Shown: positions 1 to 64,000 of the stretch, piece after piece
Layout: each line of letters opens with the position of its first letter
Position numbering within the stretch: position 1 is the stretch's first letter
Source of the DNA: Gemmata massiliana
GTDB taxonomy: Bacteria > Planctomycetota > Planctomycetia > Gemmatales > Gemmataceae
Length of the DNA stretch: 64,000 nt
Assembly: GCA_000531095.1 (NCBI GenBank)
Contig: HG799463.1
Coordinates: 475,527-539,526 of the forward strand
Direction of reading: 5' to 3'
Made by a program: the position numbers and the translations under genes
The notes under the pieces: generated by a model
The model's input: only the letters and a program-made list of their open reading frames with translations
What the model was told of the DNA's origin: nothing
Database searches by the model: none

Positions 1-320
1 CTTGCACCGGCTGTGGGTTCGTGTATCTCGTGGTGTTGTGCTCCGCGTGTTTAGCTCGTCGCTCTGCGACAGGACGATGTTGCGTCGTCCGAGCACTCTC
101 CGCCACGTTCGTCTCGGGGAACGCTGTTCCAGCACCGCTTTCGGGCGGGGCGCCGGCGCGCGCCGCGCGACGCCTGGGACGACCCCGCGGGACGTGGTCC
201 GAACCGCGGTCCGGCCGGAGTTCCGCCGGCTGTGCCGTGAGCGTTCCGCACCCCAGGTCGGGAAGTAGACACCACGGGAACACAACGGGCCAGGGAGTAA
301 TCCCTGGCCCGTGTCGTTTC
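1..320. repeat. Long interspersed repeat, copy A
   Basis: This stretch recurs at about 2087-2331 (truncated) and 2521-2842. The shared core includes the string TCGTCGCTCTGCGACAGGAC followed by GATGTTGCGTCGTCCGAGCAC-like sequence, and copies A and C share the same 3' end with the hairpin described separately. No convincing protein is encoded; the open frames across it are not preserved between copies. Copy A may continue beyond the left window edge. Confidence 0.8.
286..311. terminator. Hairpin at end of long repeat copy A
   Basis: A perfect 11-bp stem (CGGGCCAGGGA / TCCCTGGCCCG) with a GTAA loop is followed by TGTCGTTT. An identical hairpin closes copy C at 2808-2833. It resembles an intrinsic terminator with a weak T tract, or it may simply be the structured end of the mobile repeat. 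Confidence 0.45.
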
Positions 321-449
321 CAGTCGATTCGACACTTACACATTCGCCGAAACGGGAACTCCCGTTTTGGACCGCAGCCGTTACGGAGAGGGCAGCAGTT
401 GTGTTGATCTCCGACACGACGGCCGCGACCGGCGCGCCGCGTGTGCGCG

Positions 450-1121
450 TTAGATGGCTCCCGACGTCCGACGGCGCGCCGCGGCCTCGCTCGGCTGGTA
501 CTGGTACTGTGCCAACGGGACGAACTGTCCGCTCGACGTGTCGTAGGCGAAGACCTCACCCGTTTCGATCTTGTACACCCACCCGTGCAGGTGCAAGTCA
601 CCCCGGACCAGGCGCGAAGCGACCGCGGGGAGCGTCCGCAGGTTTTCTAACTGGACCAGAACGTTTTCTTCGACGGTCGCGGTCACCAGGCGCTCGCCTT
701 CGAGGTGCCCGTAGTTATCGCGGACGATGCGGCGGGTCGTTTCGGCGTGGGACAGCCACGAGGTGACGGCGGGAAGCGCCGCGACCGTTTCGGGTTGGAG
801 CAGGCCCTTCATGGCCCCGCAGTGCGAGTGGCCACAAATGATGATGTCCCTGACGCCGAGCCCGGCGACGGCGAACTCGATCGTCGCGGCCTCGCCCCCG
901 CTCGCCGCGCCGTGGGACGGGACGATGTTCCCGGCGTTGCGGAGGATGAACAGGTCGCCCGGCCGGGACCGGGTGAGCAGGTTGGGATCGATGCGCGAGT
1001 CCGAACAGGTAATGAACAGAGTTTCCGGGTTCTGACCTTTTGCCAGTTGCTCGAATAGTCCCTGGAGCGGGCGGAAGTCTTCGGTTCGGAATCGGTGGAT
1101 GCCCTGAATCAGCTTTTGCAT
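450..1121 (-). CDS. Beta-class carbonic anhydrase
   Basis: The enzyme reversibly hydrates CO2 to bicarbonate in the cytoplasm. From the chosen ATG at 1121 it has 223 residues, a usual length for bacterial beta enzymes. The zinc ligands are visible as C39 (in CSDSR, which also gives the catalytic D41/R43 pair) and H98/C101 (in CGHSHCG). The internal ATG at 1121 was chosen because homologues begin with a sequence like [11 protein letters not shown] and AAAGGG precedes it; the open frame extends 24 codons further upstream without homology. It appears monocistronic, and the downstream DNA is repeat. Family assignment is secure; the physiological role (CO2 supply, pH, or cyanate metabolism) cannot be read from the neighbours. 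Confidence 0.93.
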
Positions 1122-1318
1122 GAACCCTTTGTGTCTCCGATCGTCGGGCGCAACAGTTCCGGGCGACTTCCCGTCCACCCTTTGCGGTGCCAATCAGCTT
1201 ACGAAGATTCCCGGTTCCGGCGCCCTGTTCTGTGAGCCCGGTGGCAGCAGGCGTCACCGAATTGCCTTCTCACTTCGACCCGGCCGTTCATGGCAACACG
1301 TTTAGCGTGCGCACGCGG

Positions 1319-1867
1319 TTACACCCCGGCGATCTTTTTGATCGTCTCCGCGACAGACTCGGCGGTTTTGCCCGTCGTGTCGACCGTCCGCTCTGTGATT
1401 CCCGGAATGTCGGGGTAGCAGAACAGGGCGTGGTTGTGTTCGTAGAAGCTCGCGCGCCCGAGTTCCGCCAGCACGTTGTGGTTCCCGTCGTGCCCGTGCC
1501 GGTCCGTGAGCCGTTTGAGGATGTCGCTCCACTGCGCCGTCAGGAAGAACGGGAAGATTTCGCGCTTAGCGGCTTTCAGAATGCCCATCCACTCGTTCGC
1601 GCCCCGGGTGGCGCCGGGGAACGCGAGCCCGTCCGGTTCGCCCCACGCCAGCTCGATCACCAGGACCGGCTCGGTAGCGAGCTGAAGGTCGGCGTACCGG
1701 AACTCCGGGTACGCCGACCTCCACTCGCCCTTGCCCCAGTGCGCGTCGAGGTTGATGTACCGCACCGATTTCCCGAGGTGGGCGCGGAGCAGGTCGCGGA
1801 CCGCGCTCTTCCCCACACCGGGCGGGCCGCGGAGGACGATGGCCTTGTGAACGGGGCCGGTGCTCAT
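1319..1867 (-). CDS. P-loop nucleotide-binding kinase-like protein
   Basis: This 182-residue cytoplasmic protein opens with a Walker A motif GPPGVGKS at residues 14-21, preceded by a hydrophobic strand (KAIVLR), as in AAA/zeta-toxin-like and small-molecule kinase folds. A strand PVLVIELAWGEPDG probably carries the Walker B region. The ATG is preceded by GGAGCAG at good spacing. The substrate is unknown. The first 50 bases of this gene are copied at about 2282-2331 inside repeat copy B, so repeat rearrangement has captured part of it. Single-gene unit; no operon partner. Confidence 0.75.
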   Translation of the reverse strand: MSTGPVHKAIVLRGPPGVGKSAVRDLLRAHLGKSVRYINLDAHWGKGEWRSAYPEFRYADLQLATEPVLVIELAWGEPDGLAFPGATRGANEWMGILKAAKREIFPFFLTAQWSDILKRLTDRHGHDGNHNVLAELGRASFYEHNHALFCYPDIPGITERTVDTTGKTAESVAETIKKIAGV

Positions 1868-2086
1868 GTTTTCTGCTCCAGCAATCGTGAATGCTCGCTC
1901 ACACGAAACCGCGCTGTGACAGAATACCCCTCGTGCCCCCGCCGGCGAAGAGACGGCCCCTTCGCCAAACGCTCAAAGGAGTGCGCACGAGGGCGCCCGT
2001 AAGAGCGGCCCTTCACGGCGTACCGTTGCTGTTTCCTGCTTGCTCCTTTCCCAGAACTCCCGGGGTTGAAACCCCGGGTGGGGATG

Positions 2087-2331
2087 CTTGCACCGGCCGC
2101 GGGTTCGGGTATGTTGTGGGTGTTCCCGTGGTCGCGTTTAGCTCGTCGCTCTGCGACAGGACGATGTTGCGTCGTCCGAGCACATTCCGCCACACTCCGC
2201 GCGGGGAACGCTGTTTCCAGCACCGCGACTCAAGGGGCGGACCATATTTCAAACTTGGCGGGCGGGTTCGACCGCGAGAAGCGCGCTTCCCCACACCGGG
2301 CGGGCCGCGGAGGACGATGGCCTTGTGAACG
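2087..2331. repeat. Long interspersed repeat, copy B, chimeric
   Basis: It matches copy C at its left end (GATGCTTGCACCGGCCGCGG through the TCGTCGCTCTGCGACAGG core). It then switches at about 2282 into a near-exact 50-bp copy of the 5' end of the kinase gene at 1808-1857. The following TACCGTTGCTGTTTCCTGCT at 2332 also repeats the sequence at 2022-2041. This is a recombinant junction between a repeat and a neighbouring gene. Confidence 0.75.
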
Positions 2332-2365
2332 GTACCGTTGCTGTTTCCTGCTTGCTCCAATCCCA

Positions 2366-2525
2366 GCATCCCCACCCGGGGTTGAAACCCCGGGCTATTC
2401 CCGGTGACCCCTTCGGGGTCCGAAAACAACGAATGAGGTTTGCGCCCTCCCGACGTGCAATACCTTTGTGACCCCGAATGGGGTCACCGGGAATAGCCCG
2501 GGGTTTCAACCCCGGGTGGGGATGC
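2366..2525. repeat. Large palindromic element, family 1, copy 1
   Basis: A near-perfect inverted repeat of about 55 bp per arm (2366-2420 and 2470-2525) surrounds a loop of about 50 bp. Each arm carries GGGGTTGAAACCCCGGG and CCCGGTGACCCC. A homologous element with a related loop occurs at 10031-10147. Nothing is encoded. It is best read as a planctomycete REP/MITE-like element. Confidence 0.8.
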
Positions 2526-2842
2526 TTGCACCGGCCGCGGGTTCGGGTATGTTGTGGGTGTTCCCGTGGTCGCGTTTAGCTCGTCGCTCTGCGACAGGAC
2601 GATGTTGCGTCGTCCGAGCACATTCCGCCACACTCCGCGCGGGGAACGCTGTTCCAGCACCGCGACTCAGGGGCGGACCATATTCAAACTTGGCGGGCGG
2701 GTTCGACCGCGAGAAGCGCGATCCCGCCGTCTGAATAAAGTCCGCCCCTGGCGGTGCCGTGAGCGTTCCGCGCTCCAGGTCGGGAAGTAGACACCACGGG
2801 AATACCACGGGCCAGGGAGTAATCCCTGGCCCGTGTCGTTGA
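2521..2842. repeat. Long interspersed repeat, copy C
   Basis: The most complete copy inside the window. It shares its start with copy B and its end with copy A, including the hairpin at 2808-2833. No coding capacity is conserved between copies. Together with copies A and B and the palindrome it fills the gene-free stretch 1868-2853. Confidence 0.8.
2808..2833. terminator. Hairpin at end of long repeat copy C
   Basis: The same 11-bp stem and GTAA loop as at 286-311, followed by TGTCGTTG. It lies just beyond the 3' end of the SUKH gene, so it could terminate that leftward transcript. Confidence 0.45.
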
Positions 2843-2853
2843 AGTCGGACGGT

Positions 2854-3405
2854 TCACTCTTCTCTGGCGCGCAGCCCGGCGACGAAATCCGTGAACGAGT
2901 TGGCCAGGAGGACCACGTTGCCCGCGGTCTCGACCGCGCCGTCCCACGAATCGGGGTCCGGCCCTTCGTCGTGGACCCAGAAGTACACGCGCCCCCGGTG
3001 CTCCCCGGTGAGCCCGAGGCAGATCGCGTTGCCCCCCGGGTCGCCCATGATCCACACCAGCGCGCGGGGGATCTGCACCTCGTACCCCTGGTAACTGGCG
3101 CGCGCGGACCGGAGCGACAGGTGCGGTTCGTCGCGCAGCCCGCCCACGCGACTCACGACCGCGGTCCACTCCCCCTCGGGCGTCGGGCCGTCGAACTGGT
3201 ACCCGTCGAGGTTCCCCCCGTTGCACCGGCGCAGGAACGCGCGGTACTCGTCGGGCAACGGCGCGCCGATCTCGGCCTCGAACGCTTCGACCTGGGCGGG
3301 GGACGGGGGCGGCGTTCGGTCCGGCCCGAACACGCGGAGCGCGAGCGGCGAGCGCGCGCGGTCGGCGGTCGCCTCCAGCGCGGCGATGAGGTCGTCGATC
3401 GTCAT
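2854..3405 (-). CDS. SMI1/KNR4 (SUKH) family protein
   Basis: This 183-residue soluble protein has the SUKH signature: an N-terminal helix, then the PPSPAQVEAFEAEIGAPLP segment, then LPDEYRAFLRRCNGG, which is diagnostic of the SMI1/KNR4 fold. Later it has VYFWVHDEG. Members are often immunity proteins for contact-dependent or polymorphic toxins, and many Gemmata paralogues stand alone. The ATG at 3405 was chosen because it is preceded by a GGGGGG run and starts the conserved domain; the frame stays open further upstream. No toxin is encoded next to it, so an immunity role is only a family-based guess. Confidence 0.82.
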   Translation of the reverse strand: MTIDDLIAALEATADRARSPLALRVFGPDRTPPPSPAQVEAFEAEIGAPLPDEYRAFLRRCNGGNLDGYQFDGPTPEGEWTAVVSRVGGLRDEPHLSLRSARASYQGYEVQIPRALVWIMGDPGGNAICLGLTGEHRGRVYFWVHDEGPDPDSWDGAVETAGNVVLLANSFTDFVAGLRAREE

Positions 3406-3473
3406 TGTGCCCCCCGGGTCCGAACTCGTGTGACCACAGTGTGTACACGACGCTACGGCCGCCGCAATGTCCG

Positions 3474-4229
3474 CTACTCCTTGCCGAGCACCAGATCCAC
3501 GACCCAGCACCCGCGCACGTGCGGCCCTTCACCGCGGCAGTGGTCCAGCACATCGGCGCTATCACAGCCCGCGTCCTGAAGCGCGTCCCCCAGAATCGGC
3601 ATCGCGCTGAACTCGCGCGATTCGTACATCTGCGCCGCCAGCGCCACGGCCGTCGAAGTGCGCCACGACGGGGAGAAGGGCACCGGGCGGAACGGGTTGC
3701 CGAAGATGTCGCGAAGACGCCGACACTGATCGATACTTTCGGCTTTCAAGACTTCGGCTGTTAACTTCGCCCAGGCGCGTTCACGAGTGCGCCGTACCAT
3801 TTCCCCCTGCGTGCTCTGCCAACTCACCCACGCGCGCCATTTCCGTGCTTCCCGCGTCGAACGAAGAATCCGCTCTAAGTTCTCCAGGGCGACAACTGGC
3901 TCCACGGTGTCACGGGCTGCGGCTGCCGCTTCGGTCCCTCCGCCACCCAGTAGCTCCAGTGGTTGCTCCGTCGCGGCACTGACCGCTTGCTTGGCACCAC
4001 GGCGTATTTGCGTCAACTCCTTGCTCATTCGCTTCCGTTCCGCCCCCCTGCTGTCGGCGAAGCGTTCGCTCGCTTCAACCGCTTGACGACTTCGATCATC
4101 AGTCAAGATGTCCCAGACGCGCCGACAACAGGAGGCTGCAAGCAGCCGCAATTTTCGCTGGCTGCTGTCCAAGATGTATTCCAACAGAGGCTGCGGCTCT
4201 TCGGACGCCAGCCACTTCGCTTCGTTCAT
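3474..4229 (-). CDS. Conserved planctomycete paralogue family protein
   Basis: This 251-residue protein belongs to a family I recognise as highly amplified in Gemmataceae. Members begin with M-x-E-x-x-W-L, then RKLRLLAASCCRRVWDIL near residue 30, then LRDIFGNPFRPV, and end with HVRGCWVVDLVLGKE. It has no signal peptide or membrane segment. The ATG at 4229 is preceded by GAGGG seven bases upstream; an alternative ATG lies four codons earlier. Function is unknown. The two conserved cysteines of the CCRR motif and the conserved C-terminus suggest a shared binding surface. It lies 68 bp upstream of the SUKH gene on the same strand and could be co-transcribed. Confidence 0.8.
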   Translation of the reverse strand: MNEAKWLASEEPQPLLEYILDSSQRKLRLLAASCCRRVWDILTDDRSRQAVEASERFADSRGAERKRMSKELTQIRRGAKQAVSAATEQPLELLGGGGTEAAAAARDTVEPVVALENLERILRSTREARKWRAWVSWQSTQGEMVRRTRERAWAKLTAEVLKAESIDQCRRLRDIFGNPFRPVPFSPSWRTSTAVALAAQMYESREFSAMPILGDALQDAGCDSADVLDHCRGEGPHVRGCWVVDLVLGKE

Positions 4230-4281
4230 CGTCGCCCTCATTCATTGCCCGGAACTCGTGCTGATGGTTGCGCAGAGGATG

Positions 4282-4360
4282 TCACCGCAGAGGGCACACG
4301 AGAGCGCGGAGCCGGACCGCCTTTGCCTTTCCTCTGCGCTCTCCGCGCCCTCTGCGGTGA
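4282..4360. terminator. Long inverted repeat between convergent gene ends
   Basis: TCACCGCAGAGGGC at 4282-4295 pairs exactly with GCCCTCTGCGGTGA at 4347-4360, and the interior (AGAGCGCGGAG with CTCTGCGCTCTCCGCG) pairs further. It lies just beyond the oxidoreductase stop codon. It could terminate transcription, but no U tract is evident, so it may be another interspersed palindrome. Confidence 0.4.
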
Positions 4361-4380
4361 AAACCTCGGTCCTCTCCGGC

Positions 4381-5757
4381 TCACACCGCGTCGGCGGGGT
4401 GTTTCCACGGGGCGCGGTACGGGCGCTTCAGGAGCTTCGTCGCCTCGTCGTCCCCGACGCAGACGTGTTTCTCCGGGTTCCAGGTGATCGACCGGCCGAG
4501 CTGCTGGCTCAGGTTCGCCAGGATGCAGCTCGCCGACGAGATGTGCCCCTGCTCGATGTCGGCGACGGGTTTCCCGCGGCTCTCCCGGGCCTTCAGGAAG
4601 TCCTGCCAGTGGCGCCGCAGTGCCGATGCGACGTGGCGCTCGAGATCCTTCTCGGTCTTGTCCTCGGGGAACTTGTCCTCCTCGAAGAGCGCCGTGCCGG
4701 TGACGGTCGGCCGGTTCGAGCCTTGCGGGAAGAACTCGTATTTGTTCACGCTCGCCTTGAGCGTCCCCTTATCCCCGTAAATGAACGCGGCCCACGGGTA
4801 CTCCGGGTCCGGGGTGCTGCCCCAAGTGCGGTGCTGCCACGTGACGGTGAGTGACGGGAACTCGAACGTCGCGCTCTGGGTGTCGCTGATGTTCGACTTC
4901 GCGTTCTTCTGGACCAGGATGCCGCCCGTGCTGCTCACCCGCGTGGGCCAGCCGAGGTCCAGCATCCACCGGACCATGTCCAGCATGTGAATGCACATGT
5001 CGCCGACGATCCCGTTGCCGTACTCCGTGAACGCGCGCCACCAGCGGCGGTGCGGCAGGTTCGCGTCGAGATCCTTGTAGAACGGCGCGTCGTACTCGCG
5101 CAGCGGGGCCGGTCCGGTCCACATCTCGTAGTCGAAGAACTCGGGCACCTTCGTGACCGGCGGCTTGTCCCCGCTCCGCATGTGGTAGTAGCAGCAGATC
5201 TCGACGTGCCCGACGGTGCCGAGCTTCCCCTCCTTGATGACCTTCTCCTTCGCGTCCGCGAGGTGCGGGGTGCTGCGCCGCTGCGTGACCACCTGCACGA
5301 CCTTCTTGTGCTTCCGGGCGGCGTCGAGCATCGCCTTGCCCTCCAGCACGTCCACGCTCACCGGCTTCTGTACCCAGACGTCGGCCCCGGCCTCCATCGC
5401 GGCGATCGCCGGCAGCGCGTGCCAGTGGTCCGGGGTCTCGACCATGACCACGTCGCAGTCCTTTTCCTTCAGCAGTTCCCGGTAGTCCGCGTGGAGCCGC
5501 GGCTTCTTCGGGGCCTTGGCCCGAGCGGTGATGAGGTCGGCGGCCTCGGCGAGCATCTTCTTGTCCACGTCGCACAGCGCGACGACCTCGACGGGCGCGA
5601 CCTGGAGCAGCCGGAACAGCGAACACTTGCCGTACCAGCCGGTGCCGACGAGCCCGACGCGGAGCGGCTTCGGTTCGGCGCCCGCGACGAAGTACCCGCC
5701 GGCGGGCGCGGCGAGCGCGGCCGCGGACGAGGTCCGGAGGAAGTGGCGACGGTCCAT
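4381..5757 (-). CDS. Tat-exported Gfo/Idh/MocA family oxidoreductase
   Basis: This 458-residue NAD(P)-dependent sugar or sugar-derivative dehydrogenase begins with a twin-arginine signal (RRHFLRTS at 3-10, then an alanine-rich stretch) and so is predicted to act outside the cytoplasm. The Rossmann motif VGLVGTGWYG lies near residue 34. The conserved lysine motif appears as VQKP rather than the common EKP. GDMCIHMLD supplies the conserved histidine region of the C-terminal domain. The ATG at 5757 was chosen because the signal peptide begins there; the open frame runs 67 codons further upstream. Planctomycetes encode dozens of such exported members, thought to act in glycan catabolism. Substrate is unknown; monocistronic. 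Confidence 0.92.
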   Translation of the reverse strand: MDRRHFLRTSSAAALAAPAGGYFVAGAEPKPLRVGLVGTGWYGKCSLFRLLQVAPVEVVALCDVDKKMLAEAADLITARAKAPKKPRLHADYRELLKEKDCDVVMVETPDHWHALPAIAAMEAGADVWVQKPVSVDVLEGKAMLDAARKHKKVVQVVTQRRSTPHLADAKEKVIKEGKLGTVGHVEICCYYHMRSGDKPPVTKVPEFFDYEMWTGPAPLREYDAPFYKDLDANLPHRRWWRAFTEYGNGIVGDMCIHMLDMVRWMLDLGWPTRVSSTGGILVQKNAKSNISDTQSATFEFPSLTVTWQHRTWGSTPDPEYPWAAFIYGDKGTLKASVNKYEFFPQGSNRPTVTGTALFEEDKFPEDKTEKDLERHVASALRRHWQDFLKARESRGKPVADIEQGHISSASCILANLSQQLGRSITWNPEKHVCVGDDEATKLLKRPYRAPWKHPADAV

Positions 5758-6409
5758 TGGGGAGAGACCTTTTGGGAAGAGGGGAGGCGACCCGAACACT
5801 GGCATTATGCGCGAACGAGTAAACGAAATGCCACACGTCGCTCGTTTTCTGCGCACGCGGTCGCCGAAGGTACCGGGCGAACGCCGGTGAAGAGGCTCAC
5901 CCGGCGGGTCGCCCCACCGCGCGGCGCGTGGCCCGTGAGTGGACAAAACAAAAAGCACTCTTGGACAGGATTATCAGGATCAACCGGATCGGGACCGAAC
6001 ACGACGCTGCCTTCGGAACCCCGTCGATCCTGTTAATCCTGTCAAAATTGTTCCTGTATTTGGAGACCACCACCGGTCGGCTCTTGCTGCAACGCTGATT
6101 CCGCAAATCGTTCACGGCATTCACTTTCCAAGGATTGAATCGCGTTGTGCGGACGGTGCCGGAGATGCACGCATCATGGTTAGCGAAGGCATTCAATGTA
6201 ATTTGGAGATTGTTGATGCCGATTTAATGTTTACAGTTCGCTTCCGAATGGGCTGGCCACAAATGTTGAAATCGCGATAGTGTTCGTAAAAGCGAATTTT
6301 CTCTGGTGCAGCATGAGGCGGCTCGGCCCGGTGGCCGCGCGAAACGATTTCGACTTCAGCAGGCAAACGCATCTGGTTTCCGGACAACTGGCATTTCTGA
6401 GGGCACGAA
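5758..6409. other. Gene-free stretch
   Basis: Apart from the inverted repeat at 5961-6043 I see no supported gene here. Short frames on both strands lack family resemblance or ribosome-binding sites. It must hold the promoter of the leftward oxidoreductase and of the rightward pair starting at 6410. Confidence 0.5.
5961..6043. repeat. Inverted repeat with GACAGGATTA-type arms
   Basis: GACAGGATTATCAGGATC at 5964-5981 is mirrored by GATCCTGTTAATCCTGTC at 6026-6043, with one mismatch. Such arms recur in many bacterial intergenic regions. Nothing is encoded between them. Confidence 0.65.
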
Positions 6410-7528
6410 ATGGAATTCGCCTCAATTATCTTCCTCGTGCTCTCACCGGGGGCGCCGACCGACAAGGCCGAGGCCGTCGTCGCCCAGAAGTCGCGGATGC
6501 CGAACCGCTATCAACTGAAGCTCCGCGTCGAATCGCGCACGCCGAACGCGCCGCCGCCGCTCGAGTCCTCGTGGGACTCGACCCTACACATCTGGCGCGA
6601 CGGGAACAAATTGCGCGTCGATCACCTGGACGCGCACTACACACCCCCGCGGCCGAATCACGATAGCCACGATCGGCGCATCACGTGTGAGAATTGCGAG
6701 AGGGAAGGTTACGGAATCGTGACCACCGTCGTGCGGGGCGCTCCCCCGACGCTCCACGCGGTCGAGTTCGTTCGGCTCGGTACGCGCAATTTGGACGGGT
6801 ACTGCACCTTTTTCGATTGGCGATATTTCGGATTGAGTAACGACCGGATGTGTGGGTACTCGAGACTTCATATCGGCACCGACTTTCCCGGTTTTTTCGG
6901 CCGACCCGAAGTACAGACGAGGAACGAAAATCGGGACGGGGTGCCGTGCCTCGTCGCGACCATGTCCCGGAAGCCGGCGAACCTCCAGCAATCCGTTTGG
7001 CTCAGTGAGCGCGACGGGTTCCATCCGATCTTTTTCGAGGACAAGTTCGAGGTCGAGGGGAAGCCCGAGAGTCGAACGGCGGAGGTGAGCTGGCAACTGA
7101 CACCGGGAGGGCACCGGTACCCAAAAACGATGAAACACGACACGACGATTTCGTTCAACGGCGCGAAATACCGGAGTGAAGAAGTCGTCACGGTCACACA
7201 CGCCGATTTCGACAGCGCCATCGACCCCGCGGTGTTCACGCTCGCCGGTTTCGGGTTGAACGAAAACCAGGCGATCAGGCTTCCCGACCTGGAGCCTTCC
7301 AAGTTACCGCTGTGGCGGAACGGCAAGGTTGATGAGTCGTACACGCTCGGCCAGTACACGGCCGATATGCTTGGCCCCCCAACAGCAGTTGCTGACGGCC
7401 CGAAAACCGTGGCCAGTTACCCGGCTCAAAGCAACAGCACTCTCGTCGTGAGCTTCGCGGCCGCGCTGCTAGCGACCGTGACCGCGGTACTCGCGGTCGT
7501 AATCCGCCGGCGGAGGGCCGCGGGATGA
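6410..7528 (+). CDS. Hypothetical protein with C-terminal membrane anchor
   Basis: This 372-residue protein has a short hydrophobic N-terminus that may act as a signal. Its soluble beta-rich body contains a cysteine pair (CENCE near residue 98). It ends in one clear transmembrane helix (LVVSFAAALLATVTAVLAVV) followed by RRRR, a C-terminal stop-transfer anchor. GAGGG precedes the ATG. It overlaps the downstream DUF1559 gene by four bases (ATGA), so the two are translationally coupled and probably work together at the cell envelope. I do not recognise the body of the protein. Confidence 0.72.
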   Translation: MEFASIIFLVLSPGAPTDKAEAVVAQKSRMPNRYQLKLRVESRTPNAPPPLESSWDSTLHIWRDGNKLRVDHLDAHYTPPRPNHDSHDRRITCENCEREGYGIVTTVVRGAPPTLHAVEFVRLGTRNLDGYCTFFDWRYFGLSNDRMCGYSRLHIGTDFPGFFGRPEVQTRNENRDGVPCLVATMSRKPANLQQSVWLSERDGFHPIFFEDKFEVEGKPESRTAEVSWQLTPGGHRYPKTMKHDTTISFNGAKYRSEEVVTVTHADFDSAIDPAVFTLAGFGLNENQAIRLPDLEPSKLPLWRNGKVDESYTLGQYTADMLGPPTAVADGPKTVASYPAQSNSTLVVSFAAALLATVTAVLAVVIRRRRAAG

Positions 7529-8481
7529 CGGAGCCCAACCGATCGCTTCGGCGCCGCGGGGTCAGTTTGGTGGAAGTGCTGGTGGTCTTGAGCCTCCTGT
7601 CGTTCCTGTTCGCGCTGCTCATACCCGCGGTGCAGAGCGCTCGGGCGGCGGCCGCGCGAATAAGCTGCCGGTCGAACCTCCGACAGATCGCCCTGGCGAC
7701 ACATAGTTACGAGTCCGCCCACGGCCAACTGCCGCCCGCGTTCCGGCACCGGCGAACCGACACGGAGACGCCCAACCTTCAGTGGCCGCTGCTGATCGCG
7801 CCGTACCTCGAACTCGGGGCCAACTGGCAGACGGCGGTGGACGATTTTCGGCGCGACCGGGACGCGATATTCCCAACGCCGCACCGCGGTCTGTCGGTGC
7901 CGCTGAAGCCGTTCTCCTGTCCGTCGGACCCGCGGACCGCGGTGAGCTGGGAAGTCAAGTTCGTTTACACACTCGCCCGCCCCCGTCCGACCCTCGTCAC
8001 CCGATCGTTCGCGCTCACCTCGTACCTCGGGAACGGGGGCGAGTTCAGCGCGCGGCGGGACGGTGTCATCGTCGCGGACGGCACCGTAACTCTGTTACAT
8101 GTAACGGACGGCACTTCCAACACGCTCGCGTTCGGCGAGCGCCCGCCGCCAAGGAACTTAATGCTCGGGTGGTTGTACTACGGGTGGGGGGCACACGCGA
8201 ACGGGGTGGGCGAACTCAGTTCTGTTATGGGAGTCAATGACCCGAACCCGTTTGCCCGACGGGTACCGGACACGAGTTGCGGTCCCGGGCCGTTCCCGTA
8301 CCAGCAACCGGATTTGAACTCCGAGGCCGACTGCGCCCAGTTCCAGTATTGGTCCTTGCACTCCGGGGGCGCCAACTTCGCTTTTTGCGACGGCTCGGTT
8401 CGGTTCCTCACGTATCGGGCCAACTCGGTACTGGCCGCGCTAGCCACCCGCGCCGGGGGCGAAGTGGTCGCTCCCGACTAA
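7525..8481 (+). CDS. DUF1559 pilin-like protein
   Basis: The 318-residue protein starts with a type IV pilin-like leader: RRRGVSLVEVLVV at about residues 9-21, with the conserved glutamate, followed by a hydrophobic helix ending IPAVQSARAAAAR. It is therefore probably processed by prepilin peptidase and placed in the envelope. The C-terminus shows the H-X9-DG signature (HSGGANFAFCDG), a hallmark of planctomycete DUF1559 proteins. It is coupled by an ATGA overlap to the upstream anchored protein. DUF1559 proteins are abundant in planctomycetes and probably form pseudopilins or surface fibres; the specific role is unknown. Confidence 0.92.
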   Translation: MTEPNRSLRRRGVSLVEVLVVLSLLSFLFALLIPAVQSARAAAARISCRSNLRQIALATHSYESAHGQLPPAFRHRRTDTETPNLQWPLLIAPYLELGANWQTAVDDFRRDRDAIFPTPHRGLSVPLKPFSCPSDPRTAVSWEVKFVYTLARPRPTLVTRSFALTSYLGNGGEFSARRDGVIVADGTVTLLHVTDGTSNTLAFGERPPPRNLMLGWLYYGWGAHANGVGELSSVMGVNDPNPFARRVPDTSCGPGPFPYQQPDLNSEADCAQFQYWSLHSGGANFAFCDGSVRFLTYRANSVLAALATRAGGEVVAPD

Positions 8482-8672
8482 ACACCGGCCGTTCGCTCGG
8501 ACACGCGCCACAACCGGGCACCGCACGTTCCACCGCCCGGCATACACCGGCCGCTCGCCAAGAGGTGCCGGACGAACCGCCCTCGCCCGGCGAGCACCTC
8601 CGGCACCCTGCCCTCGACTCCGGTCCCGCGCCCGGTTACGCTATCCGACGCTTCACACGGAGGTAACGGATA

Positions 8673-9284
8673 ATGATGCGTCTAATCGTTGTATTGTTCG
8701 CACCCGTTGCGCTGATCGGCCTCGCGCCCGCGGCACCGGTGCCCAAGCACCTGATGCCCAAGGAACCGCTCTACCACGCGGTGCAGAAGGGCACGCGCTG
8801 GGTGTACACGGACAACGGCATGGATTGCGAATTCGAGGCCACGGACGTGAAGCCGCTCGCACGGGGCGGGTGGACCGTCACGGTGGAATGCGTGCGCGAC
8901 GGGGCGAAGTCACCGTACCAGAAGATCGAGGTTTCGCCGCGCGGTCTCGTTGTCATCGAAGCGCGGGGGATCTCGGCCGAAAACCCGTTGTGCCTGCTCC
9001 AGCGCCCGGCGGAACCCAACGCGGAGTGGTCGTACCGCCGGGACAATCCCGGCGCCACATACAGTCGGGGCGCCATGATGGTGACCGGCACCGAGGACGT
9101 GAAGGTGCCCGCCGGGGTGTTCCGCGCGGTCCGCGTCGTTCATGAGGTGACCGTCGTGTGGAACGACAAGCCGATTCAACAACTGCGCGTCACCACCTGG
9201 TACGCGCCCGACGTTGGCCTCGTGAAGGCGACGGGCGAGGGCTACAAGTCGGAGCTGAAGTCGTTCACGCCCGGGAAGGGCTGA
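8673..9284 (+). CDS. Secreted hypothetical protein
   Basis: A 203-residue protein with a cleavable signal peptide (LIVVLFAPVALIGLAPAAPVP). The mature part is beta-rich, with a conserved-looking TWYAPDVGLVKATGEG segment near the C-terminus, which is common in planctomycete exported proteins that resemble lipoprotein-localisation folds. GGAGGT ten bases upstream supports the ATG at 8673; a second ATG follows at once. No partner is evident: the upstream DUF1559 gene ends 191 bp earlier. Function unknown. Confidence 0.75.
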   Translation: MMRLIVVLFAPVALIGLAPAAPVPKHLMPKEPLYHAVQKGTRWVYTDNGMDCEFEATDVKPLARGGWTVTVECVRDGAKSPYQKIEVSPRGLVVIEARGISAENPLCLLQRPAEPNAEWSYRRDNPGATYSRGAMMVTGTEDVKVPAGVFRAVRVVHEVTVVWNDKPIQQLRVTTWYAPDVGLVKATGEGYKSELKSFTPGKG

Positions 9285-9686
9285 TTCGTTCCCCGCGCGC
9301 GAGCGAGCCGGCTCGGAGCACCCACCCGCTCGTTGGCACTCGCGGTTCGCCAAAAAGACTATCGTGAGTTGGCCGCTGTCGGTCGCCTTACTCGTGAGCG
9401 GGTGTTTCTGCGCTCGCGATTCCGTGATACTCCTGTATCGCATCGCACGCGGTCTCGCACGTGGCGAGGTCGGCTAAGCCCCGCACCGCCCACTTGAGTA
9501 CCGGCACGTCGCGTTCCACACCGGAACCCGCACACCCCCGCGCGCCGTATGTGCGATCGCGACGCACGTGGCGCACCAAAAGTTGTGGCGTGCGAGCCAC
9601 AAGCGGGTGTAGGATGTCGGCACAGCACTTGCTGTGATAGGCGGACGACAGCACTTCTTTCCCTACCGTCGCCCGGGAGCCGCATC
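9285..9686. other. Gene-free stretch
   Basis: No supported gene. A leftward frame at 9388-9654 lacks a ribosome-binding site and resembles no family I know. It presumably contains the promoter of the ribosome-associated factor gene. Confidence 0.45.
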
Positions 9687-10022
9687 ATGCACGTTGAAGT
9701 CAACACCGATACCCGCACCTCCGTCGACGCCACTGCCGCGACCGCTCGGATCGAGAGCGGGCTGGCCCGGTACCGCGAGCGCCTCACCCGCGTGGAAGCC
9801 CACCTCAGTGACGTGAACGGGCCGAAGGGCGGCCACGACATACGGTGCGCGCTAGAGGCCCGCCCCGCCGGGCACCAACCGCTCGCGGTGACGAACGAGG
9901 CCCACACCCCAGAGGACTCGGTGAAGGGCGCGGTCGAAAAGATGGGCCGGCTCCTGGAGCACACGTTCGGCCGGATCGACGACGCAAAGGGGCACACGTC
10001 GGCCAGCGGTTTGCCCACCTGA
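9687..10022 (+). CDS. HPF/RaiA-like ribosome-associated protein
   Basis: This 111-residue protein resembles the S30AE domain of hibernation-promoting factor / RaiA: MHVEVNTDTR at the start, then YRERLTRVEAHLSDVNG and VEKMGRLLEHTFGRI at the end. Such proteins bind the 30S decoding region and silence or protect ribosomes under stress. It lacks the long C-terminal dimerisation domain, so it is of the short type. The ATG at 9687 starts the domain; the frame is open further upstream without homology. A palindromic repeat begins nine bases after the stop codon. Confidence 0.75.
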   Translation: MHVEVNTDTRTSVDATAATARIESGLARYRERLTRVEAHLSDVNGPKGGHDIRCALEARPAGHQPLAVTNEAHTPEDSVKGAVEKMGRLLEHTFGRIDDAKGHTSASGLPT

Positions 10023-10030
10023 CCGAAGAA

Positions 10031-10147
10031 AGCCCGGGCTATTCTCGGTGACCCCTTCGGGGTCCAAGAACAATTACGGTATTTGCGCCTCGACGAAGCC
10101 AAGTGCCTTTGCGACCCCGAATGGGGTCACCGGAAATAGCCCGGGCT
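10031..10147. repeat. Large palindromic element, family 1, copy 2
   Basis: Arms 10031-10064 and 10113-10147 mirror each other (AGCCCGGGCTATT, then CGGTGACCCC). The loop is recognisably related to that of copy 1 at 2366-2525, sharing AACAA, TTTGCGCC and TGCCTTTG in the same order. A conserved loop argues for a mobile element rather than chance hairpins. Confidence 0.8.
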
Positions 10148-10201
10148 TTCAACCCCGGGCTGGCTGTGCGCGGTTCGCGCGACACGTCTTCAATCTTCAC
10201 G

Positions 10202-10537
10202 TTACCACCGGCGCCCGCGCCAACCGCCGTAATAGCGCGGCCCGCCGTAGTAGCCCGTGTACCCGCCGTAATACGCTGGATACGTCGGGTACGTGCGGTA
10301 CCCGGCCCATTGCCACGTCGAGTACGGGTTCGTCCACCCGTAAGAGTACGTGCGCAGACCGGGGTAGTTGTAGGCGTAGTTGTAAGAGTACGACGGGTAC
10401 GTGTAGCCCACCGGCGTCACATACGGGCTGGAGTTAACCGACGGGTACACGATGATCTGCGCTTTCGCGTCGTTCGCGGTACCCAGGGTGAAAGTCAGAG
10501 CGGCAGCAGCGGCCGCGGTCAGAAGTGATGCACGCAT
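10202..10537 (-). CDS. Secreted tyrosine-rich small protein
   Basis: A 111-residue protein with a clear Sec signal (SLLTAAAAAALTFTLGT, cleavage likely after AKA near residue 26). The mature part consists mostly of Tyr, Gly, Pro, Trp and Ser in short patterns such as YTYPSYSYNY and YYGG, ending GGWRGRRW. Low-complexity Tyr/Gly-rich exported proteins are common in planctomycetes and may be envelope or adhesive components. No catalytic motif. It stands alone between repeats. Confidence 0.75.
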   Translation of the reverse strand: MRASLLTAAAAAALTFTLGTANDAKAQIIVYPSVNSSPYVTPVGYTYPSYSYNYAYNYPGLRTYSYGWTNPYSTWQWAGYRTYPTYPAYYGGYTGYYGGPRYYGGWRGRRW

Positions 10538-11304
10538 GGTCGCCTTTCATTCAAACGGGCGAAATCGGGCGGCTGTAAAGCCTACCGATATAATCCGCAA
10601 CGCGCGTGCCACTCGGCGCCGGGAAGTCACGAAAAATCCGGTTATCGACGGGGAAGGGAAGAACCGCAGATGACGCGGATCACGCAGATCAGAGGAAACA
10701 GAGATTCAGGAGACAGAGGGGACAGATCAGACATCCGAACCGTGTTGCTTCACCCCCGTAGGGGCGGCCGCGTGTAGCCAGGGGTGAAGCAACGCGCAAC
10801 CCCTGGCGGGCTGCCACGTACCCCGGCGATCCAGGCCGAACGCGCCCGCCGGCGCCCCGCTTATCCCAGGTGAACCCATCACGTCTCGTTCGGTCAAGGC
10901 CGGATCGGTGCGATACCGGCGAAGCTAACATCTGCTAACAATTCGGCCGCACCGCGGACCATCGCAACCGACATTTCCGCGATCCGGCGCGTCGAGATTT
11001 TGTGCGCACGACCGTGAAGGCCCGTTTAAGCCCTCGCGCGCATTTTCGCGCCGGCGCGGAGGCGGCTCGCACGCGCTGTCTCGCCCGTAACGCCTACAGG
11101 GGAAATGGTTATTTCGTCTTCGCGGTAGCCAACTGTTTCACAACACGCAACAGGATCCACATTAGATTAACATATTAGAGAATAACATGCGTTATCCGAA
11201 TAAGGAAAAAGTAGAAAACGACATATGAGATGCGTGAGTTCGGTGTGTACAATCGCCACGCCGGTAAGAAGCCGGTGCCATTTCCACTACAGTGAGTGTC
11301 TCAC
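10538..11304. other. Gene-free stretch with partial palindrome and AT-rich island
   Basis: A partial copy of palindrome family 2 lies at about 10741-10811 (GTTGCTTCACCCCC through AGCCAGGGGTGAAGC, then CGCAACCCCTGG). A markedly AT-rich stretch at about 11150-11230 precedes the metalloprotease-like gene and is a plausible promoter region. No gene is supported. Confidence 0.55.
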
Positions 11305-12879
11305 ATGGATTCGCCTTTCGGTTTGCGCTCGCGCATCTCCCGCCTGCTGACGGCCCCGGTGCGGGAGCCGCGGCGCGCGCCCCGCGCCCGGCTGATGGCG
11401 GAGGCTCTGGAGGCCCGTGAGGTTCCGGCCCGGGTCAACTTCACGTTCGCCCTGGACGAGTCCGCGGGGAGCTTCGGACTCACGACCACGCAGCGGAACC
11501 TGTTCCTCACGGACCTCCAGGCCGCCGGCCAACTGTGGTCCGACCAGATCGCCGGGGCCGCGGCGAACCCGGTCACCCTGGAAGTGCGCGTGGTGCCGGC
11601 CGCGCTCGGGAGCAGCACCTACGCGAATTGCGGCCCGACCGCCCAGGTCGTGAGCGGGGGCGTGAGTGAGGCCGGGACACTGTACGAGAGCCGAACCGGG
11701 GTGGACCCGAACGGGGCCGTCTCGGACATCACGATGACGTTCAACACCGCGTACTTGCAGTCCAGCGCGAGTTTCCCGGTCGGCGCGTTCTTCGACCCGA
11801 GCGGGGCGGCCCGGACCGGGACCGTTCCCGCCGGGCAAGCGGACGTTATCAGCGTCGCGCTCCACGAAATGGGGCACGGGCTGGGGATCGTTAGTGCCCG
11901 AAATTCGAGCGGAGTGGTGCCCCCGGGTGTCGCGCCGACCACGTTCGACACCAAGATTTCCGGGACCGCGTTCGTCGGCGCCCAGGCTCAGGTGGTAAAC
12001 GGTGGAGCGGTCCCGCTGAGCGCCGATTACAGTCACCTCAACGTGTCCGGGGATCTGATGTTCCCGTCCATCGGGGGCGGGGTCCGGCGGTCGATCGGCG
12101 GGCTGGACACGGCCGTTCTCCGGGACCTCGGGTGGGCGCCGGTAATCACGGCCACGGCTGCCACGGCCAGCGCCACCTTCTCGTTAGATTCCGCTGGGAA
12201 CCTGTTCCGGCAGGCGGGCGGGACGACCACCCTCGTAGCACTGGCCATCACGGATATGGAAGTGGTTCAGGGGCAGTTGTTCGTGCGGAACGGCGGGAAC
12301 AACGTGTTCCGCTACAACGCGGCCGGCGGGTTCGATTTCATTGCCGCGTCCGTCCTGCAGATCGGGCAGGGGCTGAACCAGTTCTTCGTGCTCAACGGCG
12401 GGAACAACGTGTACCGCTACAACTGGAGCACAGGGGGCTTCGACCTGCTGGCCTCCGCGGTCCTGGAGATCGGCCAGGGGCAGGGCCAGTTCTTCGTGCG
12501 GAACGGCGGGAACAACGTGTTCCGGTACAACGCGGCCGGCGGGTTCGATCTGTTGGCTTCCGCGGTCGTGAAGATCGGGTCGTCCCAGGGCGACTTCCTC
12601 GTGCTCAACGGCGGGAACAACGTGTACCGGTACAACGGGAGCACCGGCGGGTTCGATCTCATTGCCACGTCCGTACTGGAGATGGAATCGTCCCAGGGGC
12701 AGGTGTTCGTGCGGAACAGCGGGAACGCCGTGTACCGGTACAGCGGTGGCGGGTTCGCCCTGTCGACCGTGAACATCATCGACATCTGGTCGTCCGGCGG
12801 GCTGTTCTACGTCAAGCGCAGCGACGGGGCCATCTTCCGGTACTCGCCCGGCCTGGGCGATTACATCCTATCCGCGTAG
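11305..12879 (+). CDS. Exported matrixin-like metalloprotease with beta repeats
   Basis: A 524-residue surface protein. Near the N-terminus it has the planctomycete export motif (LMAEALEAREVPA, about residues 32-44). A metalloprotease-like domain follows, with the zinc-binding helix HEMGHGLGIVSAR near residue 193; the third metal ligand expected after GLG (usually H or D) is not obvious. A downstream methionine-turn candidate is DLMFPSIGGG. The C-terminal third comprises about six repeats of some 40 residues, each containing a pattern like FVRNGGNNVFRYNAAGGFDL, probably a beta-propeller-like binding module. Start: ATG at 11305; a GTG nine bases upstream is also possible. A strong terminator follows. 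It may be a degraded or atypical peptidase. Confidence 0.82.
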   Translation: MDSPFGLRSRISRLLTAPVREPRRAPRARLMAEALEAREVPARVNFTFALDESAGSFGLTTTQRNLFLTDLQAAGQLWSDQIAGAAANPVTLEVRVVPAALGSSTYANCGPTAQVVSGGVSEAGTLYESRTGVDPNGAVSDITMTFNTAYLQSSASFPVGAFFDPSGAARTGTVPAGQADVISVALHEMGHGLGIVSARNSSGVVPPGVAPTTFDTKISGTAFVGAQAQVVNGGAVPLSADYSHLNVSGDLMFPSIGGGVRRSIGGLDTAVLRDLGWAPVITATAATASATFSLDSAGNLFRQAGGTTTLVALAITDMEVVQGQLFVRNGGNNVFRYNAAGGFDFIAASVLQIGQGLNQFFVLNGGNNVYRYNWSTGGFDLLASAVLEIGQGQGQFFVRNGGNNVFRYNAAGGFDLLASAVVKIGSSQGDFLVLNGGNNVYRYNGSTGGFDLIATSVLEMESSQGQVFVRNSGNAVYRYSGGGFALSTVNIIDIWSSGGLFYVKRSDGAIFRYSPGLGDYILSA

Positions 12880-12962
12880 TGCCGTAGCCCGCTGGTGTGC
12901 CCGCCGAGCGGGGTAGCACATCTGGGAGCGGGGCACGTCGCCCACGTGCTCTCGCTTCCAAG

Positions 12963-12998
12963 AGCCCCGGGCCGCGGAAGCATTTCCGGCCCGGGGCT
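12963..12998 (+). terminator. Intrinsic terminator after the metalloprotease-like gene
   Basis: A perfect 12-bp GC-rich stem (AGCCCCGGGCCG / CGGCCCGGGGCT) with a 12-base loop is followed by TTCCCTTTTC. It lies 84 bases after the stop codon. Confidence 0.8.
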
Positions 12999-13080
12999 TT
13001 CCCTTTTCTCCTACGGCTTCCGCGCCTTCTCTGTTTTTCGTCGTTTTTCCTTTCTCCTTTTCCCCTTTTGCCTTCTAACG

Positions 13081-13902
13081 CTACTCCCAGCCCTGGGCGG
13101 CTTCGGCGGCGAGGTCGCTGACCACGGCGACGAGCACCTCCAGCGCGGGCCACCGGTCCCCGGCGAGCGGGACGCCGTGGCGCGCGGCGATCCGCGACAG
13201 GTGCCCGCCGAGCGGCCCGGCGAGCAGCTCCGGCAGCGCGCCGGACTTCGCGGACTTGCTCAGGTACATGATCTGGCGGAACGAGCGCTGCATAACGGCC
13301 AAGGGCCGAGCCGGGTCCGGTTCGGGGACGCTCTGATCGTCGTGTGAAACGTCCGTTTCAGGTACCGGTGCGAACGTAGGGGCGGGCGCGGCGGCGACCG
13401 CCAGGTCACGCAGGATCTGGGTCTGGCTCACGCCCTCGGCCCGGGCGATCGCGCGGGTACTCTGACCCTCCTCTTTGGCCGCCATCACCCGGAGGATGCG
13501 CCCCGTGCGCGCGGCTTCCAGTTCCTCCACCGTGAGGTGCCGGCGCGCCAGGTTCAGGTCCAGGCACTCGGCGCGCGCGTCCTCGTCGGGCATGGCCCCG
13601 CGGTGCTGAACGGGCACGTCCAGGTCCAGTTCGGCGGCGATCTGGAGCCGGTTCGCGCCGTCGATGACGCACCGCGTGCCCCAGGTGGCGCTGTCGTAGG
13701 TCACGGCGCGGTTGAGCACCTTGTTGTGCCGCGAAATGCTGGTCCGCAGTTCCGTCAGTTCCAGCGGGCTGAGGGGCCGGAGCAACCCGGCGAAGGGCAG
13801 GTGAAAGGTCAGGTTCCCGAGTCGAACCGTTGGAACGGAGGCGTCTGGCACGAAGTAGGGTTCCTCTGGTGAAGGGGACAATGCTGCGGGTTGGAGGCTC
13901 AT
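13081..13902 (-). CDS. ParB/Spo0J-like DNA-binding protein
   Basis: This 273-residue protein has a ParB N-terminal domain (LRTSISRHNKVLN, then the G-x-x-R nucleotide-binding signature in DGANRLQIAAEL) and a helix-turn-helix (STRAIARAEGVSQTQILRDL, about residues 143-162). The C-terminus ends in a short helical region. ParB proteins bind centromere-like sites and act as CTP-dependent clamps; phage forms also act in replication or partition. No ParA lies beside it. It is the last gene in the leftward direction after the primase and is separated from it by an 800-bp repeat-rich region containing a 40-bp inverted repeat, which could be its target. Confidence 0.83.
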   Translation of the reverse strand: MSLQPAALSPSPEEPYFVPDASVPTVRLGNLTFHLPFAGLLRPLSPLELTELRTSISRHNKVLNRAVTYDSATWGTRCVIDGANRLQIAAELDLDVPVQHRGAMPDEDARAECLDLNLARRHLTVEELEAARTGRILRVMAAKEEGQSTRAIARAEGVSQTQILRDLAVAAAPAPTFAPVPETDVSHDDQSVPEPDPARPLAVMQRSFRQIMYLSKSAKSGALPELLAGPLGGHLSRIAARHGVPLAGDRWPALEVLVAVVSDLAAEAAQGWE

Positions 13903-14020
13903 CGGGAGGCGCGGGGGGCGCCAAAGCGTTGCGTGCGTGTTATTGCCAGGGGTACGTGGGTGTCCACCAGGGGTTGCGCGGGGTACCCGGGTTGCGCGAG
14001 GTCCGCCAGGGGTAGAGTCC

Positions 14021-14150
14021 GCCAGGGGTTGCGCGTTGCTCCACCCCTGGCTACAGGCCCGCGCCCCTACCGGGGCTCAAAACCACCAATGAAGCCCCGA
14101 ACGGGGCGGCCGTGAGTAGCCAGGGGTGAAGCGCATGCGCAACCCCTGGC
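14021..14150. repeat. Palindromic element, family 2, copy 1
   Basis: GCCAGGGGTTGCGC at the left end is mirrored by GCGCAACCCCTGGC at the right end. Internal arms CCACCCCTGGCTA and TAGCCAGGGGTG, and CCGGGGCT with AGCCCCGAACGGGG, pair in turn. A second full copy is at 23912-24038 and a partial one at about 10741-10811. Confidence 0.8.
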
Positions 14151-14180
14151 GGACATCCACACACCCCTGGGGCATAGATG

Positions 14181-14290
14181 CGCAACCCCTGACGCACTCC
14201 ACGCAACCCCTGGCGGACATCCAACGGGGCAACGACGCGCGCAACCCCTGGCGGACACCCACGCACCCGGGCAACCCCTGGCGGGCACTC
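14181..14290. repeat. Short direct repeats of CGCAACCCCTGG(C)
   Basis: Four near-identical occurrences of CGCAACCCCTGGCGG or its variant begin at about 14181, 14202, 14240 and 14270, spaced unevenly by 21-38 bases. They extend the right arm of the adjacent palindrome. Similar units in the other orientation lie before it (GTCCGCCAGGGG at 14001-14024). Confidence 0.65.
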
Positions 14291-14380
14291 GCGCACCCCT
14301 GCACCCCGGGCATACGGACAGATGGCGGAACCGGGATACGGGTTCTGGTTCGTCGAGAAATAAGGCCCGGTCGCGGGCGG

Positions 14381-14641
14381 GTGGTCAAGGCGGTCAGGGT
14401 GCGAAGGTGCGCTATGACCGCGCAAGTCGTGGCGCACATCCAACCGGGCAAGTGCGCGCAATTATGTATTTTCTAGATCGAATCGAGACTGATTGTATTC
14501 TTTGGTGAGCATACGGAAGGGCGCGGAGTGTTTCAGCAAATAGGAAACGCCCTGGTCACCTTGACCGCCCTGACCGGGCCTTGTGCCGCAACGACTTGCG
14601 CCGGTCATAGCGCACCTTCGCACCCTGACCGCCTTGACCAC
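14381..14641. repeat. 40-bp perfect inverted repeat with AT-rich spacer
   Basis: The 40 bases at 14381-14420 are the exact reverse complement of 14602-14641; beyond these the arms continue for about 16 bases with one indel and two mismatches. A third partial copy (ACCTTGACCGCCCTGACCGG) lies at about 14561-14580. The spacer contains an AT-rich patch (about 14461-14505) unlike its surroundings. The position between ParB and the primase-helicase suggests a replication origin or partition site; it could alternatively be a repeat element. Confidence 0.75.
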
Positions 14642-14710
14642 TTCCGTTGTTCGGAGGGAGTTCGTGGACGGCAGGTGGTTGGACGGTACTGGCGCCTGAA
14701 CCGCCCGGGA

Positions 14711-17398
14711 TCAGTCCTCATCATCCCCGCCCGGGGACCAGCCCGGGGTGTCGCGCCGGCGCCGGTCGTAGTCGACGAGTAGCGCGTCCGGGCGCCCCTC
14801 GGTCCAGGTCACCCCCACGTACATGTTGTGCCGCTCGCGCCCCTCTCGCGGGCGCGCCCGCTTGACCTCACGGAACACCTTGCGCAGCTCCCCGCCAAAA
14901 TTCCCGTCGGATAGGGGTAGGTAGCGCCGCTGGCGGCACCACTCCACATAGGCCGCGAACAGCTCCGTGGTCCTCAGTTGCGCGGTGGGCGCGGGCTTCA
15001 GGTGCTCGTCCAGGAACTGGCGGTGCGGGTTGCACAGTTCGCGGTGCTCGGCCTTCGCCGCTTCGCACGTTCGGGACGCCGTAAAGTGGCCCTGGCGGTA
15101 CAACCGGCACAGGCCGTCCAGTGCCCAGTTCAGGATGCCAGGTAGTTCGCCAGATGCCGCCCACCACTCCGGTTCGGACATCCCGCGCACGCGCTCGGAA
15201 TCAGATATCACCGCTGTGAACGGGACGAGCTGGTAGCGCCGCCAGACGCCCTCGGTGCGGTCCGCGAACCGAGGGAGGGTGTTCGTGAGGAGGAGCAGCC
15301 GGGCCGTGGGGCGCGTGTGGAGCGGGGTCTTGTTCTTGCGGTCGAAGCTCATGAGATCGCCGGACACGAAGCTCTTCAGTTTCGCCTCCGCGACCCGGTC
15401 CATTTCGCCCACTTCGGCTACTGCGTTCACCAGTTTCCCCAGCGTGCCGGCCAGCGCGAACCGCTCGCCGAACTCCTCCAGGGGCACGGAGGAATAGTTC
15501 CAGTCGCCCACCAGCGCGCGCAGCGCCGCCAGGAACGTGCTCTTGCCGTTGGACCCGTCCCCGGACAGGACGAAGAACGTCTGGAAGTGCGAATCGTACC
15601 GCAGCAGGTACCCGGCCATCTCTTGCAGAACGGCGACGCGCTCGGTGTCGCCGTCGGTGATGCGACCGAGGAACGCCTCGAATTTCGGGCACCGTGTGCC
15701 CGGCTCGAACTTCACCGGTAGCGCCGCCGGCGTGAAGAACAGGGGCGTGGCCGGTAGAACGGTCGCTGTTCCGCTCGCGAGAAGTTCGGCCACGTCGATC
15801 AGCCCGTTCGCGCAGGCGATGTACTCGCGCTGGGGAGCGACGGGGCGCAACCGGGGGATGCGCCCGGGCTGCGGGGCATCGGCGGCTGTGAGCATCAGGG
15901 GCCAGGTCGTGTCCCCGTCCAGGTGGCACATGGACGCGGCCGCATGGATCGCGTTGCCCACCTTTCGGCCGTCCAGCTTCACCACCTTGGGGCGCGCGTT
16001 CCGGCGCCCGTCGGCCTCCCAGTTCGCCACGGCCACACGGTGATCGGCCTCGCACTCCTCGCGCAAAATGGTCCAGGCGCGCTTGCTGAAATCGTCGTCG
16101 GTCACGGTCACGTAGCGCCCGCGCTTCCACTCCCACCACTCGGCCCGGTGGTAGATCAGTGTGGGCAGATCCCCGATTCGGGGAACGAGCAACCGGCCCA
16201 GTCGGTGCGGGTCGAGGAAGTCTTCGTGGACGGGGTCTTGGGGCGGGGGCGCTTCGGGCGCGTCCGGGGCTTTCGTTGCGGGGCTGGTTCTTGTGGAACG
16301 GGCCTCTGTGGGCCTGGGAATTGGGGCGCGCCGAGGTGGGCCGTAGCCCTCCGTCCGGAGCCGTTCGGCGAGTGCGGCGAAGTTGTTGCCGTGTTCCAGC
16401 GCGGCGCGGAGCTGGCTCGGGTTCAGGCCGCGGTGGTCCGGGATGCCGGCCGCGTCGGTGAACCCGTAGAAGATGGGCACGCCCGACACGAGCATCAGGT
16501 TCCCGCTCTTGTCCCCGTTCTTGCCGGGGCGCCGGAAGTCCCAGCGCGGCCCGCGCCGGCCCGCGGGCTCCCACCGGTGGGCCTGGAGCAGCGCGGCCAT
16601 TGTTTCCATTGTTTGGGAGCGATTGAACGACGCGAACACGTCCTCGGCGGGCGCCTGGGTAGGGACGGGGGCGCGGGGCGCGGGCGGATTCGGGTTATAG
16701 GTCAGGGCCGCGTCGGGGATCAGCGACGCGGGTTCGCCCGTTAGACCCAGGACGTGTTCGACAGCGCTCGCGCCTTCGAGCCAGCCGGCGCCGGACCAGA
16801 CGCGCGGCCAGAAGTCGCGCGCGTGGTGGCGCCCGATGAGCCGGAGCCAGTTCCCGAACTTGGTCGAACCGTCGAGCGTGGCCTGCTTGGGGAACACCTC
16901 CGGTGGCCGGGGGAACCCGAATTCCCCGGCCCGGCGCACGAGCCAGCGCCCGAACGCGAACAGGACCGGCCCCTCCACCGGGTCCGCGAACAGCGCGCGC
17001 AGGTGGTACCCGCCGGTGCCGTTGGACTCGCTGAGGAGCGGGGCGAACCCGAGCGCGCGGAGGTCGTCGTACAGGGTTCGCGCGAACCGCTCGTTGACCG
17101 CGGGGTCGGTGGGGGTACCCGGGTGGGCGTCGATGTCGACCCCGACCCACTTCCCGGCCCCGTCCGTGCCCAGCGCGTGCAGCCCGATGACGTCCGCCGT
17201 GCCGCGTGCGCGGAAGTGCCGGGCGAGCAGCTCGTGGTTCACGAACCCGGGGCTCGGGCCTTTGACGGGGCGCGTGGTCCGGTGGACGCCCCCGGTATCG
17301 ACCCAGCACCCGCCGCAGCGGTCGGTTCGGTTCACGATGCGCAGCGCGGCCCAGCGCGCGAGGTCGTCCGCGCGCGCGTGCCAGGCGATGGTAGTCAC
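14711..17398 (-). CDS. Phage/plasmid primase-polymerase with D5/P4-type helicase
   Basis: An 895-residue two-part replication protein. The N-terminal archaeo-eukaryotic primase-like domain shows the catalytic D-x-D (VGVDIDAH, residues 86-92), the conserved histidine (GGYHLRALF) and a CGGC pair near residue 28. The C-terminal D5/P4-type superfamily 3 helicase has Walker A GDGSNGKST, a sensor strand LLLLTNTLPRF and FADRTEGVWRR. It would prime and unwind DNA at the element's origin. Start: GTG at 17398, or TTG at 17407 which has GGAGAA at better spacing; the open frame beyond that runs into a 56-bp palindrome and is not coding. It is downstream of the three small genes reading from the 18.6-kb promoter. 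Confidence 0.9.
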   Translation of the reverse strand: MTTIAWHARADDLARWAALRIVNRTDRCGGCWVDTGGVHRTTRPVKGPSPGFVNHELLARHFRARGTADVIGLHALGTDGAGKWVGVDIDAHPGTPTDPAVNERFARTLYDDLRALGFAPLLSESNGTGGYHLRALFADPVEGPVLFAFGRWLVRRAGEFGFPRPPEVFPKQATLDGSTKFGNWLRLIGRHHARDFWPRVWSGAGWLEGASAVEHVLGLTGEPASLIPDAALTYNPNPPAPRAPVPTQAPAEDVFASFNRSQTMETMAALLQAHRWEPAGRRGPRWDFRRPGKNGDKSGNLMLVSGVPIFYGFTDAAGIPDHRGLNPSQLRAALEHGNNFAALAERLRTEGYGPPRRAPIPRPTEARSTRTSPATKAPDAPEAPPPQDPVHEDFLDPHRLGRLLVPRIGDLPTLIYHRAEWWEWKRGRYVTVTDDDFSKRAWTILREECEADHRVAVANWEADGRRNARPKVVKLDGRKVGNAIHAAASMCHLDGDTTWPLMLTAADAPQPGRIPRLRPVAPQREYIACANGLIDVAELLASGTATVLPATPLFFTPAALPVKFEPGTRCPKFEAFLGRITDGDTERVAVLQEMAGYLLRYDSHFQTFFVLSGDGSNGKSTFLAALRALVGDWNYSSVPLEEFGERFALAGTLGKLVNAVAEVGEMDRVAEAKLKSFVSGDLMSFDRKNKTPLHTRPTARLLLLTNTLPRFADRTEGVWRRYQLVPFTAVISDSERVRGMSEPEWWAASGELPGILNWALDGLCRLYRQGHFTASRTCEAAKAEHRELCNPHRQFLDEHLKPAPTAQLRTTELFAAYVEWCRQRRYLPLSDGNFGGELRKVFREVKRARPREGRERHNMYVGVTWTEGRPDALLVDYDRRRRDTPGWSPGGDDED

Positions 17399-17466
17399 GG
17401 GTGTCAAAACGCCGGTTCTCCATAGGTTCCCGGGGCGCGTGGGTTCCCAGGGTGCGTATTGCAGCG

Positions 17467-17505
17467 GCGCCACCCGCCGCCCGTGCGGGCGGGGTTCGCC
17501 CGTGC
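17467..17505. repeat. Short interspersed GC repeat (one of four)
   Basis: The pattern GCGCCACCCGCCGCCCGTGC followed by GGGCGGGGTTCGCCCG recurs with small changes at about 20767-20812, 23730-23775 and 24088-24130. All copies are intergenic. It contains a short hairpin (GCCCGTGCGGGC). Confidence 0.6.
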
Positions 17506-17509
17506 GTCC

Positions 17510-17565
17510 GTGGCACAGGCCTCTGGCCTGTGGAGGCGCCTCCACAGGCCAGAGGCCTGTGCCAC
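17510..17565. repeat. Perfect 56-bp palindrome, family 3, copy 1
   Basis: Each 28-base half (beginning GTGGCACAGGCCTCTGGCCT) is the exact reverse complement of the other, with no loop. A second copy with a 9-base loop lies at 42208-42262. It sits in the 200-bp space between the Zn-ribbon gene and the primase and could affect transcription through the operon. Confidence 0.85.
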
Positions 17566-17599
17566 CCAACCAAAAGCGCGCTCGCCAGAACCGCCGCGG

Positions 17600-17836
17600 T
17601 TAGTCCTGGAACGCATCTTCGAGCGCGCGGACCGCGTTCTCGAACGCGGGGTCGTCCTCGTCGTCGTGGCACGGGCGCTCGCGGAACGTGGCCGGCGGGT
17701 CGAACCGGGGCGGCGCCCAGTGTACGACCCGGTCCGTGACGCAGACGGGGCAGCGCCAGATCTCCGTACCGTTGGGATCGACACACACGAGCACGCGGGG
17801 GTGGTTGCAGCGGTTACTGGTGGCGCGCTGGGACAC
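17600..17836 (-). CDS. Small zinc-ribbon-like protein
   Basis: A 78-residue protein with four potential metal ligands in order: CNHPRVLVC and CPVC, separated by DPNGTEIWR. This suggests a compact zinc ribbon. The C-terminal half is acidic (DDEDDPAFENAVRALEDAF). The GTG at 17836 was chosen because AAGGAG stands at good spacing; the frame is open further upstream with a composition unlike protein. It lies in the leftward early operon between the acidic protein and the primase, as small replication-accessory proteins often do. Function unknown. Confidence 0.6.
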   Translation of the reverse strand: MSQRATSNRCNHPRVLVCVDPNGTEIWRCPVCVTDRVVHWAPPRFDPPATFRERPCHDDEDDPAFENAVRALEDAFQD

Positions 17837-18016
17837 GGCACACTTCTCCTTCGGTGCGGGAATCGGGACGTCGGGGTAAGAGAAGGGGACTTCGGTGAAG
17901 AGAAGGGGTGAAATGGTGAGCGGGTGAAGGGGTGAGAAAAACGGCTCGTTTCGCCTACGTTTTTGTCTTTTCACCCGTTCACCCTTTCAGACTCTCACCC
18001 CTTCAGGCAAGAAGGG

Positions 18017-18175
18017 TTACTCGTCGTCGAAGTCGTCGGCGCCGTCTTCACTCATGTCCTGGCGCTCGATGATTTCGTCGGTGATCGTGTCGAGCAATTC
18101 GTCGAAGTCGTCGGCGCCCAGATCGTCGGCCGCCTCATCGAGCAATTTCGTGATCTTACGCTGGTACTCGTCCAC
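18017..18175 (-). CDS. Very acidic small protein
   Basis: A 52-residue protein starting at GTG 18175, with CGGAG eight bases upstream. About a third of the residues are Asp or Glu (DEAADDLGADDFDELLDTITDEII), and the predicted structure is helical. Small acidic early phage proteins often act as DNA mimics or bind host enzymes, but nothing here proves that. It lies between the DUF1580 and Zn-ribbon genes on the same strand. Confidence 0.5.
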   Translation of the reverse strand: MDEYQRKITKLLDEAADDLGADDFDELLDTITDEIIERQDMSEDGADDFDDE

Positions 18176-18237
18176 GGTTCGGTCTCCGGGGTTGGGGATG
18201 GGGACAGGGACGGGTGTTGAGACACTGGGGCGCCCCG

Positions 18238-18486
18238 TCACGCGGGCGCGTCGGCGGGGGCGGACGCCTTGAGGAAGCGGGCCACGGCCGCGGGGGTGGT
18301 CCACCACTCGCCCCGGCGCTTCACGCCGTCGAGGTGGGCCCCGCGCCGGCCCTCGATGACCCACCGGAGCATCACCACCGGAGGGGCACCGGCCGCGCCG
18401 CTCAGGTCCGCGAGCGGGCGCAGCTCCCCGTCGGCCGCCAGGCGCAGGATCGCGCGGCCGATCTCGATGCGGCTTCTCTTCGCCAC
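18238..18486 (-). CDS. DUF1580-like small DNA-binding protein
   Basis: An 82-residue basic protein resembling planctomycete DUF1580, an excisionase/MerR-like winged-helix family: VVMLRWVIEGRRGAHLDGVKRRGEWWTTPAAVARFL matches the turn-wing-helix pattern. It is the first gene of the leftward operon, starting at GTG 18486 about 120 bases downstream of the predicted promoter, with AGGA upstream. The position suggests a Cro- or Xis-like regulator. It could instead act as an excisionase, but no integrase is present. Confidence 0.7.
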   Translation of the reverse strand: MAKRSRIEIGRAILRLAADGELRPLADLSGAAGAPPVVMLRWVIEGRRGAHLDGVKRRGEWWTTPAAVARFLKASAPADAPA

Positions 18487-18585
18487 GATTGGGGGTTCCT
18501 GGAAGATCTGTGGGCGGGGCGGAACGCGCCCGTTGGCAATCGGGGGCAGAAGCGCCCCGGTGGAATGTACTCCCGCGCTTGTATT

Positions 18586-18613
18586 TTGATCGCGCGTTCA
18601 GTATTACTAGATT
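18586..18613 (+). promoter_or_regulatory. Possible rightward repressor promoter
   Basis: TTGATC at 18586-18591, a 16-bp spacer, and TAGATT at 18608-18613. The -10 overlaps operator 1, so the repressor would control its own synthesis. It is a weaker match than the leftward promoter. Confidence 0.45.
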
Positions 18614-18618
18614 TAGTA
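18605..18618. promoter_or_regulatory. Repressor operator 1 (TACTA-N4-TAGTA)
   Basis: TACTAGATTTAGTA is a 14-bp palindrome with a 4-base centre. It overlaps the -10 of the leftward promoter. The same pattern occurs again 44 bp to the right. It is presumably the binding site of the S24 repressor. Confidence 0.7.
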
Positions 18619-18641
18619 CGCGATAACTGCGAGGGTGTCAA
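18613..18641 (-). promoter_or_regulatory. Leftward early promoter
   Basis: Reading leftward, TTGACA (18641-18636), a 17-bp spacer and TACTAA (18618-18613) form an almost consensus sigma-70 promoter. The -10 lies inside operator 1. It would drive DUF1580, the acidic protein, the Zn-ribbon protein, the primase and possibly ParB. Confidence 0.7.
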
Positions 18642-18648
18642 GCGGAAT

Positions 18649-18662
18649 TACTAAAACTAGTA
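18649..18662. promoter_or_regulatory. Repressor operator 2 (TACTA-N4-TAGTA)
   Basis: TACTAAAACTAGTA, extended to TTACTA...TAGTAA, is the second 14-16-bp palindrome. It ends 15 bases before the repressor GTG and only 7 bp upstream of the leftward -35. Confidence 0.7.
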
Positions 18663-18677
18663 ACGAGGTGCGCGACC

Positions 18678-19289
18678 GTGGCCGAGCGCGAACCCCTGAG
18701 TCCGTCTCAAGCGAAACTGCTGGAGTTCCTGCGCGCCGAGCTGCGTGCCCGGCGCGGCGTTCCGTCGTGGCCCAAGATCGCGCGCGCGTGCGGCTGGTCC
18801 TCCACGCGCTCCGTGGGCTACAACCTGGACCAGCTCGCGCGCAAGGGGCACCTGCGCCTCACCGGTGGGCCGGGGGGCATCGAGCTGGTCGGCGCGCCGG
18901 CCGGGTTCACGCTACCGGTACTGGGCGACGTGGCCGCGGGCGCGCCGATCCCGCCCCCGGGGGACGGCGAGCCCGAGCACTTCGAGTTCGAGAGAGTGTT
19001 CGGCGGCGAGGACGTCTTCATGCTCCGGGTCCGGGGCGACAGTATGATCGAAGCGCTGATCGGCCCGGGCGATCTCGTGGCCGTCCGGCGCGCGCCCGAG
19101 GCCGCCGACGGCGAGAAGGTGGTGGCCATGATCGACGGCGAACTCACGCTCAAGGTGTTCCGCCAGCGCGCGGGCGGCGCGATCTGGCTCCAGCCGTGTA
19201 ACTCGAAACTCGCCGGCATCAAGCTCGACCCCAAAAAGGACAACCGCGTCATCGGCGTACTCGTGGGGGTGGTCCGGGCCGGGAACTGA
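18678..19289 (+). CDS. LexA/CI-like S24 repressor
   Basis: A 203-residue self-cleaving repressor. The N-terminal winged helix (residues 7-60) resembles the LexA DNA-binding domain. The C-terminal S24 peptidase domain has the Ala-Gly cleavage site in VAAGAP (A87-G88), the nucleophile S122 in RGDSM and the general-base K159 in LTLKVF. DNA damage and RecA would trigger cleavage. The GTG start has GAGGTG upstream. It faces the early replication operon across two palindromic operators, the arrangement of a lysogeny switch. It could instead be a second chromosomal LexA; the location favours a phage repressor. Confidence 0.88.
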   Translation: MAEREPLSPSQAKLLEFLRAELRARRGVPSWPKIARACGWSSTRSVGYNLDQLARKGHLRLTGGPGGIELVGAPAGFTLPVLGDVAAGAPIPPPGDGEPEHFEFERVFGGEDVFMLRVRGDSMIEALIGPGDLVAVRRAPEAADGEKVVAMIDGELTLKVFRQRAGGAIWLQPCNSKLAGIKLDPKKDNRVIGVLVGVVRAGN

Positions 19290-19468
19290 TGACAGGCGGG
19301 TGGGCGAAGGGGTGAAGGGGTGAAGGGCAGAGCCGCGGACCCCAGATGTAGACAGGCAGCGCCCGTCCGATGGCGGTGCGTGTCGAACGCTCTCCGGTCG
19401 GTCACTTCCGCTTGCCCTCTGCGCGTGCCTATGAGTACACTTCCGGCCCGCTTTCCCGGAGGCAAGCC

Positions 19469-19891
19469 ATGTGGTGCGCGCTGTTGGCTCTGGTGCTGTC
19501 GGTGTGCCCGGTCCTGTCGCAGAAGCCGAGGCCGGATCGCGTCGCGCGAATCAAAGTCGATGGGAACGTCCACACCCCCGACTCGGTGATCTTAAATGAG
19601 CTGTACGCATTGGGGTTGTACCCCGGCCGGCTTCTCAATCGCGCGAAATTGCCGATCGCTCAGACGCGACTGAAGAAATTGGGACTGTTCGAGGACGTGA
19701 CCGTTGCGGTCATCGATAACGAGTTCGACAGCGAGTACAAGGACATTCTCATCCAAATTCAGGAGCGCTCGTGGGTGTGGCTCACGTTCGCGATTGAAGA
19801 CACGACGATTGCCGTGCTGACGCTGGACGTGGACCGGTACCGGAGCACCGCGTACCGCGTACAAAAGAAGCTGTGGGGTAAGAGCCCGTAA
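19469..19891 (+). CDS. Exported single POTRA-domain protein
   Basis: A 140-residue protein with a signal peptide (MWCALLALVLSVCPVLS) followed by one POTRA-like domain: VARIKVDGNVHTPDSVI, then the helix RTRLKKLGLFEDVTV and a DILIQIQE strand. POTRA domains normally stand before an Omp85/BamA barrel, but here the barrel is absent. GGAGG six bases upstream fixes the ATG at 19469. It may be a stand-alone envelope chaperone, one of many POTRA paralogues in planctomycetes. Host-like gene inside the phage-derived region. Confidence 0.75.
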   Translation: MWCALLALVLSVCPVLSQKPRPDRVARIKVDGNVHTPDSVILNELYALGLYPGRLLNRAKLPIAQTRLKKLGLFEDVTVAVIDNEFDSEYKDILIQIQERSWVWLTFAIEDTTIAVLTLDVDRYRSTAYRVQKKLWGKSP

Positions 19892-19967
19892 CCGCGATTG
19901 ATCCCCTGGGAACAAACAGGCCCCACGGGAATCAAACGCGCACCCGAACGAACCAACGGAGACGTGA

Positions 19968-20681
19968 ATGACCGGATCGGTGCTGGTGTCCGTACAGGTC
20001 GGGGGGCCGCAAACGTTCGGCGAGGAGGGGGCCGCGGACCCGGCCGACCGACCGTGGACCACCGGGTTCATCAAGGCGCCCGTGACCGGGCCGGTCGCGC
20101 TGCGGCGCACCAACCTGAGCGGCGACGGGCAGGCCGATCTCGTGAACCACGGCGGGCCGGACAAGGCCGTCTGCGTGTACCCCGAGGTCCATTACGCCTA
20201 CTGGCGCGCCGACCTCAACCGCGACGAGCTGCCGCCCGGCGCGTTCGGGGAGAACTTCACGGTCGGCGCGCTGGCGGAGCCGGACGTGTGCATCGGGGAC
20301 GTGTGGAAGGTCGGCGCCGCGGTCCTCCAGGTGTCGCAGCCGCGCCAGCCGTGCTGGAAGCTGGCCCGCCGGTGGCGCGTCAAGGATCTCGCGCTGCGCG
20401 TGCAGCAGACCGGCTTCACCGGGTGGTACTTCCGGGTGCTGCAAGAAGGAGTAGTAGAAGCGGGTCTTCCACTGGAACTGGTCGAGCGCCCCGAACCGCA
20501 CTGGACCGTCGAGCGCGCCAACCGGGTGATGCACCACCTGAAGTCCGACTACGCGCAGGCCGCGGAACTGGCCGCGCTACCGACGCTGTCCGCGAGCTGG
20601 AAGAACACACTGCGCACCCGCGCCGAGAAGCACACGCACCCGGACGCCGGCAAGCGCCTCAACGACCCGCACGCGAACTGA
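19968..20681 (+). CDS. MOSC domain protein (YiiM-like)
   Basis: A 237-residue protein with the MOSC fold plus the C-terminal 3-alpha domain of the YiiM group. Signatures: DLVNHGGPDKAVCVYP, PGAFGENFTV, the conserved cysteine in SQPRQPCWKL, and FRVLQEGVVEAG. YiiM-type proteins use a molybdenum cofactor to reduce N-hydroxylated compounds such as 6-hydroxylaminopurine. It is cytoplasmic and stands alone. It is a chromosomal-type gene, not phage morphogenesis. Confidence 0.9.
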   Translation: MTGSVLVSVQVGGPQTFGEEGAADPADRPWTTGFIKAPVTGPVALRRTNLSGDGQADLVNHGGPDKAVCVYPEVHYAYWRADLNRDELPPGAFGENFTVGALAEPDVCIGDVWKVGAAVLQVSQPRQPCWKLARRWRVKDLALRVQQTGFTGWYFRVLQEGVVEAGLPLELVERPEPHWTVERANRVMHHLKSDYAQAAELAALPTLSASWKNTLRTRAEKHTHPDAGKRLNDPHAN

Positions 20682-21117
20682 GGGCGTCGCGCTCCAGGGG
20701 CGCGCGACTATTTCCCGAGAGCGCGCCCCGGGCGGAATTAGGTGCCCCGTTCGGGCACCGGCATAGGCGGCACGGGCGCCACGCCGCGCCCGTGCGGGCG
20801 GGGTCTACCGGCGCCCGGTTCTCGCACCCGACACCCTTCACCCCTGCGTCACAAGCACCGGTCCTCGACACCACACCCCTCGGGCGCGAGCGACTCCAGA
20901 CCGTGCGCCGTTTCGTACCGGGCGCCTGCGGGTTTTCACCAGCGCGACCTCGCGTTTCCGCACCCCATTCAGGGGGTAGATCCCGCGCGGCCCTTCAACC
21001 ATCGGATAACAAATAAACTCTAGTGGTGACACACGATGCGGCGATTTGATAACCTTCCAATAGTACGCACGCCTTCTCGCATTCGCTTCGCACCTGGCCC
21101 GGGTCGTAGGTCGCACC
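20682..21117. other. Gene-free stretch
   Basis: It contains one copy of the short GC repeat at about 20767-20812 (GGCGCCACGCCGCGCCCGTG) and a somewhat AT-rich segment at about 21000-21040 that may carry the kinase promoter. No gene is supported. Confidence 0.5.
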
Positions 21118-23061
21118 ATGAACGGAACCGGTGAATCGCTGCCCGTCCCCGCGTCGCTCACCGTTCACACCGCGGTCGAGGGGCTGCTGCTGCTGTTCAA
21201 CGCGGTGGAGGACTACGCGGTCTTCGTAATGGACACGTCCGGGCGCGTGACCGTGTGGCACCCCTGCGCCCAGCGCCTCCTGGGGTACGCGGCCGAGGAG
21301 ATCATCGGGGCCGACTTCGCGCGCCTGTTCCCGCCCGAGGACGTCGCGCGCGAGGCCCCCCGGCGCCAACTGGACGCGGCCGCCCGTTCCGGGCGCGCGG
21401 ACGAGGAGGGCTGGCGCGTTCGGAAGGACGGCACCCGGTTCTGGGCCTTCACCTCGGTGTCCGCGATGCGGGACCGCACCGGGGGCATCTGGGCGTTCGG
21501 CCAGATCGTCCGCGACCTCACCGAGCGCCGGCGGGCCGAGACCCTGTTCCGCTCGGTCATCGACAACGCCGACGACTGCATCATCACGAGCGACGTCACG
21601 GGCCGCATCCTGCTGTTCAACCGCGCGGCCGAGCGCACCTTCGGGTACGCGGCCTCCGAGGTCGTCGGGCACAACGTCCGCGTCCTGATGCCCGAGCCGT
21701 TCCGGGGCCAGCACGACTCGTACATCGAGCACTACGTGCGGACCGGGCAGGCCCGGATCCTGGGCGCCGGGCGCGAGGTCGTGGGCCTGCGGAAGAACGG
21801 CTCCGAGTTCCCGCTCCACCTGGAAGTGTCGCAGTTCACCCTGGACGACCAGCGCCACTTCATCGGCATCGTGCGCGACCTGTCCGCGAGCAAGCGGCTC
21901 GAGGACCAGTTGCGCCAGTCGCAGAAGATGGAAGCGGTGGGGCGGCTCGCGGGCGGGGTCGCGCACGACTTCAACAACCTCCTCACCATCATCAACGGGT
22001 ACAGCGAAGTGCTGATGGGGGCCATGCCCGCCGGCGACCCGAACCGCGAGTGGGTCCGGGTCGTCTGGGAGGCCGGGAACCGCGCGGCCGGGGTGACGCG
22101 CCAGCTCCTGGCGTTCAGCCGCCGGACCATCGTCGAGCCGCGCGTGCTCGATCTCAACGAGGTCGTCGCGCTGTCCACGAAGATGCTGAAGCCCCTGATC
22201 GGCGAGGACGTGATCGTGTCCACGGTCCTGGCCCCGGACCTGGCACACGTCCGGGCGGACCGGAACCAGATCGAACAGATCCTGGTGAACCTGGCCGTGA
22301 ACGCGCGCGACGCGATGCCCGGCGGCGGGCGCCTGAGCATCGAAACGCGCGACGTGCGCCTTGGCGCTCCGGGTTCGGTCGCGTACCCGGAGCTCCAGCC
22401 GGGGCGGTACGCGCAGCTCACGGTGACGGACACCGGGGCCGGGATGACGGCCGAGGTGCGCGCCAACATCTTCGAGCCGTTCTTCACGACCAAGGAATCG
22501 GGCAAGGGGACCGGGTTGGGGCTGGCGATGGTGTACGGGGCCGTGAAAGCGCACGGGGGGCACATCGACGTGTCCAGTGCCATCGGAACGGGGACCACGT
22601 TCACGATCCTGCTGCCGACCACGACCGAAACCGGGGCCGAGGGCGACGGCACCGCGCCCGCGTTGCCCCTGGCCGCGCGGGGCACCGAGACGCTGCTCCT
22701 TGTGGAGGACGAGGACGGGGTCCGGCACCTGGCGAAGTTCGTTCTCGAATCGCACGGGTACACAGTGATCGAGGCCCGCGACGGGCGCGAGGCGGTGGCA
22801 CTGGCGGGCGCGCACGCGGGGCCGATCCACCTCATGGTAACGGACGTGGTGATGCCGGGCCTGGGCGGGCGGGAAGCGAGCGAGACGGTCCGCGCGGCGC
22901 GCCCCGCCCTGAAGGTGCTGTTCATGAGCGGCTACACGGACGACGAGGTGGTGCGCCACGGGATCGTCGAAGCGACCGGCGCGTTCCTCCAGAAACCGTT
23001 CTCCCCCCTGGGGCTGGCGCGAAAGGTCCGCGCGGTCCTCGATTCGGCCCCCGATAGCTGA
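21118..23061 (+). CDS. Hybrid histidine kinase, two PAS domains plus receiver
   Basis: A 647-residue soluble sensor kinase without membrane segments. Order: PAS 1 (about 22-140), PAS 2 (about 143-263), HisKA dimerisation domain with phosphoacceptor H283 in VAHDFNN, HATPase (about 370-500; NLAVNARDAM, DTGAGM, GTGLGLAM) and a C-terminal receiver (about 520-640) with phosphoacceptor D576 in VTDVVMPG. It would sense a cytoplasmic signal through PAS and relay phosphate internally. No cognate output regulator lies beside it. The PAS ligands are unknown. Confidence 0.93.
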   Translation: MNGTGESLPVPASLTVHTAVEGLLLLFNAVEDYAVFVMDTSGRVTVWHPCAQRLLGYAAEEIIGADFARLFPPEDVAREAPRRQLDAAARSGRADEEGWRVRKDGTRFWAFTSVSAMRDRTGGIWAFGQIVRDLTERRRAETLFRSVIDNADDCIITSDVTGRILLFNRAAERTFGYAASEVVGHNVRVLMPEPFRGQHDSYIEHYVRTGQARILGAGREVVGLRKNGSEFPLHLEVSQFTLDDQRHFIGIVRDLSASKRLEDQLRQSQKMEAVGRLAGGVAHDFNNLLTIINGYSEVLMGAMPAGDPNREWVRVVWEAGNRAAGVTRQLLAFSRRTIVEPRVLDLNEVVALSTKMLKPLIGEDVIVSTVLAPDLAHVRADRNQIEQILVNLAVNARDAMPGGGRLSIETRDVRLGAPGSVAYPELQPGRYAQLTVTDTGAGMTAEVRANIFEPFFTTKESGKGTGLGLAMVYGAVKAHGGHIDVSSAIGTGTTFTILLPTTTETGAEGDGTAPALPLAARGTETLLLVEDEDGVRHLAKFVLESHGYTVIEARDGREAVALAGAHAGPIHLMVTDVVMPGLGGREASETVRAARPALKVLFMSGYTDDEVVRHGIVEATGAFLQKPFSPLGLARKVRAVLDSAPDS

Positions 23062-23149
23062 CGCCGAGTCGGACCCGCCTGGCGCCCCCTCCGGGGCCGG
23101 TCCCGTTGCTCTCGTAATTGCTCCCAGGGCGCCGCCCGCGCCTCGGGTC

Positions 23150-23596
23150 TCACTTCTTCGCGCGCTTCGCGGTCATGAGGACCGTTTCCGAGTTCTCGGT
23201 CGTCTTGAACTCGGTGGGGCGCTCGCGCCCGGTCAGGTTGATGCACCCGGTCAGGTTGTCGCCGTCGAGTTTGTAGATCCCGAGCATGGTGGTCCCGCGC
23301 CCCTCGCCCTCGGTGACGGTCGCGTCGAACGTCTTCGGCGACTTGGTCGAATCGAACTTGTGGGTGCCGGACGAGGTCACCTTGTCGCCGATCTTGATGG
23401 CGAACTTGTCGCCGTCGAACGTGACGGTGGTCATCTTGATCTGATTAAAGGGGATCTTCTTCCCGTTCCACTCCAGCGTCTCATACGCCCACGTTCCTTG
23501 TGTGGCCTTCTTGTCGTCTTTTTCGTCGGCGGCGCGCGCGGGCACGAACACGGCGACGACCAGAGCGGTACACAGAAGCGCAACTCGGTGACTCAT
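23150..23596 (-). CDS. Exported TIGR03067-domain protein
   Basis: A 148-residue secreted protein: signal peptide to about residue 22 (ALLCTALVVAVFVPARA), then a small beta-rich domain matching the planctomycete TIGR03067 pattern (TQGTWAYETLEWNGK...IYKLDGDNLTGCI...RERPTEFKTT). These proteins look lipocalin-like and are heavily paralogous in Gemmata; function is unknown. GGGAG precedes the ATG at 23596. Host-type gene. Confidence 0.85.
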   Translation of the reverse strand: MSHRVALLCTALVVAVFVPARAADEKDDKKATQGTWAYETLEWNGKKIPFNQIKMTTVTFDGDKFAIKIGDKVTSSGTHKFDSTKSPKTFDATVTEGEGRGTTMLGIYKLDGDNLTGCINLTGRERPTEFKTTENSETVLMTAKRAKK

Positions 23597-23784
23597 GACC
23601 CGGCTCCCGAAGTGACAATACAAGCACTTGAACGCGGCCCGGTGGACGCCACACGAGCCAACGATTCAAAGCCTACGCGACCGATTTGCCGAATTCAAGA
23701 AGGCGTTCCCGGGTGCGTGTTGGTTGTGGCGCTACCCACCGCCCTTGCTGGCGGGGTTCGCCCGCGCCCGGGGTGGGGGCGCGC

Positions 23785-23910
23785 CAGGGGTGAAGGCGCG
23801 TCATTGCCCGGGTGGGCGTCCGCCAGGGGTGAAGGCGCGTCATTGCCCCGGGGTGCGTGGAGGCGCGCCAGGGGTGAAGGCGCGTCATTGCCCCGGGGTG
23901 CGTGGAGGTC
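23785..23910. repeat. Three tandem repeats of about 45 bp
   Basis: CGCCAGGGGTGAAGGCGCGT followed by CATTGCCC(C)GGG recurs three times (at about 23787, 23830 and 23868) with nearly identical spacing, then merges into the family 2 palindrome. The unit resembles the left arm of that palindrome, so it may have grown by slippage from it. Confidence 0.75.
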
Positions 23911-23911
23911 C

Positions 23912-24038
23912 GCCAGGGGTTGCGCGTTGCTCCACCCCTGGCTATAAGCCTGCGTCCCTAACGTGGCTCAAACGAAGTTATGAAGCCCCGAATGGGGCGG
24001 CCGCGAGTAGCCAGGGGTGAAGCGCATGCGCAACCCGG
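23912..24038. repeat. Palindromic element, family 2, copy 2
   Basis: The same architecture as 14021-14150: CGCCAGGGGTTGCGCG on the left, CCACCCCTGGCTA / TAGCCAGGGGTG inside, and GAAGCCCCGAATGGGGCGG near the centre. The right end is partly replaced by CGGGCGCGCC. Confidence 0.78.
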
Positions 24039-24281
24039 GCGCGCCTTCACCCCGGGCGCGCCCCCACCCCTGGCGCGCCAGGGGTGGCGCCACCCACCGC
24101 CCTTACGGGCGGGTTCGCCCGCGCCCGGGTTCTCTTCTGTTTCTCCTTTTTCCTTTTTCCTTTTTCCTTCCGCTCCTTTTTCCTTCCGCTCCACCTGAAC
24201 CCCCCGTTTCACACGCCGGTTAGAATGTCGGCTCACAGCCGCCCCTTCTCCTCGCGCTGCCACACGTGACATCCGCCGGGC

Positions 24282-24713
24282 ATGTTGTCAGCGCGCCACG
24301 AAACCTTCTGCCTCGAATACGTCATCGACCTGAACGGGTCCGCGGCGTACCAGCGCGCGTACCCGAAGGTGAAGACCTCTGGCGCCGCGCGCACCGGGGC
24401 GGCCAGATTGTTAGCAAATGTTAGCGTCCGCGAGCGCGTGGCCGAGCTGCAACTCGCGCGCGCCGCGCGGTCCGACACCACACACGAGTGGGTACTGGAG
24501 CGCCTCAAGCACGAGGCCGAGTTCGAGGGCCAGGGGACCAGCCACGCGGCCCGCGTATCGGCCCTGGCCCTCATCGCGAAGCACCTGGGCATGTTCAAAC
24601 CGGTGCCCGTACCGGACCGCCCCCCGATCGACCTGTCGAAGATCCCCGATGACCTCAAACGTGCCCTCCTCGCTGGACTCCGCGCTGTTCGCGGCCCTGG
24701 GGCTCCGGGCTAA
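24282..24713 (+). CDS. Terminase small subunit
   Basis: A 143-residue DNA-recognition subunit of the packaging motor. The N-terminal helix-turn-helix pattern (RHETFCLEYVIDLNGSAAYQRAYP, then a VRERVAELQ segment) is that of the Terminase_2 family. It binds phage DNA at the packaging site and recruits the large subunit. Its 3' end overlaps the large-subunit start by 65 bases, so translation is coupled. It is the first gene of the morphogenesis module. Confidence 0.87.
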   Translation: MLSARHETFCLEYVIDLNGSAAYQRAYPKVKTSGAARTGAARLLANVSVRERVAELQLARAARSDTTHEWVLERLKHEAEFEGQGTSHAARVSALALIAKHLGMFKPVPVPDRPPIDLSKIPDDLKRALLAGLRAVRGPGAPG

Positions 24714-26211
24714 AGACCTGCCCCTCCTGGAGCCGGACCTGGAGCGCTGGGACGCATCCACCCTCACCCCGGCCCAGTGGAACGCGCGGTTCCTGCCGCA
24801 CTACTTCGGCACGTACCCCCCTGCCCTGCTCCACCGCGACTTCGACGCGGACCTCCACAACCTGCACCTCGCGCGCGGCACCAAGCGCTCGATCATCGCC
24901 CCGCGCGGCGCCGCCAAGAGCACCTGGAAGACCCTGGCGTACCCCCTGCGCTGTGCCCTGGAGGGCTGGGAACCCTATGTCGCGATCCTCTCGGATTGCA
25001 GCACGCAAGCCAACAACCAACTGCGCCACATCCGCCTGGAACTCGAAACCAACCAGCGCCTCGCGTCCGTGTACCGCACCGCGTGCGCGCCGGGGGCCGA
25101 GTGGAACGAGAGCAAGTTGCGCCTGAAGAACGGCGCGGTGATCGAGGCGTTCGGCACGGGCAAGAAGATCCGCGGGCACCGGAACCGGTCCGCGCGCCCG
25201 TCACTCATCATCTTCGACGACGTCCAATCGAACGCCGACATCCGCAGCGCCGAGTTGCGCCAGCACGCCTGGGACTGGGCCACGCGCGACGTGCTCCCGG
25301 CCGGCGACGAGCGCACCAACTACCTGGCGGTGGGCAGCGCCCTGCACCGCGAGTCCGTGGCGGTGCGCCTGGGCCAACTCGCGGGGTGGACTGGGCGCAC
25401 CTACCGCGCGGTCCTCTCCTGGCCCGAGCGCGCGGACCTGTGGGACGAGTTCGAGCGCCTCGCGACCAACCTCGCCGACGGCAACAAGCTCGAAACGGCG
25501 CGGGCCTTCTATGCGCGAAACAAGCCCGAGATGGACCGCGGCGCCGAGGTCTACTGGCCGGACCGGTTCCCCATCGTGGAACTGATGCTCAAGCGCGCCG
25601 AAGTGGGCGCGACCGCGTTCGAGTCCGAGTACCAGGGCGTGCCCGGTGTACCCGAGGGCGCCGAGTGGCCCGCCGAATATTTCGATCGCACCGATTTCTT
25701 CTTCGACTCGTGGCCCGCGGACCTCGTGTTCAAAATTCAGAGTCTCGACCCCTCGAAGGGCACGAGCGAGAAATCCGACTACCAGGCGCACGTGCTGCTC
25801 GGGCTGTCGCAGTTCGGCACCCTGTTCGCCGATTGTGAACTGCGCCGCGAATCGGGCTGGGTGGAGCGCGCGATCGACATCGCGGCCGCGTGGCGCCCGG
25901 AAGAGTTGATCGCCGAAGTGAACAACACGATGGGCCTGTTCACACCGGCCGCAGAACAATTATTGCGGGAGCGCCACGCACAGGGCCGGCCGGTCGCGCT
26001 GAAGTACACGGAAACGATCGTTTCGCGCCCCAAACCGGTGCGGATTCGCGCCCTCAATGATTACCTGCGGCGCGGGCAATTGCGCGTCAAAAATACGCCC
26101 GGCGGCCGGCTCTTGGCCGAACAACTGCGGGATTTCCCGCACGGGGCACACGACGACGGCCCGGACGCGCTCGCCACCGCCGTACTGCGGATGCAGGAGC
26201 TTGTAACTTAA
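24649..26211 (+). CDS. Terminase large subunit
   Basis: A 520-residue packaging ATPase/nuclease. The ATPase shows an atypical Walker A (PRGAAKST, about 85-92), Walker B (SLIIFDDV) and a coupling motif region (VGSAL). The C-terminal RNase H-like nuclease is visible as SLDPSKGT near residue 367 and the final DDGPDALATA acidic motif. It pumps DNA into the prohead and cuts it. The ATG at 24649 gives a family-like N-terminus; the frame extends upstream inside the small subunit. It is intact and has all catalytic residues. Confidence 0.93.
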   Translation: MTSNVPSSLDSALFAALGLRAKDLPLLEPDLERWDASTLTPAQWNARFLPHYFGTYPPALLHRDFDADLHNLHLARGTKRSIIAPRGAAKSTWKTLAYPLRCALEGWEPYVAILSDCSTQANNQLRHIRLELETNQRLASVYRTACAPGAEWNESKLRLKNGAVIEAFGTGKKIRGHRNRSARPSLIIFDDVQSNADIRSAELRQHAWDWATRDVLPAGDERTNYLAVGSALHRESVAVRLGQLAGWTGRTYRAVLSWPERADLWDEFERLATNLADGNKLETARAFYARNKPEMDRGAEVYWPDRFPIVELMLKRAEVGATAFESEYQGVPGVPEGAEWPAEYFDRTDFFFDSWPADLVFKIQSLDPSKGTSEKSDYQAHVLLGLSQFGTLFADCELRRESGWVERAIDIAAAWRPEELIAEVNNTMGLFTPAAEQLLRERHAQGRPVALKYTETIVSRPKPVRIRALNDYLRRGQLRVKNTPGGRLLAEQLRDFPHGAHDDGPDALATAVLRMQELVT

Positions 26212-26345
26212 GCGCACAAGTGATGCTTGTAGTTCCTATGTAAAGTTCGTCCTGATTGTTCCAAACGGGTCACGAGTGTGGTAAGAAGGAGCCGCGTGCG
26301 ATACGAACCGCCGGTCGCGCGTATGCCCAAGCCCAGCGTGATGCC

Positions 26346-27026
26346 GTGACCGATGAGCCCGCCCTTCTCGCTACAATTCTGGCCCGCCCGGACGAGGACA
26401 CGCCCCGTCTGATGTTCGCCGACTGGCTGGACGAGCACGCCCAGCCGGTGCGCGCCGAGTTCGTCCGGGTGCAGGTGCAACTCGCCGACCTCTTGCGCCG
26501 CATGGCGCGCGCCGGCCTCTGCCCGCCCCCGCGCACCCGCACCGCGGCCGAGCACAAGCGCTACCCGGAACTGTTCGGGCTGCTCGCGCGCCAGGCCCTC
26601 ATCTGGCCCACGTACAGCGAGTGGTTCCCGTTCGCGCCGGTCCCGCAGGACCACGCCGCGGCCACCTGCGAGGACATCTTCAACAAGCTGTGCGTGTACG
26701 CGCGGAGCGGTACCCTACCGTGGGTGTCGCTCACCCAGCGCGGGTTCGTCAAGGCGGTCCAGTGCTCCGCCGCGAACTGGCTCACCCACGCGGACGCGCT
26801 CCTGGCCCGGCACCCGATCGAGCGCGTGCGCCTCACGGACGTCGCGGGCGCGCGGGACCACGTCCGGCACGGGTGGCGCAACGGGCACAAGTGCCAGCTC
26901 GGGTTCCGGGGGCGCAAGATGCGCGTACTGGCGCTGCCCCCGTCGGCGCCCGGCTCCGAGAGCACCTGGCCGCACCTACTCGAAGCCGAGTGGCCGGGCC
27001 TCGCGTTCGAGCGCGGGTTCGATTAG
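26346..27026 (+). CDS. TIGR02996 domain protein in the packaging module
   Basis: A 226-residue protein that begins with the Gemmata-specific TIGR02996 pattern: MTDEPALLATILARPDEDTP then RLMFADWLDEH. In the usual family this domain is followed by leucine-rich-type repeats; here only a remnant (HPIERVRLTDVAG) is seen. The GTG at 26346 was chosen because all relatives start at M-T-D-E. Function unknown. Its place between terminase and portal is unexpected and suggests capture of a host gene by the phage. Confidence 0.78.
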   Translation: MTDEPALLATILARPDEDTPRLMFADWLDEHAQPVRAEFVRVQVQLADLLRRMARAGLCPPPRTRTAAEHKRYPELFGLLARQALIWPTYSEWFPFAPVPQDHAAATCEDIFNKLCVYARSGTLPWVSLTQRGFVKAVQCSAANWLTHADALLARHPIERVRLTDVAGARDHVRHGWRNGHKCQLGFRGRKMRVLALPPSAPGSESTWPHLLEAEWPGLAFERGFD

Positions 27027-27071
27027 CGCATCCACCCTGGCAGCCCCGCAGATCACGCCATCGGCCGGGTT

Positions 27072-29816
27072 ATGCCGGCCACACCCAATTCCCGCCTCCG
27101 CACGCTCGGCCAGCCCCCGGAACCGGACGGGCTCGGCCTTCTGCGCCGCGAACTCGCAGCAAAAACTCGGCGCGTCGAGGAGACGCTCCTCAACCTCGAC
27201 AACCTCATCTCGCCTACCGACTGGCTCGACGCCGGCGACGGGTTCCCCGGGTTCGGCGCGTGGCGCTGGAACCGCCCCGGCACGCGCGACCAGGACCGCA
27301 CCCACGCGCCCATCACCTACCTCAACGAAGAGGACTGGCGCCAGCACGTCGCGCTCGCACGCGACCTGTGCCAGCGCAACCACCTCGCACTCGGGTTCCG
27401 GGACCACGTCGCCAACTTCATCGGACCGATCAGCGTCTCGTTCGTGCTCCGGGGGCAATCTCCCGGGGCCAGCGCCAGCGGTCCCATCGACGCCGACGGG
27501 GACGGCGAGCCGGACGTCGACCCCATCGTGAAGGAAGCGACCCAGGCCTGGGACGAGTGGCGCGAGCTGGCCGAGTGGGGCGAGGGCGAGCACGACCGCG
27601 AGGCCGAGTGCCGCACGCGCCTCATCGTCGAAGGTGAATGTACGCTCCGGTTCTTCACGGGCGACGCGCGCTCCAACGGCCTGCCCCACGTGCGCCACAT
27701 CGAACCCGAACTGATCCGCACCCCACCTGGGGCCAGTACCACCGATCCGTGGGGCTGGGGCATCAAATGTACCGACGACGATGACGAGTGCGAAGAAGCG
27801 CTCTGGCTGTGCCGGCCCGATAACCCCGACGACGGGCGCGAGGTCCGGTCGTCCGAATACGTGCGCGCGAAGGCCAACGTGGACCGCACCGTGAAGCGCG
27901 GACTGTCTGATTTCTTCTCCGTCGCCGAACACCTGCGCAAAGTCCTCGGACTACTCGACAACATGGGGCACGTGGCCCGGCTCCAGTCGGCGATCGCGTG
28001 GTGGGAGCAGTACCCCACCGCGACCGAGGCCCAGGTCCGCGCGATGATCCAGTCGGGCACCGACTACTCGCGCCCGAAGGCGGCCCCCGGCGCGCCCACG
28101 CGCACCAGCGACGTGCAGAACTACGAGCCCGGCTCCATCATCCGCACCGAGGCCGGCAGACAGGTACAACCCGGTCCCGTGGCGACGGGGGTCGCCGGGT
28201 ACGCCCAGGTGGAAGCGCTGCTCCTGCGCGGGGTGGGCTTCCGGTGGGGGTGCCCGAGCTACTTCAGCGGCGATGCGGACGCCAGTTTCGCCAGCGTGCT
28301 GGTGACCGGCTCGCCGTTCGTGCGCATCACCGAGGCGCGTCAGGAGAAGGTGAAGGGGTTCGCGCGTGCGGTGGCGCGTCGAGTGCTGGAGTTCTGCGAG
28401 CGCACCGGCCGGCTCCCGCGCGGCACCACCCAGCGCGTCCGACCGATCGCGACCGCGCGCCCGGTGGTCATCGCGGACGAAGAAAAACAGGCGCGAACGT
28501 TCCTGGCGCTGTACCAGCAAAAGTGCGCGGACCCGATCGAGTTCGTGCGCAAGCGCGGGGGCGACCCGAAGGTGGTCGCGGCCAACATCCTCGCGTGGCA
28601 GAAGAAGTTCGCGCCCCCGGACCAACCCCCGAGCGGGGCGGGGCCGGGCGGCCCGTTCCCCTCACCCCCGGGCAGCGCCGGCGGCGACGGCTCCTCCCCG
28701 AACGCGGCCCCCGTGGGCGAAGCACGCCGGGTACGGGAGGACACGGACAGTAATGGAAAACCACAACCCACAACGCCCGCCGGGGACGGGCTTAAATGGG
28801 AACTGCGTCCTTACCACGTCAACGGCCAAGAGCACACGCGCTGGACGCGGGTCAAGGCGGACGGCTCCGAGGTCCACGAGCCGGACCAATCCGATACCAC
28901 CACACCGCCTCCGGGTGACAAAGATCCCCCAGCGGACACGTTCGATAGTGCTGCCGCCGGGAAGGAACTGGTGGCACAGAAACTATTGCCCAGCGACGCG
29001 GAAATCGAAAAGATCCGAAACGATGGAGCCGGTACGGGCGGCCGGGATAAAGCAAATACGCCCGAACGAAGATGGGAACGTGCGATTGCCGTGATTCTCG
29101 GCCCGGGCTGGAAGGCGAGTGAAAGGGGTAACAGCGCCGACGATGTGAGTGGAAGTATTACTATCAACGGCGTCACGTGCCGCGTCGTCCTTGATGGGAA
29201 ACTGTCCGGCGCGAACAGTTTCTCTTACGTCCAAGACGCAGGAGCAGCCCGCAACAAATTAGACGAGGCGGCCAAACAGGAAAACACGATCGTGGTCTTT
29301 CTCGTCGCCCATGTCATCCCCAAAGCACACGACGGAAGTGCTGCGGCCGATGGTGTGACTATGCGGATCGGCGTGCACCCGCAAACCATTTCGTGGTTAA
29401 ATGATGACATCAAGAAAGCGGGTGAGTCCGGGCCGTTTTCGATACTAACCGGTGCCGAGTACCACGCCCTCCGAACGGGCGACCCGACGGCCATCGAAAC
29501 ACTCCGCAATAATGTTTTCGAGAAGCTCCAGAACATCAACCTCGACAACTACAACACAGCTCAGGGCAACGCAGCCGGCAAGCAATTAGAGAAAACCACT
29601 GACGAAACGAATAAAATGGCGGATACGGCCAAGAAGCTCGGCGTTTCGGAAGAGGAGATCGGAAAGACCGTGGCACTTGCGTCAGCCAAACTACCTGAAG
29701 CAGTACAGATCGCGCAAGTTGGGGCGCTAGTGGACAAATTCTCCGATGATGCTATTGCCAAAATGGAACGACTCCTCGCGGCCGCCAAAGCCAAACGACA
29801 AGCTACTCAGCCATAA
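27072..29816 (+). CDS. Portal protein with long C-terminal extension
   Basis: A 914-residue protein. Residues 1 to about 520 resemble a lambda-type portal, the dodecameric DNA gate of the capsid (e.g. AGYAQVEALLLRGVGFRWGCP then SYFSGDADASFASVL). A Pro/Gly/Ser linker (about 520-570) leads to an extension of more than 300 residues not normal for portals. Within it, DDVSG...VVLDGK (about 690-710), in a beta-alpha context and followed by IVVFLVAHV, looks like a PD-(D/E)XK nuclease core. The last 50 residues (KLPEAVQIAQVGALVDKFSD) are repeated in the next gene. The extension is less GC-rich than the portal domain and is probably acquired. Confidence 0.82.
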   Translation: MPATPNSRLRTLGQPPEPDGLGLLRRELAAKTRRVEETLLNLDNLISPTDWLDAGDGFPGFGAWRWNRPGTRDQDRTHAPITYLNEEDWRQHVALARDLCQRNHLALGFRDHVANFIGPISVSFVLRGQSPGASASGPIDADGDGEPDVDPIVKEATQAWDEWRELAEWGEGEHDREAECRTRLIVEGECTLRFFTGDARSNGLPHVRHIEPELIRTPPGASTTDPWGWGIKCTDDDDECEEALWLCRPDNPDDGREVRSSEYVRAKANVDRTVKRGLSDFFSVAEHLRKVLGLLDNMGHVARLQSAIAWWEQYPTATEAQVRAMIQSGTDYSRPKAAPGAPTRTSDVQNYEPGSIIRTEAGRQVQPGPVATGVAGYAQVEALLLRGVGFRWGCPSYFSGDADASFASVLVTGSPFVRITEARQEKVKGFARAVARRVLEFCERTGRLPRGTTQRVRPIATARPVVIADEEKQARTFLALYQQKCADPIEFVRKRGGDPKVVAANILAWQKKFAPPDQPPSGAGPGGPFPSPPGSAGGDGSSPNAAPVGEARRVREDTDSNGKPQPTTPAGDGLKWELRPYHVNGQEHTRWTRVKADGSEVHEPDQSDTTTPPPGDKDPPADTFDSAAAGKELVAQKLLPSDAEIEKIRNDGAGTGGRDKANTPERRWERAIAVILGPGWKASERGNSADDVSGSITINGVTCRVVLDGKLSGANSFSYVQDAGAARNKLDEAAKQENTIVVFLVAHVIPKAHDGSAAADGVTMRIGVHPQTISWLNDDIKKAGESGPFSILTGAEYHALRTGDPTAIETLRNNVFEKLQNINLDNYNTAQGNAAGKQLEKTTDETNKMADTAKKLGVSEEEIGKTVALASAKLPEAVQIAQVGALVDKFSDDAIAKMERLLAAAKAKRQATQP

Positions 29817-29877
29817 TAGTTTATAACGCGATTTGTTCACATACTGGTAGAAATTAAAGCCATAGGATCTTTCGACA

Positions 29878-30150
29878 ATGGACGCAAATGAAGCCATCAA
29901 GCGGTTAGCACAGGCCGCTGAGAAAACGGCCCAGAGTGCTCAAGAGCATATCGATCGCGGAACACATCCGGAAGCCGTGGGGTTCCACCTTGCGAATGTT
30001 GCGAGCGACCTTCCCGAAGCCGTTAAACTCGCACAAGTCGAGTATTTGGTTGACGGACTATCTGATGAAGCCATTGCGGAGCTGGAACGGCAACTCGCTG
30101 TTGCAAAATCGCAGCGACAGAAAGATAACGGCGATCAACCCAAAACCTGA
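29878..30150 (+). CDS. Small protein paralogous to the portal C-terminus
   Basis: A 90-residue helical protein. Its second half (DLPEAVKLAQVEYLVDGLSD, then EAIAELERQLAVAKSQRQ) clearly aligns with the end of the upstream portal fusion (KLPEAVQIAQVGALVDKFSD, then DAIAKMERLLAAAKAKRQ). It may be a detached partner, or an immunity or anti-activity protein for the portal extension. AT-richer than the head genes. No other family resemblance. Confidence 0.65.
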   Translation: MDANEAIKRLAQAAEKTAQSAQEHIDRGTHPEAVGFHLANVASDLPEAVKLAQVEYLVDGLSDEAIAELERQLAVAKSQRQKDNGDQPKT

Positions 30151-30180
30151 CCGCCCTTTCCCGCGTGCCCACAGCGCCGC

Positions 30181-33051
30181 TCATGGGGCCTTGGGCTTCT
30201 CGTTGGCGGGCACGTCGTCTTCGTCCGGCAAGGGCGTGCCTCTGGTGTCCGATGGCTGCTTAAATCCCTTCGGGAGTCTTGCGCGTTCTAAATTCGCACC
30301 CTTCAAGTCAGCGCCCTTCAAGTCAGCGCCCTTCAAATTCGCCCCCTCCAAGTTCGCTCTCTTTAAGTTCGCCCCCCTTAAGTTTGCGCCCTTCAAGTTC
30401 GCTCCCTTTAAGTTCGTGTTCTCCAAGTCCGAATCTACTAAATTCGCATTAGTTAGGTTTGCATCAGTCAAATTTTCGCCATCGAGATTCACGCTTTTCA
30501 AACGGCAGTCAATCATTTTTGCGCTTGAGAAATCAGCGTCGCTCATGATTGATGTATCAATAATTGATCTAGATAAATCTGCACGTCTAAACACCGCGTC
30601 TGTAAAATCACATCCAACCAAACTACAATCACTTAAGCTAGAATACCCAGCGTACGCACAATTAAAATCCGATCCATCCAAACTAGCACCAATGAATTGA
30701 TCTCCTTCAAACGCCATCATTCGCGCGTCTATGTTGTGGAGTGTTTGCCGAGAAAAATTGATGCCGGTCTGCCAGCCATACGCTCTCACACCGATTCGCA
30801 GCCGCAGGAATCGTCCTAAATTGATACTCCCTTCGCCATCAGGATTGGGAATTGGCGTTTCGTCGCTGAGGCCACGCGACAATCCAAAATATCCCATCAG
30901 GCACTGATCCCAATAGTTAATCAATAATCTTATAGAATCCAAGCAATCAGGGACAACTTGACCTTCTGGAACACCAACATTAGCTGACTTCCAACCGTGG
31001 GACGGGGGAGCCACAATGTCGGCCCAGAGGCCGCGCAAAAGCCGATTCATCAAATCGACGCTTGCTTTCGGCTTGCGTGTGAAACCGAAAGCTCGAAGCC
31101 GACTCACCAGCTTCTCTGGAGTTTTTGTCAATTGCCCAAGTTCCGTGACTAGTTCATCGAGCAGAAGTCGCTCTACCTCACGTAACGGAAATTGTGCTAA
31201 TGCCTGCATCGCGTCATCGCGTTTGCGGCGGAATAGACTTGGTTTAAAATCTAACGGGTCTTGGTGTACCTCCAATAGCGCACGAGCGCACCACTCTGCT
31301 AAAAGATACTGCCGAAACCCCTCGGGTTGGAACTCGAATTCGTTTTGGCGTACATCGCCGGGATCGAAAAAATGCAGTACGAATGCGGTCCGCACGTCTT
31401 TGAATCGTAGTTTCTCACACACTTCAGGGGTGAGCATGTCCTTCAGTAGTGCCTCCGAACACTTCCCATTGGACTTCGGCCATGAGGCTAAATACGCCAT
31501 TTCCTGAAGCAGCAACCGATACCCGTCTTTCATATCTGGCGGCAGAGGGAATTGTTCACCGCTTTTCTGGAGTTTACCTGAGATCGTCTCGTCCACGAAT
31601 GTGCGGAAAACTTCCGCTCGGCTCAAGCGCGTCCCCCCAACAGCTAATGGATGAACGTATCGAGCAAGCATGTATAGTAGCAAAGGATTGGCAGTCACAG
31701 TCTTGTCGGCCAGCTGCCGCAGACGCTTATCGGTCACACTCACGTCTGCGGTGCGCATCCGCCAGCGAATCGCCCAACCACTCACCTCCTCTTCCTCAAA
31801 CGGTAGAACGCGAACTACGAACGCCTTCCGCTCCCGCCACTCGGTCTGAATGTTGGTTGTCACCACGGCCGATCGCATTGCCACGACGACTGTGTGCCCA
31901 CGATCAACGAGTTTCGCCAACTTCAAGAAAAGCTGCCACACGATCTCGTTCTGGTGGCTGCTCATTTCATCGAAACCGTCAATGAAATACACCACCCGAT
32001 CCTGACGTGAGAGATCTTCGGTCGGCAATCCGTATTCGGTGCGCACTTGTTCGGCGATGGCTTCAAGCAGGTTCGAGTTTTGGTAAATTTCACGCCACCG
32101 CACGAACACGACCGGTAGCTTCTTATCCGAAACGTACTGCTTAGCTGTTTCTGAAGTGAGGACGCGCATCAGGCACGATTTCCCGGCGCCCATGTCTCCA
32201 AAGAGAACCACGAGTCGCGCGCGGGCCGCGGCAATGTGTCCCGATACAGCTCCGTAGCCCTTGATTTCGGGTACCTTCTCCCAATCAATCTCACTCTCTG
32301 TCCGGCCCTGCGGTACGCGCCCGTCGAAGTCCGCGCACTTAATTCGAGGCGGAATGAAAAGTTCGTCCTGCGGCACTTCGCCGAACAACCGGACTTGGTG
32401 GACTGTTGACAACTCCTCTGCGAGCAACTCCAATCCCTTTCGCCCCGCAGCGTCTAGCGCCTCTTGCAAGCGCACCTTCACGTCCGGTTTCTGGAGTAAT
32501 TTCTCGACCGTTTCCGCCAGTGCGTCAGCGGTGCGCCCGCGGATCGCGTCTATAGTCCGGCGGTTCTCCAGAGTGAGCCGACCGTCGGCCCGGCACGCCC
32601 CCGCGAACCATGCTTCCGCAACGTCAGCTAGTTCGCCAACGAGCGGCCACGACCGACTGGTACGCATCCCGCTGCGCCCGAAAAGCGAAAGCCACGAGAA
32701 CTCCCGCGCCAACAGTTCGTTGGCCTTCTTGACACCGCCCTCGGGATCTTTAACAAACGCGCGCCAAGTCTCCTCTTGGCACAGCTCGTGGTGCTCAACG
32801 CGGGCCTTCTGGATTTGATTGAAGAACGTGGTGCTCAGTTCCGACGCGATGAGTTGCTCGGCGGTCGGGTCCGGGATTTGTCGGCTGGCGATCTTGAATA
32901 CAAGGCCGATCGGCCCGCCGATACCGGCGAAGTCATCGATCATGTCACGCAGCGGTCCCTTTTCGAGCGTGGCCTTGATAGTACCAGTGGTCGCTTTGCT
33001 GACGTCGTCGACCCACTCACCGATCTTCTGCAGAGTCTTCTTGAGAGCCAC
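30181..33051 (-). CDS. NACHT-like STAND NTPase with pentapeptide repeats
   Basis: A 956-residue protein on the opposite strand to the head genes. Residues 1 to about 280 form a helical N-terminal region of unknown fold. The NTPase follows, with Walker A GDMGAGKSC near 287 and an extended Walker B VVYFIDGFDEM near 353, as in NACHT proteins, then a helical region. Residues about 787-925 are pentapeptide repeats (A(D/N)LxX, e.g. GANLKGANLRGANLKRANLE), forming a right-handed beta helix that may sense a ligand. Bacterial NACHT proteins guard against phages. It is AT-richer than its surroundings. It could instead regulate lysogeny. Confidence 0.85.
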   Translation of the reverse strand: MALKKTLQKIGEWVDDVSKATTGTIKATLEKGPLRDMIDDFAGIGGPIGLVFKIASRQIPDPTAEQLIASELSTTFFNQIQKARVEHHELCQEETWRAFVKDPEGGVKKANELLAREFSWLSLFGRSGMRTSRSWPLVGELADVAEAWFAGACRADGRLTLENRRTIDAIRGRTADALAETVEKLLQKPDVKVRLQEALDAAGRKGLELLAEELSTVHQVRLFGEVPQDELFIPPRIKCADFDGRVPQGRTESEIDWEKVPEIKGYGAVSGHIAAARARLVVLFGDMGAGKSCLMRVLTSETAKQYVSDKKLPVVFVRWREIYQNSNLLEAIAEQVRTEYGLPTEDLSRQDRVVYFIDGFDEMSSHQNEIVWQLFLKLAKLVDRGHTVVVAMRSAVVTTNIQTEWRERKAFVVRVLPFEEEEVSGWAIRWRMRTADVSVTDKRLRQLADKTVTANPLLLYMLARYVHPLAVGGTRLSRAEVFRTFVDETISGKLQKSGEQFPLPPDMKDGYRLLLQEMAYLASWPKSNGKCSEALLKDMLTPEVCEKLRFKDVRTAFVLHFFDPGDVRQNEFEFQPEGFRQYLLAEWCARALLEVHQDPLDFKPSLFRRKRDDAMQALAQFPLREVERLLLDELVTELGQLTKTPEKLVSRLRAFGFTRKPKASVDLMNRLLRGLWADIVAPPSHGWKSANVGVPEGQVVPDCLDSIRLLINYWDQCLMGYFGLSRGLSDETPIPNPDGEGSINLGRFLRLRIGVRAYGWQTGINFSRQTLHNIDARMMAFEGDQFIGASLDGSDFNCAYAGYSSLSDCSLVGCDFTDAVFRRADLSRSIIDTSIMSDADFSSAKMIDCRLKSVNLDGENLTDANLTNANLVDSDLENTNLKGANLKGANLRGANLKRANLEGANLKGADLKGADLKGANLERARLPKGFKQPSDTRGTPLPDEDDVPANEKPKAP

Positions 33052-33274
33052 GGGCGACCTCGTTTTGATTCGGGCGGTGATTACGCGAGCACGTCCTGAG
33101 ATTGTGCCGAACGAACGAAGCGATGTGAAGTTAAAACTGAAGCCTTAACCCGTAGTTCAGGGTCGCCCCCCTGCCCTTCGGCCCGATCGAATCGCACCTC
33201 CCCGCACCGGTCCGCGCCCCGGCGCTTGCAGTACAATTACCCGTACCGCAAGTGCCTTTACAGTAAGGGAACGG

Positions 33275-34795
33275 ATGGACGCCAGACTGTTAGACTACCT
33301 GCAACGCATCCTCACCGCCCGCGTGTACGACGTGGCCGCCGAGTCGCCCCTGGAGCGCGCCGCGCGCCTCTCGGCCCGGGTGAGTACCCCCGTCTGGCTC
33401 AAGCGCGAGGACACCCAGCCGGTGTTCAGCTTCAAGCTCCGCGGCGCGTACAACAAGATGGCCCGCCTGTCCCCGGACCAGCGCGCACGCGGGGTCATTT
33501 GCGCGTCCGCCGGGAACCACGCCCAGGGTGTCGCACTCAGCGCCCGGCGCCTCGGGTGCCGCGCCGTCGTCGTGATGCCCGTCACCACCCCGCGCCTGAA
33601 GTCCGACGCGGTCCGCGCGCTCGGCGCCGAGGTCGTGCTCCACGGGGACAGCTACACCGACGCCTACCACCACGCCGCCGAACTCGGCGCCCGGTCCGAC
33701 CTCACGTTCGTCCACCCGTTCGACGACCCGGACGTGATCGCCGGCCAGGGCACCATCGGCATGGAGATCCTGCGCCAGCACCCCGGTCCGCTCCGCGCGA
33801 TCTTCGTGCCGATCGGGGGCGGGGGCCTCGTCGCCGGGGTCGCCGCATACGTGAAGGCCGTGCGCCCGGAGGTCCAGGTGATCGGCGTGCAAATGGCCGA
33901 TTCCGACGCCATGCACCGGTCCGTTCAGTCCGGTGAGCGCGTTCAACTAAACGACGTGGGGCTGTTCGCCGACGGCACCGCGGTGAAGCTCGTGGGCGCG
34001 GAAACGTTCCGCCTCGCGCGCGACCTCGTGGACGCCTTCGTGACCGTGGACACCGACGCGGTGTGTGCCGCCATCAAGGACGTGTTCGAGGACACCCGCA
34101 GCATCCTGGAACCCGCGGGGGCAATGAGCGTGGCCGCGGCGAAGCGGTTCGCGGAGGAGCACGGTCCAAGCGACCTGGGGCTGGTGGCCGTTACCAGTGG
34201 GGCCAACATGAACTTCGACCGGCTCCGGTTCGTGGCGGAGCGGGCCGAGGCGGGCGAGGGGCGCGAAGCGCTGTTCGCGGTCACGATCCCGGAGGAGCGC
34301 GGGAGCTTCCGGCACCTGTGCGAAGCGATCGGCCGGCGCAACGTGACGGAGTTCAACTACCGCATCTCCGACGAGCGCGTGGCGCACGTCTTCGTGGGCC
34401 TGGCGGTGAGCGACCGAGAAGAAGCCCGGGCGCTGCACCGGGCGTTCACCGACATGGGATTCGAGGCCCTGGACCTGGTGGACGACGACCTAGCAAAAGA
34501 CCACATCCGCCACATGGTGGGCGGCCCGAGCCGGCTGGCGCGCGACGAGCGCCTGTACCGGTTCCAGTTCCCGGAGCGCCCCGGTGCGCTGGTGCGCTTC
34601 CTGACGGCCATGCCCCCGGACTGGAACATCAGCCTGTTCCACTACCGCAACCAGGGCGCAGACTACGGGCGCATCCTGGTCGGGCTCCAGGTGCCCGCCG
34701 GCGACCGGGCCGCGTTCGAGGCGTTCACGACCGCGCTCGGCTACCCGTGCGTAGACGAAACCGCGAACCCCGTCTACCGCCTGTTCCTGTGCTGA
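33275..34795 (+). CDS. ilvA: Threonine ammonia-lyase, biosynthetic type
   Basis: A 506-residue PLP enzyme that deaminates threonine to 2-oxobutanoate, the first step of isoleucine synthesis. The PLP lysine K54 lies in FSFKLRGAYNK; SAGNHAQG and the glycine loop PIGGGGLVAG are present. Two ACT-like regulatory domains follow (about 327-410 and 420-500; FAVTIPEERGSF and YRFQFPERPGAL), the length and arrangement of the isoleucine-inhibited form. It is an intact housekeeping gene, surprisingly lodged between portal and capsid genes. Confidence 0.95.
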   Translation: MDARLLDYLQRILTARVYDVAAESPLERAARLSARVSTPVWLKREDTQPVFSFKLRGAYNKMARLSPDQRARGVICASAGNHAQGVALSARRLGCRAVVVMPVTTPRLKSDAVRALGAEVVLHGDSYTDAYHHAAELGARSDLTFVHPFDDPDVIAGQGTIGMEILRQHPGPLRAIFVPIGGGGLVAGVAAYVKAVRPEVQVIGVQMADSDAMHRSVQSGERVQLNDVGLFADGTAVKLVGAETFRLARDLVDAFVTVDTDAVCAAIKDVFEDTRSILEPAGAMSVAAAKRFAEEHGPSDLGLVAVTSGANMNFDRLRFVAERAEAGEGREALFAVTIPEERGSFRHLCEAIGRRNVTEFNYRISDERVAHVFVGLAVSDREEARALHRAFTDMGFEALDLVDDDLAKDHIRHMVGGPSRLARDERLYRFQFPERPGALVRFLTAMPPDWNISLFHYRNQGADYGRILVGLQVPAGDRAAFEAFTTALGYPCVDETANPVYRLFLC

Positions 34796-34987
34796 AGCAA
34801 GCCCTCTACCCACTTCCGCGCCCCGGTCCGCCGGGGCGTGTTCATTTCCCCGACGCGAGTCGCGTGTCCGCGGTCGTTGGTCATCAGTCGGTAGCCCCCT
34901 GCCCTGGCTCGAATCTGGCGAAGCGCCAACCGCGCCGCAGCCAGAACACCAGATCCGGGACGAACGCTCCACGACCACCGGTCCCGA

Positions 34988-35560
34988 ATGACCAACCTGA
35001 CACTGCGCGGCGCGGAGCCGTCCGACTGGCTGTTCCTGGACCACCTCCAGCGCCGCCACCACGACGCGATCGGGTACTTGCCGCGCGTGGCTCTGGAAGA
35101 AGCGATCGACCGGCGCCGGGTGCTCCTGGCCGTGGAGAACGACGCCCCGGCGGGGTACCTGTACGGCAAGGCGACGTACCAGCGCCGCGCGGACGTGGCG
35201 ATCATCTTCCAGGCGGCGATCTGTTTCGACGCGCGCCGGCGCCAGATGGGAACGGCGCTGGTGAACGAGTTCCTGGGCCGCTTACCCGCGGACGTGCGCC
35301 AGGTGTGCTTGTGGTGCGCCTCCGACCTGGACGCGAACCAATTCTGGTCGGCGCTGGGGTTCGAGGCGGTGGCGCATCGCGCCGGCTCCCAGCGCACGGG
35401 GCGCACGCACGTGTTCTGGTGCCGTCATATCAACGGCGGCGCGGGCACGTTCTGGGCGCCCGACGCCACGCGCGGCGGCGCGATGCGCGAAACGAGGGCA
35501 GTGGTGCGGATGGGAGATATCGTTACAACTTTGGCAGAAACACTGCGGGCGACACCTTGA
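34988..35560 (+). CDS. GNAT family N-acetyltransferase
   Basis: A 190-residue protein with a GNAT fold: LTLRGAEPSDWLFLDHLQ at the start, an acetyl-CoA loop region around ICFDARRRQMGTALVNEFL (Q/R-x-x-G-x-A pattern) and ANQFWSALGFEAVAHR as the typical helix-strand after motif A. The C-terminal 45 residues extend beyond the domain. The substrate is unknown. Its 3' end overlaps the convergent higA gene by 38 bases. It may be cargo, or co-transcribed with ilvA 190 bp upstream. Confidence 0.82.
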   Translation: MTNLTLRGAEPSDWLFLDHLQRRHHDAIGYLPRVALEEAIDRRRVLLAVENDAPAGYLYGKATYQRRADVAIIFQAAICFDARRRQMGTALVNEFLGRLPADVRQVCLWCASDLDANQFWSALGFEAVAHRAGSQRTGRTHVFWCRHINGGAGTFWAPDATRGGAMRETRAVVRMGDIVTTLAETLRATP

Positions 35561-35951
35561 AGTACGCGGCTAGTTTGACAACGTGTTCCTTGGTCAACGT
35601 CCGGGTACCAGTGAGTACCGCGGAGATGGTCGATTGGGCGATGCCGGCGCCCTTCGCGAGCGCGGGCTGGCTCAACGCGCGCTCGGCCATCAGAAGCCGC
35701 AGCACATCGGCCTCGGTCGCGTCCGGGATCGGGTGCGCGGCAGATTCGTACTTGTGAACGATATCAACGAGAACATCGAGGTAGTCCGTCTCGCCCTCGT
35801 CCAGTTCGCGGCGCATCAGTTCCCCCACCACATCGAGCGCCGCCGCCAATTCCTCATCGGACCGAATCGCGCGAAGTGGAAACGCGGCATTGAGTGTGAG
35901 GTACGACTTGGGCACGGGGCGCGGGCGCGGCGATCGAGTGCGCGTCGGCAT
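35523..35951 (-). CDS. higA: HigA-type antitoxin
   Basis: A 142-residue antitoxin with a C-terminal XRE-type helix-turn-helix (RALSQPALAKGAGIAQSTIS, about 96-115, then GTRTLTKEHVVKLAAYFKVS) and an N-terminal toxin-neutralising part of mixed helices. It follows the toxin gene on the same strand, 29 bases downstream: the HigB-HigA order typical of this family. It should bind HigB and repress the promoter. It overlaps the convergent GNAT gene. Confidence 0.87.
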   Translation of the reverse strand: MPTRTRSPRPRPVPKSYLTLNAAFPLRAIRSDEELAAALDVVGELMRRELDEGETDYLDVLVDIVHKYESAAHPIPDATEADVLRLLMAERALSQPALAKGAGIAQSTISAVLTGTRTLTKEHVVKLAAYFKVSPAVFLPKL

Positions 35952-35980
35952 TACACGTCTCCGGTTACGAGCGCAGCGCG

Positions 35981-36361
35981 CTATTTCTTATTCTTGGGCG
36001 CGCGTCTAACAGATCTCGCGCCTTTCTTCGGCCGCGGTTTGTGACAGCCACACTCTTCGGGCCAAGTGTTCTTGTCGTACTCGGAATGCGCCATCACCTT
36101 GCGAACCAACACGAGCCCCGAACGGGCACCGTCGGCGAACCGAACAAAGGCGATCAGTCGGATGTCGTTATTGGCGACGTCGAAGACGTAACAATCGCCC
36201 ACTTTGTCGGTGGACCGAAAGTCCGCGCGCAGCTCTGCGAAGTTGTGCCACGTTGCGGATTCGACGACCTTGTACCACGCGCGCAAACTCGTTTCCGAGC
36301 CCCGCGGACTTCTGGGATCGGCCCAGAAGTCTTGCAGCGCTTTGAGAGACATCACACGCAC
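35981..36361 (-). CDS. higB: HigB-type mRNA interferase toxin
   Basis: A 126-residue toxin with the HigB pattern: VMSLKALQDFWA at the start, SLRAWYKVVESATWHNFAEL, VFDVANNDIRLIAFV, and KVMAHSEYDKNTWPEECGCHKP at the end. It would cleave mRNA on the ribosome. The start is probably GTG at 36361 (giving VRVMSLK, as relatives begin M-R-V) or ATG at 36352; the open frame extends upstream without homology. A basic C-terminal tail (RPKKGARSVRRAPKNKK) extends past the family's usual end. With higA it stabilises this accessory island. Confidence 0.85.
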   Translation of the reverse strand: MRVMSLKALQDFWADPRSPRGSETSLRAWYKVVESATWHNFAELRADFRSTDKVGDCYVFDVANNDIRLIAFVRFADGARSGLVLVRKVMAHSEYDKNTWPEECGCHKPRPKKGARSVRRAPKNKK

Positions 36362-36489
36362 AACGCGCCCGCCCGCGACAAACGGCCCGAAGTCGAAATT
36401 ATCGCATTCCGCGATAGAGCCATCAAGGGCAAAGCAACTCGTTGTTCGCTGCACCCGTAGTGCAGCGCGGATAGATAGGAATGAAGGAA

Positions 36490-38772
36490 TTATTTCACGA
36501 TTTCAATACGACGGCTGAGTTCGTCAGAGATGGTAATATCAGTGCCTGCCACTGACACTCCCCTTAAGCGTGGAAGGCCACTGAGAATATCGCCATTCAC
36601 TACGTTCTGGCACTCTCGAATGGATAGTATTTCCAAACCGCTCAAAACAGCAAGTGGCGCGAGGTCCGTTACCGCTTCTCTGTAGTTCAGTTCTAATCTC
36701 CACAAGTTAGAAAGTCCCGCGATTGGCGCGAGATCCGTTACACCATTGCACCGACTCAACCCCAATTCTTCTAACCCGGTCTGCCCGGCAAGCGGGGTGA
36801 TGTCCGTCACGCCATCGCAGTGGGTTAACATCAGTTTCTTCAAGTTGGAAAGTCTGGAAAGAGGATCAAGGCATTCCAGATCATAGCAAAAACTCAAATC
36901 CAATTCTTCTAAACAATGCAACGCAGATAGTGGTGCAAGGTTTGTCACTCTGCGACATGAACTCAAATCCAATCGCTTTAAGTTCGTGAGCCCAGCAAGT
37001 GAAGAAAGGTCCGTCAGTTCACTACAGTCCTGTAGAGACAAATCCAAGAAAGGTACCACTCCGGCTAAGGTGCGAAGCCCTTCCAGGTCAGAATCGTCAA
37101 CTTCAAAATTGACTTCGAGTCGGTATACTCGATCCGGCATGAATGTAATCTCGCGCGTACTGAATCCGATCCGCTCCCATTCCGCGTTCGGATTATTGAC
37201 TGGACGTGAGTGCCATACGCCCGGTACGTTCGCGTTCCGCTTCATGAGAATAGGCGCTACTGGACATCCCGAAAGCAACGACACCAGCGCCTCGGCCCAC
37301 TCGACGGCATCCACAGGACGGCGCGACGGATCGGAAACGCTTTTCACGATCAACCGAATCAACCCGTCGGGCACACCCAACTCTTCCAATTTGTCGCGCG
37401 CGTCGGCCCCGGGAGCGCCCAGCTCACCCGTCAGCATCTGATACGCCATCACCCCGAGTGCGTACACGTCGTCGCGAGGGTCCGGGCCGTTGCCCGCGAG
37501 TTGCTGGGTGCTGGCGTGCGGGGGCGTGCCCGCCGATCGGAGCATGGTGTCTACGCGAACCGTGAACTCGGTGTGCCCGGTTGCATCAGCAACGGCCGCG
37601 GTCACCGCAGCACCGCCGATCCCGAAATCGGTGATGCGCGGCACGTCCCCGTCCATCAGCACATTCTTCGGTGTCAGGTCGCGGTGAACGATCTGGCGTT
37701 CGAGCCGGTGGAACTGCCCGACGGCGCAAGCGATTGTGTGTAACAGCGGAACCGAACGGGCCACGCGATCGGTCACCGAGAGTGCTTGCATCTCGTTAAT
37801 GACGTTCGCAACCGAACGGTTACCCGGGACGAATTCGTACATCAGCCACGGGATCTCGCCCCGCAAGTTGCACTCGTAGAGAGGCACGATGTTCGGGTGC
37901 CCCCCGGCCGGCGTACTGGTGTGCTGTTGCACATACGACGCGACGTTCGACTCGTGCCGAGCCACGTCCGGTAGTCGCTCACGAGCGACCGCGTGGGTAC
38001 AAAACTTGACGGCGCGCGATTCGTTCGTCTGACGGTGCCGCGCGAGCCACACCTGCGCGAATCCGCCCTTCCCGATTAATTCCACAAGAACCCACATCTC
38101 GGCGTGCGGCACGCGATCACCCGGCACAAACACAGGCCCCCCGACGGCGCCTTCGCGCTGTCTGCGAGCCCGCGATGGGGACGGCACAACCGTCTGGGCC
38201 TCGTCTTGCGGGTTCGCTGGTTCCGAGGGTGTGTCCTCGGCGGGCCAGCCAGCGGGAGCGCCGTAAGGCCAAAGCGCCCCAAAGAAGTCCGGCGACACAG
38301 GTGTGTTGTCGGTCCACTCTGCTGTACCGAGTGCCTCCACGAGTGCCACATAGTCGAGGCGAATGGCGTGCCGCGCACTGAAAGAACAGGCCCGAGCAGC
38401 AGAGGAAGCATAGTCTGCCGCAGAAGCGGAAGACCGGGCCGAATCAGCAGCGCCAGCGGCATCGGCCGCATAATCCGCAGTTTTGGCGACAGCATACGCA
38501 GCCCTAGCACCCTGTGCACCGGCCACCGCCGCGACCTGAGCGGCTGCGTCAGCCGCAGTACGAGCTGCGGTTAGGCTGCACGCCGTTGCCGCAGCGCGTG
38601 TGGCGACCGCGACCGCGTAAAGCACGGCGGCCGCAGACTCGGCCGGCGCAGTTGGCCAATCGCGCAGAAATAGCGGCAGCACGCGGCGCGCACAGCGGGC
38701 CGCAAACGCGACGCGCGCCCAGCGCGGCAGCGCGGTAATCTCCGCCACGGTCGGGATCGTCGGTTCGCTCAT
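36490..38772 (-). CDS. Ser/Thr protein kinase with leucine-rich repeats
   Basis: A 760-residue three-part protein. Residues about 30-150 are Ala-rich helices (AAAAQVAAVAGAQGARAAY). A eukaryotic-like kinase spans about 222-500: glycine loop GKGGFAQV near 232, catalytic HRDLTPKNV near 361 (D-x-x-x-x-N) and DFG near 381, with a threonine/serine-rich activation loop. About seven leucine-rich repeats (residues 570-740; L-x-x-L-x-L-x-x-C/N pattern, e.g. TNLKRLDLSSCRRVTNLAPL) end the protein. It has no transmembrane helix and is cytoplasmic. LRR kinases of this form are unusual in phage regions; a sensing or defence role is possible. Confidence 0.9.
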   Translation of the reverse strand: MSEPTIPTVAEITALPRWARVAFAARCARRVLPLFLRDWPTAPAESAAAVLYAVAVATRAAATACSLTAARTAADAAAQVAAVAGAQGARAAYAVAKTADYAADAAGAADSARSSASAADYASSAARACSFSARHAIRLDYVALVEALGTAEWTDNTPVSPDFFGALWPYGAPAGWPAEDTPSEPANPQDEAQTVVPSPSRARRQREGAVGGPVFVPGDRVPHAEMWVLVELIGKGGFAQVWLARHRQTNESRAVKFCTHAVARERLPDVARHESNVASYVQQHTSTPAGGHPNIVPLYECNLRGEIPWLMYEFVPGNRSVANVINEMQALSVTDRVARSVPLLHTIACAVGQFHRLERQIVHRDLTPKNVLMDGDVPRITDFGIGGAAVTAAVADATGHTEFTVRVDTMLRSAGTPPHASTQQLAGNGPDPRDDVYALGVMAYQMLTGELGAPGADARDKLEELGVPDGLIRLIVKSVSDPSRRPVDAVEWAEALVSLLSGCPVAPILMKRNANVPGVWHSRPVNNPNAEWERIGFSTREITFMPDRVYRLEVNFEVDDSDLEGLRTLAGVVPFLDLSLQDCSELTDLSSLAGLTNLKRLDLSSCRRVTNLAPLSALHCLEELDLSFCYDLECLDPLSRLSNLKKLMLTHCDGVTDITPLAGQTGLEELGLSRCNGVTDLAPIAGLSNLWRLELNYREAVTDLAPLAVLSGLEILSIRECQNVVNGDILSGLPRLRGVSVAGTDITISDELSRRIEIVK

Positions 38773-38894
38773 TACCGCCTCGTATCCGCCGAATCATTCT
38801 GAAGCAGTGGATGATCTTAGTCTAACCGACGCCATTGCAGCAAGCGCCGGCTGAATTAAGCGGGCCGCCCGCACCGCTCTGCCATCGGTCGGGC

Positions 38895-39999
38895 ATGGCG
38901 ACCCAACGACTCACCGAACGCACCGCCGCCCCCTTCGCCGGGGCGCGCGTGAACCGCGACTCCGGCACCATCGACGACGTGCTCATCTGCGGCACCGCCA
39001 GCGCCAACGGGCGCGACTACCCCGTCAGCGTCTTCAAGCGCGACTACAGCAAGTACGAGGGCAAGCCGGTCAACTGCGACCACGGGCGCGAGAGCACCGT
39101 GGACCGGCGGTTCGGCTGGTTCACCCGCGTGCGCCCCGGACCGACGGCGCCCGCGCGGGCGACTCAATTGTCTGAAAAGTCACCCGATGTACGAGCGGGT
39201 GATGGAAGCCGCCGAGCGCAACCCGGCCCTCTTCGGGTTCTCGCACGTCGCCATGTGCGACACCCGACGCGGTCCCAACGGGCGCGAGGTCGTGGAGGCG
39301 ATCCGTGAGGTCGAGTCCGTCGACTTGGTCGCCCAGCCCGCGACCACCAAAGGGCTCTTCGAGGGCCGGTCCGCGCCGTTCAGCGCTCAACACATCGTCG
39401 CGTGGGGCGCCAAGCTCCCAATACCCGTCCGCCGCACCGAGGCCGATATGGACTCCAGCATCCCCGCCGACGACACCACGATCCCCGCGCCCGCAGACGA
39501 TTACGACGATACCGACGATACGACCGACACCGAAACGGACGACACCAACGACGCCATCAGTGCCAGCTTCAAGGCCGCGATCACGGCCGTAATCGACAAG
39601 GCGATGGCGGGCGAATTGGACGCGCGGGCGGCCCTATCGAAGATCCGCACGCTACTCAACAGTCACGCCGACGCGACCAACGACGACGGCACCCCGGACA
39701 CCGACGGAGACCCGACCACGCCCGAGTCGCGCCAGAAGACCGGCGCTGCCATCTGGGGGGTGATCGATGCGTGCGAGAAGGGCGGGTTCGCGGGCTACAC
39801 CCGCGCCGACCTGGATCTCATCGCCGCGGTCCCGGCCGAGCGCCGGGCGGTCCTCATCGAGCGACTGAAGGAGGGGGCCTACGAGCGCCCCACGAGCGCC
39901 GGGCGCGGGCGCATCACCCCGCGCGTGAGCGGTTCCCAGCGGACCACCGAGAGCAAGCCCCCCACCGACGCGAAAGCGTTCGCCGAGTGGCTCAAATAA
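38895..39999 (+). CDS. Prohead protease-scaffold, frameshifted
   Basis: An HK97-type maturation protease split over two frames. Frame 1 (38895 to about 39145) has GTIDDVLICGTASANGRDYP and the catalytic H63 in NCDHGRE. The frame then ends, and the continuation (RLNCLKSHPMYERVMEAAE, then the catalytic serine in ALFGFSHVA) is in another frame from about 39150 to 39999. One extra base, or two missing bases, near GCGCCCCGGACCGACGGCGC would join them. The C-terminal half is an acidic, Thr-rich scaffold-like region. The frameshift separates the catalytic residues, so the gene is broken unless the shift is programmed or a sequencing error. Confidence 0.8.
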
Positions 40000-40010
40000 C
40001 CATCAGTTCT

Positions 40011-40112
40011 AGAGTTCCAGGCTTCAGAGTTCCAAGTCCTGGCACGGGCCAGTTTTTACTTGGAGTTACCGAACCGCGGAACTGGGAACTCCGAAACTTG
40101 GGACTCTGGAAC
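40011..40112. repeat. Imperfect inverted repeat before the decoration gene
   Basis: AGAGTTCCAGGCTTCAGAGT at 40011-40030 pairs imperfectly with ACTCCGAAACTTGGGACTCTGGAAC at about 40088-40112. It fills the space between protease and decoration genes and could be an attenuator or an interspersed repeat. Confidence 0.5.
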
Positions 40113-40123
40113 CAGGAGCACAC

Positions 40124-40837
40124 GTGTCCAACATCCTCCGTCAAGCCAACGCGCTCAAAGAAGCCAAAGACACCTTCGGCGTTTACGACGAGTTCGGCTG
40201 GTACATCAGCCCGCACCAGTGGACGAGCGTCTTGACCGATTCCGGCACGGCCGTGGCCGGGGGCGTGGGCGGAGTCCTCACGCTGACCAACTCCGACGGC
40301 ACCGTCGCGGACAACGACGAGGCCTACGTGTACTCCACGGTCGCCATGTTCCAGCCCGCGGCCAACAAGCCGCTCTACGCCGAGGCCCTGGTGAGCTTCA
40401 CCGAGGCCAACGTGAGCGCCGCAAACGTCGCGTTCGGGCTGGCCAGTTCGGTCGCCGCGGATCTCATCGCGGACAACGGCGCGGGCTTGCGGGCCAGCGG
40501 TACTGTGGTCGCCATCTACAAGGTGGACGGCGAAACCGTGTGGCGCTGCGTAAGCCGCAACGGGTCCAACGTCACCATCAGCCTGAGCACCGCGACCGCG
40601 GGCGGCTCCTACCAGCAGCTCGGGATCGAAATCGTGGACGTGCTCACCGCGTCCGCGACCGTGGTGTTCACCGTCAACGGCCAACTGCTCATCGATTCCA
40701 TCAGCGGCCTGCCCATCAAGCACACGCTCCCGCTCAGCGGTATCGCCGCGGCGAGCCTGTTCGCGGGCGGGAAGAATGGGTCCACGAGCCTCGAAACCTC
40801 GCTCTGGGACTACGTGGGTTGCTGGCAAGCGCGGTAA
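40124..40837 (+). CDS. Putative head decoration or accessory head protein
   Basis: A 237-residue protein with repeated beta-strand patterns (VAGGVGGVLTLTNSDGT, ASATVVFTVNGQLLIDSISG) typical of jelly-roll folds. There is no signal peptide. The GTG start has AGGAG five bases upstream. The position between the protease and the major capsid gene is where decoration or capsid-stabilising proteins lie. No named family was recognised. It could alternatively be a head fibre. Confidence 0.65.
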   Translation: MSNILRQANALKEAKDTFGVYDEFGWYISPHQWTSVLTDSGTAVAGGVGGVLTLTNSDGTVADNDEAYVYSTVAMFQPAANKPLYAEALVSFTEANVSAANVAFGLASSVAADLIADNGAGLRASGTVVAIYKVDGETVWRCVSRNGSNVTISLSTATAGGSYQQLGIEIVDVLTASATVVFTVNGQLLIDSISGLPIKHTLPLSGIAAASLFAGGKNGSTSLETSLWDYVGCWQAR

Positions 40838-40853
40838 CCGCCAACGGCGTCGA

Positions 40854-40931
40854 AGGTCACAAGGTCGAAAGTCGTAAAGTCCGGATTCATCCTCACGACC
40901 TGCGACATTTCGACTTTCGACCTTGTGACCT
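40854..40931. repeat. 21-bp perfect inverted repeat before the capsid gene
   Basis: AGGTCACAAGGTCGAAAGTC (40854-40873, plus G at 40874) is exactly complementary to the 21 bases at 40911-40931. No T tract follows. It may attenuate transcription into or stabilise mRNA of the capsid gene, or be an interspersed repeat. Confidence 0.7.
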
Positions 40932-40977
40932 AATTCCGGACTGACCTTACGATCTTACGGCGCCCGAAGGACTAAAA

Positions 40978-42177
40978 ATGAACCACAAGAAGCTCGTCGA
41001 ATCTGTGAAGGCCCACGGCCCCGAGGCCCTCGCGGGGCTGAACGGGGCGCTGGCGGCCAAGGCCCTCCGGCCGCACGAACTGGACCTGGGAGCGCTCTTC
41101 ATCGAGTGCTTCGGGTACTCCAATTTCTCCCACTGCCGCCAGCACCTGGGCGACTGCGCGAGCCGCGCGCACGACGTGATGACCCGCGCCCGCGTGGAGG
41201 AAGCGGCCGGGGCCAACTCCACCGCCGCGTTCCTGAACATCACCCAACAGTTCGCGTACTCCGCGGTGCTCGAAGCCTACGACGTGCCCTCGCGCGTGTT
41301 CGTCAACGCCATCCCCACGCGCCCCTCGAAGTTCAAATCCGAGCGCCTGCCCGGGATCACTCACATCGGGGACGAAGTGGCGGTAGTCGAGGAGGGTAAG
41401 CCGTACCCGGAAGTGGGCGTCTCCGAGGACTGGACCGACACCCCCGAGACGAAGAAGCGCGGCATGGTGGCCCGGGCCACGAAAGAGGCCGTGTTCTTCG
41501 ACCAGACCGGCGAGTTCATGAACCGGCTCAGTTTTTTGGGCGAGTGGCTGGGCGTCAATGACGAAAAGCGCGCCATTGACTGTGTCATCGATGCGGGCGA
41601 AACCGCGAACAACCAGTACCGGTACAAGTGGCGCAACACGTCAATCCCCACTTACGGGGACAACAGCGGCACCCACACCTGGGACAACCTGGCGAACGGG
41701 CTCACGCTCACAGACTTCAACTCGATCAACACCGCCTGGCAGGTGCTCGTGGGGATCACCGATCCCTACACGGGCGAGCCGCAAAACGTCACCATCAAGC
41801 ACATCTGCGTGCCCCCGGCGCTGGCGTTCACGGTCCCGTTCGCGCTCAAGGGCATGGTGAAGCGCACCGCCCCCGGCTACGCGACCAGCGGGAACCCCAC
41901 GGGCACGGAGATCGACAACCCGGTGGGCGACATCGTGGGCAACCTCCAGGTGCTCACGAGCCAACTGTTCCGGAACCGGAGCGGGTCCGATACCGCCTGG
42001 TTCATGGGGGATGTGGGCCGGGCCTTCGAGCAGATCGAGAACTGGCCCCTCACGGTCACGGCGATCGGCGCGGGGAGCCAGCTCGAATTCGACAACGACA
42101 TCATTTTCCAGTCGAAAGTGTCCAAGCGGTCCACGTTCAGCACGCGCCAACCCCGTGCAATGGTGAAGTGCGCGTAG
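40978..42177 (+). CDS. Major capsid protein
   Basis: A 399-residue protein in the canonical position, with an HK97-like layout: an N-terminal helical segment, FLNITQQFAYSAVLEAYDVPS, an E-loop-like region (GDEVAVVEEGKPYPEVGVSEDW), and a late PENDWPL-like motif (QIENWPLTVTAIG). Like some HK97-fold capsids without a long delta domain, it may use the separate scaffold encoded in the protease gene. AAGGA precedes the ATG. Intact. Confidence 0.85.
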   Translation: MNHKKLVESVKAHGPEALAGLNGALAAKALRPHELDLGALFIECFGYSNFSHCRQHLGDCASRAHDVMTRARVEEAAGANSTAAFLNITQQFAYSAVLEAYDVPSRVFVNAIPTRPSKFKSERLPGITHIGDEVAVVEEGKPYPEVGVSEDWTDTPETKKRGMVARATKEAVFFDQTGEFMNRLSFLGEWLGVNDEKRAIDCVIDAGETANNQYRYKWRNTSIPTYGDNSGTHTWDNLANGLTLTDFNSINTAWQVLVGITDPYTGEPQNVTIKHICVPPALAFTVPFALKGMVKRTAPGYATSGNPTGTEIDNPVGDIVGNLQVLTSQLFRNRSGSDTAWFMGDVGRAFEQIENWPLTVTAIGAGSQLEFDNDIIFQSKVSKRSTFSTRQPRAMVKCA

Positions 42178-42207
42178 CCACCAGTGGGATTCTTTGGTCT
42201 GTATTCT

Positions 42208-42262
42208 GTGGCACAGGCCTCTGGCCTGTGAAGGCACGGCACAGGCCAGAGGCCTGTGCCAC
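42208..42262. repeat. Palindrome, family 3, copy 2
   Basis: 23-bp arms (starting GTGGCACAGGCCTCTGGCCT) with a 9-base loop, closely related to the perfect palindrome at 17510-17565. It lies 30 bases after the capsid stop codon, where it could lower expression of the genes that follow. Confidence 0.8.
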
Positions 42263-42315
42263 AAGCAATGCGGCGCGATCAGATCAAGCATTACTAATTG
42301 ATTCAGGTGGCAACT

Positions 42316-42576
42316 ATGGCCAAGAGCAGAGACGAAGACGCGAAGTCCAAATCAAAGGCGAACGCCCCGCGCTCGTGCCACCAGAACGAGCGCGCCGAGG
42401 GCGACCTGAAGCGCTTCAAGTTGCGCGCACAAAACGCCGGGTCGCGCGGGTACCGCTACGTGCTGGCACCGGACCGCGCCGGGGCCGAGGCGTTCTACCT
42501 GGAGGCCGAGGGACTGGGGGTCCAGCCCGAGGGGGCCGATCCGGTCCAGGTGTCGGTGGTGGAGCTGCCGGACTGA
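42316..42576 (+). CDS. Small basic protein of unknown function
   Basis: An 86-residue protein with a strongly charged N-terminus (MAKSRDEDAKSKSKANAP) and a compact C-terminal domain (GYRYVLAPDRAGAEAFYLEA). AGGTGG five bases upstream supports the ATG at 42316. It lies between the capsid and head-completion genes. No family recognised; possibly a capsid accessory or connector protein. Confidence 0.6.
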   Translation: MAKSRDEDAKSKSKANAPRSCHQNERAEGDLKRFKLRAQNAGSRGYRYVLAPDRAGAEAFYLEAEGLGVQPEGADPVQVSVVELPD

Positions 42577-42620
42577 CCCCGTGCCATCGGATAGGTGCGG
42601 GCCAAATAAGGGGGAGAATC

Positions 42621-42854
42621 GTGGCAACGCCATCGGCGCTCGACAACCTGAAAGCGGCCCACGCGAGCGCGTGCGCCAAGATCGCCGACGTCCTCGCGGA
42701 CCCGAAACCCAATTACACGCTCCCCGGCGGCGTGTCGGTGGACCGGGACCGCTACTATGCCGGGCTGCTCGCGCGCGAAAAGGAGCTGCGCGCGGTCCCC
42801 GGGGTCGCGCCCGAAACCAACCCGGTGTTCACGCTCACGAGTGTCGCGCGATGA
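42621..42854 (+). CDS. Small head-tail connector region protein
   Basis: A 77-residue protein that starts at GTG 42621 behind GGGGGAG. N-terminal helices (LDNLKAAHASACAKIADVLA) are followed by DRDRYYAGLLAREKELR. This resembles the small proteins that precede head-closure genes in siphoviruses. Its stop codon overlaps the next ATG (ATGA), so translation is coupled. Confidence 0.65.
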   Translation: MATPSALDNLKAAHASACAKIADVLADPKPNYTLPGGVSVDRDRYYAGLLAREKELRAVPGVAPETNPVFTLTSVAR

Positions 42855-43216
42855 GTGACGAGTTGGACGGTATCGACTTCGGGCAAGATTTCGCGGACCT
42901 GGCACCGGGCCGGCGCCCCGTGACGATCGAGAGCGTCGACCCCGACGCCCCGACCACCGTCCGGTTCACGGCCGAAGACGTGCCCGCGGCGCGGCTCGTC
43001 ACGAAGCCCGGTACGGCCCCGGCCCGGGGCGGCGAGGTGGGGTTCAGCGGCACCGAGTTCTGGTTCCGCACGGACCTGCTCGGGTTCGAGCCCAAGGCCC
43101 GGGACCGGATCACCGAGGCCGACGGAACGGTCTGGATCGTCGACGCGGCGGAGCTGACGGGCGGGGGCGGCCCGAGCGCGCTCGCCAAGTGCCCCGTGAC
43201 ACGGAGCCGGAGCTAA
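42851..43216 (+). CDS. Head-completion-like protein 1
   Basis: A 121-residue protein in the head-completion position. Near its C-terminus is FEPKARDRITEADGTVWIVD, an SH3-like beta-turn pattern also seen in the next two small genes (RPGDRYRDAAG-x-x-W and RAGDQIMDSAG-x-W-W), and in the secreted proteins encoded at 47.6-50.6 kb. Translation is coupled on both sides (ATGA at the start, TAATG at the end). It probably seals the portal and joins the tail. The exact family is unknown. Confidence 0.65.
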   Translation: MSDELDGIDFGQDFADLAPGRRPVTIESVDPDAPTTVRFTAEDVPAARLVTKPGTAPARGGEVGFSGTEFWFRTDLLGFEPKARDRITEADGTVWIVDAAELTGGGGPSALAKCPVTRSRS

Positions 43217-43674
43217 TGCCCACGTCACCCAACGTGATCGCCGATTGCGTGGTCGCCGCGATCCGCGCGCTGAACCTGGTGCCGCCCGCGAACGTGGTGA
43301 AGCGCAAGGCGCCCTCACTGCCCCCGGGCAAGGAGCCGCCCGCGATCGTGGTGACCGTGGGCGAAGCGGGCGCCGAGGGGCGCACGGAGCCGCTCACGGC
43401 GACCCAGAAGATCAACCGCTACCCGACCACGGTGGTCGTCATCACCGCGGCCGGGGGCAAGGCCCTGCTCGACGACGAGGCGCTACGGGAGTGGCGCGAC
43501 CGGATCGAGGACCGGATCGACGACCGGTCCCGTACCACGTTCGCCGCGCTCGCGGGGTTCAACAAGGTCGATACGGTCGGCAAGGCCCCGTTCGACGGCG
43601 CGGTTTTGCCAAAGGACTTGAACTACTCGGCCCAGACGTTCGAGGTCGAGGTGATCGAAACGAGGGCGACGTGA
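43216..43674 (+). CDS. Tail terminator / head-tail joining-like protein
   Basis: A 152-residue protein, coupled to its neighbours by TAATG and GTGA overlaps. The order (head completion, this gene, small connector, tail tube) and features such as VVAAIRALNL, RYPTTVVVITA and FEVEVIET suggest a minor tail or tail-terminator protein. The strand pattern RYPTTVVVI is typical of the group, but no named motif was recognised. Confidence 0.6.
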   Translation: MPTSPNVIADCVVAAIRALNLVPPANVVKRKAPSLPPGKEPPAIVVTVGEAGAEGRTEPLTATQKINRYPTTVVVITAAGGKALLDDEALREWRDRIEDRIDDRSRTTFAALAGFNKVDTVGKAPFDGAVLPKDLNYSAQTFEVEVIETRAT

Positions 43675-43940
43675 GCGAAGAGAAGCGGATCCCGGTGTTC
43701 GAGCGGCGCGCGGCATCGGGCGCGGTTCGCGAGCGCGTGTCCGGGGTGAACGGAACCCCGCAGGCCGGGGACCGCACCGGCCCGACCGTCACCTGGAACC
43801 TGAGGGCCGCGCCGCTCGCGGGCCTGCGCCCGCGCCCGGGGGACCGGTACCGCGACGCGGCCGGGGTGTCGTGGGCGATCACCAAGGTCGAGGCGCTCGC
43901 GGACGGGGCGTACCCGTGCGCGTGCTCCCGGGAAGTGTGA
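43671..43940 (+). CDS. Head-completion-like protein 2
   Basis: An 89-residue protein starting at GTG 43671, overlapping the previous stop by four bases. VTWNLRAAPLAGLRPRPGDR, then YRDAAGVSWAITKVEAL, repeats the P-x-x-x-D-x-x-x-D/E-x-x-G-x-x-W pattern of the gene at 42851. Probably a tandem paralogue that forms part of the connector. Confidence 0.62.
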   Translation: MSEEKRIPVFERRAASGAVRERVSGVNGTPQAGDRTGPTVTWNLRAAPLAGLRPRPGDRYRDAAGVSWAITKVEALADGAYPCACSREV

Positions 43941-43943
43941 CCC

Positions 43944-44219
43944 GTGCCCTACGTAACCATCTACCGCCGACCGACCGCGAGCGGGGATCTGTTCCGGCAG
44001 ATTTCCGGCCTGGGCCTCCCGAGCCCGGACGACCCCGAAGACCCGTTCGGCGTGTCCGAGACGTCGTTCACGGTGCCACAGGCGAAGTTGGCCGAAGCCC
44101 AGATCGACCCGCCGAGAGCGGGGGACCAGATCATGGACAGCGCCGGGCGCTGGTGGGCGGTCGGCGCGGACCAGGAACAAGACCCGGACGGATACACCGT
44201 CGATTGCGGCGGTGCGTGA
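43944..44219 (+). CDS. Head-completion-like protein 3
   Basis: A 91-residue protein from GTG 43944. PPRAGDQIMDSAGRWWAVGA again matches the small SH3-like pattern of the genes at 42851 and 43671. The start is three bases after the previous stop. Three related genes in a row suggest expansion of a connector ring component. Confidence 0.62.
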   Translation: MPYVTIYRRPTASGDLFRQISGLGLPSPDDPEDPFGVSETSFTVPQAKLAEAQIDPPRAGDQIMDSAGRWWAVGADQEQDPDGYTVDCGGA

Positions 44220-44231
44220 GGAACAAGGCCC

Positions 44232-44627
44232 ATGAGCATCACCGGCAAGTACCTGACGGCAATGGTCTCGGCGGCGCCCATCGCGGGCACGCACGAGTGG
44301 AGCGCCAACGAGACCGGGGACCGGCTCGAGGCGACGACCGGCGCCGACAACGGGCGCGGGCGCAAGCACGTCGGCGTGATCGACAGCCGGTTCCGCATCC
44401 GGTTCTACTTCGACATCACGACCGGTGCGGCCAACTTTATCCGCACCGGCACCACGCTCAGTGATCTCGCGCTGTTCGCGGACAAGGACGCGGACACCCC
44501 GATCTACCTGATCGAGAGCGCGACCGTGTTCGATTTCAACATCGCGGGCCAGGTGCGCGACCGGTTCATCGTGGACGCGGACATCGAGGCCAACGGCGAC
44601 GTCATCGACTTCTCGGACGGGAACTAA
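44232..44627 (+). CDS. Major tail tube protein (putative)
   Basis: A 131-residue beta-rich protein: SITGKYLTAMVSAAPIAGTH at the start, IRFYFDITTGAANFIRTGTT in the middle, DFNIAGQVRDRFIVDADIEA at the end. The size, the position immediately before the G/GT chaperones, and the beta-sandwich pattern match siphovirus tail tube proteins. Its stop codon overlaps the next start (TAATG). Confidence 0.75.
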   Translation: MSITGKYLTAMVSAAPIAGTHEWSANETGDRLEATTGADNGRGRKHVGVIDSRFRIRFYFDITTGAANFIRTGTTLSDLALFADKDADTPIYLIESATVFDFNIAGQVRDRFIVDADIEANGDVIDFSDGN

Positions 44628-45211
44628 TGGCACGCACCCTAGCAGAAATCTTGAACAGCCCCGCCGACTACGTCTACGAGGGCAAGGCGTACAAGCTCCG
44701 GGAGGCCGCGCTCGACGAGTGCGGCCAGTACCAGCGGTGGATGGAACAGGAGGCCCGCGCGAGCGCGGCCCGCGCCACGGAGCTGCCCGAAGAGGACCGG
44801 CGCAACCTGCTCCGCGACGTCCAGGCCGACATCGCGGCCCAGCGGTACGCCTGGGGCGGCGAGGCGTGCGTGAACAGCCTCCGCACCCCGAACGGGATCG
44901 CGAAGCTCCTCTCGATCGTGTGCGCCGACCAGGGCGTGACCGAGGCGCTCGCGCGGAAAATCGTCCAGAGCCACTTCCTCGACGTCGCCCAGTTGCTCCT
45001 CGGCGTCCTGGAGAGCGACCCCGAGGGAAAAGAGTTGGCGCCAATCCTGAACCGGATGGGGCTGGCGCCGAACTTCTTCCACAGCTCGTCACCGCCCTCG
45101 CCAACGCCCCCTACCGGCGCGACCTCCGGGAGCTCGGCCGGCTCAGCGTCACCCAGCTCCGGGCCGTCTTCCTCGACGTCGCCCGCGACGAGCACGGGCG
45201 CCCCGTCCTGA
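44627..45211 (+). CDS. Tail assembly chaperone G (unshifted product)
   Basis: A 194-residue product of normal reading. Residues 1 to about 145 are helical and protein-like (AYKLREAALDECGQYQRWM; KIVQSHFLDVAQLLLGVLES); the last 45 residues (SSSPPSPTPPTGATSGSSAG) are low-complexity and result from reading past the slippery site. Chaperone G coats the tape measure protein before tube polymerisation. The slippery heptamer is at codons 133-135. Confidence 0.8.
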   Translation: MARTLAEILNSPADYVYEGKAYKLREAALDECGQYQRWMEQEARASAARATELPEEDRRNLLRDVQADIAAQRYAWGGEACVNSLRTPNGIAKLLSIVCADQGVTEALARKIVQSHFLDVAQLLLGVLESDPEGKELAPILNRMGLAPNFFHSSSPPSPTPPTGATSGSSAGSASPSSGPSSSTSPATSTGAPS

Positions 45212-45363
45212 CGGTGCCGAAGGGCAAGATGCTCTCGCCCCGGGCGCTCCACGATCTGCGGTTCTTCCTGCTCGGCATTCGCGCCCCGGAACTCGTCCAA
45301 CAAGCGTGGGACGAGCACCAGGCGAAGAAGAAAGCGGCCTGCCCGAAGCGGCGCCGGAGGTGA
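44627..45363 (+). CDS. Tail assembly chaperone GT, -1 frameshift product
   Basis: After reading 135 codons to 45031, a -1 slip at GGGAAAA gives continuation in the other frame from 45031: RVGANPEPDG, then AELLPQLVTALANAPYRRDL and ELGRLSVTQLRAVFLDVARD, ending at 45363. The fusion is about 245 residues. The shifted frame has no start of its own and is open exactly from the slip site, as in lambda gpG/gpGT. GT links the tape measure complex to the tube subunit. Confidence 0.8.
45025..45031 (+). promoter_or_regulatory. -1 ribosomal slippery site GGGAAAA
   Basis: In the zero frame the sequence reads G GGA AAA, an ideal X-XXY-YYZ heptamer and one base different from the lambda G-T site (GGGAAAG). 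It lies 180 bases before the zero-frame stop. I did not predict a downstream pseudoknot; GC-rich DNA follows. Confidence 0.8.
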
Positions 45364-45366
45364 CCC

Positions 45367-46542
45367 GTGGACCGACAACTCCTGTTCGCGATCGAGCTGC
45401 TCCGGCAGGAGATCGCGCACCTCCCACTCGCGGTCGCCAGCAACGCGGCCCGGTCCGCGCAAGCGGCCCCCCAATCGGGCCGGCGCGACCCGATGACCAT
45501 GTTGAGCTACAGTGCCAACGGGTCGGGCGGGTTCGCGGTCCCGGGCACGGCCACCAACCCGCTGAACGTGCCGCGCGCGGCCCCACCGGGGCGCGGGGCG
45601 CGGGTCGCGGGCGCCGCGGGGCAACTGGCGGCGGGCGGGTTCGGGAAGCTCCAGGCGGCGACCGCGACGCTCGGCGGGGCGTTCGGGAAGCTCCTCGGCC
45701 CGCTCGGGATGGTGACCACGTTTCTCACCTCGAGCGCCTCGGGGTTCTCCGTGTTGAACGGCGCGATGGACCTGTTCGCCAGCTCGTTCGGGGCCGTCGT
45801 GATGCCCGTCATGTACGCCCTGTCGGTCGCGTTCGTGGCCGGGGCCGACGTCATCAACCGCAAGCTCATCCCCGTGATGAGCGACTTCACCAAGAGCGTG
45901 CTCAACAGCGCGGTGCCCGCGATCGAATCACTCGCCAACATCGCGGGCAAGGCGGCAACGGCCCTGGCGTTCCTCACGAATAATAAACTCACGCGATTAA
46001 TGAGCGACGACCGGGGCGGGATGCTCGGCGCGCTCGACCGCACCATCGATCGGGTCTCCGACGATACACCGTCCGGGCCGCAGAGCGACGGGAGCCGCAT
46101 CGGGCGGGCGAAGAACGCGCACCGCATCGCGGACGACCTGGCGACACTGTTCCTGGGGCCGATCGCTGGGAACTCGCTCGCGGGCGCGAAAAACTGGTCG
46201 ATGAAAAAGATACTCGGCCAGGAAGCGGACCCGTACTCGGGACCGGGGGTAACGGGCGGGAAGAAGAGCGAGGGGGCCGAGGCAACCGAGCGCGCCCGGC
46301 AGTTGGTGATGCAACAGTTACAGTTCAGCACGGCGCCCCGGGCCAACATCAGCAACGCGACCGGTAACTGGTCCCGCGCACAGATGGCGAGCTTGGGCAT
46401 GTCGCCCTTCGAGCGCGAAAACCTCAAGAACCAGCGCGAGATACTGGCCCAGCTCATCAAGGGTAACAGCGAGGTGCCCGCGAGCGGCGCCTACACCGAC
46501 TTGGTGGGCGAAGCGAACCGGCTCACCGCGGAGAACAAATAA
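45367..46542 (+). CDS. Tape measure protein (short)
   Basis: A 391-residue protein in the position following G/GT. Gly/Ala-rich hydrophobic segments (VAGAAGQLAAGGFGKL; LASSFGAVVMPVMYALSVA; FLTNNKLTRLM) and helical stretches fit a tape measure protein. By the usual rule of about 1.5 angstrom per residue, the tail would be short, about 60 nm. The GTG start lies four bases after the GT stop. Overlap TAATG with the next gene. Confidence 0.75.
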   Translation: MDRQLLFAIELLRQEIAHLPLAVASNAARSAQAAPQSGRRDPMTMLSYSANGSGGFAVPGTATNPLNVPRAAPPGRGARVAGAAGQLAAGGFGKLQAATATLGGAFGKLLGPLGMVTTFLTSSASGFSVLNGAMDLFASSFGAVVMPVMYALSVAFVAGADVINRKLIPVMSDFTKSVLNSAVPAIESLANIAGKAATALAFLTNNKLTRLMSDDRGGMLGALDRTIDRVSDDTPSGPQSDGSRIGRAKNAHRIADDLATLFLGPIAGNSLAGAKNWSMKKILGQEADPYSGPGVTGGKKSEGAEATERARQLVMQQLQFSTAPRANISNATGNWSRAQMASLGMSPFERENLKNQREILAQLIKGNSEVPASGAYTDLVGEANRLTAENK

Positions 46543-47561
46543 TGCCCGTTGATCCCGATACCGGAATGTTGCGCCCGTTCAATGACGATGAAATCGACGC
46601 GATGCAGATCCGCACGTTCGGCGTGCGCGACCAGTCCCACGGCGAGGAGACACGGCGCATCGGCGAGAACACGATGCGCAAGAGTTTCTTCGTTAAATGG
46701 GCCGAGCGGTTCAATTTCGTGGAATTGGTCTGTGGGGATCAGAAGACCTACGTCGAGAGCGGGTTCACGAAGCTCTCGCGGCTCTTGCCCGACGAGGTGT
46801 ACGGCATCCACCACCCGGACTTCCCCGAGATCGTGGCGACGCGGATCGACAGCATCCGCGGCGCCAACGGCCCCGGGGTCGATGATGAGGATGGAGTGGT
46901 GGAGTACCCCGACGCGCGCGTCGATGTGTTCTATGAGCACGTCCCGTATGACCTCCTCACGGACGACGAGATCGCTGATGCGGAAGCGACCGAATTTGAG
47001 CGATACACGTACTTCGGAGGATCGACCGGGAGCGCGCAGAATATCAGCGTTCCCGGTGGCGCAATGCGGTACTGGCGCGAGCCCGGCGACGGGACTGCTG
47101 TTCCGCACAATACGCCCGTGCCTTACGGCGTTTCCATTAGCCGAGCGGAAGAGGAGTTCACCTGGAATTGGGTGCAACTACCCGAAAACGCATTCAGCCC
47201 GAACAGCAACCTGTACCAAAGAATTTACGGCACAACGGAAGGTGATTTACCGTTCATCGGGTGCATCAACAGTTCCCCGATTTTTGAGCGCCCGCACGGG
47301 ACAGTGATGTTCACAGGCGTCACAGCAAAACTGGAACGAGCGCACACAGGAAAGGGGCGCCGGTGGTCACTGGAGTACAAGTTCGCTTATAGTTCACTCG
47401 GCTGGAACTGGCTGTTCTACCCAGACCCCGCCGGAACAAACGCGGGGTGGTACAACGTAAATAACACGGGGTACGCGGAAGCAGATACGCTCAACGATCA
47501 CACATCGCTAGTACCCGGAGCGCGTGACCTCAATTTGTTGTTTAGCGTGGCGGCCGTCTAA
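46542..47561 (+). CDS. Tail protein whose 3' end seeds the cassette array
   Basis: A 339-residue protein immediately after the tape measure gene, the position of distal tail proteins. The C-terminal 90 residues (RRWSLEYKFAYSSLGWNWLF, YNVNNTGYAEADTLNDHTSL, PGARDLNLLFSVAAV) occur twice more downstream as partial copies. Its stop codon overlaps that of the convergent secreted-protein gene by four bases, an arrangement preserved in the copies. The function of the N-terminal part is unknown. Confidence 0.7.
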   Translation: MPVDPDTGMLRPFNDDEIDAMQIRTFGVRDQSHGEETRRIGENTMRKSFFVKWAERFNFVELVCGDQKTYVESGFTKLSRLLPDEVYGIHHPDFPEIVATRIDSIRGANGPGVDDEDGVVEYPDARVDVFYEHVPYDLLTDDEIADAEATEFERYTYFGGSTGSAQNISVPGGAMRYWREPGDGTAVPHNTPVPYGVSISRAEEEFTWNWVQLPENAFSPNSNLYQRIYGTTEGDLPFIGCINSSPIFERPHGTVMFTGVTAKLERAHTGKGRRWSLEYKFAYSSLGWNWLFYPDPAGTNAGWYNVNNTGYAEADTLNDHTSLVPGARDLNLLFSVAAV

Positions 47562-47920
47562 GGCTTCTTCTCGACGGATTTCTTTTCAGAGAATGCCTTA
47601 AAGACTCCGTCAACCCCACTCACACCCTTCTTGACTACATACACCGTGCCATCGGCTTCAGTTATCTCTGAACCGGTGGTTGGTTCTGCTCGACCGACCG
47701 CATTTTTGCTGATCACTTTAAACAGGATGCGGTCTCCATTTACTATTTTTTCAGCTGTCACGTCTTCTTGCGGCTTCAGAAACTGTTTCCCTCGTGCGTC
47801 CCAGCTCTTCACGGTGATCTTCACCGCGGTCCCTTTCTTGTCGTCCTGTGCGGGCAGCGTATCGGGCATCGCGAGAACTCCCAGAAATGCGAGCGCGAGA
47901 GCGGACAGTATCAGTCGCAC
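47558..47920 (-). CDS. Secreted small protein, array copy 1 (type I)
   Basis: A 120-residue exported protein: signal peptide about 1-24 (ILSALALAFLGVLAMPD, cleavage after LPAQ or PDTLPA), a conserved basic strand (VKITVKSWDARGKQFLKPQE), a variable middle (residues 53-72), then TTGSEITEADGTVYVVKKG and a Lys-rich tail. GTG start with a perfect AAAGGAGG upstream. The motif P-x-x-x-x-x-I-T-E-A-D-G-T-V matches the head-completion protein at 42851, so it may be a secreted derivative of a connector fold. Function unknown. Confidence 0.72.
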   Translation of the reverse strand: MRLILSALALAFLGVLAMPDTLPAQDDKKGTAVKITVKSWDARGKQFLKPQEDVTAEKIVNGDRILFKVISKNAVGRAEPTTGSEITEADGTVYVVKKGVSGVDGVFKAFSEKKSVEKKP

Positions 47921-47981
47921 GGGTCGGCCTCCTTTGTAACGGGCGGACCCATGACACTACCACAACGAGCGGTAGCCGAAA

Positions 47982-48299
47982 GTGAACATGCGCTCGTCAG
48001 TCCTGATAGCAGATGTGCTCTTCGGCCGACTCGCGGGAACCGTGCAACTCATGAAGGTGAAGCCGACCCTGTTGCGGGCTCACAACGCGGAAGGGTGGCG
48101 CTGGCGCATCGAGTTCACGTTCGCGTACAGCGCGATGGGCTGGAACTGGCTGTTTTTCCCCGACCCGAGCGGAGTCAACGGGGGCTGGTACAACGTGAAC
48201 AACAAGGAATATCAGGAAGCCGACGTGCTCGATGACCACCGGTCGCTCACCCCAGGGGCGCGCGACCTGAACATGCTGTTCAGCGTGGCCGCGGTTTAG
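47982..48299 (+). CDS. Partial copy of tail protein C-terminus (cassette A1)
   Basis: An open frame of 105 codons from a GTG without a good ribosome-binding site. RIEFTFAYSAMGWNWLFFPD and YNVNNKEYQEADVLDDHRSL align with the last 85 residues of the tail protein at 46542. Its stop overlaps that of array copy 2 just as the tail gene's stop overlaps array copy 1. It is probably a silent donor cassette or duplication remnant rather than an independent gene. Confidence 0.55.
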   Translation: MNMRSSVLIADVLFGRLAGTVQLMKVKPTLLRAHNAEGWRWRIEFTFAYSAMGWNWLFFPDPSGVNGGWYNVNNKEYQEADVLDDHRSLTPGARDLNMLFSVAAV

Positions 48300-48658
48300 G
48301 GCTTCTTCTCGATGGGCTTCTTCTCAGCCGTAGCCATGTACTCGCCCTTGTTGGTTGAACTGCCTTTCTTTACCACGTAGATTGTGCCGTCCGCATCCGT
48401 GATCTCAGAATTCGTCGTTGGTTGCCCACGGCCCACGGCCTGTTTCACAGGCACAAAAAAAGCGATCCGGCCGTTCAGCTCAACCCGACGCGCCTCGATA
48501 TCTTCCTGCGGCTTAAGGAACTGTTTCCCCTGTGCGTCCCAGCTCTTCACGGTGATCTTCACCGTGGTCCCTTTCTTTTCGTCCTGTGCGGGCAGCGTAT
48601 CGGGCATCGCGAGAACTCCCAAAAATGCGAGCGCGAGAGCGGACAGTATCAGTCGCAC
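48296..48658 (-). CDS. Secreted small protein, array copy 2 (type II)
   Basis: A 120-residue homologue of copy 1 with an identical signal peptide and upstream AAAGGAGG. The middle is of a second type: EARRVELNGRIAFFVPVKQA in place of the KI-x-NEGR-x-x-FK-x-SGK pattern. The motif NSEITDADGTIYVVKKG is kept. The contrast between near-identical flanks and divergent middle suggests diversification of an exposed surface. Confidence 0.72.
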   Translation of the reverse strand: MRLILSALALAFLGVLAMPDTLPAQDEKKGTTVKITVKSWDAQGKQFLKPQEDIEARRVELNGRIAFFVPVKQAVGRGQPTTNSEITDADGTIYVVKKGSSTNKGEYMATAEKKPIEKKP

Positions 48659-48687
48659 GGGTCGGCCTCCTTTGTAACGGGCAGGCC

Positions 48688-48824
48688 CATGAGACTACCA
48701 CAACGGGTGGCCAAACGGGATCAAAGAGAAATGCTTGCTCGATTGGCGGCCGGGAACGTCGGGGACAAGGACGCGCGCTTCCATGTCCCCGAGATAAAGT
48801 ACGTGCTCGTCCCCAGTGGGATTA
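48688..48824 (+). other. Cassette B1
   Basis: It begins like cassette A (ATGAGACTACCACAACGGGT) but continues with a different sequence that has an open frame MRLPQRVAKRDQREMLARLA, then NVGDKDARFHVPEIKYVLVP, and ends at the MITE. A near-identical cassette lies at 50098-50232. Origin unknown; possibly the 3' end of another phage gene. Confidence 0.5.
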
Positions 48825-48985
48825 GAGCCTGTTATGAACCTGGCGCGTGTGGAAACGCTTTGATTTCAGCGTGACGGCACATGCGTGCCAGACGGCCGCG
48901 ACCCTCTTTCCATGTCCCCGCCCTGCGAAACTGCAAAAGCGCCGGGAAACCGAGCGGCGATCTGACCCAGGTTCATAACAGGCTC
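48825..48985. mobile_element. 161-bp MITE with TA target duplication
   Basis: Perfect 19-bp terminal inverted repeats (GAGCCTGTTATGAACCTGG at 48825-48843, its complement at 48967-48985) are flanked by TA on both sides. Comparison with the empty site in the duplicated unit (50229-50234, GATTAAGG) shows that the TA was duplicated on insertion, as for IS630/Tc1-mariner-type elements. The element has no coding capacity and needs a transposase in trans. Insertion changed the stop codon of the adjacent gene from TAA to TAG. Confidence 0.85.
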
Positions 48986-49347
48986 TAAGGTTTCTTCTCG
49001 ACGGGCTTCTTTTCGCTGAATGCGCTGTACTTGCCGTCGGCCCCCCGGTTACCCTTCTTGACCACGTATACCGTCCCATCGGCTTCGGTGATCTCAGAGC
49101 CGGTGCGCGGTTCGGCGGTGCCGATTGCGACTTTCCCCGAGAGCTTAAACAGCACCCGACCTTCGTTCTCGATCTTTGTTGCTTCCACATTCTCGGCCGG
49201 TTTCAGGAACTGCTTGCCGGCCGCGTCCCAGCTCTTCACGGTGATCTTCACCGCGGTCCCGTTCTTGTCGTCCTGTGCGGGCAGCGTATCGGGCATCGCG
49301 AGAACGCCCAGAAATGCGAGCGCGAGAGCGGACAGTATCAGTCGCAC
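48985..49347 (-). CDS. Secreted small protein, array copy 3 (type I)
   Basis: A 120-residue type I copy; middle EATKIENEGRVLFKLSGKVA, then RTGSEITEADGTVYVVKKG. Its TAG stop codon takes one base from the MITE end. Signal peptide and Shine-Dalgarno sequence are identical to copy 1. Closest to copy 5 within the array, as expected from block duplication. Confidence 0.72.
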   Translation of the reverse strand: MRLILSALALAFLGVLAMPDTLPAQDDKNGTAVKITVKSWDAAGKQFLKPAENVEATKIENEGRVLFKLSGKVAIGTAEPRTGSEITEADGTVYVVKKGNRGADGKYSAFSEKKPVEKKP

Positions 49348-49408
49348 GGGTCGGCCTCCTTTGTAACGGGCGGACCCATGACACTACCACAACGGGTGGT
49401 AGCCGAAA

Positions 49409-49723
49409 GTGAACATGCGCTCGTCAGTCCTGATAGCAGATGTGCTCTTCGGCCGGCTCGCGGGAACCGTGCAACTCATGAAGGCGAAGCCGACCCTGTT
49501 GCGGGCTCACAACGCGGAAGGGTGGCGCTGGCGCATCGAGTTCACGTTCGCGTACAGTGCGATGGGCTGGAACTGGTTGTTTTTCCCCGACCCGAGCGGG
49601 GTCAACGGGGGCTGGTACAACGTGAACAACAAGGAATATCAGGAAGCCGACGTGCTCGATGACCACCGGTCACTCACACCCGGTGCGCGCGACCTGAACA
49701 TGCTGTTAAAGGTGGCCACTTAG
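49409..49723 (+). CDS. Partial copy of tail protein C-terminus (cassette A2)
   Basis: 104 codons, almost identical in DNA to cassette A1. The end differs (MLLKVAT instead of LFSVAAV), where the cassette meets array copy 4. No good ribosome-binding site. Probably a silent cassette. Confidence 0.5.
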   Translation: MNMRSSVLIADVLFGRLAGTVQLMKAKPTLLRAHNAEGWRWRIEFTFAYSAMGWNWLFFPDPSGVNGGWYNVNNKEYQEADVLDDHRSLTPGARDLNMLLKVAT

Positions 49724-50067
49724 GGCTTCTTCTTCTCACAGGTGGCTTGGTACTCGCCTGTGTTCGAGTCGGTTCCCGATTTAACCACGTAGACCGTACC
49801 GTCTGCGTCCGTGATCTCGCTCCCCGTGCGGGGCTTGCCCGTGCCAATTGCCTGTTTGCCTGGGACGAAAAAGTAAACCGCGCCCTTCAACTCCACTCGG
49901 CGCGCGTCTACCTCGGCCGGGTTCAGGAATTTTTTGCCCATTGAGTCCCAGCTACGAACCGTGATCTTGACCTTCGTTTCCTTCTTCTCGTCTTGTGCGG
50001 GCAGCGTATCGGGCATCGCGAGAGCTCCCAGAAATGTGAGCGCGAGCGCGGATAGGGTTCGTCGCAC
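49720..50067 (-). CDS. Secreted small protein, array copy 4 (type II)
   Basis: 115 residues, the most divergent member: MRRTLSALALTFLGALAMPD signal, then WDSMGKKFLNPAEVDARRVE and LKGAVYFFVPGKQAIG. It keeps GSEITDADGTVYVV but has a shortened tail (CEKKKP). GTG start behind AAAGGAGG. Its partner in the other block is copy 2. Confidence 0.7.
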   Translation of the reverse strand: MRRTLSALALTFLGALAMPDTLPAQDEKKETKVKITVRSWDSMGKKFLNPAEVDARRVELKGAVYFFVPGKQAIGTGKPRTGSEITDADGTVYVVKSGTDSNTGEYQATCEKKKP

Positions 50068-50097
50068 GGGTCGGCCTCCTTTGTAACGGGCAGGCCC

Positions 50098-50232
50098 ATG
50101 AGACTACCACAACGGGTGGCCAAACGGGATCAAAGAGAAATGCTTGCTCGATTGGCGACCGGGAACGTCGGGGATAAGGACGCGCGCTTCCATGTCCCCG
50201 AGATGAAGTACGTGCTCGTCCCCAGTGGGATT
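50098..50232 (+). other. Cassette B2
   Basis: Near-identical to cassette B1 (a few substitutions), without the MITE; it joins copy 5 directly through GATTAAGG. It therefore records the pre-insertion state of unit 3. Confidence 0.5.
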
Positions 50233-50593
50233 AAGGTTTCTTCTCGGCGGGCTTCTTTTCGCTGAATGCGCTGTACTTGCCGTCCCCGTCGAACGAGCCT
50301 TTTCGGACAACGTAAACTGTACCGTTTGCGTCGGTGATCTCGGACTTGGTTGTCGGTTGCGCTCGCCCAATAGCCACCTTCCCTGAAATCTTAAACTGCA
50401 CCTGGCCCTCGTTCTCAATCCGGGTCGCTTCCACGTCTTCCTGCGGCTTAAGGAACTGTTTCCCTCGTGCGTCCCAGCTCTTCACGGTGATCTTCACCGC
50501 GGTCCCGTTCTTGTCGTCCTGCGCGGGCAGCGTATCGGGCATCGCGAGAACGCCCAGAAATGTGAGCGCGAGAGCGGACAGTATCAATCGCAC
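50231..50593 (-). CDS. Secreted small protein, array copy 5 (type I)
   Basis: A 120-residue type I copy; middle EATRIENEGQVQFKISGKVA, then TKSEITDANGTVYVVRKG, and the tail SAFSEKKPAEKKP, which closely matches copy 3. Same signal peptide and Shine-Dalgarno sequence. It ends the recognisable array; beyond it only the start of another cassette remains. Confidence 0.72.
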   Translation of the reverse strand: MRLILSALALTFLGVLAMPDTLPAQDDKNGTAVKITVKSWDARGKQFLKPQEDVEATRIENEGQVQFKISGKVAIGRAQPTTKSEITDANGTVYVVRKGSFDGDGKYSAFSEKKPAEKKP

Positions 50594-50629
50594 GGGTCGG
50601 CCTCCTTTGTAACGGGCGGACCCATGACA

Positions 50630-50824
50630 CTACCACAACGGGCAGCCGCCGAAAGTGAACACGCGCTCGTCAATCCTTACGACACATGCACTCCTCGACC
50701 CGAACGAGCCGGGGCGAAATGCGATAACGCAAGCAATTCCGACCCGTGTTGCCGCAGGGATTGCTCCGACGGACATCGACATCAGAAGACACAGACCTCC
50801 CGTAACTTTGACCAGCCACTTCAC
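50630..50824 (-). CDS. Possible small secreted protein at array edge
   Basis: A 64-residue frame from GTG 50824 with a convincing signal peptide (MKWLVKVTGGLCLLMSMSVG) and GGGGGA just upstream, at short spacing. The remainder is Cys- and Arg-containing without family resemblance. Its last codons overlap the conserved cassette start, so it may be a fusion remnant. The rest of 50594-51070 holds no supported gene. Confidence 0.35.
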   Translation of the reverse strand: MKWLVKVTGGLCLLMSMSVGAIPAATRVGIACVIAFRPGSFGSRSACVVRIDERVFTFGGCPLW

Positions 50825-51070
50825 ACTTCCCCCAAAATAACCAACATTCGGCTCCCCCGGTTCACGCCCCTTGTCGCCGGGCCGCGGCAAGGGTGGTAGC
50901 GAGCGGCTCCTCGACTTGAATCGTGGCACCGGTCGCGACCGTTCCGAATCGCCCTCGTCATTTTTGCACGGCGTCGTCGGTCGGGTGAGGCGGATCTCCG
51001 GGCGTGCCACCTCCGTTTCGCGACGGATCTGAACGGCTGCGTGCAAGTGCCGGCGTGCCATTGGCCCTTC

Positions 51071-52710
51071 ATGCGGCCCACTTCGTCATTCCCGAACCCG
51101 TCCTCACCGTACTTCCTGGTGCGCATTACCGCGGCCCTGGGGGGCGGCGAGTACGCCTTTCAGGAACAGTGGCTCCTCCCGGACGGTACCTACGCCGACA
51201 AAGTCGGGGGGCGCTACGGCGGCAGCGAGAACCCGGGCGTCGCGCTCACGGGCGTGGCGCTGGAGGTCGGGGACTGCGCCCTGTGCCGCTCGGCCGACGG
51301 CGCGGGCGGGCTGACGTGGGAACTGGTCAAGCAAAAGGGCACGTGCGGCACGACCACGACCACGACCGCCGGCCCCCCAACGACCACCACGACCACCGGC
51401 CCGTGTTCGGGCTCCTGCCAGTGGACCTATTCGGCCTCCGCGAAGGCCTGGTCCCGCGCGAGCAGTTCGTGCGGAACCGGGTGCGCGTGCCTCGCCCCCA
51501 CCTTCTGCCCGGCGACCGATGCCTGCACCAGTACCGCCTGCGGGCACTTCGGAACGGACCAGGCGCCCCCGTTCTGCGGCGGCGCGACTACGACGAGCGG
51601 CGCGTGCACGACAACGACTACCGCCCCGGGGCCGGGGTGTACCGCCGGGTGCACCTGGTACTGCCACCCGACCCGGGGGTGGCTGCTGAAGAACAACGGG
51701 TGCGCGGGCAGTTGCCCGTGCGGCGCCCCCGCGACCCCGTGTACCGGTTCGTGCGAAGAAACGAGCACGCCGTGCGTGCCCCCGCCCCGCCCCCGCGGCC
51801 CTACTGCGCCGGGGGGTGCCGCTGGGTCTGGGTCACCCCCGAGAACTACTGGTACAAGCTCTCGGACTCGTGCGCCGGTGTGGGCGTGCCCAACTGCTAC
51901 TGCGACCGGCCGGCCCCCGACGGCACCGAGTGCGCGGAAGAAGCTAGTACCTTGTGCTACGTACACGGGAGCCCGACGGGCAGCCCCCCGTGCAGCGCGG
52001 TCACCACCACGACGGGGGGACCGGGGTCCGGGTGCGAGGGGACGTGCCTGTGGGGTAGTTCGAGTGGCGCGTCGTGGGACACGATCCTCCGCGCGTGCCC
52101 CGCGTGCGACTGCGCCCCACCGGTGGGCGCACCGACGGGCACCTGCTCCCAGGCCGAGGGGCCGTGCGTCCCCGGGGTAACGACCACCACACCGGGCGCC
52201 ACGACTACGACCGCCGGTACCTGCGGGAACTGCACCTACCAGTGCAACCACACCGGCATCGGCTACCACTACGTGAGCTCGGCGTGCGGCGCCGGGTGCG
52301 GGTGCCCGGACATCGTAGTCGATAGCGCGTGTGCCCCGGGCAGCTTCCGGGCACTCGCCTGCCGGACCGACGGGACGACACCCGGCCCGACCACGACGAC
52401 AACGACAACTACGACCACGCCGGCCCCGACCACAACCACGACCACGACGTCCCCGGGACCGCCCGCCACCACGACCACCTCGGGCGGCGGGACGACCACC
52501 CCGGGCGGGGGCGGGAGCACAGCAACGAGCGGGGGCGGGGGAACGACGACCCCGGGCGGGCCGTCCTACTTCTGCCAAACGTGCGAGAACGGCAGCCCGA
52601 ATTTCTGCAGCGGCGTGATCGTGTGTACCGTGATCGGGGCACACTACACGATGATCGACTGCGTCGCGAACTGCCAAACGCCACCCGGAACGAGCACGTT
52701 CCTTACGTAA
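51071..52710 (+). CDS. Cys-rich, Thr-linker fibre protein, frameshifted
   Basis: A protein of about 545 residues read in two frames: 51071 to about 51790, then a -1 change to the frame ending at 52710. A short N-terminal domain is followed by six Cys-rich modules of about 45 residues (C-x-x-x-C-x-W ... W ... C-x-x-x-C-x-C pattern, e.g. CTAGCTWYCHPTRGW), joined by runs of Thr with Pro/Gly (TTTTTTAGPPTTTTTTG). Module homology on both sides of the junction shows that it is one gene. The junction lies in a C-rich tract (51775-51800), where a sequencing indel is plausible. The long Thr runs are possible glycosylation sites. Start uncertain (GTG 51041 also possible). Confidence 0.7.
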
Positions 52711-52767
52711 CAACCGTGGGCGACTAATATCAGCACGTTTTGTCCCCCGAGTACCAGGCCCCCCCAC

Positions 52768-53346
52768 ATGAGCAGCGCGCCCCAGGCCCTCGACGCGCTC
52801 GCCCGGGCGCGGCGCGTTTGGGACAACCACAATCCGGAAAACGTGACGGGCGGCCTGATCCAGTTGTGCCGCGAGTTGGTGCGGCCCGATTGGGTGATGG
52901 TCGAAGTCGGGTGCTTCGCGGGCGTCAGTACCGCGATCTTCGCCCACTTCGCCGCGACCGTGTACGCCGTGGACCCGTGGGAGCTGGGTCCGGAGCGCGG
53001 GTACAACGAGATCCCAGCCTCCGCTATCGCCGCGGCCGCCGGGCGCTTCGATCTGGTGGCGGCGCGGTACCCCAATGTGCTCAAGCGCCAGGGGTTCTCG
53101 CCCGAAGCCGCGGCCGCGTTCGCCGGTGCTTCTCTGGACGCCGTGTACCTGGACGGCGCGCACGACCCGGCCGGCTTCGAGGCCGACGTGAGGGCGTGGG
53201 TACCCAAGCTCAAGACCGGCGCGTTCCTGATGGGGCACGATCTGAACCTCGTGGGTGACCCGCGCCGGTTCCTGAACAGCACCGCGGAACTGCGCACGTA
53301 TCCCGAATCCTCGTGGGCATTCAAGGTAGGCCAGAATGACCAGTGA
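52768..53346 (+). CDS. Class I SAM-dependent methyltransferase
   Basis: A 192-residue protein with a Rossmann-type methyltransferase fold: motif I VMVEVGCFAGVSTAIF (E-x-G-x-x-x-G), motif II YAVDPWE, and DAVYLDGAHDPAGF as motif IV. It resembles Methyltransf_24 / cephalosporin hydroxylase-like enzymes that modify sugars. It overlaps the following glycosyltransferase by 11 bases, so the two probably act together, perhaps on the Thr-rich fibre or on a cell glycan. Confidence 0.85.
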   Translation: MSSAPQALDALARARRVWDNHNPENVTGGLIQLCRELVRPDWVMVEVGCFAGVSTAIFAHFAATVYAVDPWELGPERGYNEIPASAIAAAAGRFDLVAARYPNVLKRQGFSPEAAAAFAGASLDAVYLDGAHDPAGFEADVRAWVPKLKTGAFLMGHDLNLVGDPRRFLNSTAELRTYPESSWAFKVGQNDQ

Positions 53347-55791
53347 CCTGTTGACGATCGGCATGGCGACGCGGGGCGAGCCGGACCACGTGTGGTTCAC
53401 GCTCACGGCCCTGCACGCGAACCACCCGCGGTGCCGCTACGTCGTGGTGGACAACACGCCCGGGCGCGACCCGCGCGTGGAGGCGATCACGCGCGCCGTG
53501 GGCGGCACGTACTACCACCGCCCGGACCTCACGGGGACCAGCGCGCCGCGCGACGCGGTGTTCCGGTTCGCCGAGACGCCGTGGGCCATGTGCATCGATT
53601 CGCACGTGGTCCTGGAAACCGGCGCGGTGCGGGCGGCGCTCGATTTCGCCGCCGCGCACCCGGGCTCGCGCGACCTGGTACAGGGGCCGATGATCTACGA
53701 CGACGGGCACGGGTACGCGACGCACTGGACCCCGACCGCCCCGCCCGGCCTCTGGGGGGTATGGGGGCGCGACCCGCGCGCGGCCACGGGCGCGCCGTTC
53801 GAGATCCCCATGACGGGGCTGGGGCAGTGGCTCATGCGCAAAGAGGCCTGGCCCGGCTTTAACCCGCTGTTCCGGGGCTTCGGCGGCGAAGAAGGGTACC
53901 TGCACGAGGTCGTCCGCCGCGCGGGGGGAAAAGCACTGTGCCACCCGGCGCTCCGGTGGCGCCACAAGTTCCGGGACGTGTCCGGCTGGCACAACAACCC
54001 GCCCCCGCCGTACCCGCTGCACCTGAGCGACCACGTGTGGAACCTCCTGGTCGGGCACCGGGAGCTGGGTATCGAAGCGACGGAACAGATCCGCGCTCAC
54101 TTCGGGAAAAGACTGGGCGCCCGGGAATGGGACGCGCTGGTACAGGCCGCATCCGCGGCCCAACCGTTCGGCGGCCCGCGCCCGGAAGTGAAGCGGCAGA
54201 AGATCCTGGCCGTGTGGTATTCGGACAACACCGCGCCCGCGGAACTACTGAAGCACTCGGCCGCGTCGGTCATCGCGGCCCAGGCCCAAACGTTGCGCCA
54301 CGACGTGACCGTGTCCGCGTGCTCCTGGGACCCAATCGTCGGCGCGCCGTTCGACCGCCCGGGCACCCGGTGGGGCCAATTCCGGGGCGCGCGGTTCGGG
54401 GCTACGGTACCATCCTGGCCCAGATCGAACAGGCCCATCAGCGGGCCGGGGCGCCCGGCGACTTCGACGCGGTCGCGTTCTGCGAGCACGACGTCCTGTA
54501 CCCGCCCGGGTACTTCGACCGGGTCGGTGACGCGCTCGCCGCAAACCCGTCCGCGCCCGTCGTGAGCCACCTCGACTACATCGGGCTGAACGCGACCGGC
54601 TGGCAGGCGGTCCGGGCGCGGCACGAACCGCTGCACCAACTCACCCTCCGGGCCGATGCGTTCCGGGCGAACCAAGAGCGGGCCAAAAATGACGCGCTCC
54701 GGTCCGATGTGGTCATCCTGGAGCCGGACCGCGGCGGCGCGCGAACCGATTGGGCGCGCATCACACCGACGGCCCCGAGCGGCGCCACCGGGACACCGAG
54801 CGTTCACGTGAACCACAGTGCCGGGCGCTTTACCGCGCACGGGGACGTGTGCTACGAGCCGCGCGGGTTCGCGCTCTGGCACCCTCACTGGGGCGAAGCG
54901 AAGCACTGGTGGCCGGGCGACATGAGCACCGTCACAGACGTGGCGACCGACCAGTTCAAGGGGGCGGGGTGCTCGGCGTGCGAGGCCTCGAAGCACCTCA
55001 CCCTGGAATCGTGGGCAAAAGCGGCTGCGACCAAACCGTCCGACTTCCACGAGCACGTTCCCACGCTCCGGGATCTGGCCGCGCAGTGTACCAGTGCCAC
55101 CGAATTGAGTTTGTGGACGAAACCCGCCGACGCAGCAATGGCCCACGGCCTGGGTGCGACCGGCTCGTTCACCAGCGTGTGCCCGCGCCCGAAACCCCAG
55201 TGGGCCGAACTCACCCGGCTCATGGGCGCGCGGTTCACCGGCATCGCGGTCGACCCGGCGTCCGCCCCCGTGGCCCCTACGGACCTGCTGTTCGTCGACA
55301 CGGACCACACCGCGAGCGCGCTTCTGCCGCTCCTGGAGGCGCACCACGAGCACGTGGCCAAGTACCTCGTCGTTCACTGCACCGTGACCTTCGGCGAGAC
55401 GGGAGACAAGCCCGAAACCCCGGGCGTGATGCACGCACTCCGCGCGTTCTGCCTCAAACACACCGAGTGGGTGGTGAAGCGCCACGACCGGAACAACCAC
55501 GGCCTCATGATCCTGTCGAAGTGCCCCGAGGACGTGAAAGAGCTCCCATCGCTGTGGCGCAAGGCGATGAACTACACCGCGGCCATGATCCGGCACAAGG
55601 CGGCAGGGTCACCGGTCGTCCCCCTGGAGGTGCTCGAGGAGCGCCAGGGCCACTGCGCCACGTGCGAGGAGCGCGCCCTGGACGCCTGCGCCGCGTGCGG
55701 CTGCCCGCTCGAAGCGAAACTCCCCCTGGCCACCGAGACGTGCGGCCTGGCGAAGAAGGGCAAGAACCCGAAGTGGGCGGCGCTCGCGTGA
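53336..55791 (+). CDS. Two-domain glycosyltransferase, frameshifted
   Basis: A protein of about 818 residues in two frames. Domain 1 (53336 to about 54190) is a GT-A family 2-like transferase: LTIGMATRGEPDHVWFTLTA, MCIDSHVVLE as the metal-binding region, FRGFGGEEGYLHE. A second transferase-like domain starts at KILAVWYSDNT, and after the frame change at about 54390-54402 (TTCGGGGCTACGG) continues with YGTILAQIEQAHQRAG, then AVAFCEHDVLYPPGYFDRVG. The C-terminal region ends in a Cys cluster (CATCEERALDACAACGCPLE). The shift lies in a G run: one base deleted, or a sequencing error. Confidence 0.75.
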
Positions 55792-55976
55792 CGGGCCGCA
55801 TGCCATTGGCCGGACACGGGACACAGTAACTCAACAAGAAGTGATCGGGAACCGTGCCGTGATCGCGCGATCGCGAGTGTTCGTGGTGGTGCGACAGATG
55901 ATCGAGGCCAATGCCACTTTGGGGCTGTTGGTCCGGAAAGTCCGGCGAACCCTCGTCCTAACTCGATGACGCAATT

Positions 55977-57338
55977 ATGGCCTTCAACGCGAACACTGCC
56001 TGGGAAGTACGAGTGACCGGGGACGACACGAACGGGGGCGCGTTCAATCTGCTCGCGTTGTCGACCGGGACCACGGACTACTCGCGCTCTGACGCCCCCG
56101 CCGTGTCCGTCACGGACGCGGTGACGAACGGGACAACGACGATTACCAGCGCGTCCGCGAACTTCCCGAGCGATTGCTTGGGTAACGGCATCTGCATCTC
56201 GGGCGGAACGGGCGGGATCGTCCAGCGGTGGGCACAAATCCTGTCCCGGACCAACGCGAACACGATCGTGGTGGACTCGGCGACCGGGCTGACGACCGGT
56301 ACGGGCGCGACGCTCAAGGTGGGCGGCGCAGTCGCGTCCCCGGGCGGCGCCTGGAACGCGCACCTCGTGTCGGGGAACTACGTCTTCATCAAGTACAACG
56401 CGACCCCGTTCCTGATTACTTCGACGGCGCAGAACGCCCCCGGCGGGCGCATGGCGCCGATTAACGGCGTCGCGTACTGCGGTTACGACACGGCGCGGAC
56501 CCTGCGCAACTTCGACGCGAACCGGCCGACGATTAAGCTCGATTCGAGCCTCTCGACTACGAACATTATTTCGAGTACCAGTTCCGCTCTGATCGAGAGC
56601 CTGATTCTCGACGGGAACAACATCACGAGCGGCACCGGGTGCACACACCGCGGGTCCGTGTGGCGGTGCCGGTTCCAGGGGTTCACAGCCGGGACCGCGA
56701 CAGACGGGGCCGCGACCGGGATCAGCGAGGCCGTCTTGTGCGAGTTCACGGGCAACTCGGGTGTCGCGGCCTGCACGTACTACAACGCGCGCTGGTGCGT
56801 GGCGTGGAACAACAGTTTCACCCCGTTCGCGGTCGTCGCGACGTGCGAGAGCTGTCTCTCGTTCAACAACACCGGCGCCACCACGGACGGGTTCTCGGCG
56901 TCGCGGAAATTTTACAACTGTGTGAGCTACAACAACGCCCGGAACGGGTTCGCCATCTCCAACGCCAATGAGAGCGCGGCGACCAACTGTATCGCGGAAC
57001 TCAACGGGGCGTTCGGGTTCAGCGGTAACAGTTCTCAGCCGATGCTCGTCAACTGTGCCGACTACGCGAACACAGTGAACCGGGTCAACAGTTGCCGAGA
57101 TGTGTACCCGATCATTTTGACCAGTTCGCCGTTCGTAAACGCGGCGGGCGGAGTTTTCGACCTCAACAACGTGACCGGTGCCGGGGCGCTGCTCCGGGCC
57201 CTGGCGATACCGGCCGCACTGCCCAACGGCGCCGGAGTGAACTACCGGGACGTGGGCGCCCTCCAGCACCCGGGCGGCGGATCGGTGGGCGGTCCCGTTC
57301 GCGTGCTCGCGCCTAACACCTGGCAATTTGTGGGGTAA
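55977..57338 (+). CDS. Beta-helix tail spike-like protein
   Basis: A 453-residue protein rich in short repeated strands with N, G, S and C turns (SALIESLILDGNNITSGTG; AVLCEFTGNSGVAACTYYNA; KFYNCVSYNNARNGFAISNA), the signature of a right-handed parallel beta helix. Such proteins form phage tail spikes that bind or cleave surface polysaccharide. No catalytic motif was identified. It is followed three bases later by the next fibre-like gene. Confidence 0.8.
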   Translation: MAFNANTAWEVRVTGDDTNGGAFNLLALSTGTTDYSRSDAPAVSVTDAVTNGTTTITSASANFPSDCLGNGICISGGTGGIVQRWAQILSRTNANTIVVDSATGLTTGTGATLKVGGAVASPGGAWNAHLVSGNYVFIKYNATPFLITSTAQNAPGGRMAPINGVAYCGYDTARTLRNFDANRPTIKLDSSLSTTNIISSTSSALIESLILDGNNITSGTGCTHRGSVWRCRFQGFTAGTATDGAATGISEAVLCEFTGNSGVAACTYYNARWCVAWNNSFTPFAVVATCESCLSFNNTGATTDGFSASRKFYNCVSYNNARNGFAISNANESAATNCIAELNGAFGFSGNSSQPMLVNCADYANTVNRVNSCRDVYPIILTSSPFVNAAGGVFDLNNVTGAGALLRALAIPAALPNGAGVNYRDVGALQHPGGGSVGGPVRVLAPNTWQFVG

Positions 57339-57341
57339 CTA

Positions 57342-57800
57342 ATGGCTGGAATCGTTGCGCACGTTAATAGCGGCGAAGTCGCGCTCGTGGCGAACACCGC
57401 GAAGACGGTCTTGCAGATCAAGTCACCGACCAACCAGCGCGTGCTCGTCCGGAGCCTACGGCTGTTCGGGAAGGCCGCGGCGGGTGGTACCGGGGTGCCG
57501 GTCAAGGTGCGCGCGACGCGCTCGAGTGCGAACTTCGGCACTCTCAGTGCGGCGACGCCGGGGAAGAATGATTCGAGTGACAGCGAGGCACTTCAAGCCA
57601 CATCTGGCGCGAACGCGACCGTCGAGCCGACCAGCCCGACCGACACCGGGCTGATCTGGGAGGTTCCGGATCAATCTGGCGTGATCGAGTTCCTCCCGCC
57701 GGGGATGGAAATTCGCGTGCCGGGTGGGACGGCGCTCAACATCGAGTGTACCTCGACGGGCACACCAACTGTTGCGATCCAGGCCACCTACGAAGAGTGA
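57342..57800 (+). CDS. Tail fibre-associated hypothetical protein
   Basis: A 152-residue beta-rich protein (VLQIKSPTNQRVLVRSLRLF; IEFLPPGMEIRVPGGTALNI; TSTGTPTVAIQATYEE). The strand and turn pattern suggests a jelly-roll or fibre-tip domain. It is tightly linked to the spike gene and the next gene (three bases on each side), so co-expressed. No family recognised. Confidence 0.68.
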   Translation: MAGIVAHVNSGEVALVANTAKTVLQIKSPTNQRVLVRSLRLFGKAAAGGTGVPVKVRATRSSANFGTLSAATPGKNDSSDSEALQATSGANATVEPTSPTDTGLIWEVPDQSGVIEFLPPGMEIRVPGGTALNIECTSTGTPTVAIQATYEE

Positions 57801-57803
57801 CCC

Positions 57804-58127
57804 GTGCCGACGATTATCACCGGAGTCCGGCGCCGCAAGCCGTTCGTCGGGGCGCCCCAGCGCCAGATCGGCGGCGCGTCGGTCCGCCGACCGATCTCGG
57901 TGCTCGTGGCCCGAAGCACATTCGTGCGCCCGTTCCTCGCGCGCGCCGTGCGGGTACCGGGACCGCGCCGCAGCAGTACACCGGCGCTCCCGATCACGGG
58001 CGCCGCGGTCTGCATGACCGGCAGTGATCGGTCGGAGGTTGCCCTGAGTGGCGCCGATGAATCTGTGGTCACCCTGGCCGGCGCCGATCGGTCTGTTTCG
58101 ATCTTCACCGTGAATCTCGATTGCTGA
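57804..58127 (+). CDS. Small structural-module protein with short repeats
   Basis: A 107-residue protein starting at GTG 57804. The N-terminal half is basic (RRRKPFVGAPQRQIGG). The C-terminus carries three short repeats (GSDRSEVALSGADESVVTLA and GADRSVSIF), a pattern of small beta turns common in phage baseplate or fibre proteins. Function unknown. Confidence 0.58.
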   Translation: MPTIITGVRRRKPFVGAPQRQIGGASVRRPISVLVARSTFVRPFLARAVRVPGPRRSSTPALPITGAAVCMTGSDRSEVALSGADESVVTLAGADRSVSIFTVNLDC

Positions 58128-58138
58128 GGGCGCCACCC

Positions 58139-58540
58139 GTGCCTCCACTCATCCGCGAAGCCCCGGCCTACCGATGGCCGGCACTCCAGACCCAGACCGT
58201 GCGCGTAGAATGTACGCTCCGCGCGGGCCTGTCGCTGAGCGACTACGGCACCGTCACACTCACCGTGCGCCAAGACCCTGAGTGGCCGCGTTCCGGCCCC
58301 GCGCGCACGGCCGTCGATGCCGCCAATCCCAGGTCTGACGGCTGGCCGATTGCAGCGTTCGCCGTGGGTGCCATTGATGCCGGCGCGACCAATCCCACGA
58401 TCGTGTTCACGGTAACTGTGCCAGCCGTACCGGGGTATCGGCGCTACGCGCTCGATGTCGTTGCGTCAGGCGGAATCGCCGGGCGCGTCCAACTGGTCGA
58501 CACGACCTGGCTCACAGTCGTACCGAGCCTGTTGGGATAA
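58139..58540 (+). CDS. Tail/baseplate-region hypothetical protein
   Basis: A 133-residue protein starting at GTG 58139 (VPPLIREAPAYRWPALQTQT). Immunoglobulin-like strands (GTVTLTVRQDPEW; TIVFTVTVPAVPGYRRYALD; LVDTTWLTVVPSLLG) suggest a BppU-like or Ig-fold adaptor. It is the last gene before a strong terminator and so ends the late operon. Confidence 0.6.
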   Translation: MPPLIREAPAYRWPALQTQTVRVECTLRAGLSLSDYGTVTLTVRQDPEWPRSGPARTAVDAANPRSDGWPIAAFAVGAIDAGATNPTIVFTVTVPAVPGYRRYALDVVASGGIAGRVQLVDTTWLTVVPSLLG

Positions 58541-58550
58541 CAAATGGGGT

Positions 58551-58607
58551 GCACAAAACGCGAAGGGCGCACAGGATCTCATTCCGTGCGCCCTTCGCGT
58601 TTTGTGC
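58551..58607. terminator. Strong 22-bp hairpin ending the late operon
   Basis: GCACAAAACGCGAAGGGCGC (plus AC) at 58551-58572 pairs perfectly with 58586-58607, leaving a 13-base loop. It lies ten bases after the last tail gene. The A/T-rich base of the stem makes it potentially bidirectional. Confidence 0.75.
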
Positions 58608-58656
58608 CATCCGCCGGGCGCTGGCATGAATCGCCAGCGCCTGTAACGGAGTAACA

Positions 58657-59841
58657 ATGCGTGCGTACTACGCCCTCGTCCTGACCGCACTCGCGTGCAT
58701 ATCAGTGGGGTTCGCCCTACCCCCGGTGCCCAAGACACCCCGCGCACAGACCGAGTCCACTGCCCCGCATGCACTACGGGCACCAGATCAGCCGGACCGC
58801 GAGTGGAAGCTCCCGCCTGGCGAGCTAGCTCCCAACCAGATCGTGATCCAGGCCGATGCCGGCGACGTGGTCGATTGGGGCCACGCGACCATTGGCGTGT
58901 CCGACGCATGGAAGCAAACGAAGGGCAAGGGCGCGACGGTCGCCGTGCTGGACACGGGCTACGACCATACCCACCGCGACCTCAAGAACCAGGTGACCGC
59001 GTCCAGGGATTTCACCGCGTCACGCTCGGGCGATTCCGATGTGAACGGTCACGGGAGCCACTGCGCGGGCATCATCGCGGCCGAGGAAAATGGGGTCGGG
59101 GTGGTCGGGGTCGCACCGCAGGCGAAGGTGCTGGCCGGGAAAGTGCTCGGGGACAACGGCTCGGGCCTCTCGACCTGGATCGCGGCCGGAATCGATTGGG
59201 CCGTCGAGAACGGTGCGGACGTGATCTCGATGAGCCTGGGTTCGGACGCACCCGATTCGCGCATCGAGGCCGCGGTCAAACGCGCGCTGGCCAAAAACGT
59301 GATCGTGGTCGCCGCGGCGGGCAACTGCGGGCCGCGCGAGGGCACCGCGGGTTGGCCCGGGAGCTTCGAGGGCGTGGTATGCGTCGCGGCCGTCGATAGT
59401 AACCAGGCCGTCGCCAGCTTCTCGTCGCGCGGCAAAAACGTGCAAGTCGCCGCGCCGGGTGTGAACGTCCGCTCGTGCTACCCCGGCGACCGGTTCGCCA
59501 CCATGTCCGGCACCTCAATGGCCACGCCCTATGTGGCCGGGTGCGCGGCCCTCTTCGTCTCGCACTGCAAGGCGCGGGGGATCAAGTGGACGCCGACCGA
59601 TTTCGCCAGCGCCATCGCGAAAACCTCGAAGGACCTGCCGCCTACGGGTCGTGACACGGCCAGTGGGTTCGGACTGGTTCAGCCGGCAAAGTTACTGCCC
59701 GCCGATGACCCGACCGTTCCGAACCCGCCGGCCCCGCCCGATACCGGTGACGGCATCATCATCACCCCGCCCCCGGCCACGCCCATCACCATCGGCGGGC
59801 GCAAGGTCAAACGCATCGTGCTGGAACTGGAACCGAAGTGA
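58657..59841 (+). CDS. Exported subtilisin-family (S8) serine protease
   Basis: A 394-residue secreted protease: signal peptide 1-20, propeptide to about 70, then the S8 domain with catalytic D99 (AVLDTGYDH), H132 (NGHGSHCAG), oxyanion N223 (AAGNCG) and S287 (SGTSMATPYVAG). A Pro-rich linker and a short strand-forming tail end the protein (PPAPPDTGDGIII). All catalytic residues are intact. Phages rarely carry secreted S8 proteases; it may process surface proteins or belong to the host flank. It lies just after the late operon terminator. Confidence 0.92.
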   Translation: MRAYYALVLTALACISVGFALPPVPKTPRAQTESTAPHALRAPDQPDREWKLPPGELAPNQIVIQADAGDVVDWGHATIGVSDAWKQTKGKGATVAVLDTGYDHTHRDLKNQVTASRDFTASRSGDSDVNGHGSHCAGIIAAEENGVGVVGVAPQAKVLAGKVLGDNGSGLSTWIAAGIDWAVENGADVISMSLGSDAPDSRIEAAVKRALAKNVIVVAAAGNCGPREGTAGWPGSFEGVVCVAAVDSNQAVASFSSRGKNVQVAAPGVNVRSCYPGDRFATMSGTSMATPYVAGCAALFVSHCKARGIKWTPTDFASAIAKTSKDLPPTGRDTASGFGLVQPAKLLPADDPTVPNPPAPPDTGDGIIITPPPATPITIGGRKVKRIVLELEPK

Positions 59842-59912
59842 CAACGGGTTGTCGCTAGCGTAACTCGCCGGCGAGCGGCGCCACTTGGCTCGCCCTATCT
59901 CGCAAGGTTCAC

Positions 59913-60389
59913 ATGGTCACGATCGTCACCGTTGCCGTGCTCGTTCCCGTCGCGTGGTACGGCTTCGTGGCCAGCGCGGTTTTCACGTTGCTGCACACGG
60001 CGGAAGAAGTGTGGACCGGCGACGGCGCGCCGTTCTGGGGCTACTACCGCCGGCACTTCGGGCACGGGATCGGCAACATAGCCGGTGCCCTGCTCTTCTC
60101 GGGTCTCGCTCTCGCCCTAATTGGTCTGGCGATTTCGGGGTATCTGTGCGGCTCTCAGTTTTTCCTCGGCGGATTGCTCGGGGCGCGCATAGGTGATGCT
60201 GTTCTGTCGCACATCGGATTGCGCGTGCAATTTGTGGGGCCGAACCCGGGGCTGGCGACTGCGCCGCTGTACTTGGTCGAGGCCGCGGTGGTGCCGTGCG
60301 TGCTGCCGGTATCGGCGGTAGGGGTCGCGCTCGGGTTCGGCGCGTTCGCACTGTTTTGGTTCACGTCTTTTGTTCGGAGGAGAACGTGA
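59913..60389 (+). CDS. HXXEE-type integral membrane protein
   Basis: A 158-residue protein with about four transmembrane helices (VTIVTVAVLVPVAWYGFVAS; IAGALLFSGLALALIGLAIS; VVPCVLPVSAVGVALGFGAF) and the H-x-x-E-E pattern in LLHTAEEVW, near the first helix. Such proteins have unknown function. Given the position after the tail genes a holin-like role was considered, but the size and conserved HxxEE argue against it. Its stop overlaps the next start by one base. Confidence 0.7.
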   Translation: MVTIVTVAVLVPVAWYGFVASAVFTLLHTAEEVWTGDGAPFWGYYRRHFGHGIGNIAGALLFSGLALALIGLAISGYLCGSQFFLGGLLGARIGDAVLSHIGLRVQFVGPNPGLATAPLYLVEAAVVPCVLPVSAVGVALGFGAFALFWFTSFVRRRT

Positions 60390-60706
60390 TGCGCGTGGGT
60401 GTTCTGTGTTTAGTGGCTGTCGGGTTCGGGTCAGGCGCGCCGGTGAACGTGTCCGCCGGCCCGGTCCGCGAGTTCATCCGCGACCACCGACCGGGCCTGA
60501 TCGTGCCCAGGTCGCAACCGCGGGTTCAGCCGGTTGCTCCGGCCGTACCGATTGCCCCAACGTGTTCGTGCGAGATCAGTTGTCCGTGTGCGGGAGGAGA
60601 TCAGTTCCGATGGGCTGAGGCACCGGCGCTGAGTGTGACAGGTTGGTTGCACCCGCGGACGGTTAGCGCGTGTCCAGGGGGAACGTGCCCTGCTCCGCGG
60701 CGCTGA
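60389..60706 (+). CDS. Secreted Cys-rich small protein
   Basis: A 105-residue protein with a signal peptide (VGVLCLVAVGFGSGAPVNVS), a Pro-rich middle (VQPVAPAVPIAP), two cysteine clusters (CSCEISCPC and CPGGTC). GGAGGAG and a one-base overlap with the upstream membrane protein show coupled translation. It might be a periplasmic partner of that protein, similar in arrangement to spanin pairs, but no family match was seen. Confidence 0.6.
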   Translation: MRVGVLCLVAVGFGSGAPVNVSAGPVREFIRDHRPGLIVPRSQPRVQPVAPAVPIAPTCSCEISCPCAGGDQFRWAEAPALSVTGWLHPRTVSACPGGTCPAPRR

Positions 60707-60731
60707 AGCGCGAAATGTGGCAGAAAAAACA

Positions 60732-60758
60732 ACGCCGGCGGGTTTCCCCAACCGGCGT
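60732..60758 (-). terminator. Hairpin with U tract on the minus strand
   Basis: ACGCCGG (60732-60738) pairs with CCGGCGT (60752-60758). Read leftward it is followed by TGTTTTTTCTG, as for an intrinsic terminator of leftward transcripts from the sigma-like gene; read rightward it follows the 60389 gene without a T tract. Confidence 0.5.
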
Positions 60759-60835
60759 CGCGACCCGCGGATCGCCCATAACCGCGAATCGTTTGAGATA
60801 TTAACTACCCTTCAGACCACACGCAAGGATAAAAA

Positions 60836-61030
60836 ATGAATAGTTCCGTTCTGGACCTGATCGAAAAGGTTGCCGCACGAGTGGCAGACGGAAAGCTCAG
60901 CGCCACCGACGGTAGCGCGTTCCTCCGACGGCTCGTTCACGGCCCCGCGCTCGCGTTCGTGGTGAAGTGGACGGCCACCCCGTTAGACGACATCGCGCTC
61001 GAACTGTTCAAGTCCCTGATCCCGGAGTGA
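60836..61030 (+). CDS. Small helical hypothetical protein
   Basis: A 64-residue protein: SSVLDLIEKVAARVADGKLS, then FLRRLVHGPALAFVVKW and LDDIALELFKSLIP. Amphipathic helices, no membrane segment. AAGGAT precedes the ATG. It overlaps the convergent gene at 61008 by 23 bases. Not recognised. Confidence 0.55.
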   Translation: MNSSVLDLIEKVAARVADGKLSATDGSAFLRRLVHGPALAFVVKWTATPLDDIALELFKSLIPE

Positions 61031-61613
61031 CGGCCGGCCGCCTCTTTAGTTGCGCGCGCACCGCCGCGAACCGCTCTCGGGTATTCCCGGGTTCGGCCGC
61101 GGCGTTCGGCGTAACAGCTGCGCGTTTTGTCGTCCTGAAGGTCGCGCGCCCTGGGACTGCCCCACCGTCATAGTCGGGTTCTTCCAACGAGATCGGGTCC
61201 GTGACCTCTTCTTCGCCCTCGGCCGAAGTGGGCAACGGGCCGATGGTGAGTGCCGAGCCCGCGGTGGTCCGGTACAGCCCGCCGTTGCGCAGGCGCTGGG
61301 CCTCGCGCCGGCACTCCGAGCGGAGCCAGGTCGCGGCGAACCCGCGGAACGCGCCGAACAGATCGCCGGTGGGCGGCAAACGGGATTCGTCGAACCGCCC
61401 CATGAGCATCGTGAGCGTGACGAGCGCGCAGCCCTCCAGTTCGAGCTCCTCCTCGGACCCGATCGCGAACCCGAAGTCGGCGCGCACGCCCCGCGCGATC
61501 CCGCGCGCCCAGGCGATGTGGTCGCCCGCATCGATGCGCAGTTCGCGCGAGCCGGTCCGGGGTTCGGGTTGGGTGGACGCGCGAACTGCGCGCAGTTTGG
61601 AAATCATCGGCAT
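61008..61613 (-). CDS. Sigma-70 region 2-like protein
   Basis: A 201-residue protein. The segment ELEGCALVTLTMLMGRFDES, then DLFGAFRGFAATWLRSECRR and EAQRLRNGG, resembles sigma factor regions 2.1-2.4 (helical core-binding and -10 recognition). Region 4 is not seen: the C-terminal part is acidic then basic and of low complexity. It could be a degenerate sigma factor or a phage late-gene activator. The start is ATG 61613 or 61607. It is the right-most gene that still fits the element. Confidence 0.5.
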   Translation of the reverse strand: MPMISKLRAVRASTQPEPRTGSRELRIDAGDHIAWARGIARGVRADFGFAIGSEEELELEGCALVTLTMLMGRFDESRLPPTGDLFGAFRGFAATWLRSECRREAQRLRNGGLYRTTAGSALTIGPLPTSAEGEEEVTDPISLEEPDYDGGAVPGRATFRTTKRAAVTPNAAAEPGNTRERFAAVRAQLKRRPAVTPGSGT

Positions 61614-61851
61614 AGCTGCAATCCCGAAATGTGAATCTGCGCACACCGTTCCCGCGATTCGCGCTTGCTGCGCGCGAGTTGTGTGTGGTGCCGTTCACCA
61701 GCGCCGAGAGCGCTGTGTGGTGGTGGGCGATATTAGCGAATGGCAAAAGCCGGCGCGATGTGAGTAGCGCCGGGAAATGGAACCGACCTGATCCGCGAGA
61801 CGGTTCGCTTCTGGATCGTTACTCGGAGGCGCCCTACACCGTGAGCTAACC

Positions 61852-62349
61852 TCACTTCGCGCGCGGGAGCTTCTCGAACTCGGGTTCCGGGATCAGTTTC
61901 GCGGTTTCGGCGTCGGCCAGCAGCACGCAGCGCAGACCGTCGGCGCCCGGGATCCGCTCCCAGGCCAGAGCGGTGCCGGTCGGGTTCGGGACGCGCGCGA
62001 GGTCCACGCCCCACAGGACCACCGGCGGCTGGTCGTCGCGGCGCCCGCGCCACATGCCGATCAGCTCGTGGAAGTCGTCCGCGGTTGGTGGAGTTTTCGC
62101 CCGCGCGAGGTGGTTCCGGTACACGCGGCCGATCGAGCGCAACGTTTCTAGCGTACCGTCGGTCTGGACCTGCGCGAGCCGCTCGGCCCGTTGCGCCCGC
62201 CGCGCGGCGGGCCCGGACCGCACCTGTTCGGCGGATTGGGTCATCTCGTCCACACCGCCGCGGCGCTTGGTGCCCGGGAGCAGAAAGATGGCCAGAGTGA
62301 TCGCGAGTCCGACGGCCGCGAACCACGCGATCTCGCGCACCCAGCTCAT
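61852..62349 (-). CDS. Membrane-anchored hypothetical protein
   Basis: A 165-residue protein with one N-terminal transmembrane helix (IAWFAAVGLAITLAIFLLPG), then a basic, Arg-rich linker and a conserved-looking domain (LRSIGRVYRNHLARAKTPPT; WRGRRDDQPPVVLWGVDLAR; CVLLADAETAKLIPEPEFEK). GGAGGGG places the start firmly at ATG 62349. The pattern is seen in planctomycete proteins of unknown function. Host-type gene. Confidence 0.72.
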   Translation of the reverse strand: MSWVREIAWFAAVGLAITLAIFLLPGTKRRGGVDEMTQSAEQVRSGPAARRAQRAERLAQVQTDGTLETLRSIGRVYRNHLARAKTPPTADDFHELIGMWRGRRDDQPPVVLWGVDLARVPNPTGTALAWERIPGADGLRCVLLADAETAKLIPEPEFEKLPRAK

Positions 62350-62823
62350 GGCGCCCCTCCGGTAAGGTCGGGCGAACGGCATCGCGGAACGGCCCGGTGC
62401 ATTGTGGGTGTGATGGGAGCGCTCGGGCCGCGGTACCATTGTATCGCGCCCGCACGATTGTCGCGTACTCGGGAACACATCGGACCGCCCGCGGCCTTAC
62501 GCTGTGGCCTTAAGCGAATCTTCCACACCGCGCACGATGCCGACGAATTTATCGGCACCTTGGCCCGCGGGTTGCAAGTCGGCGCGCGCCGGGTTCCGTG
62601 AAGGTCCGCGGGTCTTCTTCAGGCGCTCTCGGCGTAGACACAAAGCATTGCACCATCAGCGACTCATATCGCGCGCGCCGCATCGCGTCCGAAACAAATT
62701 GAATAAGCCATGAAGTTGGTGTTAATCGATCTTGAGACCACTTGCATTAGCTGTTCGGCAAAATTAGCATACGCCACGTCCACTCGCCCGTTAGCCCACT
62801 CTTTCCTAACTGCGAGGTCTCAG
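62350..62823. other. Gene-free stretch
   Basis: No supported gene and no strong repeat. It presumably contains the divergent promoters for the membrane-anchored protein (leftward) and the exported protein (rightward). Confidence 0.45.
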
Positions 62824-63735
62824 ATGGCTCTCTCCAATCGTCGTCGGTTGAGTGTCGATCGCCTGGACGACCGCATCATGCCGGCGGTCCTGATCAACGA
62901 GGTTCTGGTCAACCCGCCGGGCTCCCCGGACAGCCCGACGGAGTACGTCGAAGTGCGCGTAACGGCGGGCAGCGCGCTCAGCCAGTTGAACAATCTCTAC
63001 ATCGTGGCGCTGGAAGGGGAAAAGCCGGGCACCGGGTCGTCGGACCCGGGGTCCGTGGACCTGGCCTACAAGCTCACGGCAACGGACATCGCGAACTTCA
63101 AATCGAAGTTCGATGCCGATAACAACAACATCGCCGACGCGGGCGGGATCATCCTGCTGACCGGGACCGGGCACGGGTACACCAATGCCGCCTCGACCTC
63201 GGTCGTCATCACGATCCCCGAGCTGACCGCCGGCAGCAGCTACAAGGGCCTGGAAAACGGGGCCAGCAGCTTCGTGCTCCTCACCTACGCCGGCACACTG
63301 CAAGCGGACCTGGACACCAACGGCTCGCTGGGCAGCGGCGCCGACGGCGACGGTGTACTCGACGCGATCGCGGGCGTGGCCTACCTCGACGGCGTCGGCT
63401 ACCTCGATAAGGAAAACTCGGGCGATTTCGTCTACGGCGCCAAGATCCCCTTCGACGCCGACTTCACCCCGGACATTCTCGTTCGGGACAGCAGCTACAC
63501 GACCCAGGCGTTCTCGGGCGTCGCGGGCGCGGCCGGGGCGAACTCGACCGCGGTCGCCGGCAACTGGTACGCCGCCGAGCTCGTCCCGACGCGCTTGGGT
63601 GTGACCACCGACTGGAACAGCGACGGCCTGCAGGACGGCGCGAACTGGCAAATCGATACGACCGCGTCCACGACCTTCGGCACCTTCCCCGCCGGGACCA
63701 ACCAGACCACCGCGGGGGCGGCCAACCTAGCGTAA
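62824..63735 (+). CDS. Exported lamin-tail-like surface protein
   Basis: A 303-residue protein with the planctomycete N-terminal sorting motif RRRLSVDRLDDRIMPA directly after the start, as in the protein at 11305. VLINEVLVNPPGSPDSPTEY begins a lamin-tail-domain-like fold (INE-x-x-x-N-P...E-Y-V-E). The remainder is Gly/Ser/Thr-rich beta (AGGIILLTGTGHGYTNAA). ATG 62824 has GAGGT upstream. Probably a cell-surface structural or binding protein. Confidence 0.8.
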   Translation: MALSNRRRLSVDRLDDRIMPAVLINEVLVNPPGSPDSPTEYVEVRVTAGSALSQLNNLYIVALEGEKPGTGSSDPGSVDLAYKLTATDIANFKSKFDADNNNIADAGGIILLTGTGHGYTNAASTSVVITIPELTAGSSYKGLENGASSFVLLTYAGTLQADLDTNGSLGSGADGDGVLDAIAGVAYLDGVGYLDKENSGDFVYGAKIPFDADFTPDILVRDSSYTTQAFSGVAGAAGANSTAVAGNWYAAELVPTRLGVTTDWNSDGLQDGANWQIDTTASTTFGTFPAGTNQTTAGAANLA

Positions 63736-63757
63736 CGAAAAGCACCTTCTAGCAGTC

Positions 63758-63790
63758 GCCTGTCCCCCGGAGCCGGCTCCGGGGGCAGGC
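63758..63790 (+). terminator. Hairpin after the lamin-tail-like gene
   Basis: A GC-rich palindrome: GCCTGTCCCCCGGAGC pairs with GCTCCGGGGGCAGGC with one bulge; AATTGCTATTG follows. It lies 22 bases after the stop codon and before the next promoter. Confidence 0.65.
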
Positions 63791-63842
63791 AATTGCTATT
63801 GCGCCCGATCTCTTCCCCACTGATCCCAATACGGTACCACCC

Positions 63843-64000
63843 ATGCCTACCACAGCCCCCACCCGCCGCGCCTTCACGCTGATCGAACTCCTCGTCGTCA
63901 TCGCGATCATTGCCGTCCTCATTGGCCTGTTACTCCCCGCGGTCCAGAAGGTGCGCGAGGCGGCGGCGCGACTGAAGTGTACGAACAATCTCAAACAATT
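63843..64000 (+). CDS. DUF1559 pilin-like protein, 5' part
   Basis: The first 52 codons of a gene cut by the window end. It reads [20 protein letters not shown], then [20 protein letters not shown], the classic planctomycete prepilin-like leader and helix (R-R[11 protein letters not shown]), followed by KCTNNLKQ as in all DUF1559 proteins. This is the second DUF1559 gene in the window, and its leader is closer to consensus than the one at 7525. Confidence 0.92.

Follow-up and report, generated by a model that had tools for sequence, protein, structure and literature searches.

The window, i.e. the whole 64,000-nt stretch of DNA that was analysed, comes from contig HG799463.1 (positions 475,527-539,526) of Gemmata massiliana (Gemmataceae). 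An array of five small genes, S1 to S5, lies in it within a real prophage, a dormant bacterial virus, of the G. massiliana genome. The features relevant to the array are as follows:

24418-26211, plus strand, terminase large subunit (phrog_38, E 1.6e-70)
27072-29816, plus strand, portal (phrog_21, E 7.8e-88)
40978-42177, plus strand, major capsid protein of the same prophage (PF25209, E 3e-11)
46542-47561, plus strand, tail gene (339 aa; product probably a tail-tip protein), located 3' of a gene of 391 aa whose minor-tail match is weak
47558-47920, minus strand, S1, putative exported protein, type I, 120 aa ORF, stop overlapping the tail gene stop by 4 nt
47982-48299, plus strand, cassette A1, tail-gene 3'-end copy (~93 codons), tail homology from about 48012
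48296-48658, minus strand, S2, putative exported protein, type II, 120 aa ORF
48691-48824, plus strand, cassette B1 (129/135 identical to B2)
48825-48985, no strand, MITE-like insert of ~161 bp separating B1 from the S3 end, bounded by inverted terminal repeats and flanked by TA at either side
48985-49347, minus strand, S3, putative exported protein, type I, 120 aa ORF
49409-49723, plus strand, cassette A2, second tail 3'-end copy, by tail homology
49720-50067, minus strand, S4, putative exported protein, type II, 115 aa ORF
50099-50233, plus strand, cassette B2 (129/135 identical to B1)
50231-50593, minus strand, S5, putative exported protein, type I, 120 aa ORF

The tail gene is probably the host-recognising gene of the prophage, and its product a probable tail-tip protein, as judged from position and weak folds. 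The protein matched no Pfam or PHROG entry and no toxin domain. An AF2 model (pLDDT 75.7) yielded 20 BFVD matches at E <= 0.001, no PDB match at E <= 0.001 and VIA Z scores of at most 4.9. The family alignment comprised 15 rows. A survey of the phylum with the tail profile found matches in 3 of 392 genomes, including the window's own, and neither the tail protein nor S1 was matched in phage records (S1 by tblastn, 50,697 records, E 0.01).

A preliminary description of this DNA had listed five leftward genes for secreted proteins of about 120 residues, and five such genes of 115-120 aa were indeed present on the minus strand. They form the tandem period S1-A1-S2-B1 / S3-A2-S4-B2, followed by S5. 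The A cassettes are, as described, rightward copies of the tail 3' end, with a length of about 93-95 rather than 85 codons; they correspond to tail residues 245-339 (62% aa) and 245-338 (57%). Cassette B is a separate sequence between S genes, as had been reported, and no copy other than B1 and B2 was detected in its own genome, nor any match among the fetched tail loci; beyond these the comparison took in L068 and L069, of which L069 (see below) carries B. The described tandem duplication likewise held: A1 and A2 are nearly unchanged (293/309), while the S 3' parts have diverged. S1 and S3 share 208/222 positions in the 5' half plus upstream sequence and 141/211 in the 3' part; for S2 and S4 the values are 149/179 (5' half) and 128/212. 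Since identities are high in A, B and the 5' halves and low in the S 3' parts, divergence between the two tandem units is sharply uneven. The proposed I-II-I-II-I alternation was visible in the middle segment (pN 0.18-0.30 within and 0.33-0.43 between types) and weak across the whole protein (S1-S2 72%, S1-S5 74%).

The most informative relative was a sister prophage locus from an IMG/VR record, L069. Its major capsid protein is 100% identical to that of the window, as is that of G009. Compared per 250-nt chunk, L069 and the window are 95-100% identical from ~38.9 to 46.5 kb, which covers ~7.6 kb ahead of the tail gene, drop to 74-76% inside the tail gene (82% aa) and return to 97-100% from 50.5 kb until ~55.2 kb, except for one chunk at 93.6%. 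The upstream flank of S5 rejoins this common region. The preliminary description had proposed to align the array in relatives, and in L069 its pieces turned out to be reshuffled, with S genes in changed places: a tail gene with a cassette-A end is followed by an S3-like gene, a third 3' cassette (C), the S1 body, B, S5, a remnant and a new S gene. The last 171 nt of the L069 tail gene match window A1 at 169/171 positions and the window's own tail gene at 121/171. The 114 nt ahead of this end match A1 at only 70/114, which places a sharp breakpoint. Because the L069 tail gene ends in cassette-A sequence and the array is reshuffled between near-identical flanks, the comparison shows that array and tail gene have exchanged sequence in nature.

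L069 also holds, in second place, an exact stretch of 230 nt comprising the final ~18 nt of the window's tail gene and the S1 body. The second-place S gene thus has an S1-identical body joined to a different 5' half (run of 132 sites, p 0.001 by permutation). An old partner gene behind a new tail/S pair is what sequential displacement would leave, and the 230-nt stretch is, on this comparison, a displacement. A run test for exchange among S genes gave p < 0.05, uncorrected, for 26 of 36 pairs (none of the eight S4 pairs was significant); this test alone cannot distinguish exchange from uneven constraint, and the exact stretches carry the argument. Misassembly of L069 was considered. Its units 3 and 4 share an exact repeat of 221 nt, the longest within the locus, and repeats are otherwise <= 56 nt; the tail end and first units are therefore unlikely to be artefacts, and units 3-4 could be one.

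All nine S genes of the window and L069 have intact open frames. The pN/pS ratio of means over these nine genes was 0.24 in the 5' half and 0.38 in the middle, where synonymous sites are mostly saturated. Positive selection on the middle was rejected on this ratio of means, read with the saturation of many pairs, and for the same reasons the middle appears purified and old rather than freshly diversified; the S bodies are, by this measure, old alleles under purifying selection. The preliminary description had held that neutral or purifying middle rates together with an unexchanged array would speak for a static duplication. The rates are indeed purifying, but exchange was found. A neutral history, in which tandem duplication was followed by decay and nothing beyond the first pair has a function, fits the plain duplication of one unit pair, the presence of fragments and a mobile insert, and a frameshifted S gene at another locus, L040. 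We consider it improbable given the nine open frames and their pN/pS values, the uneven unit-to-unit identity and the reshuffling of near-identical prophages relative to each other.

Signal peptides were recognised by eye in S1-S5, and export is predicted on this basis. For S1 and S4, Pfam gave nothing above cut-off and PHROG nothing at all. In the 9.27-Mb genome the single other significant S relative lies on contig C9 (37%, E 7.6e-9), and three further rows were weak (E 0.2-0.5). Held-out profiles recovered nine remote S genes (E 3.7e-7 to 7e-33). The S fold raised the idea of a virion or assembly factor with a stopper-like barrel instead of an exclusion protein: among the best 11 VIA rows, 10 were phage, GTA or satellite neck entries (Z 9.3-7.5), and Pfam gave rows for Phage_H_T_join_3 (E 0.088) and DUF1833 (E 0.03), both weak and below cut-offs. 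Z values near 8 may, however, reflect a common arrangement, as the tool itself notes, Foldseek returned no match at E <= 0.001, and a signal peptide, the opposite strand and several variants are poorly compatible with such a role, which we regard as very improbable.

A convergent tail and S pair was found at 14 of 16 tail loci. This count leaves out an orphan tail end (L043), a tail gene cut at a contig end (L045), two partial matches (L028, L029) and the two window cassettes, and counts L040, with its frameshifted S gene, and L041, with its broken tail gene, as pair-bearing with sequences uncorrected. L046 and L053 have no S partner at the tail gene. From the 14/16 loci, a convergent pair of tail and S genes is the ancestral unit. 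The 14 S-bearing loci are the window and 13 others, among which only L069 has cassettes; a single tail/S pair without cassettes is thus the usual state.

In related prophages, an exported gene on the opposite strand was present near the tail gene at 6 of 7 remote tail loci; none was seen at L088. Lipoproteins of families other than S, with a lipobox recognised by eye, are encoded at L078, L076, L077, L079, L087 and L089. L078, from another genome, carries an independent two-unit array, in which the tail protein is remote (25% identity) and the lipoprotein belongs to another family than S. Its cassette is nearly the same as the resident tail end, whereas the exported lipobox protein varies, the variable stretch being its C-terminal part. 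Arrays of exported genes with tail scraps were observed in the window, L069 and L078 only.

One explanation is that cassettes A and C are silent donors to the tail 3' end, which change host specificity, with the S genes as passengers or flanking homology. The A1 sequence at the end of the L069 tail gene is what such a donor would leave, and in cassette C, A1 sequence is retained at the 5' start and close to the 3' end but not in the part between, as if after an exchange. However, since A1 and A2 are near-identical, the window offers a single alternative tail end; in L078 it is the exported protein that varies; most S-bearing tail loci are single pairs; and the window and L069 tail genes differ from codon ~31 to the end, beyond the cassette region. 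We therefore consider a donor bank unlikely.

Diversity-generating retroelements and invertible tail-fibre segments switch tail specificity and, like this locus, have a variable tail-gene 3' end. Both were rejected. No reverse transcriptase is encoded in the window (PF00078 has six matches in the genome, none within the window), and the changes are not adenine-limited: A is involved in 53 of 104 mismatches between the window tail gene and A1, and 159 of 245 mismatches between the window and L069 tail genes fall at third codon positions. Between 45000 and 52500, direct-repeat families with up to five copies and zero inverted repeat pairs were found, and both A and both B cassettes share one orientation. 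Antigenic variation of the pilS/vls type works by gene conversion from donor cassettes into a single expression site and archives partial copies. The array resembles it in its conserved ends, variable middles and archived partial copies; in contrast, each S gene is equipped with a start and a ribosome site, which leaves no single expression site, and the bodies are old, purified alleles.

We favour, with a probability of about 0.5, the reading that the array is a stack of putative exported superinfection-exclusion genes that has grown by displacement of tail-3'-end/S modules. The locus would be a fast-evolving host-recognition corner of a temperate phage. Having its own start on the strand opposite the late tail operon, an S gene could be expressed in the lysogen while that operon is silent, and its product would most likely act outside the cytoplasm, blocking adsorption or entry of related phages as T5 Llp or Cor do. 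A new tail-3'-end/S module would arrive by recombination and shift the older S genes downstream, with the intervening tail fragments as displaced ends that may also supply homology for later exchange; keeping several S genes would presumably widen protection. The preliminary description had suggested a diversification system with donor cassettes, exclusion proteins or both. Exchange is real, and the L069 tail end records a genuine donor event; as the purpose of the array, donation is weak, in view of A1/A2 and L078. Exclusion is better supported by position, export signal, opposite strand, the 14/16 loci and the replacement by lipoproteins in related prophages. Points against the exclusion stack are that S, unlike Llp and Cor, lacks a lipobox and a Pfam or PHROG match, that L046 and L053 have no partner gene, that L088 showed no exported gene opposite the tail gene, and that the window and L069 differ in other stretches too.

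According to the T5 paper, the Llp gene adjoins pb5 on its downstream side, and in many siphophages exclusion proteins are identified by their position behind gpJ. Like Llp and Cor of T1/phi80, S is a small, putatively exported protein adjoining a putative receptor-binding tail gene (14/16 loci), in a position whose occupant differs from phage to phage. Unlike them, S has no lipobox (the signal regions hold no cysteine, by eye) and matches no known family, is convergent with the tail gene and occurs five times in a stack, with tail-gene ends in the gaps. The six lipoproteins of related prophages are nearer in kind to Llp and Cor.

In the V. cholerae T6SS, orphan immunity arrays are reported to arise by sequential displacement with frequent homologous recombination. 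Such arrays, including those of Rhs/CDI, share with this locus small genes in a row, displaced 3' ends between them and frequent recombination; variants in a row with displaced upstream-gene 3' ends were found in the window, in L069 and, independently, in L078. Here, however, a phage tail gene takes the place of the toxin gene, and S is putatively exported, on the opposite strand and showed no cognate specificity in 12 pairs. This anatomy could suggest a strict orphan immunity array, with an effector-like tip at the tail C-terminus and S as its cognate immunity protein. Distances of S and tail proteins are correlated across the 12 pairs (rho 0.47 for the N-part and 0.32 for the C-part; Mantel p 0.0005 and 0.0025, respectively), but the C-part correlation is no stronger, and because S divergence follows the N-part better, the pairs give no indication of a partnership specific to the C-terminus. 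At fine scale cassette A adjoins three different genes (S2, S4 and the S3-like gene), the partner is encoded on the opposite strand and the tail protein lacks a toxin domain match, which makes cognate immunity quite doubtful.

Returning to the exclusion stack, a more tentative extension, which we rate clearly below the stack itself, is that the prophage keeps a memory of past tail types. At each switch the exclusion gene of the old tip would be retained, closing the lysogen to a growing set of competitors, with the scraps recording the order of switches; the layout itself arose at least twice, each time with unrelated exported proteins. If the stack reading is correct, it would illustrate how temperate phages gather exclusion specificities, much as bacteria collect orphan immunity genes, and such a fast-changing module may help the host cell to keep out rival viruses. 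Exclusion genes adjoining receptor-binding genes are known to occur singly, and no report of an array such as this recombining stack with displaced tail ends was found among open-licence PMC papers. Phages of Gemmataceae are little studied, and the locus supplies named alleles and exact breakpoints.

The window and L069 also differ at 28.75-30.75, 35.5-38.75 and 55.75-57.25 kb, and the array locus is therefore not uniquely variable. As a separate observation, cassette B1 is interrupted by the ~161-bp mobile insert at 48825-48985, which the preliminary description had not mentioned; B2 is free of it, and three further copies, 100% identical, are present in the genome.

The prophage in the window carries primase, terminase, portal and capsid genes. 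The array under study starts directly behind its putative tail-tip gene:

46542-47561, plus strand: tail gene, 339 aa

Behind it lie five minus-strand genes, S1-S5, encoding small proteins with predicted export. Interleaved with these are two plus-strand copies of the tail-gene 3' end (cassettes A1 and A2) and two copies of another piece, B. At the stop codons, the tail gene shares 4 nt with S1, and the same overlap is repeated at A1/S2 and A2/S4. The two tandem units are unevenly alike: cassette A is identical at 293/309 positions and cassette B at 129/135, while S1 and S3 share 208/222 positions in the 5' part versus 141/211 in the 3' part, and S2 and S4 share 128/212 in the 3' part. The five-gene array with interleaved A and B pieces and unevenly diverged units, first noticed in the preliminary description, stands. 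Within the first B piece, a MITE-like insert of about 161 bp (48825-48985) has inverted ends and TA on either side; it is recent, since its 3 further copies in the genome are each 100% identical. Behind the array, the gene at 51004-52710 contains numerous runs of Thr and Cys-rich repeats and has relatives at 35-57% in related prophages (L076-L079 and L048).

IMG/VR contains the window's own prophage (L068), which is identical to the window along a compared stretch of 11,558 bases beginning at 44001. A sister prophage in the same database, L069, was compared in 250-nt chunks. Identity is 95-100% over ~38.9-46.5 kb and drops to 74-76% within the tail gene; between 50.5 and ~55.2 kb it is 97-100% again, bar one chunk at 93.6%. 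The array is one of several variable places, because the two prophages also differ at 28.75-30.75, 35.5-38.75 and 55.75-57.25 kb. The stretch 55750-57250 has no match in L069 and well-matched flanks; the gene at 55977, located there, may be a further host-range gene.

The L069 array reads tail - S - C - S - B - S - short A-like remnant - further S, where C is a third 3' cassette, with A1 sequence at its start and again at its end around a different middle. The first S protein is 92% identical to S3 over 103 aa, the second joins the body of S1 to the 5' half of another S, and the third is 97.5% identical to S5. An exact stretch of 230 nt, in which the S1 body is joined to the final ~18 nt of the tail gene of the window, occupies the second place in L069. 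The preliminary description had considered the cassettes as possible donors of tail ends, and sequence exchange is indeed found: besides the relocated S genes, the last 171 nt of the L069 tail gene match A1 at 169/171 positions, compared with 121/171 for the window tail gene, and the 114 nt preceding them in the L069 gene reach just 70/114 against A1. The array differences are exchanges and displacements rather than point changes. Between the two tail alleles, 159/245 differences fall at third codon positions, which is the pattern of two working genes. Over the nine S genes of the window and L069, mean pS and pN are 0.22 and 0.05 in the 5' part versus 0.74 and 0.28 in the middle. The 5' ends have thus been shared recently, and the bodies represent old lineages subject to purifying selection.

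Among 95 genomes of the family, 3 have matches to S1 and 10 to the tail protein. We compared 16 loci whose tail gene is whole or nearly so, of which 15 came from the family tail-protein search and one is L069. An opposite-strand S gene lies no more than a few tens of bases from the tail stop in 14 of the 16, counting L040 (S frameshifted) and L041 (tail gene broken); it is absent beside the tail gene in L046 and L053. BLAST alone missed the S genes of L047, L050, L051 and L054. A profile built without these members recovered S as the best ORF in each (E values of 6.1e-18, 4.9e-13, 6.9e-24 and 3.7e-7, respectively), and leave-one-out profiles did likewise at five more loci. The unit is thus the pair of tail gene and S.

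The window prophage capsid occurs in four further genomes from the genus (G009, 100%; G011, 96%; G010, 76/75%; G026, 70%, partial). In G010, locus L078 has a remote tail gene (25%). Behind this gene come, in order, a lipoprotein gene pointing leftward, a copy of the last ~170 codons of the tail gene pointing rightward, and a second lipoprotein gene. The cassette and the lipoprotein N-terminal part are nearly identical between units; ~190 nt for the C-terminal part have diverged (14-23 of 40 per comparison window). L078 is a second array, independent of the window's, with the exported protein as the varying part. Among the remote tail loci inspected, an opposite-strand gene with a lipobox by eye lies beside the tail gene in L078 and L079, before it in L076 and L077, and one to two genes past it in L087 and L089; none was seen in L088. 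Pfam gave no relation between these lipobox proteins and S.

AF2 models the mature S part as a six-strand fold (mean pLDDT 76.2). Foldseek returned no match at E <= 0.001. In VIA, phage, GTA or satellite neck entries fill 10 of the first 11 rows, led by the phage neck proteins XkdH (Z 9.3), Pam3 (9.2), Chi (8.8) and lambda (8.4), although a Z near 8 may reflect no more than a common arrangement. PDB gave no match for the tail protein; BFVD gave 20 at E <= 0.001, of which 16 are labelled uncharacterised proteins from uncultured Caudovirales phages and 4 are nameless. The putative tail-tip assignment is therefore based on gene order.

In T5, the gene for the exclusion protein Llp adjoins that for receptor-binding pb5, downstream, and in many siphophages exclusion proteins are identified from their position behind gpJ (PMC9586334). 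Here, the slot by the tail gene is on the opposite strand and holds exported proteins of different families, which fits an exclusion role. For S, we infer that the protein is exported, is expressed in the lysogen and acts in exclusion. The S row would then be a stack of exclusion genes, and the tail pieces between them would be displaced ends providing homology for further exchange. Orphan immunity gene arrays of V. cholerae arose with displaced ends by successive displacement and homologous recombination (PMC5361080), and resemble the S row with its intervening tail ends. Combining these two known arrangements gives the most likely reading of the stack; a limited search of open-access papers found no such array. 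Specific pairing of tail end and S found no support in the present data (for 12 pairs, the rho of S is 0.32 against the C part of the tail and 0.47 against its N part).

Tail/S pairs with no capsid or portal genes in the fetched stretch were observed in L039, L040, L041, L042 (G009) and L044 (contig C9 of the same genome as the window). L039 and L040 contain a primase-like gene, and several of the five a small HTH protein resembling, by eye, a terminase small subunit. For these reasons, the loci may represent satellites of phages or degraded prophages. In L046, where S is absent, a same-strand gene ~100-556 nt past the tail stop resembles, by eye, the small HTH protein of these loci. In L040, L041 and L044, ~145 nt covering the signal peptide of S and the region upstream match at 90-97% from one species to another, despite the L044 S body being only ~35% identical to the window S; this stretch is possibly a shared element end or a recombination site.
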